From Saprospiraceae bacterium (GTDB taxonomy: Bacteria; Bacteroidota; Bacteroidia; Chitinophagales; Saprospiraceae), in contig JAHDGD010000011.1 in the NCBI GenBank assembly GCA_020627825.1, positions 6,480 through 48,771 of the forward strand: a stretch of DNA of 42,292 bases, written 5' to 3'. Numbering within the stretch: position 1 is the stretch's first letter; every line of letters begins with the position of its first letter. The notes beneath the pieces are model-generated. The model was given only the letters and a program-made list of their open reading frames with translations, ran no database searches and was not told the DNA's origin. The position numbers and the translations under genes were made by a program. Shown in pieces: positions 1 through 42,292 of this stretch.

Positions 1-1013
1 GATTTTGCGTTTTCTGCAATTAAGTCTGCTGTTAAGAATTCATTATCTATGCAATACGTCACAGCATCCAATACGGCATTTGCCTCTTCGAACAATTCAA
101 AGTCTCTGAGCATCATTTCAACTGATAAAATCGTGGCGATGGGATTGGCAGTATCTTTTCCAGCAGCTTGAGGAAATGAGCCATGAACGGGTTCGTATAA
201 ATTCGTTAGATTTCCTGTTGAAGAAGAAGGAAGTAAACCTATTGAACCACCTAAGACACTTGCTTCATCAGATATGATATCACCAAACATATTTGATGTA
301 ACAATAACATCAAATTGAGAAGGGGCTAGAATCATTTGCATAGCTGCATTATCAATAAAAAGATAGTCAACATCAATTTCTGGATGAGCTTGACTCATTT
401 TTTGAACGACATCCCTCCATAGTCTTGAAGTTTCCAAAACATTGGCTTTATCAATCAAACACAGTTTTTTACGTCTGTGATAAGCTGCCTCAAAGGCTAT
501 TGTACATATCCTTTCAATTTCTTGTCTGGAATAAGAGCAAACATCATGTGCCTCATTTTCACTTTTCTTTTTCTCTCCAAAGTAAATTCCACTTACAAGC
601 TCTCTGTATATAATAAGATCAACATTATGTAAAACCTCTGCCTTAAGCACTGATAGATGTCTCAAATTTTTAAAAATTCGAACAGGTCTTATGTTAGCAT
701 ACAAGCCTAAGGATTTCCGCATTTCTAAAAGACCTTGCTCAGGTCTCACTTTGATGTGTGGATCATGATCATATTTTGGGTCACCTATAGCCCCTAGTAA
801 GATAGCATCTGATGAAAGACAAGATTTATGTGTTGCGGAAGGATAAGGATGTCCAGTAACATCAATTGCACTTGCCCCGATTAGTTGGTAATCATAAGAA
901 AAAGAGTGATCGTACGTATGGGCAATTGCATTTAGTACTTTTACTGCTTGTTCAACTATTTCAGGACCAATACCGTCTCCTTTTAATATGGTAATTTTTT
1001 CCAATTTTTTCAT
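1..1013 (-). CDS. leuB: 3-isopropylmalate dehydrogenase, partial (C-terminus beyond window edge)
   Basis: LeuB oxidatively decarboxylates 3-isopropylmalate with NAD+ in the cytoplasm, the third step of leucine synthesis. Reading the minus strand from the ATG at 1013 gives an open frame to the window edge, about 337 residues. Visible motifs are GDGIGPEI near residues 12-19, the substrate-binding stretch RPEQGLLEMRKSLGLYANIRP-type region (R-E-R arginines) near 100, SNMFGDIISDEAS (metal-binding aspartates) and EPVHGSFP (NAD-binding loop). It follows leuD by 30 bases, so it is the last gene of a leuA-leuC-leuD-leuB operon. Only the last few residues are missing compared with the usual length of about 350-360, because the window ends, not because of a lesion. 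The identification is very secure. Confidence 0.95.
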   Translation of the reverse strand, partial: MKKLEKITILKGDGIGPEIVEQAVKVLNAIAHTYDHSFSYDYQLIGASAIDVTGHPYPSATHKSCLSSDAILLGAIGDPKYDHDPHIKVRPEQGLLEMRKSLGLYANIRPVRIFKNLRHLSVLKAEVLHNVDLIIYRELVSGIYFGEKKKSENEAHDVCSYSRQEIERICTIAFEAAYHRRKKLCLIDKANVLETSRLWRDVVQKMSQAHPEIDVDYLFIDNAAMQMILAPSQFDVIVTSNMFGDIISDEASVLGGSIGLLPSSSTGNLTNLYEPVHGSFPQAAGKDTANPIATILSVEMMLRDFELFEEANAVLDAVTYCIDNEFLTADLIAENAK

Positions 1014-1043
1014 AACCAATACTTGATCTGATGTTACTGTAAT

Positions 1044-1634
1044 TTAATAAATGATTTGTGATTCTTCGAAGGAAGTGATTTTTTTGTCAAGACTTAGTAA
1101 GAAGTCAATATCGTCATATCCTTTCAACAAACATTCTTTTTTAAAAGCGTCAATGGTGAAAAGAATTTTTGTTTTTTCATCAATTGAAAGTATCTGATTC
1201 TTGAGGTCTATATCAAAATGATGAGCAGGGTCTGTTTCAATTCTGCGAAATATTAGATGTAATTCTTCCTCAGAAACAGTGATGGGTAAGATTCCATTAT
1301 TAAGTGCATTGCCCTTGAAAATGTCAGCAAAGTAACTTGAAATAACTACTCGAAAACCATAATCATATAAAGCCCACGCTGCATGTTCCCGACTCGATCC
1401 ACAGCCAAAATTCTTTCCCGCAACAAGTATTTGTCCTTTGTAAATGGGATTATTTAATACAAAGTCCCCCTTGATATCATTGTTTTTATCATATCTCCAA
1501 TCTCGAAATAGATTTTTTCCGAAGCCTTCTTTTGTAATCGCTTTTAAAAAGCGTGCAGGTATAATTTGATCCGTATCAATATCTTCTGCAGGTAAAGGAA
1601 CAGCTGAACTATGAATATTTATTAAAGGCTCCAT
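1044..1634 (-). CDS. leuD: 3-isopropylmalate dehydratase small subunit
   Basis: LeuD is the swivel-domain subunit of isopropylmalate isomerase, which converts 2- to 3-isopropylmalate together with LeuC. The 196-residue product has the normal length of the family. It contains [13 protein letters not shown] (residues 18-30), which opens aconitase small subunits, and [17 protein letters not shown] (73-89), the signature of the swivel domain. The gene starts one base after the leuC stop, so the two subunits are almost certainly translated from the same message. No anomalies are visible. Confidence 0.97.
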
Positions 1635-1635
1635 T

Positions 1636-3006
1636 TTACACCATATTTGTTACGTCAACTAATTTACCTTCTACCGCAGCCGCTGCAGCCGTCAGTGGAC
1701 TTGCTAGTATAGTCCGAGCACCTGGACCTTGCCTTCCCTCGAAATTTCGATTACTAGTACTTACACAATATTGGCCAGCCGGAACTTTGTCTTCATTCAT
1801 GCCAAGACAGGCACTACATCCTGGTTCTCTTAATTCGAATCCTGCAGCAGCAAAAATTTTGTCAAGACCTTCTTTTTTTGCCTGTTCTTCTACCGCTTTG
1901 CTTCCTGGTACTATTAATGCAGTTATGTGTTTTGCTTTATGTTTGCCTTTGACGAATTGAGCGACTTGTCTTAAATCTTCAATTCGACTATTGGTGCAAC
2001 TTCCTATGAATACATATTGTATCTCTTTTCCCAATAAAGATTCTCCAGTACGAAGACCCATATATTCAAGAGCTTTGGAGTTTTTATCAGACGGTATTTT
2101 ATCCATAATACGAATACCCATTCCTGGATTCGTGCCATATGTCACCATCGGTCCTATATCTTCAGCATTAAATGAATATTCTGTATCAAAGTCTGCATCA
2201 TCATCAGAATACAATGTTTCCCAAAATTGTATAGCTTCTTCCCATGTCTCCTCATCTGGTGCGTGCTTTCGACCTTTAATATAATCAAAAGTCTTTTGAT
2301 CTGGTGCGATTAATCCACCTCTAGCTCCCATTTCGATGCTCATATTGCATATTGTCATTCGCGCTTCCATGCTCAAAGTCGAAATTGTATCGCCCGCAAA
2401 TTCAATAAAGTGTTCGGTTCCACCTGATGCGGTAAGTTTTGAAATAATGTATAAAACAATGTCTTTTGATGAAACGCCTTTAGGTAGAATGCCATTAATG
2501 GTAATTCTCATTTTTTTCGGCTTATTCAATATCAAGCATTGCGTAGCCATCACCTGTTCAACTTGAGAGGTTCCAATTCCAAAAGCTATACAGCCAAAGG
2601 CTCCATGTGTACTTGTATGGCTATCCCCACACACAATGGTCATTCCCGGTTTGGTTATACCAAGTTCAGGTCCTATAACATGCACAATGCCTTGATTTTT
2701 ATGCCCAAGTCCGTAACATGTAACTCCAAAAGTTTCACAATTATACAGGAGCGTTTCCACTTGTTTTCTAGACAAAGGTTCTGAAATAGGAAGGTGTTGA
2801 TCTTTTGTAGGGACATTATGATCAGTTGTTGCTATGATTTTGTCCTTTCTCCTAAGGTCTATATTTCGTGTTTTTAACCCATTGAAAGCTTGGGGGCTTG
2901 TTACTTCATGAATATAATGTTGGTCGATATATACGACTTGTTTACCACCTTCTACTGTAGTTACTATATGTGCATCCCAAATTTTATCAAATAATGTTTT
3001 TCCCAT
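1636..3006 (-). CDS. leuC: 3-isopropylmalate dehydratase large subunit
   Basis: LeuC carries the [4Fe-4S] cluster of isopropylmalate isomerase. The 456-residue length is typical. The three cluster cysteines are visible: Cys337 in [12 protein letters not shown] and Cys397/Cys400 in [13 protein letters not shown]. Other aconitase-family signatures are [13 protein letters not shown] (126-138) and the TDHNVPT motif (61-67). It lies 3 bases downstream of leuA and 1 base upstream of leuD, in a tight operon. The start ATG gives [13 protein letters not shown], the standard LeuC N-terminus. Confidence 0.98.
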
Positions 3007-3009
3007 ATT

Positions 3010-4176
3010 TTAAACTCCAACCTGTGTAAAGAGACTTGAAAGCATCAATTTAAGGTCTTTTTCCTTAACTTCTTTAATTTGATCCGCAAGTTCTATAAAT
3101 TTTTCATAGGCTATATCCAGTTCGTTTTTGAATAAATTAAAACCAATTTCTTTTGCTCGATAAGCTAAAGCAGCTCGTCCACTTCTTGCAGTAAGTACAA
3201 TAGATGAATGATCTACTCCTACACTTCTTGGATCAATGATTTCGTAATTTGCTCTATTCTTAATAACACCATCTTGATGTATGCCCGAACTATGTGCAAA
3301 TGCATTATCGCCCACTATGGCTTTGTTTGGCTGAACAGGCATACACATCATGTCACTAACAGCTCTGCTTATATTATTTAATTGAGGAGTTTTTATTTCA
3401 GTATGATAATACTGTCCCATTCTATGTTGAAGGATCATTACAACCTCTTCAAGCGCTGTATTTCCAGCTCTTTCTCCTATTCCATTTATTGTACACTCTA
3501 TTTGTCTAGCGCCTGCAGTTACACCTGCTATGGAATTCGCAGTGGCCAAACCCAAGTCGTTGTGACAGTGTGTAGATAGCTTTGCTTTATGTATGCCTGT
3601 TACGTGTTCTTTTAAATATTGGATTTTTTCACCATACTCATGAGGCAAACAATACCCTGTAGTATCAGGAATATTTAATACAGTCGCCCCAGCTTTAATA
3701 GCTACTTCACATACTTTCGCTAAAAATGCATTTTCAGTCCTCCCTGCATCCTCTGCATAAAATTCTACATCTTCAACAAAAGACTTTGCATATTTGACAG
3801 CTGCCGATGCTCGTTGAATAATGTCATCTTTTGTTGAATTGAATTTGTATTTAATGTGCATGTCTGATGTACCTATACCTGTATGTATTCGTGGGCGTTT
3901 TGCATATTTTAACGCCTCAGCTGCACATTTAATATCTTTTTCGACTGATCGAGACAAGCCACATACAATGGCATTCTGTACGATTTTCGATATAGCTTGA
4001 ACAGATTTAAAATCTCCTGGACTTGAAATAGGAAATCCAGCCTCAATGATGTCCACACCTAAGTTGTCTAAACGTTCGGCAATAACCATTTTTTGATGTT
4101 GATCTAGTTTACACCCTGGTACTTGTTCACCATCCCTTAAAGTTGTGTCAAAAATATCAATCTTATCTGTTGCCAT
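3010..4176 (-). CDS. leuA: 2-isopropylmalate synthase, short form
   Basis: LeuA condenses acetyl-CoA with 2-oxoisovalerate, the committed step of leucine synthesis. The DRE-TIM (HMGL-like) barrel is clear: DTTLRDGEQ at 10-18, HCHNDLG with the metal-binding His203 and His205, and the following [12 protein letters not shown] loop. The protein stops at 388 residues, so the C-terminal leucine-sensing domain (about 120-130 residues in the classical enzyme) is absent. As far as I know this short form is usual in Bacteroidota. Homocitrate or citramalate synthase are alternatives by sequence, but the leuC-leuD-leuB neighbours decide for LeuA. It is the promoter-proximal gene, with a 187-base divergent region upstream. 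Confidence 0.93.
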
Positions 4177-4363
4177 AGCTTGTATATATCTTGAACAACA
4201 AATCTAGGAGTACCCTTTACCTTTTAGGAGCTAAATATATCAAAGTCTTACAGTTTCTAAATTAAAATTTGTATTTTAAGTAATTGATAAATAACTGATT
4301 ATATTAAATATTTTACAATTTACAAAGATAAAGGTTACTTTTGCATTTATTTCAATAGTTCAT
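4177..4363. promoter_or_regulatory. Divergent promoter region between leuA and the 509-residue protein
   Basis: For the plus-strand gene there is TACTTTTG at 4336-4343, which fits the Bacteroidota -7 box TAnnTTTG and would give a leader of about 15 bases. For leuA two minus-strand matches exist: TATCTTTG (complement of 4323-4330), with a TTG 22 bases further upstream, giving a leader of about 140 bases; and TAGATTTG (complement of 4199-4206), without a good -33 element. I found no leader peptide rich in leucine codons and no clear attenuator hairpin. Confidence 0.4.
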
Positions 4364-5893
4364 ATGTTATCTTCTGAAGCTCTTATCAAACTCATATTTT
4401 CTTTGTCCAAAACCGAAAAAAGAAATTTTAAGTTAATGTCCAATAAAATAGGGGACAAAAATAAGTTCTATGTGAAGTTGTTTGACTATTTAATACACTA
4501 TAAAATGTGGGTTCCAGATCATATTGTTCAGCATATACCTGGAATTAAAAGATCCCAATTGTCAAACCTAAAAGCCAATCTAAGTAAAGCAATTCTTAGA
4601 TCATTACGTGACATTAATAAAGAACATTACCAAGAAATTAAAGCTAGAGAGAAATTTGATTTTGCAAAAGTATTGTATGCTAAAGGGCAATATCGAGAAA
4701 GTATTAAAATGTTGCAATCTGTTAAGCAAATAGCGGCAAGTATTCATTTAAGGCCATTATTTTATTTAGCATTAAATTTTGAAAAACAGATAGAATCCCA
4801 GCATGTTACAAAAAGCATGTCCATTAGAGCATATCAATTGGCTAAAGATTCCGCTGAAATGATTCATTCGATGGAATTAACCAATACATTATCCAATTTA
4901 TCATTGCTTCTTTATGCAAGATATCTTGAGAAAGGATATGTAAAAAATGAAAAAGAGTTTATTGAATTGAAGACTTATTTTCACTCTCTTTTGCCATCAT
5001 TCAGGATCGAAGAGATGGATTTTTATCAAAAGTTGAATCTTTTCCAAAGCTATGTTTGGTTTTATTATATGGCTCAAGATTTTTTAAATTATTATAAATA
5101 TGCACAACGATGGGTAAATCTGTATGATGCTTATCCTTCTATGAAAGGGCCAGCAACTGTGATTTATTTGAAAGGATTACATAATGTATTGAATGCTTTG
5201 TTTATCGCTGGAAAACAAAGACAGTTTGAGTATGCATTTCAAAAATTATATAATTTCAACTCGGATCAATCCTTACGATTGTCAAATAATGAAAAAGGTC
5301 AATTGCAATTATTTAAATATTTTCATGGGGTCAATAGAATTTTTTTAACCATAAATTATAAGGAAGGAATAGAACTTGTGGAAGAATTGTCATCTGTAAT
5401 AAGAGAAAAGACATATCCGTGGGATGCTACACGTATCATGACGTTTCATTATAAAATTGCATGTGTGTATTTTGGGGTCGGTAGATACAATGATGCGATT
5501 ACTTATCTGAATCTTGTGGAGATGGCCAATCAGCCTGGATTGAAAATTGATATCCAGTGTTTTTCCAGAGTGTTGAATCTCATTGCCCATTATGAGCAAG
5601 GAAATGAGCTATTGGTCATGTACAAAATAAAATCTGTATTTAGGTTTTTGTTGAAGATGGGTGAACTGGAGAAAGTGCATCGGGCGATTTTAGGATTTAT
5701 CAGAAAGACACCTCTTATGAAGCAAAGATCTGTAAAATCAGAATTTATGAAATTACAGAAAACCTTATCTAAAATTGAAAAAGAACGATTTGAAAGAAGA
5801 CCTTTTTTATACTTGGATATTATTTCTTGGCTTGACAGTAAAATTCATAATACTTCTATGATCCATGCAATCAAGAAAAGGAGAGTAGAATAA
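4364..5893 (+). CDS. Helical-repeat protein of unknown function (Bacteroidota family)
   Basis: I cannot assign a function. The 509-residue product has no signal peptide and no membrane segment, so it is probably cytoplasmic. It is lysine-rich and almost wholly helical, with TPR-like helix pairs, for example FAKVLYAKGQYRESIKMLQS near 106-125 and YKIACVYFGVGRYNDAITYL near 364-383. The N-terminus (SSEALIKLIFSLSKTEKRNFK) resembles a group of long hypothetical proteins that I recall from Bacteroidota genomes, which share an opening with a SEKR/TEKRxFK motif; this is memory, not a search. It stands alone with its own promoter, divergent from leuA and convergent with the nitrilase gene (10 bases between stops, no terminator visible). 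Confidence 0.8.
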   Translation: MLSSEALIKLIFSLSKTEKRNFKLMSNKIGDKNKFYVKLFDYLIHYKMWVPDHIVQHIPGIKRSQLSNLKANLSKAILRSLRDINKEHYQEIKAREKFDFAKVLYAKGQYRESIKMLQSVKQIAASIHLRPLFYLALNFEKQIESQHVTKSMSIRAYQLAKDSAEMIHSMELTNTLSNLSLLLYARYLEKGYVKNEKEFIELKTYFHSLLPSFRIEEMDFYQKLNLFQSYVWFYYMAQDFLNYYKYAQRWVNLYDAYPSMKGPATVIYLKGLHNVLNALFIAGKQRQFEYAFQKLYNFNSDQSLRLSNNEKGQLQLFKYFHGVNRIFLTINYKEGIELVEELSSVIREKTYPWDATRIMTFHYKIACVYFGVGRYNDAITYLNLVEMANQPGLKIDIQCFSRVLNLIAHYEQGNELLVMYKIKSVFRFLLKMGELEKVHRAILGFIRKTPLMKQRSVKSEFMKLQKTLSKIEKERFERRPFLYLDIISWLDSKIHNTSMIHAIKKRRVE

Positions 5894-5903
5894 ATAGTTG
5901 GTT

Positions 5904-6686
5904 TCAAGGTTCCATTAACTTGTATTTTATATCCTTTAGAAATGGAAGTTTTGACCTATACATATGCATCTCGGAAAAGTCTATTGAAGCAATACGCAAC
6001 CCTTCCATCGTGAAGTCTTTTTTTCCTTTGAAAGCGTCAATTTGTTTGCCTGTAAAATCGAATAATTGGGAGTGGCCTGTAAATTGCCAGCCGTTACCGT
6101 CAGTGCCTAGTCGATTTACACCAAGTACAAAGCATTGATTTTCAATTGCTCTAGCTCTTAATAAGGTATCCCAGTGTGCAATTCGTGCTTTTGGCCACGA
6201 AGCACTATAAACTAAAAGGTCGATATCTCCATGGTTTCTTGAAATTTCAGGAAACCTTAAATCATAACAAATAAGTGGTAAAACCTTGATCTTGTTTTTT
6301 GATTGAATGATGTTTCTTTCTTTACCTGCCTGTATGTATTTGCCTTCTCCACCTGGTAAAAACAAATGAACTTTATCATACACTTCAACAGCTTCTGTTG
6401 AAATAAAAAAAGCTCTATTCGTAAACTTTCCTCCTTCTTCCCATAGTGTGGAGCACATGATTTCTACATCGTATGTATTGGCTATAGTTTTTAAGTTTTC
6501 AAGCACTTTTTCTTGATTCCGATTTTGAATCTCATTTGGATTTATAACGAATCCTGTGTCGAACATCTCAGGTAATACAAGAATATCAATAGAGGTATCT
6601 TGTTGGTCAAGTGCATGTTTTATTTTATTGAAGTTGGCTTTTGGATTGAGCCATTCTATATTGTATTGAAACCAAGCAATATTCAT
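5904..6686 (-). CDS. Carbon-nitrogen hydrolase, omega-amidase type (Nit2/YafV-like)
   Basis: This belongs to the nitrilase superfamily. The catalytic triad is visible: Glu40 (LPEMFDTGF), Lys105 (YDKVHLF) and Cys140 (ICYDLRFPE), with the accessory Glu114 after LPGG. At 260 residues and with the LPEMFDTGF motif it fits the YafV/Nit2 group, which hydrolyses 2-oxoglutaramate or 2-oxosuccinamate in methionine salvage and glutamine transamination. Substrate assignment is from family knowledge and not proven here. The gene lies downstream of rplY but is separated from it by a terminator and a palindrome at 6732-6788, so it may be expressed separately. No -7 box is obvious. Confidence 0.88.
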   Translation of the reverse strand: MNIAWFQYNIEWLNPKANFNKIKHALDQQDTSIDILVLPEMFDTGFVINPNEIQNRNQEKVLENLKTIANTYDVEIMCSTLWEEGGKFTNRAFFISTEAVEVYDKVHLFLPGGEGKYIQAGKERNIIQSKNKIKVLPLICYDLRFPEISRNHGDIDLLVYSASWPKARIAHWDTLLRARAIENQCFVLGVNRLGTDGNGWQFTGHSQLFDFTGKQIDAFKGKKDFTMEGLRIASIDFSEMHMYRSKLPFLKDIKYKLMEP

Positions 6687-6731
6687 ACGTTAAAAATACA
6701 TGATTCATCGAGATGTAAATGCCTTAGTAAG

Positions 6732-6757
6732 AGTTTTTTGGGGTTAAACCCCAAAAA
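6732..6757. repeat. T/A-bounded palindrome, GGGGTT-a-AACCCC core
   Basis: A perfect inverted repeat: six T, GGGGTT, one central A, AACCCC, then an A run. It lies directly beyond the rplY terminator and shares part of its T run, between rplY and the nitrilase gene. It belongs loosely to the T-GGG...CCC-A palindrome family described in the findings. On its own it could also work as a weak second terminator in either direction. Confidence 0.6.
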
Positions 6758-6788
6758 AAAAGACCTTCCTAATTAAAGAAGGTCTTTT
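6753..6788 (-). terminator. Intrinsic terminator of rplY
   Basis: Perfect 11-base arms AAAAGACCTTC (6758-6768) and GAAGGTCTTTT (6778-6788) with a 9-base loop; read on the minus strand the stem is followed by a run of nine T. It begins 20 bases after the rplY stop codon. Confidence 0.85.
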
Positions 6789-6808
6789 CAATGTTTGAAT
6801 CTTTTATA

Positions 6809-7402
6809 TTATTCAGCAGTAGCTTCAGTTGCTTCTGCTTGAGCTTGTGCTGATCTTAATGCTCTTGGTACCTCAACCATTACTACTGGTGTAGCTGGTG
6901 GGTTCATGATTTGCATGTTTTCATTTACCTCGATGTCACGAATTCTTGCACTTTGACCTAGGTTAAGACTAGATATGTCAACGTATAATTCATCAACTAA
7001 ATGTTCAGGAAGTGTTTTTACCAATACCCTTCTTACTTGCTGAAGTAATTTACCCCCTACTTTTACTCCTTCAGATTCACCTTTAGTCCTCAACGGTAAA
7101 TTTACTTTTACAGGCACTCCTTCTGTTAATTGAAGAAAATCAATATGCTGAATCGTATCTTTTACAGGGTGAAATTGAATATCTTTCAATATGCATTTCA
7201 CTTTTGTACCGTCAATATCAACTTCAGCTAACTTAAAATCAGGAGTATAAACAAGTTGCTTAACTGCATTTGGAGTTACTGCAAAGTGTTTTGTTCCATC
7301 TTGTCCGTACAATACACATGGTATTTGTCCAGCTTTTCTAATATCTTTAGTTGATTTAGATCCTATTGATCTTGATGTTCCTTCTATATTTATGGTTTCC
7401 AT
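6809..7402 (-). CDS. rplY: 50S ribosomal protein L25, CTC (two-domain) form
   Basis: L25 binds 5S rRNA in the large ribosomal subunit. The 197-residue protein is the long CTC/TL5 type. The N-terminal 5S-binding domain covers roughly residues 1-90, including RxxGxIPCVLYG near 22-33 and the LxDIQFHPVxDxIxHIDFL stretch near 72-91. The second beta domain covers about 92-185 (VPVKVNLPLRTKGESEGVKxGG, LPEHLVDELYVDISSL). The tail is rich in alanine and glutamate, as is usual for this group. It is 94 bases downstream of prs, a common Bacteroidota pairing. A -7 box TATCTTTG (complement of 7449-7456) suggests a promoter of its own, and it ends in a strong terminator. Confidence 0.97.
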   Translation of the reverse strand: METINIEGTSRSIGSKSTKDIRKAGQIPCVLYGQDGTKHFAVTPNAVKQLVYTPDFKLAEVDIDGTKVKCILKDIQFHPVKDTIQHIDFLQLTEGVPVKVNLPLRTKGESEGVKVGGKLLQQVRRVLVKTLPEHLVDELYVDISSLNLGQSARIRDIEVNENMQIMNPPATPVVMVEVPRALRSAQAQAEATEATAE

Positions 7403-7448
7403 AATAGCAATTTTCTGGTCTAATTCAGACCTTTTTCAAAACGGAGTG

Positions 7449-7456
7449 CAAAGATA
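7449..7456 (-). promoter_or_regulatory. Candidate -7 promoter box of rplY
   Basis: The minus strand reads TATCTTTG, an exact match to TAnnTTTG, about 47 bases upstream of the rplY start. No clear TTG element lies 19-21 bases further upstream, so this is a partial match only. Confidence 0.4.
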
Positions 7457-7496
7457 GATTTATTATTTGGATATTTCGATACGAATTTAAAAATTT

Positions 7497-8426
7497 TTAT
7501 TCAACAAATAAGGCTGCAATTGACTTATACTCATGTGTATTACGAATTGCTCTTGCGAATAACTTAGCACAAGATAAAACACTTATTTTTGATGATTTTT
7601 GTTTGAGAGGGATTGTATCAGTTACAATAAGTTCTGTAAGCTTAGAATTTTTAATATTTTCGAAAGCTTTTCCAGACAATACTGGGTGCGTACACAAAGC
7701 ACGCACACTTTTAGCTCCTTTTTCAATCAGGGCATCAGCAGCTTTACACAAAGTTCCTGCTGTGTCAACTATATCATCTACCAAAATGACATCTTTTCCT
7801 TTGACTTCACCTATCACAGTAATGTTGGCTACTTCATTTGCTATTCTTCGCTCTTTATCACAGATCACTAAATCTTTTTCAAAGTATTTTGCATAGTTTC
7901 TTGCACGTTTAACACCTCCTACATCAGGTGATGCGAATATGGTGTTGTCTAAATTCATCTTCTTTAAGTGTGGGATGAAAATTGCTTCACTTTTTAAGTG
8001 GTCCACAGGAATATTAAAGAATCCTTGAATTTGATCGGCATGAAAATCCATTGTCATAATTCGATTTGCACCAGCCGCTTCTATTATATCTGCCATCAAT
8101 TTTGCAGAAATTGGGACTCGAGGTTTGTCTTTACGATCTTGTCTTGCATACCCAAAATATGGAATTACTGCGGTGATATAACCAGCTGAAGCTCTTTTAG
8201 CTGAGTCTATCATCAATAGCATTTCAAGTAAGTTGTCAGCAGGTGCAAAAGTCGATTGTATAAAGAATACATAACTTCCTCTTACTGATTCGTTGATGAT
8301 GACTTGCATTTCTCCATCACTAAATTTCTTTATGTCAAGTGAACCAAGTTCATAACCATAGTGATCGCTGATCTGATTTGCTAGTGTTTTAGAGCAAGTT
8401 CCAGAGAATAGTTTGACTTCTAACAT
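7497..8426 (-). CDS. prs: Ribose-phosphate pyrophosphokinase (PRPP synthetase)
   Basis: Prs makes PRPP from ribose 5-phosphate and ATP, supplying nucleotide, histidine and NAD synthesis. The 309-residue length is standard. Motifs are the flexible-loop region YFGYARQDRK (90-99), metal-binding His129 in MDFHADQIQGFF and the PRPP-binding loop VDDIVDTAGT (216-225). It is a class I enzyme by length and motifs. It sits 63 bases downstream of metF and upstream of rplY on the same strand. The start gives MLEVKLFSGT, the expected N-terminus. Confidence 0.98.
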   Translation of the reverse strand: MLEVKLFSGTCSKTLANQISDHYGYELGSLDIKKFSDGEMQVIINESVRGSYVFFIQSTFAPADNLLEMLLMIDSAKRASAGYITAVIPYFGYARQDRKDKPRVPISAKLMADIIEAAGANRIMTMDFHADQIQGFFNIPVDHLKSEAIFIPHLKKMNLDNTIFASPDVGGVKRARNYAKYFEKDLVICDKERRIANEVANITVIGEVKGKDVILVDDIVDTAGTLCKAADALIEKGAKSVRALCTHPVLSGKAFENIKNSKLTELIVTDTIPLKQKSSKISVLSCAKLFARAIRNTHEYKSIAALFVE

Positions 8427-8489
8427 GATATTGATTGAGTACTGTTGTGGATTAAGATGTAAATATATAAATATAAAAAGGTGCTGTAT

Positions 8490-9443
8490 TTATAATGCAC
8501 TTACTATTTTTTTTGTAGTTGTAGAATCTCCCATAGTGTAATAATGTAAGCATGGAACGCCTGCTTGTTTAAGTTCTTTAGATTGTGCGACACACCATTC
8601 AACTCCTATTTCTTTTACTGCGTCTTTAGATTTAGCTTTAAGTACTTCACTAGCTAATTCGTCTGGCATATCGATAAAAAATCTTCTTGGAATGGAATTA
8701 AGTTGATAGTCTCTTGTAAGAGGTTTTAAACCTGGAATTATAGGAACATGAATACCTGCATTTCGACATGCATCGACAAATTTGAAATATCGTTTGTTGT
8801 CAAAAAACATTTGCGTAACAATATAGTCTGCCCCTGCTTCTATTTTTTTCTTGGTAAACATTAAATCCACTTCAAGATTTGGAGATTCAAAGTGCTTTTC
8901 AGGATATCCAGCAACACCTATACAAAACTCAGATTTAGAACCATTTTCAATGGAAGCATCTAAATATATGCCATTATTCATATCCGTGATCTGATTGACC
9001 AAATCAACGGCATATTTATGACCATTGGGTTCTGGAACAAATTTATCTTCGAAGTGTCGAGCATCTCCTCTTAAAGCCAATACATTATCTATTCCCAAAA
9101 ACTTCAAATCAATTAAAGCGTTTTCCGTTTCTTCTATAGAAAATCCGCCACAAATAAGATGAGGAACTGCATCCACTCCATATCGATGCATAATAGATGC
9201 GCAAATACCTACGGTGCCTGGTCTTTTTCGGATTGCTGTTTTTTCATAATATCCACTTGGTCGCTGATTGTATACAAATTCTTCCCTGTGATACGTGACA
9301 TCTATAAAGGGTGGTTTAAATTCCATTAAAGGGTCTAAACAATTGAATATGCTATCTATGCTTCCTCCTTTAAGAGGTGGAAGGACTTCGAACGAAATGA
9401 GCGTTTCTTCTTTAGATGCTTGTAAATGATCTATTACTTTCAC
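8490..9443 (-). CDS. metF: 5,10-methylenetetrahydrofolate reductase
   Basis: MetF reduces methylenetetrahydrofolate to methyltetrahydrofolate, the methyl donor for methionine synthase, using bound FAD. Family marks are FEVLPPLKGGSI (catalytic Glu in the FE motif), the folate/FAD stretch LALRGDARHF, and GYPEKHFESP with IVTQMFFDN. The longest frame opens with a GTG at 9473, but I place the start at the GTG at 9443. This gives MKVIDHLQ, which matches the usual N-terminus of Bacteroidota MetF; the upstream ten residues are polar filler, and a -7 box (TATATTTG) overlaps the 9473 start, which would leave it untranscribed. With this start the protein has 317 residues, a normal length. Confidence 0.93.
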   Translation of the reverse strand: MKVIDHLQASKEETLISFEVLPPLKGGSIDSIFNCLDPLMEFKPPFIDVTYHREEFVYNQRPSGYYEKTAIRKRPGTVGICASIMHRYGVDAVPHLICGGFSIEETENALIDLKFLGIDNVLALRGDARHFEDKFVPEPNGHKYAVDLVNQITDMNNGIYLDASIENGSKSEFCIGVAGYPEKHFESPNLEVDLMFTKKKIEAGADYIVTQMFFDNKRYFKFVDACRNAGIHVPIIPGLKPLTRDYQLNSIPRRFFIDMPDELASEVLKAKSKDAVKEIGVEWCVAQSKELKQAGVPCLHYYTMGDSTTTKKIVSAL

Positions 9444-9472
9444 CTTTTCTTTGTGATTTTGATTTTGAGACA

Positions 9473-9480
9473 CAAATATA
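9473..9480 (-). promoter_or_regulatory. Candidate -7 promoter box of metF
   Basis: The minus strand reads TATATTTG, an exact TAnnTTTG match about 30 bases upstream of the proposed metF start at 9443. A TTG at the ideal spacing is not seen. The box overlaps the alternative GTG start at 9473 and argues against that start. Confidence 0.4.
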
Positions 9481-10018
9481 AAGAAACAACTGACTTAATA
9501 TTGAATTTGGGGCTTGCGTTTCGTTTTACTTCACTTGCCCAAAATGAGTTCTTGATGGCTTGATTTCGGGTTTCCTAGTTCTTAGTTCAATGTATTTTAA
9601 ACACTTGATTGTTAAAGGTTTTTTTATTCACGTTATTTAATAAATCAAATTAGAATAGGTAATTTCATTTCCAACTCAATCTTCATTTAGACCTTCTTTT
9701 GTGCATTCCGAGATTCATAATTTTAATTACTACTATATCAAAGTTGACACAAATGAAAAAAAATCAATATTTCGAAAAAAAGTTATTTTGACTAGTGTTT
9801 CGTTGAATGACAATACGGAAAATCTGCGTTTTTACTGAATTGCCAAATTTATGATAACAATTTTATAGTTTTAAAGGTAATCTGCGCACTATAAAATATT
9901 GCGTCGATTATTATTCTTAAAATTTTTTTTTGAATTTTGTGTTAACTTTAAAAGAAAATGGGTTTTGCATTTTTTTATTAACAATCAATTTATACTGACA
10001 ACGCTAAATTCGTAATTT
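9481..10018. other. Long divergent intergenic region, metF / pckA
   Basis: About 540 bases of very AT-rich DNA with no convincing reading frame on either strand. It contains an imperfect inverted repeat TTTGGGGC (9506-9513) / GCCCAAA (9537-9543) with a 23-base loop, which resembles a spread version of the palindrome family. It presumably holds the pckA promoter, but I find no full TTG / TAnnTTTG pair. The size is generous for two simple promoters; pckA is a gluconeogenic gene likely to be carbon-regulated. Confidence 0.5.
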
Positions 10019-11590
10019 ATGAAAGGCAACTCGTGTATTTTTGGAAATGGTTACAAATTAACCTGCCAAAAACTCAACTGGAACCTCAATCCTGAAACGC
10101 TTGCTCAAAAATCACTCGAAACAAATCAAGGAATATTATCAGACCGTGGTGCATTAGTTATTAAAACTGGTGAATTTACAGGTCGATCTCCAAAAGATAA
10201 ATTTATAGTTAACGATTACATTACCGAAAAAACAGTTGATTGGAATGAAATTAATCAGCCTATCTCTCCTAGGCATTATGATGTTTTGTTTCATGATATG
10301 CTTGATTACGCAAAGGATAAAGAATTATATGCTCAAGATGTTTATGCTTGTGCTGATCAACGGTACAAATTAAACGTTCGATTAATTGCACAATTCCCTT
10401 GGAGCAGTCAGTTTGCGCACAACATGTTTCATAACTTGAAAGAAAATGAATTGTCTTCTTTTGCACCTGAGTGGATGATTTTATGTTTACCTGATTTTAA
10501 AGCTAATGCTGATCAACATGGTACGCGTCAACACAATTTTACAATCGTAAACTTTGCTGAGAAAGTTGTTTTAATAGGAGGAAGTGCATATACTGGAGAA
10601 ATTAAGAAAAGTATCTTCTCTGTATTAAATTATACGTTACCATTACATCATGATATTCTACCAATGCATTGTTCGTCAAATGTGGGAGAAAATGGAGATA
10701 CAGCTGTTTTCTTTGGTCTTTCTGGAACAGGTAAAACAACACTTTCTACAGAAGCGAATCGAAAACTAATAGGCGATGATGAGCATGGATGGTCTGATCA
10801 AGGGGTTTTTAACTTCGAAGGTGGATGTTATGCGAAATGTATTGACCTCACTGCAGAAAAAGAGCCTGAAATTTTCAATGCAATTAAGCCAGGAGCGATT
10901 CTTGAAAACATTGGTTTTAAAGAGAATTCGAACACGCCTGATTTCAGCAATACGGATATTACGCAAAATACGAGAGTTTCTTATCCTATTCATCATATAG
11001 ACAATATAATGAAACCTTCAGTAGGTGGAAATCCTAAAAATATATTCTTTCTTACATGTGACGCTTTCGGAGTTTTACCTCCTATTTCTAGATTAAATAC
11101 CAACCAAGCAATGTACTATTTCTTACTTGGTTACACAGCAAAAGTTGCAGGTACGGAACTTGGAGTAAAAGAACCACAAATGACATTTTCGTCCTGTTTC
11201 GGAGCTCCTTTTTTACCGCTCAAGCCTTCGTATTACACGAAAATGCTAGGAGAAAAAATGGAGAAACATAATACGAATGTATGGCTTGTGAATACAGGTT
11301 GGAATGGCGGTTCCTATGGTGTAGGAAGTCGAATCAAATTGCCATATACGAGAGCTATGATTCAGGCCGTGTTCAACGAGACTTTGGAGCATGCTTCGTT
11401 TACACAAGATGCATTTTTCGGTCTTGATATTCCTGAAACTTGCGAGGGAGTGCCATCCGAAATTCTTAATCCTCAAAATACTTGGGCAGATAAGAAAGCA
11501 TATGCAGAAACAGCACAAAAGCTGTTGTTAGCATTTGATGAAAACTTTAAAGCAAATCATGTTGCCGAACAAGTGGAATTGAACATGTAA
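10019..11590 (+). CDS. pckA: Phosphoenolpyruvate carboxykinase (ATP)
   Basis: PckA converts oxaloacetate and ATP to phosphoenolpyruvate, the entry step of gluconeogenesis. The 523-residue product has the oxaloacetate/PEP-binding GEFTGRSPKDKF (51-62), the kinase-1a P-loop GLSGTGKTTLS (233-243) and the metal-binding IGDDEHGWS (251-259), all diagnostic for the ATP-type enzyme. Fbp follows after 35 bases on the same strand, so the two gluconeogenic enzymes are probably one transcription unit. This pairing fits an organism that grows on amino acids or organic acids. Confidence 0.98.
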   Translation: MKGNSCIFGNGYKLTCQKLNWNLNPETLAQKSLETNQGILSDRGALVIKTGEFTGRSPKDKFIVNDYITEKTVDWNEINQPISPRHYDVLFHDMLDYAKDKELYAQDVYACADQRYKLNVRLIAQFPWSSQFAHNMFHNLKENELSSFAPEWMILCLPDFKANADQHGTRQHNFTIVNFAEKVVLIGGSAYTGEIKKSIFSVLNYTLPLHHDILPMHCSSNVGENGDTAVFFGLSGTGKTTLSTEANRKLIGDDEHGWSDQGVFNFEGGCYAKCIDLTAEKEPEIFNAIKPGAILENIGFKENSNTPDFSNTDITQNTRVSYPIHHIDNIMKPSVGGNPKNIFFLTCDAFGVLPPISRLNTNQAMYYFLLGYTAKVAGTELGVKEPQMTFSSCFGAPFLPLKPSYYTKMLGEKMEKHNTNVWLVNTGWNGGSYGVGSRIKLPYTRAMIQAVFNETLEHASFTQDAFFGLDIPETCEGVPSEILNPQNTWADKKAYAETAQKLLLAFDENFKANHVAEQVELNM

Positions 11591-11625
11591 TTCTTTACTT
11601 TTACATAGGGACTAACAAGACTAAA

Positions 11626-12657
11626 ATGAATGAGATCGTCACATTAGATGAATTTATCATCAAAAGACAAAAAGATTTTCAGTATGCTACTGGTGAATTA
11701 ACTGGCTTACTAAGAGACATTGGTGTAGCAGCAAAAATAATCAACAGAGAAGTTAATAAGGCTGGATTGTTAAATATTCTAGGAGCCGCTAAAGTCGAGA
11801 ACGCATCAGGCGATGTTGTTCAAAAACTGGACATTTACGCCAATGAAAAATTAATTTCTTGTCTTCAAAATAGCGGAGAGTGTTGCGGAATTGCTTCTGA
11901 AGAAAATGAAGATTTCATAAAAGTGGATGGCATCGATGGTCAAAATGGAAAATATGTAGTCGTCTTTGATCCTCTTGATGGATCTTCCAATATTGATGTG
12001 AATGTTTCGGTAGGAACTATCTTTGGGATTTATAGAAGAAAATCAGATAAGAAAGGAGATGTACAATTAAATGATTTTCTCCAAAAAGGTTCAGACCTAG
12101 TAGCTGCAGGTTATGTATTATATGGAACTTCTACTTTATTAGTTTATAGTACTGGTAATGGTGTAAATGGTTTTACACTAGACCCTACAATAGGAGAGTT
12201 TTGTTTGTCTCACAAAAATATTCAAATTCCGAAAAGAGGAAACTACTATTCAGTCAATCAAGGATACTACTTGAAATTTGATGTCGAAATGAGACGCTAT
12301 ATAGATTATTGTTGCGATATGAATCTTCGATTAAGATATATTGGATCCATGGCTTCTGATATTCACCGAATTTTATTTCAAGGTGGAATTTTCTTGTACC
12401 CAAATACAAGAAAGTATCCACAGGGTAAATTGAGATTGTTATATGAATGCAATCCTTTATCTTTTATCGTAGAACAAGCTGGAGGTAAAGCTATGAATTG
12501 TAAACTGAATCGAATTCTTGATATTCCTACAGAACACTTGCATCAAAGAACAACTATTGCAATTGGTTCTCCAGACATGGTTGATGAAATGAAGTCTTTC
12601 GTAGAACGATATACGATGCCTCCTATTTCGAAGGCAGAAGAAAATGCAGCAATATAG
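11626..12657 (+). CDS. fbp: Fructose-1,6-bisphosphatase class I
   Basis: Fbp removes the 1-phosphate from fructose 1,6-bisphosphate, the irreversible late step of gluconeogenesis. The 343-residue protein has the metal-binding SEENE (91-95) and DPLDGSSNID (115-124), and the sugar-phosphate-binding LRYIGSMASDIHRIL and KLRLLYECNPLSFIVEQAGG stretches, all in the normal order for class I enzymes. It follows pckA by 35 bases. A weak hairpin with arms GATAG/CTATC follows the stop at about 12660, without a convincing T run. Confidence 0.97.
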   Translation: MNEIVTLDEFIIKRQKDFQYATGELTGLLRDIGVAAKIINREVNKAGLLNILGAAKVENASGDVVQKLDIYANEKLISCLQNSGECCGIASEENEDFIKVDGIDGQNGKYVVVFDPLDGSSNIDVNVSVGTIFGIYRRKSDKKGDVQLNDFLQKGSDLVAAGYVLYGTSTLLVYSTGNGVNGFTLDPTIGEFCLSHKNIQIPKRGNYYSVNQGYYLKFDVEMRRYIDYCCDMNLRLRYIGSMASDIHRILFQGGIFLYPNTRKYPQGKLRLLYECNPLSFIVEQAGGKAMNCKLNRILDIPTEHLHQRTTIAIGSPDMVDEMKSFVERYTMPPISKAEENAAI

Positions 12658-12721
12658 CGATAGGGTCCTTGCTATCCTTTGAGTAAAAATTGATATACCT
12701 CTAATTTAAAAGACAATTGCT

Positions 12722-13447
12722 CTAATTGTTTCCTTTCTCGAAAGGATTATTAGCTGCCCGTTTTTTATCAACTGCAGACTCTTTTTCAACAGGTTTTTCA
12801 AAAGGCTTTTGTTTAAAGTCTCCTCTTTTCCATGCTTTTATAAATTGATTCCAAGCTAAGGGATCAAAAATTCTTTGTGGCTTAAATTGTCCACTATATC
12901 GAAAATCAGAAGCTGTTTGACTGAGGACCATTCGGCCGGCTTCGCCACCATCAGCACGCATGTTTTCTCTCAGCAATGCAATCTTATCTTCTGATAGATT
13001 TTGTTCTATTGCCTCCCGCTCTATATCACTGACATCCATCGCTAAAAATTCTATTTCAAAGTGTTTTCGACTGGGCCAAGGGAAAATAACCGTTTCAGGA
13101 AGTAAGATCGTATCTTCACTCATAATTTGTATGAATGAATATAAATTCTTTGTTAACGTATCGGGTATTTCAAATTCTACAGTTTGATAACCAATCCTAG
13201 AAAACGTCACAACTTCACCTTGCAATGCTGCAAAAGAAAAGAAGCCTTCTTGATCCGAAACAGCTCCTCTACGTGTTCCTTTTACGGCAACGTTAGTATA
13301 TGGCAACGGTATCATATCTCCTGTTTCATCTGCCGTAATAACTGCACCAGAAAATTGAATAACCTCTGCGGAATCAATTGGCATTTGGGCGAAAGCCCCA
13401 ATTGAAAATGAAATGCAAAGAATGAATATGATTAGCTTTTGCCTCAT
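12722..13447 (-). CDS. Secreted protein with carboxypeptidase-regulatory-like domain
   Basis: The product opens with a signal peptide (MRQKLIIFILCISFSIGAFAQ). The start at 13447 puts Met directly before it; the longest frame begins ten residues upstream with a charged extension and is less likely. Residues about 30-105 form a CarboxypepD_reg-like beta sandwich (IPLPYTNVAVKGTRRGAVSDQEGFFSF, then VTFSRIGYQTVEF), as found at the N-terminus of SusC/TonB-dependent receptors and other Bacteroidota envelope proteins. The rest is a charged, lysine-rich tail without a barrel. The role is unknown; an envelope or periplasmic location is inferred. It is convergent with fbp. The cleavage region codes through a near-palindrome TTGGGC-gaaa-GCCCCAA (13386-13401 region). 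Confidence 0.8.
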   Translation of the reverse strand: MRQKLIIFILCISFSIGAFAQMPIDSAEVIQFSGAVITADETGDMIPLPYTNVAVKGTRRGAVSDQEGFFSFAALQGEVVTFSRIGYQTVEFEIPDTLTKNLYSFIQIMSEDTILLPETVIFPWPSRKHFEIEFLAMDVSDIEREAIEQNLSEDKIALLRENMRADGGEAGRMVLSQTASDFRYSGQFKPQRIFDPLAWNQFIKAWKRGDFKQKPFEKPVEKESAVDKKRAANNPFEKGNN

Positions 13448-13546
13448 AGATTTCGATTTATATCTATCGAACGTCACTAAAATAGATTAGTTCTTTTAGT
13501 TACGCAACTTTTAACTTGAACTTAACGCAATTTGCTAATTGCAGAC

Positions 13547-15943
13547 TTATCCAATAGCAATTTTAAGAACGTCCATCATATTGTCTACATAATGGAATGT
13601 AAGTCCTTTAATGAAGTCTGATTCAATTTTTTCTACATGTTTTTTATTGTCTTTACAAAGCAATATATCTGTTAATCCAGCTCGTTTTGCAGCTAGTATT
13701 TTCTCTTTAATACCTCCTACAGGAAGTACTTTACCCCTTAATGTTATTTCTCCAGTCATTGCCAATTTCTCTCGTATGGGTTTGCCGGTTAGTAGAGATG
13801 TGATAGCAGATAGCATCGTTATACCTGCACTTGGTCCATCTTTGGGAATCGCTCCTTGAGGGACATGAATATGAATGTCTTTGTTTTGAATATCTTCGAT
13901 TGTTAAACCAAGCTGTTCAACATTGCTTTTTATAAAAGATAACGCCGTTGTTGCCGATTCTTTCATCACATCTCCTAAATTCCCAGTCAAGGTTAATTTG
14001 CCTTTTCCGGTACTTCCACTTGCTTCTATAAACAGGATATCCCCACCTACTTGTGTCCACGCTAAACCTACAGCAACTCCTGGTACTTGTTGTTCTATAT
14101 ATTTTTCATTATCGAAAATAGTAGGTCCCAAAATATCTTCTATATCAGATTGTTGAATCTCTATATTATAAGGTTCTTCAAACGCTTTTCTCTTCGCAAT
14201 TCCTCGCATGATACCTGCGATTTTCCTACTCAAGTTTCGAACGCCGCTCTCTTTTGTGTAATGTTGTATGATGTATTCAAGTATATGTGGGCTAAAACGA
14301 ACATCTTCTGTTTTCAACCCATGTTCTTCAAGTTGCTTTTTTATCAGATGATTTTCTGAAATTTTTATCTTTTCTTCAACACTATAACCTTCCAATGGGA
14401 TGATCTCCATCCGATCCCTCAATGCAGGTTGAATGGTATTTAAAGAATTAGCAGTAGCTACAAACAAAACTTTACTTAGATCATACTCAAGATCCAAATA
14501 GTTATCATGAAAGCTATCATTTTGCTCTGGATCAAGAATTTCAAGTAAAGCAGATGATGGATCTCCTCTAAAATTTGAACCAATTTTATCAATTTCATCC
14601 AAAATGAAAACAGGATTGCTGGTTTCAGCTTTTTTGATTGATTTAATGATTCTACCTGGCATTGCACCTATATAAGTTTTACGATGCCCTCTTAATTCAC
14701 TTTCATCATGTAAACCTCCCAAAGAAACTCGCACAAATTTTCTGTTAAGCGCTTTGCTTATTGATTTACCCAATGAGGTTTTACCTACTCCTGGAGGTCC
14801 CACCAAACAGAGGATTGGTGCCTTCATGTTCCCTTTTAATTTGAGAACAGATAAATGTTCAAGAATACGTTTTTTTACCTCAGTTAGTCCATAATGATCT
14901 TTGTCTAAAATCTTCTGAACTTCTTTTAAATCGAAGTTGTCTTCTGAATATTCATTCCATGGTAAATCAAGTACTAGTTCAAGGTAATTTAAAAGTACTG
15001 AATATTCTGCCACTTGTGGATTAGTCCTTTTGGCTCGAGCCAATTCCTTGTGAAATGCTTTATTTATTTCTTCTGGCCAATCTTTCTCTTCCGCTCTTGC
15101 TTCTATGGCTGCAAGTTCTTCCTTATTCGGGTTTTGTCCGAGCTCTTCTTGTATTGTTTTTAGTTGTTGATTCAATAAAAAGTCACGCTGTTGTTTATTG
15201 ATATCGCCTTGAACTTTAGACTCAATTTGTGATTTAACTTCAAGTAATTGAAGCTCTTCATTTAATTTTGAAAGAATCTTTTCAGCTTTTGCATTCGGAT
15301 TTCTAAGTTCTAGAATCTTTTGTTTTTCATTAACAGATAAATTCAGATTGCTGGAAATAAAATTGAATAAGAAATCAGTATCGTTGATGTTATCCAATAC
15401 CATCGTAGCTTCTTTTGGCAGCTGTGGCGAGAGATCAATGATTTTATGAGAAATCTCTCGTATACTTGTAGATAAGGCATTCAATTCGAGATCGTTAGAA
15501 GCGTCCTCATTAATCTGAGGTGCAACTTTAGCTTCTAGGTAAGGATCGGATTGTGTAAAGGATATTGTTTCAAATCTTTCAAGACCTCTTAATATGACTG
15601 TTATCGAACCATCAGGCATTTTGATTTGTTTCAAAATTTTGGCGTAAGCCCCAACTTGAAATAACTCATCTTCACTAGGGTCTTCAATATCGCTGTCAAT
15701 TTGTGATACCACACCCAATATTTTATCGCTTGACAAGGCAGCTTTGATTGCAGCTTGTGATTTATCTCGTCCAACCGTAATGGGTACTATTACACTTGGA
15801 AAAAGTACGGTATTTCGTAATGCAACAATTGGTAGGTGCTTAGAAAGTTCTTCTGGATTTATTTTTTCGGGATTATCATCTGGAATATTAAACATCGGAA
15901 TGAAATCTCTATTTCCTGCTAATTTTATTTTTTTGTCAAACAT
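13547..15943 (-). CDS. lon: ATP-dependent Lon protease
   Basis: Lon degrades misfolded and regulatory proteins in the cytoplasm. From the proposed start (MFDKKIKLAGNR) the protein has 798 residues. It has an N-terminal LON substrate-binding domain (from LPIVALRNTVLFPSVIVPI), a coiled linker, an AAA+ module with Walker A GPPGVGKTSLGKS and Walker B PVFILDEIDK, and a C-terminal protease domain with the Ser-Lys dyad in KDGPSAG (Ser705) and GGIKEK (Lys746). The longest frame starts 33 bases earlier at 15976 with a hydrophobic MSFFLLKIRKE extension not usual for Lon, so 15943 is preferred, with AAAAGAG just before it. A separate LON-domain protein is coded at 30004. No heat-shock element was recognised. 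Confidence 0.96.
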   Translation of the reverse strand: MFDKKIKLAGNRDFIPMFNIPDDNPEKINPEELSKHLPIVALRNTVLFPSVIVPITVGRDKSQAAIKAALSSDKILGVVSQIDSDIEDPSEDELFQVGAYAKILKQIKMPDGSITVILRGLERFETISFTQSDPYLEAKVAPQINEDASNDLELNALSTSIREISHKIIDLSPQLPKEATMVLDNINDTDFLFNFISSNLNLSVNEKQKILELRNPNAKAEKILSKLNEELQLLEVKSQIESKVQGDINKQQRDFLLNQQLKTIQEELGQNPNKEELAAIEARAEEKDWPEEINKAFHKELARAKRTNPQVAEYSVLLNYLELVLDLPWNEYSEDNFDLKEVQKILDKDHYGLTEVKKRILEHLSVLKLKGNMKAPILCLVGPPGVGKTSLGKSISKALNRKFVRVSLGGLHDESELRGHRKTYIGAMPGRIIKSIKKAETSNPVFILDEIDKIGSNFRGDPSSALLEILDPEQNDSFHDNYLDLEYDLSKVLFVATANSLNTIQPALRDRMEIIPLEGYSVEEKIKISENHLIKKQLEEHGLKTEDVRFSPHILEYIIQHYTKESGVRNLSRKIAGIMRGIAKRKAFEEPYNIEIQQSDIEDILGPTIFDNEKYIEQQVPGVAVGLAWTQVGGDILFIEASGSTGKGKLTLTGNLGDVMKESATTALSFIKSNVEQLGLTIEDIQNKDIHIHVPQGAIPKDGPSAGITMLSAITSLLTGKPIREKLAMTGEITLRGKVLPVGGIKEKILAAKRAGLTDILLCKDNKKHVEKIESDFIKGLTFHYVDNMMDVLKIAIG
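15030..15043. repeat. Palindrome TTGGCTCGAGCCAA inside lon
   Basis: A perfect 14-base palindrome within the lon coding sequence (residues LARAK). Its core GGCTCGAGCC equals that of the coding copy at 35947 and the centre of the three intergenic copies. Lon seems intact here, so it may be a chance match or a site maintained by selection. Confidence 0.6.
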
Positions 15944-16077
15944 CTCTTTTCGTATTTTCAACAAAAAGAATGACAAATATTATTCCACCTCCAATTTTTA
16001 AATCGGATACCGACATTCTTGCACTTCATAGACTAATGTCAAGACAAAAAGTCAGCTTTTCACCTGAAGATTATACC

Positions 16078-17982
16078 TTACTCTGCAGTTATTTCTACTT
16101 TTTCTTCTAAATCAATCACCTCATTTTCCTTTACAACATCCTCTTCTACCTTGAGATTATTGATGATGAATTTCTGTCTTTCTGGAGTGTTTTTGCCCAT
16201 GTAGTATTTAAGAACTTCTTCTATCTTTGAACCTTCCGGCAAGAACACAGGCTCAAGCTGAATGTTTTCACCTATAAAATCGCCGAATTCATCTGGTGAT
16301 ATTTCCCCAAGTCCTTTAAACCTTGTGATTTCAGGTTTTCCCCTCAATTTCCCTATGGCCTCCTGTTTTTCTGTTTCAGAGTAACAATAGAAGGTCTTTT
16401 GTTTATCTCTTACTCTAAATAGAGGTGTTGACAAAATATATAAATGCCCATTTTTCACTAAGTCGGGAAAGAATTGAAGGAAGAATGTCAAGAGTAAAAG
16501 TCGAATGTGCATCCCATCTACATCGGCATCCGTCGCAATCACCACTCGATTATACCTTAAAAATTCTATTCCATCTTCAATATTTAAAGCATGTTGAAGT
16601 AAATTCAATTCTTCATTTTCGTATACAATTTTTTTCGTTAAGCCATAACAATTTAAGGGTTTACCTCTCAACGAAAATACAGCTTGTGTCATTACATCAC
16701 GAGCTTTTGTAATAGAACCACTAGCGCTATCTCCCTCCGTAATAAAAATAGTAGTGTTTAATTTCTCCTCTTCTGTTATTTTTTTCTTTTTATCGTCTAG
16801 ATGTATACGACAATCACGGAGCTTTTTATTATGTAAATTAGCTTTTTTAGCTCTTTGGTTGGCTAGTTTTTTAATACCAGCAATGTCTTTTCTTTCTCGT
16901 TCACTTTGCTGGATTCTTTTCAATAAAGCATCAGCAGTCTCCGCCGTTTTATGAAGATGGTTTTCAAGTTTTTTCTTTATATATTCACTAACAAAAGTTC
17001 GAACCGTAGGTAAGTCCGGTCCCATATTAAGAGAACCCAACTTAGTTTTAGTTTGTGATTCGAAAACAGGTTCTTCAACACGCACACTTATAGCGCCTAT
17101 AACAGAAGCTAGAATGTCTTTTGTTTCGAAGTTTTTTCCATAAAATTCTCTCACACCTTTGACGATTCCTTCTCTGAAAGCGGCAAGATGAGTACCTCCA
17201 TGCGTGGTGTTTTGTCCATTTACGAATGAATAATATTCTTCTCCATAGGCATTGCCATGTGTAATAGCAAACTCTATGTCTTCATCTTTTGTGTGAAAAA
17301 CAGGGTATCGAATTTCTTCTGGATTTGTTTTTCGCTCAAGAAGATCTAGTAAGCCATTTTTACTATAGAATGTTTTCGCATTGAATTTAATGCGTAGACC
17401 AGCGTTTAGATAGGCATAATTCCATAGTTGGTTTTCAATGTATTCTGCTCTAAAACGATAATTCTTAAAGATGCTGCTATCTGGTCTAAAAATGATCTTT
17501 GTCCCATTTTCTTCACCTGTTTTATGAATTTTGGATTCTTCAGTAAGAACACCTTGACTGAATTCAGCATACTTTGTTTTCCCTTCTCTTGTAGCTTCTA
17601 CGCGAAAATAGGTAGATAATGCATTAGCTGCTTTTAATCCTACTCCATTTAATCCAACAGATTTTTTAAATGCTCTTGAATCGTATTTTCCACCGGTATT
17701 TATTTTGGAAACAACATCGACTACTTTACCCAAAGGGATGCCACGTCCATAGTCTCGTACACTCAGCTCCCCATCTGTTAACTTGATTTCTATCTTTTTA
17801 CCATGTCCCATCACATATTCGTCAATACTATTGTCAATGACCTCTTTGATCAGGATATAAATGCCATCATCTACACTTGAACCATCCCCCAGTTTTCCTA
17901 TATACATTCCGGGCCGAATTCGAATGTGTTCTTTCCAATCTAATGACCGAATATTGTCTTCTGTGTATTGCACATCACTCAT
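16078..17982 (-). CDS. parE: DNA topoisomerase IV subunit B
   Basis: A type IIA topoisomerase ATPase subunit. The GHKL ATPase has [21 protein letters not shown] and the GVGLKAAN loop; the transducer domain follows, and the TOPRIM domain has EGDSASGS and [10 protein letters not shown]. ParE rather than GyrB is indicated by [29 protein letters not shown], by the 634-residue length and by the Bacteroidota ParE habit of a short C-terminus. It would act with ParC to decatenate chromosomes; parC is not in this window. A -7 box TAAATTTG (complement of 18006-18013) is about 25 bases upstream. The acidic lysine/glutamate-rich C-terminal tail is not conserved. Confidence 0.92.
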
Positions 17983-18005
17983 AAATGCTGTTCTCTTTTC
18001 GTCTG

Positions 18006-18013
18006 CAAATTTA
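18006..18013 (-). promoter_or_regulatory. Candidate -7 promoter box of parE
   Basis: The minus strand reads TAAATTTG, matching TAnnTTTG, about 24 bases before the parE start. No TTG at 19-21 bases spacing was found. Confidence 0.35.
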
Positions 18014-18103
18014 ACTCAAATGATAAATATATTAAATTTTTATATATCTATTTAATATTACTAAAATATATTATATGTTAATAACTAAAAATCTGCTGAT
18101 TAA

Positions 18104-20500
18104 TCACCTTGATAAAGTGATTGTCCCGTAAAGAGTATCCGTAGATCCATCAAGATAAAGAACATTCATTACCCAAGAATAGACGCCTGCTTGCGCATTT
18201 CTGGCTTTAAATGTACCATCCCATGAAATAGAGGCAGCACCTGCTTTGAATTCAGTGGCTTCATATATTTTTTCGCCCCATCGATCGTATACTATGAGAT
18301 CTTGAATTTGTGCTACTTCTTGTGCCGCGAAAGGAAAGAAAAAATCATTGAGTCCATCATTGTTCGGAGTGAAAATATTGGGTACATAAATTCTTCTTTT
18401 GTTATCAACCCTTATTGTAACTGAAGTGGAATCAATGCATCCATCTTGGGATATTACTCGAACATAAAATGTTTCATTTGCATACGGTTTGGCGATGGGT
18501 TGCACACAATCAAAACAGGAAAGATTAATTGTTTCCGTCCATATAATCTCGTCCAGATTTCCAACTGAAAGAATGGGCATTAATTGAACACTGTCGCCAA
18601 GACAAATGGTAAGATCTTCATCGAATGCAATAGATGGAATATCTGCTGCTGTTAATGTTCCCGTGACAATTTCAATACATCCATTCGCATCTTCTACGAA
18701 CACCGTATAAAAGCCAGGAGCTAAAGTCGAATAGGTGCTTTGAGAAGAAAATAAGGTGTCATTTAATGCAAAAGTAAAAGATGGAATGCCTCCAGAGACA
18801 GATTCAATATCTATTTCTCCGGTATTTTCTCCATCACAATTAGGATCTATAAATTGTATGTTAGGATTGATCGGATCAGGTGCTACTAAAGTGAAATTTT
18901 GCTCTATTGAGCATCCATTTAAGTCGGTTATTGTTACAGAGTAGTTTTGGGCTTGTAAGCCCAAAATGGTGGGATCTGATTCTTCTGTATTCCACAAAAA
19001 AGAATATGGTGGTGTCCCAAAACTGGGAATAGCTGTTAAACTCCCATCATTACCAGCTTCTCCTAAGTGATTAAAGCACGATACATTGAATCCATTGTAA
19101 TCACTTGGCAAGAGTTCAAGCTGAAGAGCAGGTGGTTCTGTTACTTCCTGAAGTATAACTCCATCATTTCCAAACTCATCGCTTACATAGATTTGATATG
19201 TTCCAGCAGCAACATTGGATATTTCGTTGTTTATTAATAGGTCTGTCATTCCATTTCCTGCTATGGATGGATCAGCGATATTTGTATAAGTATAGGTGAA
19301 AGGCGGTGTTCCTTGATCAATAGAGAAAATGATTTGGCCACTTGGCGTTCCTGCGCATAACGCAGGACTTTCTTCACTTGATAATAGGATTTCGCATTCT
19401 ATAACAAGAAGATCGAGAAAGACTAAGCTATCACAATTCGCAGCTGTTAGAATAGTATCTAAATAATTACCTGTTTCGGAATAAGAACTTGAACCTACAT
19501 TGTAATTTTGGTCATTACAGATCCATACATCAAGGGCAGTTTGAGGTTGGTTCAAGACTTCTACATTGAGCTGTATTAAACTATCACAACCATTTTCATA
19601 AACGTAAACTTCTTCATAAAAGCCAGTTTCACAAAAGATAGTACCATTAACCTCTATGCATTCACCTTCACACAAGGTAGTGTCAATAGAGCTTGCACCT
19701 GGTGTCGAAATATTGATCAAGGTGCAACTTTGAGGTGCTTCATCACAAACATTTGACGCAATGACACACACCTCGTATGTCCCATTTTCAGGAAATGAAG
19801 TTGTAAAAATTGCATCATTACCAACTTGAATATTTCCTTCAATGTACCATGTATAATCCGAAGCGCCAAATACGGGAGTCGTTGTAAAAGTCACTTCATT
19901 ATCTGGACATGAATCTCCTGAATGCTCTATATCTCCTGAATTTTCCAATGGCAATACTTCAGTTGTGCCTTCTTCGACATTAAATGTCCAATCACAATTA
20001 GCACCATTACTGCCATCCATGATTAAATAATAATATTGTCCTACAGTGAGAGGTGTTAAGTTAGTAAACACTTGACTTGTATTCGATGGAATGTCTGTAT
20101 CGCAAATTGTTATAGGGGTAAAATTTTCACAATCTGTACTTTCAAAAAAACCTACTTCCAAACTATTTATCCCTCCTATACAGACTCCTACATCAACTCG
20201 TATGGTGAGATCAACTGAACCTGCAATAAAAGCAATATATTGCATGTTGTTGTATTGAGTGGTGCAAAATCCAGAAAATCCTTGTCCTTGAGCTGTTAAA
20301 TTATTATTACCTGTAAATCCATCAATATCACATATCACACATGCATCAGCACAAAATGATGTCATTTCTGCTTCTGGACCACAAATTTCAGGTTGACCAA
20401 TTGCCTTTGAAATATTGAAAAAAATAAATAGTAAGATCCAAAGGATGCAGCATTTGAATCTTATATTTAATCTATGTAAAGCAATTGTATTACTATTCAT
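18104..20500 (-). CDS. Secreted adhesin-like protein with gliding-motility (CHU_C) T9SS domain
   Basis: A 798-residue cell-surface protein. A signal peptide occupies about residues 1-36 (hydrophobic ILWILLFIFFNI, ending IGQ). A cysteine-rich N-terminal domain follows, then a PKD-like domain (about 200-265, WYIEG...FPENGTYEVCV), cysteine-containing repeats with CDSLIQLNV/CDSLVFLDL, and SprB-like segments (TPPFTYTY, TPPYSFLWN, IPSFTFALN with SVTITDLNGCS and TVFVEDANGC). Residues 704-798 are a CHU_C gliding-motility-associated C-terminal domain (YVPNIFTPNNDGLNDFF, IYDRWG-type VYDRWGEKIYE, GVYSWVM), a type B T9SS sorting signal. It is therefore exported through the T9SS and attached to or released from the surface. 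Ligand unknown. A 22-base palindrome of the repeat family is coded at 18945-18966. Confidence 0.9.
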   Translation of the reverse strand: MNSNTIALHRLNIRFKCCILWILLFIFFNISKAIGQPEICGPEAEMTSFCADACVICDIDGFTGNNNLTAQGQGFSGFCTTQYNNMQYIAFIAGSVDLTIRVDVGVCIGGINSLEVGFFESTDCENFTPITICDTDIPSNTSQVFTNLTPLTVGQYYYLIMDGSNGANCDWTFNVEEGTTEVLPLENSGDIEHSGDSCPDNEVTFTTTPVFGASDYTWYIEGNIQVGNDAIFTTSFPENGTYEVCVIASNVCDEAPQSCTLINISTPGASSIDTTLCEGECIEVNGTIFCETGFYEEVYVYENGCDSLIQLNVEVLNQPQTALDVWICNDQNYNVGSSSYSETGNYLDTILTAANCDSLVFLDLLVIECEILLSSEESPALCAGTPSGQIIFSIDQGTPPFTYTYTNIADPSIAGNGMTDLLINNEISNVAAGTYQIYVSDEFGNDGVILQEVTEPPALQLELLPSDYNGFNVSCFNHLGEAGNDGSLTAIPSFGTPPYSFLWNTEESDPTILGLQAQNYSVTITDLNGCSIEQNFTLVAPDPINPNIQFIDPNCDGENTGEIDIESVSGGIPSFTFALNDTLFSSQSTYSTLAPGFYTVFVEDANGCIEIVTGTLTAADIPSIAFDEDLTICLGDSVQLMPILSVGNLDEIIWTETINLSCFDCVQPIAKPYANETFYVRVISQDGCIDSTSVTIRVDNKRRIYVPNIFTPNNDGLNDFFFPFAAQEVAQIQDLIVYDRWGEKIYEATEFKAGAASISWDGTFKARNAQAGVYSWVMNVLYLDGSTDTLYGTITLSR
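18945..18966. repeat. 22-base palindrome inside the CHU_C protein gene
   Basis: Arms TTTTGGGCTT and AAGCCCAAAA, perfect over 10 bases, with a 2-base centre. It lies in a SprB-like segment and encodes LGLQAQN on the minus strand. It is one of the best coding copies of the T-GGG...CCC-A palindrome family. Confidence 0.75.
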
Positions 20501-20796
20501 TACTGAAAACTATTAATATTATACGTTCTTACCTACTGAAAAGTATTTTTTCATCTTAATTTGTAATCATTGAGTCTAGATCGATGATTTTAATAATAAC
20601 CTGAGATCTGGATTTCTCACTCGCAATCAATGTGGCTCGCCACATTTTAAACAAAACGCCTTGAATAAGGTGTTTTCTTTGATTTTTGCTTTCGCTATTA
20701 ATTCCGAACTCAGGTTCATATTAAAAAGTATAAGATTGATGTGAATAAGTTTCTATTTTCCTTTTAACTTAGTAGACCCTAATAAAATGTTGGAAA
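20501..20796. other. Intergenic region with nested inverted repeats
   Basis: No reading frame is supported here. Between 20598 and 20716 lies a nested dyad structure: outer arms AACCTGAG (20598-20605) and CTCAGGTT (20709-20716), an inner perfect 8-base hairpin AATGTGGC-TC-GCCACATT (20629-20646), and a hairpin AAAACGCCTT-GAAT-AAGGTGTTTT (20653-20676, one G-T pair). It separates the divergent CHU_C protein and APP1-like genes. It could be a small structured RNA, a palindromic repeat element or a regulatory region; nothing more can be said from this window. Confidence 0.5.
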
Positions 20797-21771
20797 TTGA
20801 ATACAAAACATGTGGTGGTTAAACCCTATATGGGATATGCATCAAGTACAAGATTATACTGTATAGCACGTGTGCTAAAGGATTTTAAAATTGACTGGAA
20901 TAATAACAGTCGATTATCTCTTTTTCATGCAAGCATTAAAAGATGGGGTAGTTCTGAAATTGCAAATGTAACGGTTCAAGTTAATTTTTTGAATCACACC
21001 TTTGCGTCTACTTCCAATAAGGAAGGATTCATCGTAATTGATGAGGAAATTCCTGAAATACAAAAGAAAGAAAAAATACTTCCTATAAGCTTCAAAATAC
21101 TCGATGTGCCTTCACAAAGATTGAAATGGTCGGATCGATTTTTTCAAGGAGAAGTGTTACACCCTATTGCACCTTCTAGAATTATTATAAGTGATATTGA
21201 TGATACAATAATTCACACCAATGTTTTATCAAAAGTAGCTATGGTTTATAATTCTGTAATGGTAGGATTTGAAAATCGAAAGATGATTTCAAAAGCCAAT
21301 GAGTTTTTACAATTTTTAAGTGACGACAGGACCTATCCTGTTTTCTATGTTTCCAATTCGCCATTCAATCTGTATGAATATTTAAGAAGATTCCTAGAGT
21401 TTAATAAGTTTCAAAAAGGGCCATTATTTCTGAGAGATTATGGCAGAGAGAATACCATTCTGCCTATTGATATGCCTAGTCATAAGCATTTCGTTATTGA
21501 AAAATTACTAAATCGATTTCCTGATGCTGATTTTATTTTAATAGGAGATGGGGCTGAACATGACCCATATATTTATGCTGAAATGAAAGAAAAATATAAG
21601 GAACGGATATCGCATATATTTTTACGGAAAATTTATGCTAAAAAACGGAATCAAGTTTTAACAAAGTGGAAGGAATCAATCCGCGATCCTCGTATTTTTA
21701 TTTTTGATTCATACGAAGAAATAATCCAAAAACTTAAATCTGAGAATAGAGGACAATTTTCTGTTAAATAA
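20797..21771 (+). CDS. APP1-like phosphatidate phosphatase domain protein (DUF2183)
   Basis: The 324-residue protein matches the APP1/DUF2183 family: a beta-rich N-terminal domain (YMGYASSTRLYCIARVL) and a HAD-type catalytic part with DIDDT at 133-137 (DxDxT phosphatase signature), SNSPFNLYEYL near 187 and GDGAEHDPYIY near 250. Yeast APP1 is a Mg2+-dependent phosphatidate phosphatase; bacterial members are mostly uncharacterised, so lipid phosphatase activity is inference. No signal peptide. The start used is TTG at 20797; an ATG ten bases earlier is out of frame, and in-frame GTG codons at 20812/20815 are alternatives. Divergent from the CHU_C gene and convergent with hupB. Confidence 0.82.
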   Translation: MNTKHVVVKPYMGYASSTRLYCIARVLKDFKIDWNNNSRLSLFHASIKRWGSSEIANVTVQVNFLNHTFASTSNKEGFIVIDEEIPEIQKKEKILPISFKILDVPSQRLKWSDRFFQGEVLHPIAPSRIIISDIDDTIIHTNVLSKVAMVYNSVMVGFENRKMISKANEFLQFLSDDRTYPVFYVSNSPFNLYEYLRRFLEFNKFQKGPLFLRDYGRENTILPIDMPSHKHFVIEKLLNRFPDADFILIGDGAEHDPYIYAEMKEKYKERISHIFLRKIYAKKRNQVLTKWKESIRDPRIFIFDSYEEIIQKLKSENRGQFSVK

Positions 21772-21825
21772 CAAATTAGTGATTGATAAGGATTGTACAA
21801 AGAATCATATGAAGTTACTCTAAAT

Positions 21826-21851
21826 AAAAAAGGCAACCACTTGTGGTTGCC
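21826..21851 (-). terminator. Intrinsic terminator of the HU gene
   Basis: Perfect 9-base arms GGCAACCAC (21832-21840) and GTGGTTGCC (21843-21851) with a 2-base centre. On the minus strand the stem is followed by six T. It lies 45 bases beyond the HU stop; on the plus strand it could weakly terminate the APP1-like gene too. Confidence 0.85.
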
Positions 21852-21897
21852 TTTGGAAATTAATCTCAATTATTTTTCAATTGGAAATATATTGCTA

Positions 21898-22170
21898 TTA
21901 GTTTACCGCTTCAGATAAACCTTTTCCAGCTTTGAATTTAATAACATTTTTTGCAGGTATTTTGATAGTTGCTCCTGTAGCAGGGTTTCTACCGTCTCTA
22001 GCTGCTCTTCTGTTAGAAGAAAAAGTTCCGAAACCTACGAAAGAAGCTTTGTCTCCTTTCTTTAGGCAACTCTGAATTGAAGAGAATACTGCATTAACTG
22101 CTTCTCCTGCCTGTGCTTTCGTTACATCTGCACTTTTTGCAACTGCATCGATTAAGTCTCCTTTGTTCAT
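21898..22170 (-). CDS. hup: DNA-binding protein HU
   Basis: HU is the small dimeric nucleoid protein that bends DNA. The 90-residue length and sequence are classical: MNKGDLIDAVA at the N-terminus, VGFGTFSSNRRAARDGRNPATG (45-67) forming the DNA-binding arms with the proline at the tip, and IKIPAKNVIKFKAGKGL at the C-terminus. The gene is monocistronic, with a strong promoter 40-70 bases upstream and a strong terminator, which fits high expression. It could be called HU-beta or IHF-like, but nothing suggests IHF specificity. Confidence 0.97.
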   Translation of the reverse strand: MNKGDLIDAVAKSADVTKAQAGEAVNAVFSSIQSCLKKGDKASFVGFGTFSSNRRAARDGRNPATGATIKIPAKNVIKFKAGKGLSEAVN

Positions 22171-22210
22171 ATTACAATTATTTATTAGGTGAAAGAATTT
22201 TGAACACAGG

Positions 22211-22240
22211 CAAAGATATATCTATATTATTGTCATACAA
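22211..22240 (-). promoter_or_regulatory. Bacteroidota housekeeping promoter of the HU gene
   Basis: On the minus strand TTG (complement of 22238-22240), 19 bases, then TATCTTTG (complement of 22211-22218): an exact match to the TTG-N19-TAnnTTTG consensus. Transcription would begin near 22204, leaving a leader of about 35 bases. This is the clearest promoter in the window. Confidence 0.75.
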
Positions 22241-22612
22241 ATAAAAAAACATCTTTTTTTCGCTTGAAACACCTATGATACCTGACTTTGAGTTAAAATT
22301 TCACCTTATTTCTAAAAATACGCTTCACTTTTAGTTATTAAAGTGAAGTCTTGAATAATTTATATTTATCTGTAAATCAACAATTTGCGTCCTTTTAGTT
22401 TTGCTTGATATTGATCAGAATCCTTTGCTACAAGGACTTTGCGTCATTTTTGTTAAATAATTCTAAAAAGTAGAATTTTTTTTAAATAAATCAGTTTTTA
22501 TAGGGTATTTAAGCAGTAATATGTGTCTTAAATATAGAATTGTAAGCCCTTTTATTAGCTTTACAGAAGGTTTGCAAATCAGATTTAACATGTAATTATA
22601 TATAAAGTTGAT
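22241..22612. other. Intergenic region upstream of the small lipoprotein gene
   Basis: AT-rich, no supported gene. It contains a hairpin with perfect 9-base arms CTTCACTTT (22323-22331) and AAAGTGAAG (22340-22348), loop 8 bases, not followed by a T run. The plus-strand promoter for the gene at 22613 is presumably here, but no TAnnTTTG match was found near the start. Confidence 0.4.
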
Positions 22613-22837
22613 ATGAAAAAAGTGTTCAAAAAGAGATCATTTACCATATTTATTTTGCTAGCGGCACTAAGTTTTACAACTGTAAGCACGAGCTCATGCG
22701 CTAGACGTGTGGGATGTGAAGCAGAGCATAATGTTGGCCCCAAAACAGATCGGAATGGTAATCTTAAAATGAAAAGAGGAAGTACACAACTTTTTAGCAA
22801 GAAGCAGTATAAAAATAGAAGAAGGGGTAGACGATAA
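22613..22837 (+). CDS. Small lipoprotein-like protein of unknown function
   Basis: A 74-residue protein. A lysine/arginine n-region (MKKVFKKRS) and hydrophobic core (IFILLAALSFTTV) end at TSSC, so Cys29 is a plausible lipidation site, though the lipobox is weak. The mature part is only about 45 residues: a second cysteine in RRVGCEAEHNVG, the polar stretch KTDRNGNLKMKRGSTQLF and a very basic C-terminus ending KNRRRGRR. I recall similar short Bacteroidota envelope proteins with GCxxxxxxxxKTxRxGxLxxKRGxxxLF, but cannot name a function. The gene is alone, with a terminator 67 bases downstream, which supports it being real. Confidence 0.75.
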   Translation: MKKVFKKRSFTIFILLAALSFTTVSTSSCARRVGCEAEHNVGPKTDRNGNLKMKRGSTQLFSKKQYKNRRRGRR

Positions 22838-23252
22838 AATGTATACGGTAGGAATTCCTTATATCATGTTTTGGAATTGCTTATTTTCATCTAATAAGAA
22901 TACAAAACCCCCAAGTGTAAACTTGAGGGTTTTTGCTTTTTAGTATGTATTGTAACAGGTTATACCATTCATAGAGTACAATCCTTTGTTAAGAAATCGA
23001 GTCGATTATCTTTATATTTTTAAACATAAATAGACACCTTTCTACTGAGTTTTTCTAAGTCTTAATGGGTAGTGACAGTGTAAGCTTTTATGTTGTATGT
23101 TATGTCAAAGTTAGGATCGATTTTAAATCTTCAGTTTACAATATGTTCAAAGTCATATATAGTATTGTATAATATGTAAAAAATCAATAAATATTGAAGA
23201 TTTCTTTTATATATAAGAAGCTTAGAGTAATTTCGCTTCTTAAATATGATTC
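22838..23252. other. Intergenic region between the small lipoprotein and CNNM genes
   Basis: Apart from the terminator at 22904-22938, I see no gene or repeat. The sequence is AT-rich. The promoter of the following gene should lie in the last 100 bases, but only a degenerate box (TAATTTCG at about 23228) is visible. Confidence 0.4.
22904..22938 (+). terminator. Intrinsic terminator of the small lipoprotein gene
   Basis: Arms AAAACCCCCAAGT (22904-22916) and ACTTGAGGGTTTT (22921-22933), one C-A mismatch, 4-base loop, followed by T-rich sequence. Confidence 0.8.
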
Positions 23253-24326
23253 ATGGTTTTACTAATAATATTTTTTCTCTTATCCATTTTATTTTCTTTT
23301 CTGTGTTCGATTCTAGAAGCTGTGCTTTTATCTATTACACCTTCTTATGCGAATAGACTTTTGACAGAAAAGCCTGCTATTGGTAAACAAATACAGGAGT
23401 ATAAGAAGAATATCGATCGGCCTTTATCTGCAATTTTAACGTTAAATACCATTGCACATACAGTTGGAGCAATCGGAGTAGGAGCCCAAGCAGCTGTCGT
23501 TTTTGGCGATTCTTCTGCTAGCATTGCAGGCTTTAGCATTCCGTGGGAGGGAATTATTGCTGGTGTGATGACATTGTTGATTCTTATATTATCTGAAATT
23601 ATTCCAAAGACTCTTGGGGCTACTTATTGGAAGGGTTTAACTCCATTTAGTGTGCGTTCTTTACGTGTCATTATCTTCTTGTTGTATCCATTCGTTTTAT
23701 TATCTGAATTTATTACTAAATTCTTGAAATCGAAAGATGTGCATTCTGTTTTTTCTAGGGAAGATTATGTAGCTATGACGAATCTAGGTGGAGAAAGTGG
23801 TGCTCTTGAACATGAAGAAAAAACAATTATCAGTAATTTATTGAGTCTCGATCAGCTTAGTGTTACCGATATTATGACGCCTCGATCAGTAATACATGCG
23901 GTTTCCGATCAACTTACATTAAAAGAATATTACGAAACGAAAAAGGATTCTCCTTTCTCAAGAATCCCAGTTTTTTCTGAAAAACTTGATCAATTAACTG
24001 GTTTTGTTCTAAAAGAGGAAATTCTAAAAGGAATTTTAGATGGTGAAGGTGATCAGAATTTAGCTTCTATAAAACGTAAAATACCTATTGTCAATCATTC
24101 CAAAACCATCAGAGAATTTTTTGACTTTATGAATGGTGAAAATCAACATCTTGCCGTAGTTGCTGATGAATTTGGTTCTATTGATGGTCTTGTGTCACTA
24201 GAAGATGCACTTGAAACTTTACTAGGATATGAGATCATGGATGAGCGCGATGATGTTGCAGACTTACAAGCTTATGCACGACAAAAATGGAACGAACGAG
24301 CTAAAAAAATAGGCTTAATCGAATAG
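23253..24326 (+). CDS. CNNM (DUF21) membrane protein with CBS pair, hemolysin C-like
   Basis: The 357-residue protein begins with a transmembrane DUF21/CNNM domain (about 1-180): hydrophobic segments at 2-28, about 60-85 and about 95-155, with the family motifs SILEAVLLSITPS and LSEIIPKTLGATYW. A tandem CBS domain pair follows (about 200-325: VTDIMTPRSVIHAV, SRIPVFSEKLDQLTGFVLKEE, LAVVADEFGSIDGLVSLEDALETLLG). The CorC_HlyC domain that often closes such proteins is absent, and the protein ends about 30 residues after the CBS pair. Family members are linked to Mg2+/Co2+ or Na+ movement; the ion here is not predictable. It stands between a terminator and the arylsulfotransferase-like pair (51 bases). 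Confidence 0.9.
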   Translation: MVLLIIFFLLSILFSFLCSILEAVLLSITPSYANRLLTEKPAIGKQIQEYKKNIDRPLSAILTLNTIAHTVGAIGVGAQAAVVFGDSSASIAGFSIPWEGIIAGVMTLLILILSEIIPKTLGATYWKGLTPFSVRSLRVIIFLLYPFVLLSEFITKFLKSKDVHSVFSREDYVAMTNLGGESGALEHEEKTIISNLLSLDQLSVTDIMTPRSVIHAVSDQLTLKEYYETKKDSPFSRIPVFSEKLDQLTGFVLKEEILKGILDGEGDQNLASIKRKIPIVNHSKTIREFFDFMNGENQHLAVVADEFGSIDGLVSLEDALETLLGYEIMDERDDVADLQAYARQKWNERAKKIGLIE

Positions 24327-24377
24327 TCATTCGTATATTCGTTTAACGTTATTGACTTAAGATTTAGACCCTATTCC

Positions 24378-26024
24378 ATGCGTTATTTTTTATCTTTTAC
24401 ATGTATTATTTTTTGGGCTTTAAGCCCAAAAACCCAAACAGTGGGAGTTACAGAGTATACAGATAATGTTCAAGAAGGGTATGTATTATTCAGCCCTGTT
24501 TCCAATGATAAAACGTTTTTAATTGATGAATGTGGACAGATCATACAAAAATGGGAAACCCTTGGTGTTCCTGGTATGATGGGGAAATTGACGAATGAAG
24601 GTGATTTATATAAAGCAAGAAGGAGCGGATCTCCTATTTTTTCAGGTGGTGGAGTAGGTGGTAAAATTGATGGGTATGATTGGGATGGAAATACATTATT
24701 TACCTATGATTTAAGAGACTCCTCGTTTCATCAACATCACGATATTGAAATACTTCCCAATGGTAATATTCTCGCTTTAGGCTGGGGATTTGTAATTAAA
24801 AGTGAAGTAGATGAAGTGGGTAGATCCGTCAGTCATCCAGGAGGAATGTACACAGAGAAAATATGGGAATTAAAACGTGTTGATGAAGTTCACTATGAGG
24901 TCGTATGGGAATGGGATGTTTTCGATCATCTAGTACAAAATGTGAATGAAGATCTGCCAAACTATGGCAATCCAGTTGATTTTCCTCAACGAATAGACAT
25001 CAACTATACCAATGCAGTATCTCCTTCGATTCAAGATTGGCTCCATTGCAATTCTTTGGATTACAATGAAGAGCTTGATCAGATTATTTTGAATTCAAGA
25101 AATTTTGGTGAGTTTTGGATTATTGATCACAGTACAACAACTGAAGAAGCTAAGACAAGCTCTGGTGGAAATGCAGGAATGGGAGGTGACATATTATATA
25201 GATGGGGAAATCCTGAAGCATATGGAGCTGGAACTCCTCAAGATCAGGTTTTTTACGGACAACATGATGCACATTGGATAAAAGAAGGTTTGCCAGGAGA
25301 AGGTAATATATTGGTTTTTAATAATGGAGCAGGTCGACCTGGAGGAAATTATAGTACCATTGAAGAAGTTGTTCCTCCTCTTGAAGGGTTTACTTATACA
25401 ATGGAAGAAGAAGCCTTTGGTCCCAGTGAATCTATCCTAATCTATGGTGCTCCAACAGGGGAACAAGCTTTCTTTTCACAACGTATTTCAGGCGCACAAC
25501 GGATGGCTAATGGAAGTACATTAATCTGTATGGGAAATCTTGGTGTTTTAGCAGAAGTGAATGAGAATAAAGAAACTGACTGGTTGTATGTTAACCCTTC
25601 AGGAACCTTTACCTCTGAACAAGGTGATCCACCTCAAACAGCTTCAAACTCTATTTTTCAAGCTGTTAAATACGATCCAAGTTTTATCGGGTTTGAAGAT
25701 AAAGATGTTACTCCAGGTGAAAAGATTGAATTGAAGCCTATTGATAATTGTACATTAGTTTACAATGAAAATTTCAACGAAGCATCATGGACGGCATATT
25801 ATGACATAGATCATAATGCGCTGCATATTCAGAATAAATCAGATAAAAAAATCGACATCAAGCTATACAATTATAATGGTTTGAACGTTGGAAATATACA
25901 GGTAAATGGGTTTGAAAATTATGTTTATAATACAAACCTATATCCGCAGTCCCTTTATGTTGCTATTCTTTTCATAGAAGGACACCCTTCACAACAATTA
26001 AAATTTACAGTGCTCAATGAATAA
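24378..26024 (+). CDS. Arylsulfotransferase-like secreted protein, first of tandem pair
   Basis: The 548-residue protein belongs to the arylsulfotransferase (ASST) beta-propeller family. It shares with the next gene, in the same order, the repeats QTVGV/L, ILPNGNILALGW, VVWEWDVFDHLVQ, DWLHCNSLDYN, WIIDHSTTTEEA and GGDILYRWGNPEAY. Histidines in FHQHHDIEILP and GQHDAHWI are candidates for the active site. Enzyme activity is inferred from family only. The C-terminal 95 residues look like a degenerate T9SS beta-sandwich (YNYNGLNVGNIQ, YVYNTNLYPQSLYVAILF). The N-terminus has a hydrophobic segment, but the expected AxA-Q cleavage site is replaced by ALSPKTQ, encoded by a palindrome. Its stop overlaps the next start by 8 bases. 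Confidence 0.83.
   Translation: MRYFLSFTCIIFWALSPKTQTVGVTEYTDNVQEGYVLFSPVSNDKTFLIDECGQIIQKWETLGVPGMMGKLTNEGDLYKARRSGSPIFSGGGVGGKIDGYDWDGNTLFTYDLRDSSFHQHHDIEILPNGNILALGWGFVIKSEVDEVGRSVSHPGGMYTEKIWELKRVDEVHYEVVWEWDVFDHLVQNVNEDLPNYGNPVDFPQRIDINYTNAVSPSIQDWLHCNSLDYNEELDQIILNSRNFGEFWIIDHSTTTEEAKTSSGGNAGMGGDILYRWGNPEAYGAGTPQDQVFYGQHDAHWIKEGLPGEGNILVFNNGAGRPGGNYSTIEEVVPPLEGFTYTMEEEAFGPSESILIYGAPTGEQAFFSQRISGAQRMANGSTLICMGNLGVLAEVNENKETDWLYVNPSGTFTSEQGDPPQTASNSIFQAVKYDPSFIGFEDKDVTPGEKIELKPIDNCTLVYNENFNEASWTAYYDIDHNALHIQNKSDKKIDIKLYNYNGLNVGNIQVNGFENYVYNTNLYPQSLYVAILFIEGHPSQQLKFTVLNE
24410..24432. repeat. 23-base palindrome in the signal-peptide region of the first ASST gene
   Basis: Arms TTTTTGGGCTT and AAGCCCAAAAA, perfect over 11 bases, one central T. 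It encodes FWALSPKT at residues 12-19. In the neighbouring paralog this place reads LATHAQDQ, a normal signal-peptidase site. Confidence 0.8.
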
Positions 26025-27684
26025 ATGTATCATTCTATTCGTATTTCTTTTTACTTTATCTTTAGCAACACATGCGCAAGATCAGACCGTAGGTTTGCTT
26101 TCTTACAAACCTTGGATTTCATATGATGGGTATAATTTGATCTTTCCACATAATCAACCTGATGTTATTTTGTTAAATAATTGTGGTGAAATTGTACATA
26201 CATGGGAGGGAGAAGAAGGAAGAGTTCCAGGAAATACAGCTTATATTTTAGAAAATGGAAATCTAGTCAAAACTCATCGGTCGAGTGATATTTCGAGTGA
26301 TGCTATATGGGCTGGTGGTGGCGGAGAAGCTGTAGAAATTGTAAACTGGGATAATGAGAGTTTGTGGTATTTTGAGCGAAATGATGAAAATGAACGTTTG
26401 CATCACGATGTAGCGATATTACCTGATGGAAACATATTAATGATTGTATGGGAAAAGGTAACGGCTGAAGAAGCAATTTCCCTTGGCAGAGATACGGCTT
26501 TGTTAGCAGATGGAGAATTATGGCCAGATAAAATAATAGAAGTTGATCCAGCGACCGATGAGATCGTATGGCAATGGAGAGCATGGGAACATTTAATTCA
26601 AGATGTGGATGAAAGTAAACCGAATTATGGAGTTGTGTCAGAAAATCCACAACGTATAAACATCAACTTTGATACCTCGAATGGAGATGCTGATTGGATG
26701 CACAGCAATGCATTAGATTATGATCCTGTAAACGATCATGTCTTACTCAGTGTACCTACATTTAATGAGATGTGGGTTATTGATCACAGTACCACTACGG
26801 AAGAAGCTGCTGGAAACTCAGGAGGGATATCAGGCAAAGGAGGAGATCTTATCTATCGATATGGAAACCCTGCAGCATATAATAAAGGAACTGCTGAAGA
26901 TCAGAAATTTTTCTACCAACACGATACACAAGTTATTGATGACTTTTTATTACCGTCACATCCATTGTATGGAAAATATGCTGCTTTCAATAACAGGGTA
27001 GGAGCGGATTTTAGCACAGTTGTAGTGTGGGATAATCCCTATGATATGTACATTGCAGAGTTTGGTAAAGACGAAGATGGTGTGTTTTTACCAGAAGAAT
27101 TAAAAAGCAGCATAACACATCCTGTACCACAACAATTATATTCGACAGGTTTATCTAGTATTCAAGTTTTACCAAATGATAATTATTTAATAACAGATGG
27201 TCGACATGGCTATTCTTTTGAATTAACCCCTGAAAATGAAGTAGTATGGGAATATGTAACTCCATTTAAGGGCGGTCTCCCAGTAACTCAAGGAGATGTT
27301 TTAGACATTAACAATAACCTAACTTTCCGAATGAAAAGATATCCCATCGATTATGAAGCATTTATGGGGAAGACACTAGAGCCAAATGGTTATATAGAAC
27401 TAGAACCAGAAGTAGATTTTTGCAATAATATTCTTCCTGTTAAAATGACGTATGATAATGATCGTCTTTCTTTGTCCCCAAATCCTGTAGTTGATATTGT
27501 AACCATCTCATGGGAAACTGGCTTATACGAAAAGATTCGCATATTGGATATATTTGGACATGTTTTACTAGAGAAAGAAATAAGTGGAGGAATGGCAAGA
27601 GTCGATGTCAGTGATTTTCCAAAAGGATATTATTTTGTTACCACTTCAGGAGGAGGAGTAAAGAAGTTTATAAAAGTTCAGTAA
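26017..27684 (+). CDS. Arylsulfotransferase-like secreted protein with T9SS sorting domain
   Basis: The 555-residue second paralog. A clean signal peptide (MNKCIILFVFLFTLSLATHAQ) is followed by the ASST-like propeller: QTVGLLSY, HHDVAILPDGNILMIVW, IVWQWRAWEHLIQ, DWMHSNALDYD, WVIDHSTTTEEAA, GGDLIYRYGNPAAYN and FYQHDTQVI. Residues about 480-555 are a type A T9SS sorting domain (LSLSPNPVVDIVTISW, IRILDIFGHVLLEKE, FPKGYYFVTTSGG, KKFIKVQ). So the protein is exported through the T9SS to the surface or medium. The overlap ATGAATAAATG with the preceding stop implies translational coupling. Sulfotransferase activity and substrate are inference; a marine polysaccharide or phenol role is possible but unsupported. 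Confidence 0.88.
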   Translation: MNKCIILFVFLFTLSLATHAQDQTVGLLSYKPWISYDGYNLIFPHNQPDVILLNNCGEIVHTWEGEEGRVPGNTAYILENGNLVKTHRSSDISSDAIWAGGGGEAVEIVNWDNESLWYFERNDENERLHHDVAILPDGNILMIVWEKVTAEEAISLGRDTALLADGELWPDKIIEVDPATDEIVWQWRAWEHLIQDVDESKPNYGVVSENPQRININFDTSNGDADWMHSNALDYDPVNDHVLLSVPTFNEMWVIDHSTTTEEAAGNSGGISGKGGDLIYRYGNPAAYNKGTAEDQKFFYQHDTQVIDDFLLPSHPLYGKYAAFNNRVGADFSTVVVWDNPYDMYIAEFGKDEDGVFLPEELKSSITHPVPQQLYSTGLSSIQVLPNDNYLITDGRHGYSFELTPENEVVWEYVTPFKGGLPVTQGDVLDINNNLTFRMKRYPIDYEAFMGKTLEPNGYIELEPEVDFCNNILPVKMTYDNDRLSLSPNPVVDIVTISWETGLYEKIRILDIFGHVLLEKEISGGMARVDVSDFPKGYYFVTTSGGGVKKFIKVQ

Positions 27685-27707
27685 GTATTTTTGCAGTGTA
27701 TATTCAT

Positions 27708-28871
27708 TTAGTGTAATCGTTTAACTTGGCATTGTTGAAGGGAAGAACCTTTAAAATGTTCTAAAAGGATGAGCCCTGGTTTTTTACCTGTTTCGAAAGA
27801 ACCTAATTCGTTTTCGAATCCCAATGCTTCAGCTCCATTAATGGTACTCCATTGTAAAAGTGTTTCCAACGGAATAAATGAATTGTATTTTTGAATGGTT
27901 TTCAATTCTTCAAGTACGGATAATTGCCAATTACTGCTTAGGCTATCTGTACCGATTGTCACTTTAGCACCTGATGAAAGGAAGGTTTCATAATCTGGTA
28001 AAGTGTTTTCAATATAGAGATTTGCATTGGGGCAAGTTGCCCAATAAGCATTTCCCCATTCAGTAGCGTCAAGTATGTTTTTAGCAGAGGTTGTGGTGTT
28101 GTGTACAAAAAGGGTTCTATGAGAAGGATCCATTTTCTCCATTGCGTAATAAATGCTATCTTTTTGAATAGGAGTAAAAGCGGTATCATCGAAACCTAAT
28201 CTTTTGAAAAATGCAGTAAAATCACCCGTTTTATTTTGGAAGTAAGCATTTTCGTGTGGGGTTTCCTGATTGTGTATGGAGATAGTTCGCTTGCCTGAAT
28301 TAAGGGAATTAATTTTAGCAAACATTCCCGAGCTTACGGAGTATGGTGCATGTGGCGATGCCGAAAAACCGTTTCCTCCTTTTTCTGTACACGCTTCAAA
28401 AACCTCTTTATACTGACCGAAAAACATTTCTGTTAAGTTGTCTTGTAACAAATCGAACATTTCCACAAATGTATAATACCTAATAGGACTCCTTTCTTTT
28501 GTAGAAAAAGTATCTGTTTTATTCGAAATGTCACCTACTGCTTGAATCCCTTTTTCCCACATGTAATGATCATGCTTTACAATAGCTTCATCAATTTCTT
28601 TTTGCTCTACATCTCGGAAATTTACGACACCTGATAAAAAAGGTAAGAGTCCAGTTCCTGTATCCACTTTCCCTTTAAGATGTGATAATTCTAGATGACA
28701 ATGCGTGTTAATAAAGCCAGGCATAAGCAACCCACTTAATTCCTTCGCACCAGTACTATTTTTTGGGGCTTGACCCCACTCCTCAATAACGCCTTCTTCA
28801 TTACATTTTAAGAAAGCATTTTTTATAAGTTGACTTCCGTCAAAAAGGTATTCGGATATATATGTTGGCAT
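27708..28871 (-). CDS. Metal-dependent amidohydrolase (cytosine/SAH-deaminase-like)
   Basis: The 387-residue protein has the amidohydrolase fold of the ATZ/TRZ deaminase group. Motifs are [14 protein letters not shown] with metal ligands His57 and His59 and Glu61, [21 protein letters not shown] (third histidine), a HN in LFVHNTTT and the catalytic aspartate in GTDSLSSN. The usual substrates are deaminated nucleosides or purines such as S-adenosylhomocysteine or aminofutalosine; the latter is worth considering in a Bacteroidota context, but no mqn genes are in the window. It begins 1 base after the DUF1015 gene ends, so the two are probably coexpressed. The codons for WGQAPKN hold an imperfect palindrome (28759-28778). 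Confidence 0.85.
28759..28778. repeat. Imperfect palindrome in the amidohydrolase gene
   Basis: Plus strand: six T, GGGG, CTTGA, CCCC, A. The minus strand carries GGGTCAAGCCC, identical to the core of the coding copy at 35914. It encodes WGQAPKN in a poorly conserved place near the N-terminus. Confidence 0.55.
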
Positions 28872-29966
28872 TTATTTAAATTCTTGAGCAATAATAGCAT
28901 TTTTAATTCGGGGTTCGAACCAAGTACTCTTGGGAGGCAATGTTTCACCAGCATCTGCAAGAGTCATCAATTCTTCAGGATGGACAGGATATAACATGAA
29001 TCCTATGGCATAGTCATTTTTTAAAATTTCGGCTTTCATTTCTTTACTATTCTTCGTTCCACCGATATATTTAATACGAGAATCAAAACGCACATCTTTG
29101 ATGTCCATAATGTTCTTAAATACGTACTCATTAAGTAACTCAGCATCTAGTATTACTGCTTTTTTGGATTGAATGTATTTCTTTTTCCACTTTAATCGAA
29201 ATACCTCCTTTCCTATCAGCATGGTAATTTCATGTTTTTCCCTTGGCTTTATCAGTTTTTTAAGCGGTTTTATCTTAAAGTATTTGGATAATTGACTAAT
29301 GAGAGATACAGGGCTGATTTCATTTAATATGGTAACTACTCTGCTGTAATCATATATCTGTAGGTCATTGAAACTCATATAAATGCTTAATAAATCGCCA
29401 TATTCTATCGTGTTTTTTTTCGATTTATTTAGAAGTATCCCTGTAGAAACCCTATGATGCCCATCAGCAATATAACATTGTTGAATAGATGTAGAGAACA
29501 TGTCAATAATAGCTTGTTGAATGGCTTCATCTTTTATTTTCCATATTTCATGAAGAGATTTTTCATCTTTTAGTTCGATCGATAAAAACACCTTTCCTTT
29601 TTCTATTTCATGATACAAGTCTTGAAGATCCTGATGATGCGGATGACCGAGTAGAACGGGTTTTATCATAGCACTTCTTTGCAGTGCTAAATCAAGCATT
29701 TGTTGTTCTTTACTTGCAATTGTATTTTCATGTTTCAATACTTTTCCATCATGGATGTCATTAACATCCGTGCTGCATATAAGCCCGTAACATGCTTTTG
29801 CATTACTGGTTATCTTGTACAGAAGTATATTGGGTGATTTTGTTCTTTTGAAAAACCCATTTTTTAGGTAATGTGGAAATTCTTTACGCATCACGGCGAA
29901 AAAAGAATCGGGTGAAGGGACAAGCTTCAAATTTGGATAAAGCGCCTTAAATGGTTTTATGTTCAT
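28872..29966 (-). CDS. DUF1015 family protein
   Basis: The 364-residue product is a DUF1015 protein, recognised by PFKALYP at the start, the GLICSTDVNDIHDGKVLKHENT stretch with KHENT at 78-82, and DGHHR at 168-172, which are the most conserved motifs of the family, with the C-terminal LYPVHPEELMTLADAGETLPPKSTWFEPR. No membrane or export signal; cytoplasmic. The DGHHR motif is reminiscent of ParB/sulfiredoxin-fold nucleotide-binding proteins, but I do not claim an activity. In other Bacteroidota the family often sits beside serA/serC; here it lies with an amidohydrolase (abutting) and a LON-domain gene (37 bases upstream). Confidence 0.9.
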   Translation of the reverse strand: MNIKPFKALYPNLKLVPSPDSFFAVMRKEFPHYLKNGFFKRTKSPNILLYKITSNAKACYGLICSTDVNDIHDGKVLKHENTIASKEQQMLDLALQRSAMIKPVLLGHPHHQDLQDLYHEIEKGKVFLSIELKDEKSLHEIWKIKDEAIQQAIIDMFSTSIQQCYIADGHHRVSTGILLNKSKKNTIEYGDLLSIYMSFNDLQIYDYSRVVTILNEISPVSLISQLSKYFKIKPLKKLIKPREKHEITMLIGKEVFRLKWKKKYIQSKKAVILDAELLNEYVFKNIMDIKDVRFDSRIKYIGGTKNSKEMKAEILKNDYAIGFMLYPVHPEELMTLADAGETLPPKSTWFEPRIKNAIIAQEFK

Positions 29967-30003
29967 AAGCAGAAAATGAAGCTAAGTTAGTTTTTTTTGG
30001 GGA

Positions 30004-30636
30004 TTAGAATTCAGCTGGGTTGACATTTTTGAAATGACCATTTAACACTGCTTTGAGTCTGAGCTCATTAGCTCTTTCTATAGTCGGCACAAAATCTTGT
30101 AAATGATTCAATACGAAACGTTGTCTATCTTTTTCTTGATCAATGGCTAACAGTTGAAGTTCTTGCTCTACTGATAATCCAATTTTATGTACTACCATTC
30201 GTATTAAAAACTCGGATGGAGCTGGAATTTTATCTACTATAGAGATTGCTGTGTACAACCTTTTGATCCAATTCACTATTTGTTCAGCTAGAGAATAGTC
30301 CGATATTTCATCCCAAGAAAGAGGACTCATTTTCACTGCAGGATAGCTTTTGCCAGGAAACTTCTTAGTTAAACGATGCACCTTTATCAAGCGCTCAGCT
30401 TTTAAGGATACATCATATTTTCCATCAGGATATTTTTTTGCAACTTGTAGGAGGCTCATTTCTGTGCCAAGATGAAACGCTTTGCTATTCCTAAATGGGA
30501 CAATAGCGAACGTGATATTGTGGTCAATACAATCCGTTATCAATTCCTTATATCTTTCTTCAAAAATATGAAGATTTTGTACTTCGCCTGGGAAGCAAAC
30601 AATACCTAAAGGAAATGCAGCAATCGTGGACGCCAT
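30004..30636 (-). CDS. Stand-alone LON substrate-binding domain protein
   Basis: The 210-residue protein consists of the N-terminal (PUA-like) LON domain followed by a helical bundle. It opens with IAAFPLGIVCFPGEVQNLHIFEERYKEL, the signature of the domain, and continues with FAIVPF, LLQVAKKYPDGKYDVSLKAERLIKV. No AAA+ or protease module is present, so it is not a protease. Such proteins are common but uncharacterised; roles in substrate binding or as Lon helpers are only suggestions. It is the first gene of the group that continues with DUF1015 and the amidohydrolase. Confidence 0.88.
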   Translation of the reverse strand: MASTIAAFPLGIVCFPGEVQNLHIFEERYKELITDCIDHNITFAIVPFRNSKAFHLGTEMSLLQVAKKYPDGKYDVSLKAERLIKVHRLTKKFPGKSYPAVKMSPLSWDEISDYSLAEQIVNWIKRLYTAISIVDKIPAPSEFLIRMVVHKIGLSVEQELQLLAIDQEKDRQRFVLNHLQDFVPTIERANELRLKAVLNGHFKNVNPAEF

Positions 30637-30645
30637 GATTTTTTC

Positions 30646-30720
30646 TTAAAAAACGTAAGAATCGATAAATTGTTGAATCTGCTTGAATTTATCAGCCTCA
30701 AATTTCTTTTCGCAAATCAT
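30646..30720 (-). CDS. Possible 24-codon mini-ORF upstream of the LON-domain gene
   Basis: An ATG at 30720 opens a 24-codon frame (MICEKKFEADKF..., ending IDSYVF) that stops 9 bases before the LON-domain start. The protein-like composition continues 13 codons upstream of this ATG without a start codon (QFLKRLAR before it), so it might also be the remnant of a longer gene. I do not recognise it. Low confidence. Confidence 0.2.
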   Translation of the reverse strand: MICEKKFEADKFKQIQQFIDSYVF

Positions 30721-30767
30721 TCTAGCAAGTCTCTTTAAAAATTGGCATAGTTCTTGGTCTTATACTC

Positions 30768-33700
30768 ATGTATTCAAAAATTATACAATCAATTATGGAA
30801 AAATTTGTAATTAATTCCAGTTCAGAAAAGGGAAGAAAATACTACGACATGATCAGAATCAAGATGTCGAGTAAAGCAGGAAAGAGCTTATGTTATGGGG
30901 TTCTTTATTTGATGTTGACGATGATGTTCACATTTATGGGAACATCAATATCTGCACAATGTATTGATCCAACTCCAGAAATTCTAGGAGATTTTTCTGT
31001 TTGTGAAGGTGAAAGTGTGACATATAATGTAGCGGATTTCGATCCTGCTCATACCTATGTTTTCGAAGTTGTTTCAGGCGGTGTTATAGAATCTCAAACA
31101 GGTGGAGAGGTAAATGTATTGTGGGACGAGGTTTCAGGTGGTCCACATATATTAAGAGTTACAGAAACGGATGATGTTTGTGTTGGTGTTGCCGAAGCTT
31201 TGGTTACCATCGAAGGCGATGCAATATTGGTTTGTAATGATAACTTGAATATCAGTTTGGCTTCAGATTGTCAGCTTGAGATTACACCTGACATTATTCT
31301 AGAAAGTCCAGAATTTCCAGACGACTCTTATGAAATTAGTATTTTAGATGAGAATGGAAATTCTATTCCCAATATGTTGAATGCGTCACATCTTGGACAA
31401 ACACTAGAAGTTTCAGTTACTCATTTATGTAGCGGAAATAAGTGTTGGGGAGATATCATCTTAGAAGATAAATTAGCGCCGCAGATTATGTGTGAAAATG
31501 ATACCTTGACATGTGATGAGTTTGCTTCGTTTGTTATGATGGAACCGACTATTACAGTTGATAATTGTGATGATGCGACTTTGGAATTTACAGTAGAAGA
31601 TATGGAACAGCCATGTTCAAGCCCTTATTCATTAATAAGAGCAATTACTTGGACGGCTACAGATGCAAGTGGGAATGTGAGTGCTCCTTGTACTCAGTTG
31701 ATTCACGTAGAAAGAGTAACATTAGCAGATCTTACATTTCCTCCGAATTATGACGGTTTGGGTACCAACCCAAATCCTTTAAGTTGTAGCGGTAATTTTG
31801 CTACCACAGATGAGGGATTCCCAGCATTAACAGTTACTGGTTCGCCAGGAGGTGATGCAGGATGTTCAACAATTGAATTTACATTTTCAGATACTTCTTT
31901 GCCTTTATGTGATGATGCTTGTGCTTATTCAAATTCAAGTTACAAAGTGATCAGAACATTTGTTGCTGTTGATTGGTGTACGGGAGATATACGAGAAGAA
32001 ACACAAGTTATTAAAGTAGAAGATATCATCAATCCTGTTGTTCAACCCATAGCAGATATTACAGCAAGTGTCAATCCTTTTGATTGTAGTGCTCAAGTTT
32101 TGTTGCCATCGGCAACAGTTTCTGATAATTGTACGGCAGAAGAATCTTTAACTATAACATATAGTACAGAGCTTGGTGAGATTATTGACGGGGTCTTGTA
32201 TTTAGAAGCTCCAGCTAAAACAATGGGTGGAGATGGTGTAGAAATTACGGTAACTGTAGAAGATTGTTGTGGAAATCAAGGGAGTACTACATTCGAAGTA
32301 TTTTTAGAAGATGAAACACCACCTGTGGTTGTGGCAGATACTTACGAAACCATCAGTTTGTTGCCTTCAGGTATAGCAACATTATATGCTACATCAATCG
32401 ATGACGGGTCTTATGATAATTGTGGCCCAGTTGAACTTTCGATCAAGCGAATGGATAATGGGGCTGGATTACCTTCAGAAGATTTGTTCCCTCCAGCAGG
32501 AAATGATAATGCTCAATTTAATGAAGTTGTTCATTTTTTCTGTGGAGATGTGGGACCTGATCATACTGTAATGGTTCAGTTAAGAGTATGTGACGATGCA
32601 AATATGGATGGTAATTTTGGTACGGCCAATGACAATTGCAACATTGCAATGGTAGAGGTAGAAGTGCAAAATAAATATGCGCCTGTGATTCAATGTCCAG
32701 CGAACATGACGATTTCATGTACAGATTTCGAAACAATTGACGTAAATGATGCAGCACAAATGAATGCTTTATTTGGTACTGCGACTGCAGTGGGACCTTG
32801 TAATCCTACTATAACAGTTACTGCTAATGCATCAAATACCCTGAATTGTGGTGTAGGGTTTATTACGAGAAACTTTACTGCAACATCTTCAGGAGGTACT
32901 GATCAGTGCACGCAGACAATTAGTGTTGTGGCATTTGATGATAACTTATTGACGTGTGATCGAATCAGTTTTGATGAGCTGAATAACAACATTTACAATT
33001 GGTGTGCAGTAAATGATGGAGTGAACGACGATGATGATGATTTACCAGCGATTAATCTTGACGGTTGTGATGGGATCAACATTGCAGAGGTAAATGTTAA
33101 TACTGCAGGTTTATGTACGACAGTTGGAATTCAAACAGATATCGATACATTTAACTATGCAGGATCATCAGCTTGTAAAAAGTATGTTGTTCACTATGAA
33201 ATTATTGATCAATGTCTTTTTGATGAGAATTATGTAGATCCAGCGACGGGTCAAATAGATCCGTATAATGCAAACAATGGATATTTCGAAATGTATCTAG
33301 AATACAATGTTGTAGATAGTGAGCCACCATTATTGGCTTGTCCTTCTATTACACTTCAAGCTAACACCTGTGATGGTTCAACTGAAAGTGTAGGAATCAT
33401 TGCTGAAGATGCTTGTACACCACAGGATGAATTGTTATTTGAATTCCGTGTAGATGTAGGAGGCGATGGCACAATCGATCTACCAGGAGGATCAAATTGG
33501 TACACTGGGAATAGTTTTACAGGATCAACAATTGGTCTTTCTGCTATACCTACAGGAAATCATGTTTTGTATTGGAGAGTAGATGATGGATGTGGAAATA
33601 CACAGACTTGTTCACAGAATATAACGGTTGTTCCTTTTGACAAAGCGCCTACTCCTTATTGTATTGGTGGTCTAAGTACTGCTGTAATGAATACTAATGG

Positions 33701-35240
33701 TGCAGTTGAAATATGGGCTGAAGATTTTGATAATGGTAGCCAAGATGATTGTGGAACACCATTAACATTTACTATGATAAGAGAATCGGACGCTGCTGAT
33801 CTTCCGAATCCACATAACAATGCACAATCAGCACTTACTTTTACATGCGACGATATACCGAATGGCGTTTCGAATGTAATAGAATTAAGAATTTATGTGA
33901 CCGATGCAACAGGAGCATTTGATTACTGTACGGTTACTTTACAAGTGGAAGATAATGAAGCAAATTTATGTGATGATGATTTAAGTGTTGGTACGTTGAG
34001 TGGAGCAATCTTTACAGAAACAGGTACCGAATTAAAGGATGTTGTAGTAGAAATCAATAGTAATCAAGCAGAATTCCCTAAGACTTATCTTACGGATAAT
34101 GATGGAGGATATAGCTTTAATGTATTCCTTTATAACAATTATGCAATTTATGCAAGTGAAAATAGTGACTATCTGCAAGGGATTTCTACAGTTGATATCT
34201 TACATATCCAAAAGCATATTTTAGGACTTGATGTATTGACTTCACCGTATAAAAGAATTGCAGCGGATGTAAACAATGATTGTAAAATTTCAGGTAATGA
34301 TATCATTCAAGTTCGTAAATTATTACTTGGATATTATAATAATGACGAGTTACCAGCTAATGAATCTTGGAGATTTATCAATGAAGACGAAACGTTCAAT
34401 ACAGTAGAACAACCTTGTGATTTTTCAGAGCAAGTAAACCTTGAATATATATTGAATTCAACTGCTGATCATGATTTTGTAGCGGTAAAAGTAGGAGATG
34501 TAAGTGGTTCTACGGATAATGGATTGATTTCGGAGGATATAGGAACAAGAAGTAATAATCCACTTCATTTTGTTGTCGATAACGCAACATTTAAAGCTGG
34601 AGAAATTATAAGCATCCCTGTGTATGCAAAACAATTCGAAGATCTAAGAGGACTTCAGTTTACAATGAATCTTAAAAGTTTCCAGATCAATGGTATTGAA
34701 AAAGGAACATTGAGAATTGGTAAAGAGCATACCAATATGAATTTAGCAGAATATGGTACGATCTCAGTGAGTTATGACGATATCAAAGGAATTTCTGCTC
34801 AGGATGATGATCTGCTTTTCACGGTATTAGCTACAGCGATTGTTGATGGTGAACTTAAAGATAACATGAGCCTTACAAATGATGGATTGATTTCAGAATC
34901 TTATTTTACGTCTAACTTTAATATGGAGAATATCTCCATGTCTCTAAGAGAAGGAACATATGTTTATGAAGTTCAAGCTGATTTTACCTTATTGCAAAAC
35001 CAGCCAAATCCATTCTCTGACGTAACTAATATTCGATTTGAATTGCCAAGATCAGGGATCGCATCATTGAAAGTTTATGACATTCAAGGACGATTATTGT
35101 ATGCGAATAGCAATGAATACGCAAAAGGATTTAATACGATCACGATTCGAAAAGATGATTTGAATGCGACTGGTGAGTTATTCTATCAGTTGGAGTTCGA
35201 AGGAAAAATCGATACGCGAAGAATGATCTTGATAAAATAA
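30768..35240 (+). CDS. Giant T9SS-secreted protein with dockerin-like and cohesin-like segments
   Basis: A 1490-residue extracellular protein. The signal peptide lies at about residues 33-63 (hydrophobic run ending TSISAQ), so translation may begin at Met33 or another internal Met rather than Met1. A large region (about 64-1060) holds cysteine-rich immunoglobulin/HYR-like beta repeats with motifs such as DNCDDATLEF, CPANMTISC and WRVDDGCGNTQTC. About 1075-1130 is a carboxypeptidase-regulatory-like sandwich (LSGAIFTETGTELKDVVV). About 1138-1190 is a dockerin type I-like pair of calcium loops (STVDILHIQKHILG, ADVNNDCKISGNDIIQVRKLLLG). About 1264-1395 resembles a cohesin-like domain. Residues 1405-1490 are a type A T9SS sorting domain (LLQNQPNPFSDVTNIRF). 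Monocistronic with its own terminator. Ligand unknown; a surface or matrix role is inferred. Confidence 0.9.
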   Translation: MYSKIIQSIMEKFVINSSSEKGRKYYDMIRIKMSSKAGKSLCYGVLYLMLTMMFTFMGTSISAQCIDPTPEILGDFSVCEGESVTYNVADFDPAHTYVFEVVSGGVIESQTGGEVNVLWDEVSGGPHILRVTETDDVCVGVAEALVTIEGDAILVCNDNLNISLASDCQLEITPDIILESPEFPDDSYEISILDENGNSIPNMLNASHLGQTLEVSVTHLCSGNKCWGDIILEDKLAPQIMCENDTLTCDEFASFVMMEPTITVDNCDDATLEFTVEDMEQPCSSPYSLIRAITWTATDASGNVSAPCTQLIHVERVTLADLTFPPNYDGLGTNPNPLSCSGNFATTDEGFPALTVTGSPGGDAGCSTIEFTFSDTSLPLCDDACAYSNSSYKVIRTFVAVDWCTGDIREETQVIKVEDIINPVVQPIADITASVNPFDCSAQVLLPSATVSDNCTAEESLTITYSTELGEIIDGVLYLEAPAKTMGGDGVEITVTVEDCCGNQGSTTFEVFLEDETPPVVVADTYETISLLPSGIATLYATSIDDGSYDNCGPVELSIKRMDNGAGLPSEDLFPPAGNDNAQFNEVVHFFCGDVGPDHTVMVQLRVCDDANMDGNFGTANDNCNIAMVEVEVQNKYAPVIQCPANMTISCTDFETIDVNDAAQMNALFGTATAVGPCNPTITVTANASNTLNCGVGFITRNFTATSSGGTDQCTQTISVVAFDDNLLTCDRISFDELNNNIYNWCAVNDGVNDDDDDLPAINLDGCDGINIAEVNVNTAGLCTTVGIQTDIDTFNYAGSSACKKYVVHYEIIDQCLFDENYVDPATGQIDPYNANNGYFEMYLEYNVVDSEPPLLACPSITLQANTCDGSTESVGIIAEDACTPQDELLFEFRVDVGGDGTIDLPGGSNWYTGNSFTGSTIGLSAIPTGNHVLYWRVDDGCGNTQTCSQNITVVPFDKAPTPYCIGGLSTAVMNTNGAVEIWAEDFDNGSQDDCGTPLTFTMIRESDAADLPNPHNNAQSALTFTCDDIPNGVSNVIELRIYVTDATGAFDYCTVTLQVEDNEANLCDDDLSVGTLSGAIFTETGTELKDVVVEINSNQAEFPKTYLTDNDGGYSFNVFLYNNYAIYASENSDYLQGISTVDILHIQKHILGLDVLTSPYKRIAADVNNDCKISGNDIIQVRKLLLGYYNNDELPANESWRFINEDETFNTVEQPCDFSEQVNLEYILNSTADHDFVAVKVGDVSGSTDNGLISEDIGTRSNNPLHFVVDNATFKAGEIISIPVYAKQFEDLRGLQFTMNLKSFQINGIEKGTLRIGKEHTNMNLAEYGTISVSYDDIKGISAQDDDLLFTVLATAIVDGELKDNMSLTNDGLISESYFTSNFNMENISMSLREGTYVYEVQADFTLLQNQPNPFSDVTNIRFELPRSGIASLKVYDIQGRLLYANSNEYAKGFNTITIRKDDLNATGELFYQLEFEGKIDTRRMILIK

Positions 35241-35272
35241 AGTTTTCATATTCAATAGTATTATAACTATTA

Positions 35273-35307
35273 AAAGCTACTTAGATCATTTCTAGGTAGC
35301 TTTTTTT
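35273..35307 (+). terminator. Intrinsic terminator of the giant T9SS protein gene
   Basis: Arms AAAGCTACTTAGA (35273-35285) and TCTAGGTAGCTTT (35291-35303), one G-T pair, 5-base loop, followed by T's to 35307. It starts 33 bases after the stop codon. Confidence 0.85.
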
Positions 35308-35422
35308 ATGTCATCAACTTATGCATGAAAGAATGAAGCAATTGGCACGCTATTTGTCCTATTTAAAGTATTTACATGTCAGGTTATAAAGCAAGGAAGG
35401 TCTGCGGGAAAAGGATAAAAAA

Positions 35423-35447
35423 AATGATCACGGGATACGTGATCATT
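35423..35447. other. Hairpin upstream of the NlpC/P60 gene
   Basis: Perfect 10-base arms AATGATCACG and CGTGATCATT with a 5-base centre (GGATA), preceded by a run of A. It lies 63 bases before the NlpC/P60 start. It could be an operator, a 5' leader hairpin or, read on the minus strand, a terminator with a T run for an unseen transcript. Confidence 0.45.
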
Positions 35448-35509
35448 ATTCTCTAAACGTGCAAATTAAACATGTAAATAACTAAATAAATAGTTATACC
35501 ATTACCATT

Positions 35510-36151
35510 ATGAACGATATCTTTATAAAAACGCTGCTTTTAACACTGTTAATCTCTTTTTTTTCTTTCTATTCTTGTAGTTCGCATCGTTATGCAGGCG
35601 AAGATTATACGAAAAATCATTCCCTATCGAAAGCTAAGAAAAGAGACTACACTAAAAATCGTTCGATTACTGCAAAACGTCCTTCCTCTTCCACAAAGAA
35701 AAAAACATACAAGTCTACGCCTTCCGAAGTGAGTAGTGAACGAACCGCACTCATCCGCTATGCTTCCACATTACAAGGGATTCCATACGAATATGGTGGA
35801 AAAAATACACAAGGTTTTGATTGTTCTGGTTTTACTTCTTATGTCTATGAACAACAAGGTAAAAGCCTGAAGGGTAATACCAATATGCAAGTGCAACAAG
35901 GCACTAGGATTTCTTTGGGTCAAGCCCAAAAAGGTGATCTGTTATTTTTTGGCTCGAGCCAAAAGATTTCCCATGTGGCTTTAATTGTGGAGAACACTAA
36001 AGATAAATTAGTTGTCATTCATGCGACTTCAAGTAAAGGTGTCATTCAGCAAGACATCACACATTCTACTTATTGGAGACCTAAGATTTTATATGCGGTC
36101 AATGTATGGGAAAACGGAAAACAGGAATCTCATCTTGTTTCTATGAAGTAA
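35510..36151 (+). CDS. NlpC/P60 family cell-wall peptidase, lipoprotein
   Basis: The 213-residue protein has a lipoprotein signal peptide with the lipidation cysteine at 23 (FYSC), a basic low-complexity linker with a repeated unit DYTKNHS/DYTKNRS (32-52), and a C-terminal NlpC/P60 domain. The catalytic triad is visible: Cys105 in GFDCSGF, His155 in ISHVALIV and His171 in VIHATS. Family members cleave gamma-D-Glu-diaminopimelate bonds in peptidoglycan. It is anchored in the envelope and likely acts in wall remodelling. Two palindromes of the repeat family are coded in frame at residues 135-141 (LGQAQK) and 146-152 (FGSSQK), just before His155. It is convergent with prfC and shares a bidirectional terminator with it. 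Confidence 0.93.
   Translation: MNDIFIKTLLLTLLISFFSFYSCSSHRYAGEDYTKNHSLSKAKKRDYTKNRSITAKRPSSSTKKKTYKSTPSEVSSERTALIRYASTLQGIPYEYGGKNTQGFDCSGFTSYVYEQQGKSLKGNTNMQVQQGTRISLGQAQKGDLLFFGSSQKISHVALIVENTKDKLVVIHATSSKGVIQQDITHSTYWRPKILYAVNVWENGKQESHLVSMK
35914..35930. repeat. Palindrome TTTGGG-tcaag-CCCAAA in the NlpC/P60 gene
   Basis: Perfect 6-base arms around a 5-base centre; the right A run extends to 35932. It encodes LGQAQK. The core GGGTCAAGCCC also occurs in the amidohydrolase gene (minus strand of 28759-28778). Confidence 0.65.
35947..35964. repeat. 18-base perfect palindrome in the NlpC/P60 gene
   Basis: TTTTGGCTCGAGCCAAAA, perfect over all 18 bases, 16 bases after the preceding palindrome. 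It encodes FGSSQK, a few residues before the catalytic His155. Same centre as the three intergenic copies. Confidence 0.8.
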
Positions 36152-36175
36152 ACTATTTCGCATCATGCTTTTCTT

Positions 36176-36197
36176 TTTTTGGGCTCGAGCCCAAAAA
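36176..36197. terminator. Palindrome (core GGGCTCGAGCCC), likely bidirectional terminator
   Basis: Five T, GGGCTCGAGCCC, five A: a perfect 22-base palindrome. It lies in the 51-base gap between the convergent ends of the NlpC/P60 gene and prfC, so both strands read stem plus T run after a gene. It is also one of three identical copies of the repeat family (with 37852 and 39544). Confidence 0.75.
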
Positions 36198-36202
36198 TTC
36201 TC

Positions 36203-37786
36203 CTAAAAATCACTCTGGAAATGAAAGTTGATGTCGGGATGATTTTCTTGCATCATTTTAAGTCCCCAGGCAGATTCTGCTAGATAGACTAATTTACCGT
36301 CTTTATCCTTTGCAATATCTTTACGCCTTCTTTTGATAAATGCTTTCATTTCTTCTTCATTCTCACTTTCTATCCAGCAGGCTTTATATAAGTTAACGGG
36401 TTCATAAGTGCAGCTTGCACCATATTCACCCTCTAGACGATATTGTATCACTTCAAATTGAAGTGCACCTACGGTTCCTATAATTTTTCGTCCACTTTCT
36501 TCTTTGGTAAATAATTGTGCAACCCCTTCGTCCATCAATTGATCGAGCCCTTTTGCAAGTTGCTTGGCTTTCATAGGATTGGCGTTATCAACATACCTGA
36601 ATTGTTCTGGAGAGAAACTTGGTATACCTTTAAATTGTAGCTTTTCGCCCTCTGTCAATGTATCTCCTATCTTGAAATTACCAGAGTCGTAAAGGCCCAC
36701 AATATCTCCTGGAAAAGCCTCGTCTACTACACTTTTCTTACTAGCCATAAAGGCAGTGGGATTCGGAAATTTCATTTTCTTTTCATTCCGAACGTGTAAG
36801 TAATTTGTGTTACGCTGAAAAACACCTGAACATATTCTGAGGAAAGCGATCCGATCTCTGTGCTTAGGGTCCATGTTCGCATGAATCTTGAAGACAAAGC
36901 CAGTAAACTTCTTTTCTGTAGGTTCAATCATACGCTGTTCCGTTTCTCGAGGCAGTGGACTAGGTGCGATTTCTACAAAACAATCCAACATTTCTTTAAC
37001 TCCAAAATTGTTAACAGCTGAGCCAAAAAAGACAGGTGATAACTCGCCATTTTCATAAGCTTCTTGATCGAGTTCAGGGTAAACTTCTGTCAAGACTTCT
37101 ACATCTTCTCTGAGTTCATTTGCTGCTTTTTCACCTACTAATTCTTCTAGTATAGGGTCATCAAGATTTTCGATAACCGTCACTTCATCCTGTTGCTGCT
37201 TGCTATGAGGACGAAATAAATTGAGTTTCTTTTCATATAAGTTGTAAACCCCTTGGAATGTTTGCCCCATCCCTACGGGCCAACTCAAGGGTAGTACATT
37301 TAATTTTAACTTTTCCTCCACCTCGTCAAGTAAATCAAAAGCATCTTTACCTTCCCTATCCAGTTTGTTGATGAAAACAATCATGGGAGCCTTTCGCATT
37401 CGACATACTTCTACTAATTTCTCGGTTTGCATCTCTACCCCTTTTGCGACATCGATTACAACAATGGCACTATCTACAGCTGTTAATGTCCTGTAAGTAT
37501 CTTCAGCAAAGTCTTTGTGACCAGGTGTATCTAGGATATTGATTTGTTTGTCGCGATACTCAAAGGCCATCACGGAAGTTGCAACAGAAATCCCTCTTTG
37601 TTTTTCGATTTCCATGAAGTCACTGGTTGCGTGCTTCTTTATTTTATTAGATTTTACAGCACCTGCTTCTTGTATGGCTCCTCCGAAAAGCAATAATTTT
37701 TCCGTCAGGGTTGTCTTTCCCGCATCTGGGTGAGATACAATCCCAAATGTTTTTCGCTTGCCGATCTCTTCTAGTAAATTTGCCAT
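36203..37786 (-). CDS. prfC: Peptide chain release factor 3
   Basis: RF3 is the GTPase that frees RF1/RF2 from the ribosome after termination. The 527-residue length is standard. The G1 loop [10 protein letters not shown] (18-27), switch [14 protein letters not shown]3 [11 protein letters not shown] and G4 NKLDREGKD are present, followed by the RF3-specific domains II and III ([31 protein letters not shown]). The start gives [20 protein letters not shown] -7-like box TATCTTTG (complement of 37804-37811) is 18-25 bases upstream. It is bounded on both sides by identical palindromes. Confidence 0.97.
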
Positions 37787-37803
37787 ACCTTATAATTGAA
37801 GCG

Positions 37804-37830
37804 CAAAGATATGGAATAATCAAGTTTCAA
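37804..37830 (-). promoter_or_regulatory. Candidate promoter of prfC
   Basis: The minus strand reads TATCTTTG (complement of 37804-37811), an exact TAnnTTTG. A TTG lies 16 bases upstream (complement of 37828-37830), shorter than the usual 19-21, so only the -7 box is convincing. The leader would be very short. Confidence 0.45.
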
Positions 37831-37851
37831 TAATCATAGAGGAAGCCATCT

Positions 37852-37873
37852 TTTTTGGGCTCGAGCCCAAAAA
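37852..37873. repeat. Palindrome (core GGGCTCGAGCCC) between divergent prfC and MATE genes
   Basis: Five T, GGGCTCGAGCCC, five A, perfect over 22 bases and identical to 36176-36197. It stands upstream of both neighbouring genes, where a terminator has no annotated gene to serve. Confidence 0.8.
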
Positions 37874-37930
37874 TTATAAAGAACAAATAAAGGCGAGGCC
37901 AACATTTGCTCACTCACCATAGTGGTGACG

Positions 37931-38008
37931 ATGATTTATTCATAAAAGTTGTTATTTCTTCAGCATTTCAGGTCTCATTACGAAGCTCTATTACATCATT
38001 CGTGTTTA
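37931..38008. repeat. Diverged 78-bp direct repeat, copy A
   Basis: Aligns without gaps to 41291-41368, exactly 3360 bases downstream, with 61 of 78 positions identical by my hand count. The best block is AAAAGTTGTTATTTCT followed by GGTCTCAT and ACGAAG. Most differences in the core are C/T or A/G exchanges. Confidence 0.75.
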
Positions 38009-38010
38009 AT

Positions 38011-38061
38011 CCTTATACCATTTAAATTTTTGATGTTTTTCAGAATTTGAATGGTATTAGG
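38011..38061. other. Long imperfect hairpin upstream of the MATE gene
   Basis: Left arm ATACCATTTAAATTT (38015-38029), right arm GAATTTGAATGGTAT (38043-38057), 13 of 15 positions paired, 13-base loop; pairing extends outward by CCT/AGG after one mismatch. No T run follows on either side. Confidence 0.5.
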
Positions 38062-38204
38062 TCCTGACAACGTGTTGATTGTATAAATACGCCAATAATT
38101 TAAATGTTATTCATTCCTTAAACCGAAAACATTTTAGAAGCTTATACATTACATAGTCCTAGCTTTATCCCAAGGTCAAAAAACTATTTCCTATCGCACA
38201 ATCA

Positions 38205-39539
38205 ATAGATAAAAAAGCGGAATTCGGCACCAAACCGCTAGGTCAACTTCTTGCTCAGCAGGCTGTTCCAGCAGCTATTGGCATTATGGTGCTTTCCATT
38301 TACGCCATTATCGATACCATTTTCGTAGGTAAGTACGTGGGCCCCGATGGGATTGCAGCCATCACTGTTATTTTGCCGATTACATTTCTCATGGGCTCTA
38401 TAGGAATGGCAACTGGGGTGGGAGGGGCTTCGATCATTTCAAGAGCTTTCGGGGAAAAGAATGATGAAAAAGCGTTTAAAACATTTGGGAATATGATGGC
38501 AATGGTCATTGTATTGACCCTTTCTTTGACTGTTTTATCTTTTATTTTTTCAGAAGAAATAGCATCTTTATTTGGTGGAAAAGGGACTGTTTTAGCTCCA
38601 GCAAATGAATATTTTCGAATTGTATTACCTGGTATTCCGTTCCTAGCCTGGGCGATGATGGCAAATAATGTGATCCGTGCTGAGGGATATCCTAGAATGG
38701 CGATGTTCACCTTGATCACTCCAGCGGTTGTTAATCTTATTCTAGATCCCATCTTTATTATTTATTACGGTTGGGGTATGTTTGGAGCAGGACTAGCAAC
38801 TACGATAGGGTATTTGTTTAGTGCAGGATTTACTTTTTGGTATTTCATGGGTAAACGCTCGGAGATGCGTCTTGATTTGAAATCTATTGTATTGGATTGG
38901 GCAATCGTAAAAGAAATTTCAGCAATTGGTTCGGTTACACTCGCTAGACAGTCAACGATCAGTTTATTATCGGTGGTTTTGAACAATTCTTTATTTGTGT
39001 ATGGTGGAGAAATAGCCATTGCTATGTATGGTTTAGTGAACCGAATCATGTTGTTTCTAAATTTTCCCACCATTGGAATTACCCAAGGATTTGTTCCTAT
39101 TGCCGGCTATAATTATGGTGCTAAGTTGAAAAAACGTGTAACGGACCTTATTCGAATTGCCATGCAATCTGCGACTATTCTAGCAGCGATTTTATTTTTA
39201 TTGATCTTTATTTTCACACCTGAAATATGTTCGTTGTTTACAGACGATCAGGAATTAATTGATCGAGCGACACCAGCAGTTCGCATTTCATTACTTGCAA
39301 CTCCATTGATTGCGATTAATCTTATTGGCAGCGCTTATTTTCAGGCAACAGGTAAAGCCATGGCAGCACTTTTATTGGCCTTGTCAAAGCAGGGGATTTT
39401 CCTTATTCCATTGATTTTGATTTTACCTTTATTTTATGGTTTGAATGGAATTTGGTACTCCTTTCCTATTGCTGATATAGCTGCGGCAGTGCTCACCTTT
39501 TTCTATTTATGGTACAAAAGAAAGCAAGAAACAGTGTAG
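38205..39539 (+). CDS. MATE family multidrug/cation efflux transporter, non-canonical start
   Basis: MATE proteins export drugs or organic cations in exchange for Na+ or H+ through 12 membrane helices. Typical motifs are IIDTIFVGKYVGPDGIAAI, MATGVGGASIISRAFGE (helix 2), RAEGYPRMAM, NLILDPIFI, and GITQGFVPIAGYNYGA in the second half. The first ATG (38286) would begin inside helix 1 and give 417 residues. The frame is open upstream and encodes DKKAEFGTKPLGQLLAQQAVPAAIGI, which is the normal N-terminus of the family. No ATG, GTG or TTG precedes it before the stop at 38160; the codon at the place of the usual initiator Met is ATA (38205), which I used as start (444 residues). Either a rare ATA start, a sequencing error, or a decayed start. 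Confidence 0.85.
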   Translation: MDKKAEFGTKPLGQLLAQQAVPAAIGIMVLSIYAIIDTIFVGKYVGPDGIAAITVILPITFLMGSIGMATGVGGASIISRAFGEKNDEKAFKTFGNMMAMVIVLTLSLTVLSFIFSEEIASLFGGKGTVLAPANEYFRIVLPGIPFLAWAMMANNVIRAEGYPRMAMFTLITPAVVNLILDPIFIIYYGWGMFGAGLATTIGYLFSAGFTFWYFMGKRSEMRLDLKSIVLDWAIVKEISAIGSVTLARQSTISLLSVVLNNSLFVYGGEIAIAMYGLVNRIMLFLNFPTIGITQGFVPIAGYNYGAKLKKRVTDLIRIAMQSATILAAILFLLIFIFTPEICSLFTDDQELIDRATPAVRISLLATPLIAINLIGSAYFQATGKAMAALLLALSKQGIFLIPLILILPLFYGLNGIWYSFPIADIAAAVLTFFYLWYKRKQETV

Positions 39540-39541
39540 GA

Positions 39542-39567
39542 TTTTTTTTGGGCTCGAGCCCAAAAAA
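39542..39567 (+). terminator. Palindrome (core GGGCTCGAGCCC), likely terminator of the MATE gene
   Basis: Eight T, GGGCTCGAGCCC, six A; perfect over 24 bases (39544-39567). It starts 3 bases after the MATE stop. Third identical core copy. On the plus strand the bases after the stem are A-rich, so classical T-run termination works better on the minus strand; the role here is less clear than at 36176. Confidence 0.65.
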
Positions 39568-39629
39568 GAAAAAAGCATGGACAGCATTTCTTTAATAAAA
39601 AGACTCTATTCTCTAGAAAACAAGTAGTT

Positions 39630-39704
39630 ATGAGAACAAATTTATTATTTTTCGATGTTGCAATGTTGGTGTTTACTCTTTTATATTATAGCCTAGATCT
39701 ATAA
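39630..39704 (+). CDS. Possible 24-codon hydrophobic mini-ORF
   Basis: ATG at 39630, 24 codons, mostly hydrophobic (MRTNLLFFDVAMLVFTLL..., ending SLDL). It lies alone between the MATE and flavin reductase-like genes and could encode a single-span membrane peptide. No ribosome-binding site is convincing and the sequence is AT-rich, so chance is the likelier explanation. Confidence 0.15.
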   Translation: MRTNLLFFDVAMLVFTLLYYSLDL

Positions 39705-39787
39705 AAATATTTATTATTCATCTAAATTTAAATTTACGCCTTCTCCAAGATTGAAGATGAATAGGATGAGGTTGAAACGCTCGTTTT

Positions 39788-40288
39788 TTAAATCATTTCC
39801 AAAGCAGTACAGAGCATTTCATAGCCTTCACCTCCATGAATTTTTTCATTTTTCCAGTCCCATTGATTGTGATGTAAGGTGAATGTACAAATGATATGGG
39901 CTTGTAAGGCTTGCAGACTCCAAGTTAAGGATTGTATGGCTTTTTCTCCTCGAGGATCATGCGGAGTGTAAGCACAAGCAATTACCTTTTTCTGATCAAG
40001 TTCTCCGGAGGTAGTGACCCATTCGAGCGCACTTTTTAATTGAGCAGGGATATTGTGTAAATATTCAGGTGTAATAAAAAGTACAAGATGGGCAGCTTGA
40101 ATTTCTTGTTTCCAATTTTCCAATGACTGTGGTACAACAGGATGATCAACTTGGAACAAAGGCAGATCATGTACAGCATCTGATACGATCCATTTAAATT
40201 CAGGAAAAAGGGTAGGGAATTGGTTTATTAGTTTTTGGGTCGACCCATTGGCTTGAGTAGACCCGTTAACAACTAAAATACGCTTCAT
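39788..40288 (-). CDS. NADPH-dependent FMN reductase family protein
   Basis: The product has a flavodoxin-like fold: beta strand KRILVVNGST followed by the phosphate-binding loop, VSDAVHDLPLFQVDHP near 38-53, LVLFITPEYLHNIPAQLKSALEWV (FMN/NADPH-binding PEY-N motif) and a short C-terminus. It probably reduces flavins, quinones or azo compounds with NAD(P)H in the cytoplasm. I take the start at 40288 (MKRILVV); an ATG two codons upstream is possible. The phosphate loop has a tandem duplication NGSTQA-NGSTQK not usual for the family; the second unit codes through TGGGTCGACCCA, a perfect 12-base palindrome (40236-40247). Confidence 0.88.
   Translation of the reverse strand: MKRILVVNGSTQANGSTQKLINQFPTLFPEFKWIVSDAVHDLPLFQVDHPVVPQSLENWKQEIQAAHLVLFITPEYLHNIPAQLKSALEWVTTSGELDQKKVIACAYTPHDPRGEKAIQSLTWSLQALQAHIICTFTLHHNQWDWKNEKIHGGEGYEMLCTALEMI
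40236..40247. repeat. 12-base palindrome TGGGTCGACCCA in the flavin reductase-like gene
   Basis: Perfect over 12 bases, with a T run on the left (40232-40236) but no A run on the right. Minor member of the palindrome family; encodes GSTQ. Confidence 0.5.
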
Positions 40289-40321
40289 ATACAACCTGAT
40301 TTCGAGTCCCGTTAACTCAGG

Positions 40322-41143
40322 TTAATAAAATTCATAACTGAATCCCACACTCACATTAATGAAATGCAACCAATTTTCAGTAAAACCATCACCAGGGCCT
40401 TCTACTTGTTCACTTGTTCCTACGGCACCTCCTCCCAAATAACGAATATTCAAGAACGTAAATGCTTCCCGATTTAATCTAAAACCACCATTTACACTTG
40501 CATCAAGTATGGCGCCTACAATTTCATTTGTTGAACCATTCAAGTAACTCACTGGTGCATAGATACCGTCAGCTTCCAATCCGATAAAATATTTACTTCC
40601 GAAGTACTTTTTCGTTCTTAGTTTTAAGGCTGGAACAACTCCTATATCGGAATTTCGTCTGAAGATACTTCCGTCCAAAGATTCGAATTCTATCGTCGCA
40701 TTCCGAATTTGTAAGGTAACTCCAAAAGCGAAATCATAGCCTGAATTGTCGGGAGCAAATTCATACAAATAGCTTGCTCTGTAAAAAGGGAAATTATAGA
40801 GGAATTTTACACCTGTTCCTGCTGGAAAAGTTGCTTCGTCAACGATCATATCTTCTTCTAGATAAGCTTTCGTTTCAATTTTTAAAGGTTGATATAAAAG
40901 CGTAATAGAGCTTCTTTTAGTCAAGTAAAAATCGAGGGATAATCTTGATACTGGGAATAAAACATCTTGACCACCTTGGGTAACGTAATTTATTCTGGTC
41001 CCTTCGTTACTAAATTGAATGTTATGACTTAAAACACCAATATACCCCAATTCAGCATTAGCTCTTAGCTTAGGAACAGATTGGGAGAATGCAGCGAAGC
41101 TGAGAGAAAGAAGTAAAAGTAAGATAGAAGTTCTTTTGTTCAT
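40322..41143 (-). CDS. Predicted outer-membrane beta-barrel protein
   Basis: The 273-residue protein has a clear signal peptide (MNKRTSILLLLLSLSFAAFSQS). The mature part alternates polar and aromatic residues in strand-sized blocks (SRLSLDFYLTKRSSITLLYQP, YRASYLYEF, FAFGVTLQIRNATIEFES, FIGLEADGIYAPVSYL, FTFLNIRYLGGGA) and ends HFINVSVGFSYEFY, with a terminal aromatic residue as in outer-membrane barrels. I do not recognise a specific family or function. It is 27 bases upstream of the flavin reductase-like gene on the same strand, perhaps cotranscribed by position alone. Confidence 0.8.
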   Translation of the reverse strand: MNKRTSILLLLLSLSFAAFSQSVPKLRANAELGYIGVLSHNIQFSNEGTRINYVTQGGQDVLFPVSRLSLDFYLTKRSSITLLYQPLKIETKAYLEEDMIVDEATFPAGTGVKFLYNFPFYRASYLYEFAPDNSGYDFAFGVTLQIRNATIEFESLDGSIFRRNSDIGVVPALKLRTKKYFGSKYFIGLEADGIYAPVSYLNGSTNEIVGAILDASVNGGFRLNREAFTFLNIRYLGGGAVGTSEQVEGPGDGFTENWLHFINVSVGFSYEFY

Positions 41144-41290
41144 GTTAGATGAATTTTAATGAAATACAAGTGGGTAACTTAATTGACACTTGAATTGTTC
41201 ATCGGAATGATACAAAGAGCATTCTAGCTCAAGTTTAGCATATGAAATAAACAGGTGCATATTGCCTGTTTTTATACCCTTTCATATTAT

Positions 41291-41368
41291 ATGATTCATT
41301 GACAAAAGTTGTTATTTCTGCGGTATTTTAGGTCTCATCACGAAGTCCTACTGCATAGTGCTGGTTTA
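41291..41368. repeat. Diverged 78-bp direct repeat, copy B
   Basis: Partner of 37931-38008, same orientation, 61 of 78 identical by hand count. Its last bases include the stop codon of the isomerase-like gene (41366-41368). Confidence 0.75.
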
Positions 41369-42292
41369 TAGTTTAGCAAGAGAAGCTTTAAGAAAATCAA
41401 TTACATCTACTTCGATACTATCCACACCATGTAAGGCACTAAGGTAATAAGTGATCCAATCTACGAGATGAATAAAATAGATGGATTTTTCAATCAACCC
41501 ATTTCCTTTGGAATACAATTCGATGATGGTGTCGGAATAGTCGGATATGATTTCTTTACTAATGTCCATTCGTTTTGCATTTCGCAGGGAATCATCTTCA
41601 TTTCTTAGATAGACCACTGCCCAGTCACTGCTCTTTTTTCTCCATCCCACCAATTCATTGTGATTCATTTCTGGTACTGTTTGATACCAACAGAGCATTT
41701 TAGCATTTTCATTGATTTGTTGTTTGAAACGTAAGGCGACAGGCTCCATTCTTGTTGGCGTATAGATGATAGGAATTTTACCATTTAATCGATCAGCTAC
41801 TTTTTTTGCTTCTTCCTTTATGTGCTTTTCTTCGGACTGAATTAAGGTAATCGATTTTTCTATCGAGTTGATTTTTTCATCTCCTATAAAACCAAGTTTA
41901 TTTAAAATGAATACTTGTTGTACTAAAGAAAATCCGAGACACGCTCTTGGTGAAGGCCAGTCTCCAGGAACTTGAATATAATCGTACCCATGCTCTAGAG
42001 CAGCTTGTATCAATTTTCCGCCACTAGAAACAACAACTATTTTTGCACCTCTTTTTTGAATGATTTCAAAAGCTGCAATCGTTTCTTCCGTATTCCCGCT
42101 GTAAGATGAAATGATGGCAAGTGTATGCTCGGTCACACTATGAGGGACAGTATATCCTTTTCTAACGGTAAAAGGGATGGATAATTCATCTGTTACAAAT
42201 TCAGCAACGAAATTACCACCTATGCCAGAACCACCCATACCCGCAAGGTAGATGTTATGGATTTCTTTATTGTGAGCGGATACTTGTGAAGC
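41366..42292 (-). CDS. Bifunctional phosphoglucose/phosphomannose isomerase-like SIS protein, partial
   Basis: The frame runs off the right edge, so the N-terminus is missing; the ATG at 42238 lies inside the conserved loop and is not the start. Visible marks are GMGGSGIGGN (SIS sugar-phosphate loop), ISSYSGNTEETIAAFE and the C-terminal bacterial PGI domain (NENAKMLCWYQTVPEMNHNELVGW, DSIEVDVIDFLKASL). Family members interconvert glucose 6-phosphate or mannose 6-phosphate with fructose 6-phosphate, in glycolysis and sugar-nucleotide supply. About 309 residues are present of a usual 320-350, so little is lost. Confidence 0.9.
   Translation of the reverse strand, partial: ASQVSAHNKEIHNIYLAGMGGSGIGGNFVAEFVTDELSIPFTVRKGYTVPHSVTEHTLAIISSYSGNTEETIAAFEIIQKRGAKIVVVSSGGKLIQAALEHGYDYIQVPGDWPSPRACLGFSLVQQVFILNKLGFIGDEKINSIEKSITLIQSEEKHIKEEAKKVADRLNGKIPIIYTPTRMEPVALRFKQQINENAKMLCWYQTVPEMNHNELVGWRKKSSDWAVVYLRNEDDSLRNAKRMDISKEIISDYSDTIIELYSKGNGLIEKSIYFIHLVDWITYYLSALHGVDSIEVDVIDFLKASLAKL

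What the first reader, a model, noticed from the sequence alone, without database searches (positions are those of the whole stretch)
36176..39567. Three identical GC-rich palindromes flank prfC and the MATE gene at about 1.7-kb intervals
A perfect palindrome with core GGGCTCGAGCCC, bounded by at least five T and five A, occurs at 36176, 37852 and 39544 (spacing 1676 and 1692 bases). In AT-rich DNA one 12-base word with ten G/C is not expected even once in 42 kb, so three copies in 3.4 kb are not chance. Each sits in a successive intergenic gap, so two adjacent genes are each bracketed by identical sequences. Candidates are an iterated palindrome (compare cyanobacterial HIP1 or enterobacterial REP), an uptake-type sequence used as inverted terminator (compare Haemophilus or Neisseria), or a chromosome-architecture site.
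Basis: partly seen in the sequence, partly recalled or inferred. Interest (0 to 1): 0.75.

Follow-up and report, generated by a model that had tools for sequence, protein, structure and literature searches.

The report
Genome-wide repeated hairpin DNA word
The three identical palindromes belong to a short DNA word repeated hundreds of times across this bacterium's chromosome, inside genes as well as between them, and it looks more like a label read on the DNA itself than like an ordinary gene-end signal.

Summary
In detail: three exact TTTTT-GGGCTCGAGCCC-AAAAA copies, spacing 1676 and 1693. The bracketing of prfC is probably incidental: the genome has 129 exact copies, reversed control 0. They are not intrinsic terminators: the T-run precedes and the A-run follows the hairpin on both strands, and copies also lie in divergent gaps and in genes. 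The palindrome belongs to a larger family, GG[C/T]-loop-GCC[C/A]AAA. The form GGC-TTNC-GCC-[C/A]AAA has 335 copies here; in the family (Saprospiraceae, inferred) it is patchy, 0-590 copies, with 20 or more in 23 of 120 genomes, and 0-5 in 118 others of the class. In genes it lies in all six frames and forces rare codons (17 of 37; 0.34 expected). Six site pairs are shared between congeners, two with the loop exchanged; coding orthologs lacking it align without net gap in 18 of 19 cases. I read it as a DNA-level recognition word with unknown reader, most like DNA-uptake sequences with dialects, although no convincing type IV pilus ATPase was found. My limited paper searches found no description of it.

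The parts
36174..36197 (.). palindrome copy 1: T7-GGGCTCGAGCCC-A5, convergent gap NlpC/P60 > < prfC
37851..37873 (.). palindrome copy 2: T6-GGGCTCGAGCCC-A5, divergent gap prfC < > MATE
39542..39567 (.). palindrome copy 3: T8-GGGCTCGAGCCC-A6, convergent gap MATE > < FMN reductase
35951..35964 (+). GGC-TCGA-GCC-AAAA inside the NlpC/P60 gene; the aligned G200 ortholog lacks it
15028..15041 (-). GGC-TCGA-GCC-AAAA inside an ORF; G200 ortholog lacks it, no net gap
15637..15650 (-). GGC-TTAC-GCC-AAAA, TTNC form inside an ORF; G200 ortholog lacks it, no net gap
13384..13397 (-). GGC-TTTC-GCC-CAAA, TTNC form inside an ORF; G200 ortholog lacks it
6737..6755 (.). hairpin TTTGGG-GTTAAAC-CCCAAA, intergenic by my ORF calls, variable-centre form
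24412..24430 (.). hairpin TTTGGG-CTTTAAG-CCCAAA (TTTAA loop form), within an ORF call
18946..18965 (.). hairpin TTTGGG-CTTGTAAG-CCCAAA, within an ORF call
31757..31774 (.). hairpin TTTGGG-TACCAA-CCCAAA (T-A instead of C-G at the stem top), within an ORF; may be chance
35914..35930 (+). TTTGGG-TCAAG-CCCAAA, the GGT-CAA-GCC form, within NlpC/P60 (GQAQ codons)
35510..36151 (+). NlpC/P60 peptidase gene (context)
   Evidence: PF00877
36203..37786 (-). prfC, release factor 3 (context)
   Evidence: PF16658 and PF00009
38286..39539 (+). MATE transporter (context); the true start may lie upstream (my guess, not tested)
   Evidence: PF01554

Best explanation
The palindrome is the local form of a hairpin-capable word iterated in many Saprospiraceae genomes, GG[C/T]-(mostly 4-5 nt loop)-GCC[C/A]AAA, selected or driven at the DNA level. 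SHOWN: it is over-represented far beyond composition; it lies in ORFs in every frame and on both strands, and between genes; it overrides codon choice; some sites are kept at orthologous positions, two of them with TCGA exchanged for TTNC; coding sites nearly always differ from motif-free orthologs without change of length. INFERRED: a cell-encoded reader recognises the word in DNA, and the most familiar biological reason for such a pattern is self-DNA recognition in natural transformation (DNA-uptake-sequence-like), where preferential uptake makes the word accumulate and dialects shift together. In this species many intergenic sites are perfect palindromes that show the word GGCTCGAGCCCAAA on both strands at once; that these replaced TTNC sites is suggested by two site pairs only. 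The reader protein and the uptake step are not shown.
For: 129 exact palindromes, reversed control 0. GGCTTNCGCC[CA]AAA: 335 copies here, 120 in G200; the GGCTTTCGCCCAAA form in all three congeners. Loops in use: TCGA, TTNC, TTTAA/TTAAA, TGGG. Patchy in the family, 0 to 590, 0-5 in 118 other genomes of the class. DNA-level pressure: motif codons for A[FYSC]A[QKN] in 17 of 37 (0.34 expected), L[STPA]P[KN] 6 of 18 (0.04), G[FL]R[PQ] 3 of 6 (0.02), FGLEPK 5 of 5 (0.00), while the Ala-Gln dicodon is near expectation (59 against 42.6); all six frames. Same position, other loop: G000 TCGA = G198 TTCC (L035:7447) and G000 TCGA = G199 TTAC (L038:4264). Word kept with at most 1 difference in 8 of 30 alignments (4 distinct site pairs counted both ways) against 55 of 2760 flanking 14-mers. 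In G155 no strand polarity and Poisson-like spacing, from the 98 sites on its first two contigs out of 758 strand hits. ComEC in 35 of 35 genomes. One orientation commoner in reading frames, 72 against 38, as reported for uptake sequences (abstract of PMC2346458).
Against: No convincing type IV pilus or T2SS ATPase: all 35 genomes give PF00437 matches at E <= 0.001, but weak and partial; 4 of 35 pass the cut-off, this genome does not. ComEC is equally present in the 20 genomes without the word. The copy number is at the low end of the 'hundreds to thousands' given for uptake sequences (abstract of PMC2346458). Pairing ability of variable centres is favoured, which a linear tag does not need. 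TCGA copies prefer gene ends (convergent gaps 14-fold, divergent 4.5-fold). No excess at both gene termini (20 of 100 in the terminal 20%), but one towards the first half of ORFs. Near matches exceed expectation: for the TTNC word one-off 9 against 1.0 and two-off 139 against 12.7 here (the two-off class includes the TCGA palindromes), two-off 82 against 23.7 in G200, so the word is less than absolutely sharp. 26 of 38 alignments lack the word in the relative.
Confidence: 0.38

Rival explanations
1. Binding site of a chromosome-organising or regulatory protein (working like Noc, MatP or SlmA sites, recalled): a dimer binds the GGC...GCC inverted repeat, with A-tract flanks, at many dispersed loci.
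For: Inverted-repeat core; 18-bp palindrome T3-GGGCTCGAGCCC-A3 with A/T runs usual beyond it; few near matches of the 12-mer (50 exact, 1 with one mismatch); stem top co-varies, intergenic 23 of 27 Watson-Crick against 15.1 shuffled; TCGA form mainly intergenic.
Against: Loop length varies, mostly 4 or 5, unusual for a rigid dimer; copy number ranges from 0 to 590 among related genera; the TTNC form is nearly as common in ORFs as expected by length (37 of 46, 0.9-fold).
Confidence: 0.25
2. HIP1-like iterated word, maintained by a methylation- or repair-linked mutational mechanism rather than by a reader.
For: Iterated GC-rich palindrome in coding and intergenic DNA, differing from motif-free orthologs without gaps, with one form standing in for another as with 'alternate HIPs' (abstract of PMC4390886).
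Against: About 29 (TCGA) and 75 (TTNC) copies per Mb here, against the 1000-2000 per Mb in a passage of PMC4390886; the commonest form is not a palindrome and carries a one-sided AAA. Methyltransferases were not surveyed.
Confidence: 0.15
3. RNA hairpin acting in transcripts (3'-end protection, processing, or factor-dependent termination).
For: Folds at -12.2 kcal/mol, z -2.5 (one copy); TCGA copies are enriched in convergent gaps, and 17 of 35 distances to an adjoining stop are under 40 nt; non-Watson-Crick stem tops in ORFs read as G-U more often than A-C in the mRNA, 12 against 4 of 25.
Against: Both orientations in ORFs (72 sense, 38 antisense); two thirds of the transcripts carry TTNC, not the GNRA-type complement; divergent gaps also used; no U-tract; no Rfam match in the window. 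Of the 12 G-U cases 9 are one word whose sense copies mostly encode GQAQ.
Confidence: 0.15
4. Small mobile palindrome (REP/RAYT-like or other selfish insertion).
For: Nearly identical copies, abundant in one species only.
Against: No Y1 (RAYT-type) transposase match in this genome or in G155, the richest; coding orthologs without the word have no net gap in 18 of 19 cases; loops differ at orthologous sites. Two intergenic comparisons do show 5-nt gaps.
Confidence: 0.05

Closest known systems
DNA uptake sequences (DUS/USS) of Neisseriaceae and Pasteurellaceae
   Same: Short word in both orientations, coding and intergenic, one orientation commoner in reading frames (abstract PMC2346458), family-limited with dialects (abstract PMC3630211)
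   Different: Hairpin-capable core with variable loop; perfect palindrome form; copy number at the low end; no convincing type IV pilus ATPase; in Bacteroidota; uptake untested
HIP1 and alternate HIPs of cyanobacteria
   Same: Iterated GC-rich palindrome that can be replaced by another form (abstract PMC4390886)
   Different: Much rarer, longer, commonest form asymmetric; methyltransferase link untested
REP elements with RAYT transposases (definition recalled)
   Same: Short intergenic palindromes
   Different: Also in genes, no Y1 transposase match in this genome, almost no insertion signature in genes
Dispersed binding sites such as Noc (NBS), matS, SlmA sites (recalled, from no call)
   Same: Palindromic site in tens to hundreds of copies
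   Different: Variable loop length; large copy-number swings among relatives
Intrinsic terminators
   Same: GC hairpin next to A/T runs, often near gene ends
   Different: T-run upstream and A-run downstream on both strands

Membership tests
DUS/USS | Strong genome-wide over-representation in both orientations, in genes and between them | tested here: met
DUS/USS | Dialects among related species | tested here: met
   Loop variants by species in sampled stretches and at two orthologous sites
DUS/USS | Bias towards gene termini (Pasteurellaceae, abstract PMC2346458) | tested here: not met
   20 of 100 sites in the terminal 20% of complete ORFs; excess in the first half instead
DUS/USS | Type IV pilus/T2SS-type uptake machine | tested here: not met
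   PF00437 below cut-off in this genome, above it in 4 of 35, weak partial matches only
DUS/USS | ComEC channel | tested here: met
   35 of 35 genomes, 15 rich in the word and 20 without it, so not discriminating
DUS/USS | DNA with the word is taken up preferentially | not testable with these tools
   Needs a transformation assay
HIP | Palindromic core | tested here: inconclusive
   Met by the TCGA form, not by the commoner TTNC form
HIP | About 1000-2000 copies per Mb (passage of PMC4390886) | tested here: not met
   129 and 335 in 4.46 Mb
HIP | Cognate DNA methyltransferase | not tested
   No methyltransferase survey was run
REP/RAYT | RAYT (Y1) transposase in the genome | tested here: not met
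   0 matches in G000, G200, G155 and G017; present in 11 of 15 word-rich and 12 of 20 word-free genomes
REP/RAYT | Extragenic only | tested here: not met
   14 of 50 TCGA and 37 of 46 TTNC sites in ORFs
Intrinsic terminator | U-tract directly after the hairpin | tested here: not met
   none of the three copies was picked up by the terminator scan
Intrinsic terminator | Only after genes | tested here: not met
   6 of 50 in divergent gaps, 14 of 50 in ORFs
Polar guide sites (Chi, KOPS; recalled) | Strand polarity along the replichore | tested here: not met
   G155: 383/375 strand hits; on its first two contigs (98 sites) orientation alternates at or above random, runs 30 against 26.8 and 31 against 22.9
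Chromosome-architecture sites | Distribution tied to ori/ter | not testable with these tools
   Draft of 297 contigs

The most novel reading that the evidence does not exclude
A previously undescribed genome-tagging system of Saprospiraceae: a hairpin-capable DNA word, with species dialects, read by an unknown pilus-independent receptor that lets cells favour DNA of their own kind; in this species the tag was rebuilt between genes as a perfect palindrome readable from both strands.
Probability: 0.27. Interest if true: 0.85.

Novelty: new variant of a known kind. Interest (0 to 1): 0.66.

Why it matters
Iterated words that override codon choice are uncommon (my general knowledge), and the known ones point to machinery for DNA uptake, methylation or chromosome handling. 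In Bacteroidota, Riemerella columbina competes best with its own DNA, but that paper leaves the responsible motif open (PMC7965970, section 16 read).

Tried and rejected
Intrinsic terminator: polarity, placement and co-occurrence with canonical terminators do not support it. Mobile insertion and REP/RAYT: almost no gaps in coding orthologs, no Y1 transposase match here. Phage origin: 0 matches in viral contigs for the 18-mer. Rfam: nothing in the window at gathering scores. Protein-level or codon-pair explanation: not compatible with codon expectations and six frames. Co-variation of the A/T arms beyond the core: not seen overall; T- and A-run lengths are nearly independent (r 0.21) and the perfect extension is no longer than shuffled (p 0.14), though two of 14 single positions have p 0.03-0.04. 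Regular spacing: not seen, Poisson-like in G155 (98 sites) and G200 (27 gaps). At first I took the near-copy at 35951 for chance protein sequence; it fits GGC-TCGA-GCC-AAAA exactly and is now listed.

Limits: genes are greedy ORF calls, not a curated annotation. The 558-kb sample of the own genome was chosen on contigs known to hold palindromes (only L056-L058 were not), so densities in it are biased. G198 and G199 are 51% and 61% complete. The elements aligned include rarer loops (TTCAA, TCCA, TGGA) that may be chance. Reciprocal alignments count twice. Machinery searches used 15 of the 23 word-rich family genomes and 20 without the word. Paper searches: searches found no paper holding all terms; searches matched 67 and 296 papers of which 20 and 10 were listed; the nine papers holding the 12-mer look unrelated by title and abstract start, and none held the four TTNC words searched. 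The library lacks most subscription journals.
Full report
OBSERVATION. The three palindromes are real: cores at 36181, 37857 and 39550, spacing 1676 and 1693, each in an intergenic gap around prfC and a MATE gene. Two-mismatch matches in the window number 6 against 0.25 in shuffles. The genome has 129 exact copies, none of the reversed word, and 176 places within two mismatches of TTTGGGCTCGAGCCCAAA. Of 197 other genomes of the order, 5 have one copy and the rest none; that sample held no congener. Viral contigs hold none of the 18-mer. Three copies in 3.4 kb is about what a random scatter would produce once or less in the genome (my arithmetic, 0.6), so prfC and MATE need not be specially marked.

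ANATOMY. The unit is T3-GGGCTCGAGCCC-A3 with A/T runs usually extended; flanks otherwise look unrelated. A 558-kb sample of the own genome holds 50 exact cores, 1 with one mismatch and 15 with two, against 0, 0 and 12 for the reversed core. Run lengths on the two sides are nearly independent and the palindrome is not extended beyond chance overall, so the symmetric part is the fixed core. As RNA one copy folds at -12.2 kcal/mol, but the T-run comes first and the A-run last on either strand, the reverse of an intrinsic terminator. Placement of the 50: 17 tandem, 9 convergent, 6 divergent, 14 in ORFs, 4 at edges; by length, convergent gaps are enriched 14-fold, tandem 8-fold, divergent 4.5-fold, ORFs 0.3-fold. 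Genes followed by a palindrome have a canonical terminator as often as others (2 of 23 against 40 of 372).

A LARGER FAMILY. Masking the palindrome uncovers GGCTTNCGCC[CA]AAA and hairpins with other loops: TTTAA/TTAAA, TGGG, TTAA. GGC-loop-GCC[CA]AAA (loop 3-8) gives 218 strand hits in the sample, palindromes counting twice, against 1 for the control CGG-loop-CCG[CA]AAA. TTTGGGCN(3-8)GCCCAAA occurs 288 times in the genome and 0-6 times in 197 others of the order. The arms TTTGGG...CCCAAA occur 129 times in 2.1 Mb of four genomes, against 0-6 for nine rearranged arms. With the 50 CTCGAG centres set aside, the outer centre pair is Watson-Crick in 50 of 79 sites (shuffled mean 32.7, maximum 46): intergenic 23 of 27 (15.1), ORFs 27 of 52 (19.2, p 0.018); by distinct centres 23 of 44 (14.1, p 0.002) and, intergenic, 11 of 15 (6.8, p 0.0075). 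So the ability to pair is itself favoured, most clearly between genes, with C-G, T-A and G-C exchanged. A further form, GGTCAAGCC[CA]AA, occurs 26 times; 17 of its 19 sense copies encode GQAQ, 6 are antisense, 1 intergenic.

SPREAD. GGCTTTCGCCCAAA is present in all three congeners (99, 50 and 42 copies against 150 here). With N and C/A allowed there are 335 copies here, 120 in G200 and 590 in G155; 23 of the 120 family genomes sampled have 20 or more, many have 0-2; reversed controls give 0-5. Copy number can differ within a genus (G202 56, G290 7). Elsewhere in the class 118 genomes have 0-5. G155 also uses TGNC loops (758 strand hits for any 4-nt loop, 383/375 by strand); the 98 listed sites on its first two contigs show Poisson-like spacing and no strand polarity.

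DNA-LEVEL PRESSURE. In ORFs of the four genomes' stretches 110 TTNC sites lie in all six frames, 72 sense and 38 antisense; the commonest frame (51) reads A-x-A-Q/K, and sites lean towards the first half of ORFs (KS p 0.001). In the own genome the motif codons are used for 17 of 37 A[FYSC]A[QKN] peptides (0.34 expected), 6 of 18 L[STPA]P[KN] (0.04), 3 of 6 G[FL]R[PQ] (0.02) and 5 of 5 FGLEPK (0.00); the Ala-Gln dicodon alone is near expectation, 59 against 42.6; the three congeners agree for the TTNC frames. The cause therefore acts on nucleotides, not on the protein.

EVOLUTION. Of 38 alignments with both flanks at least 55% identical, 12 have the motif in both genomes (six site pairs, each counted twice) and 26 do not; in ORFs, 18 of 19 without it show no net gap. 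At two of the six pairs the loop is TCGA here but TTCC in G198 or TTAC in G199; in a weaker alignment (59.7%) G200 has the hairpin GGGGTTCAACCCC at the second of these. The word is kept with at most one difference in 8 of 30 alignments (four distinct pairs) against 55 of 2760 flanking 14-mers. Near matches of the TTNC word are few but above expectation: one-off 9 against 1.0 here, 23 against 2.0 in G200, 7 against 0.3 in G198, 4 against 0 in G199; two-off 139 against 12.7 here (a class that includes the TCGA palindromes), 82 against 23.7 in G200, 20 against 3.3 in G198, 22 against 11.7 in G199. One intergenic G199 site faces 5-nt gaps in both relatives examined.

MACHINERY. Tested in 15 word-rich and 20 word-free family genomes. 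ComEC: 35 of 35. Y1 (RAYT-type) transposase: absent from G000, G200, G155 and G017, present in 11 of 15 rich and 12 of 20 word-free genomes. T2SSE/PilB-type ATPase: weak partial matches in all 35, over the cut-off in 4, not in this genome.

INTERPRETATION. Insertion elements, terminators and protein-level causes are disfavoured. What remains is a word recognised in DNA (or less likely RNA). The pattern - well-defined word, both orientations, coding and intergenic, dialects, patchy family range - most resembles DNA uptake sequences. Against that stand the missing pilus ATPases, the modest copy number, the favoured pairing and the lack of a bias to gene termini. I put the uptake-like reading at 0.38, a chromosome or regulatory binding site at 0.25, a HIP-like methylation or repair mechanism at 0.15, an RNA role at 0.15 and a mobile element at 0.05. 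It works like a DUS in several respects, but I do not file it as one, because tested features were not met and preferential uptake cannot be tested here.

LITERATURE. Seen: abstracts of PMC2346458 and PMC3630211 (outlines), section 16 and passages of PMC7965970, passages including the abstract of PMC4390886. Searches combining uptake sequences, palindromes or the words themselves with Bacteroidetes, Bacteroidota or Saprospira terms listed no paper describing this word; two searches showed only part of their matches.

CHANGES ON RE-CHECKING. Density against DUS/USS was softened, near-match excess, gene-terminus test, partial samples and capped lists were added; the odds did not need to change.

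Noticed in passing
window 37885-38016, partial copy at 41291-41356: A separate repeat of about 130 nt between palindrome copy 2 and the MATE gene: eight hits beyond itself in the 558-kb own-genome sample (seven intergenic, one in an ORF call; 70-88% identity) and three partial hits in G198.
   Followed up: partly
GGTCAAGCC[CA]AA, e.g. window 35918: A GGT-CAA-GCC word, 26 copies in four genomes' stretches; 4 of 5, 2 of 3, 9 of 11 and 2 of 4 GQAQ peptides (G000, G198, G200, G199) use exactly these codons against 0.08-0.32 expected.
   Followed up: partly
G155 (unnamed family member): Richest genome seen: 590 TTNC copies and 758 strand hits for any 4-nt loop in 4.1 Mb, with an extra TGNC loop dialect.
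   Followed up: partly
G198 stretches L059-L078: Other repeated words, such as CCCGAAATATGC (11) and ACAGAATTGGTA (9) in 142 kb, not analysed.
   Followed up: no
window 25104-25273 and 26761-26930: A direct repeat of 170 nt at 70% identity, spacing 1657.
   Followed up: no
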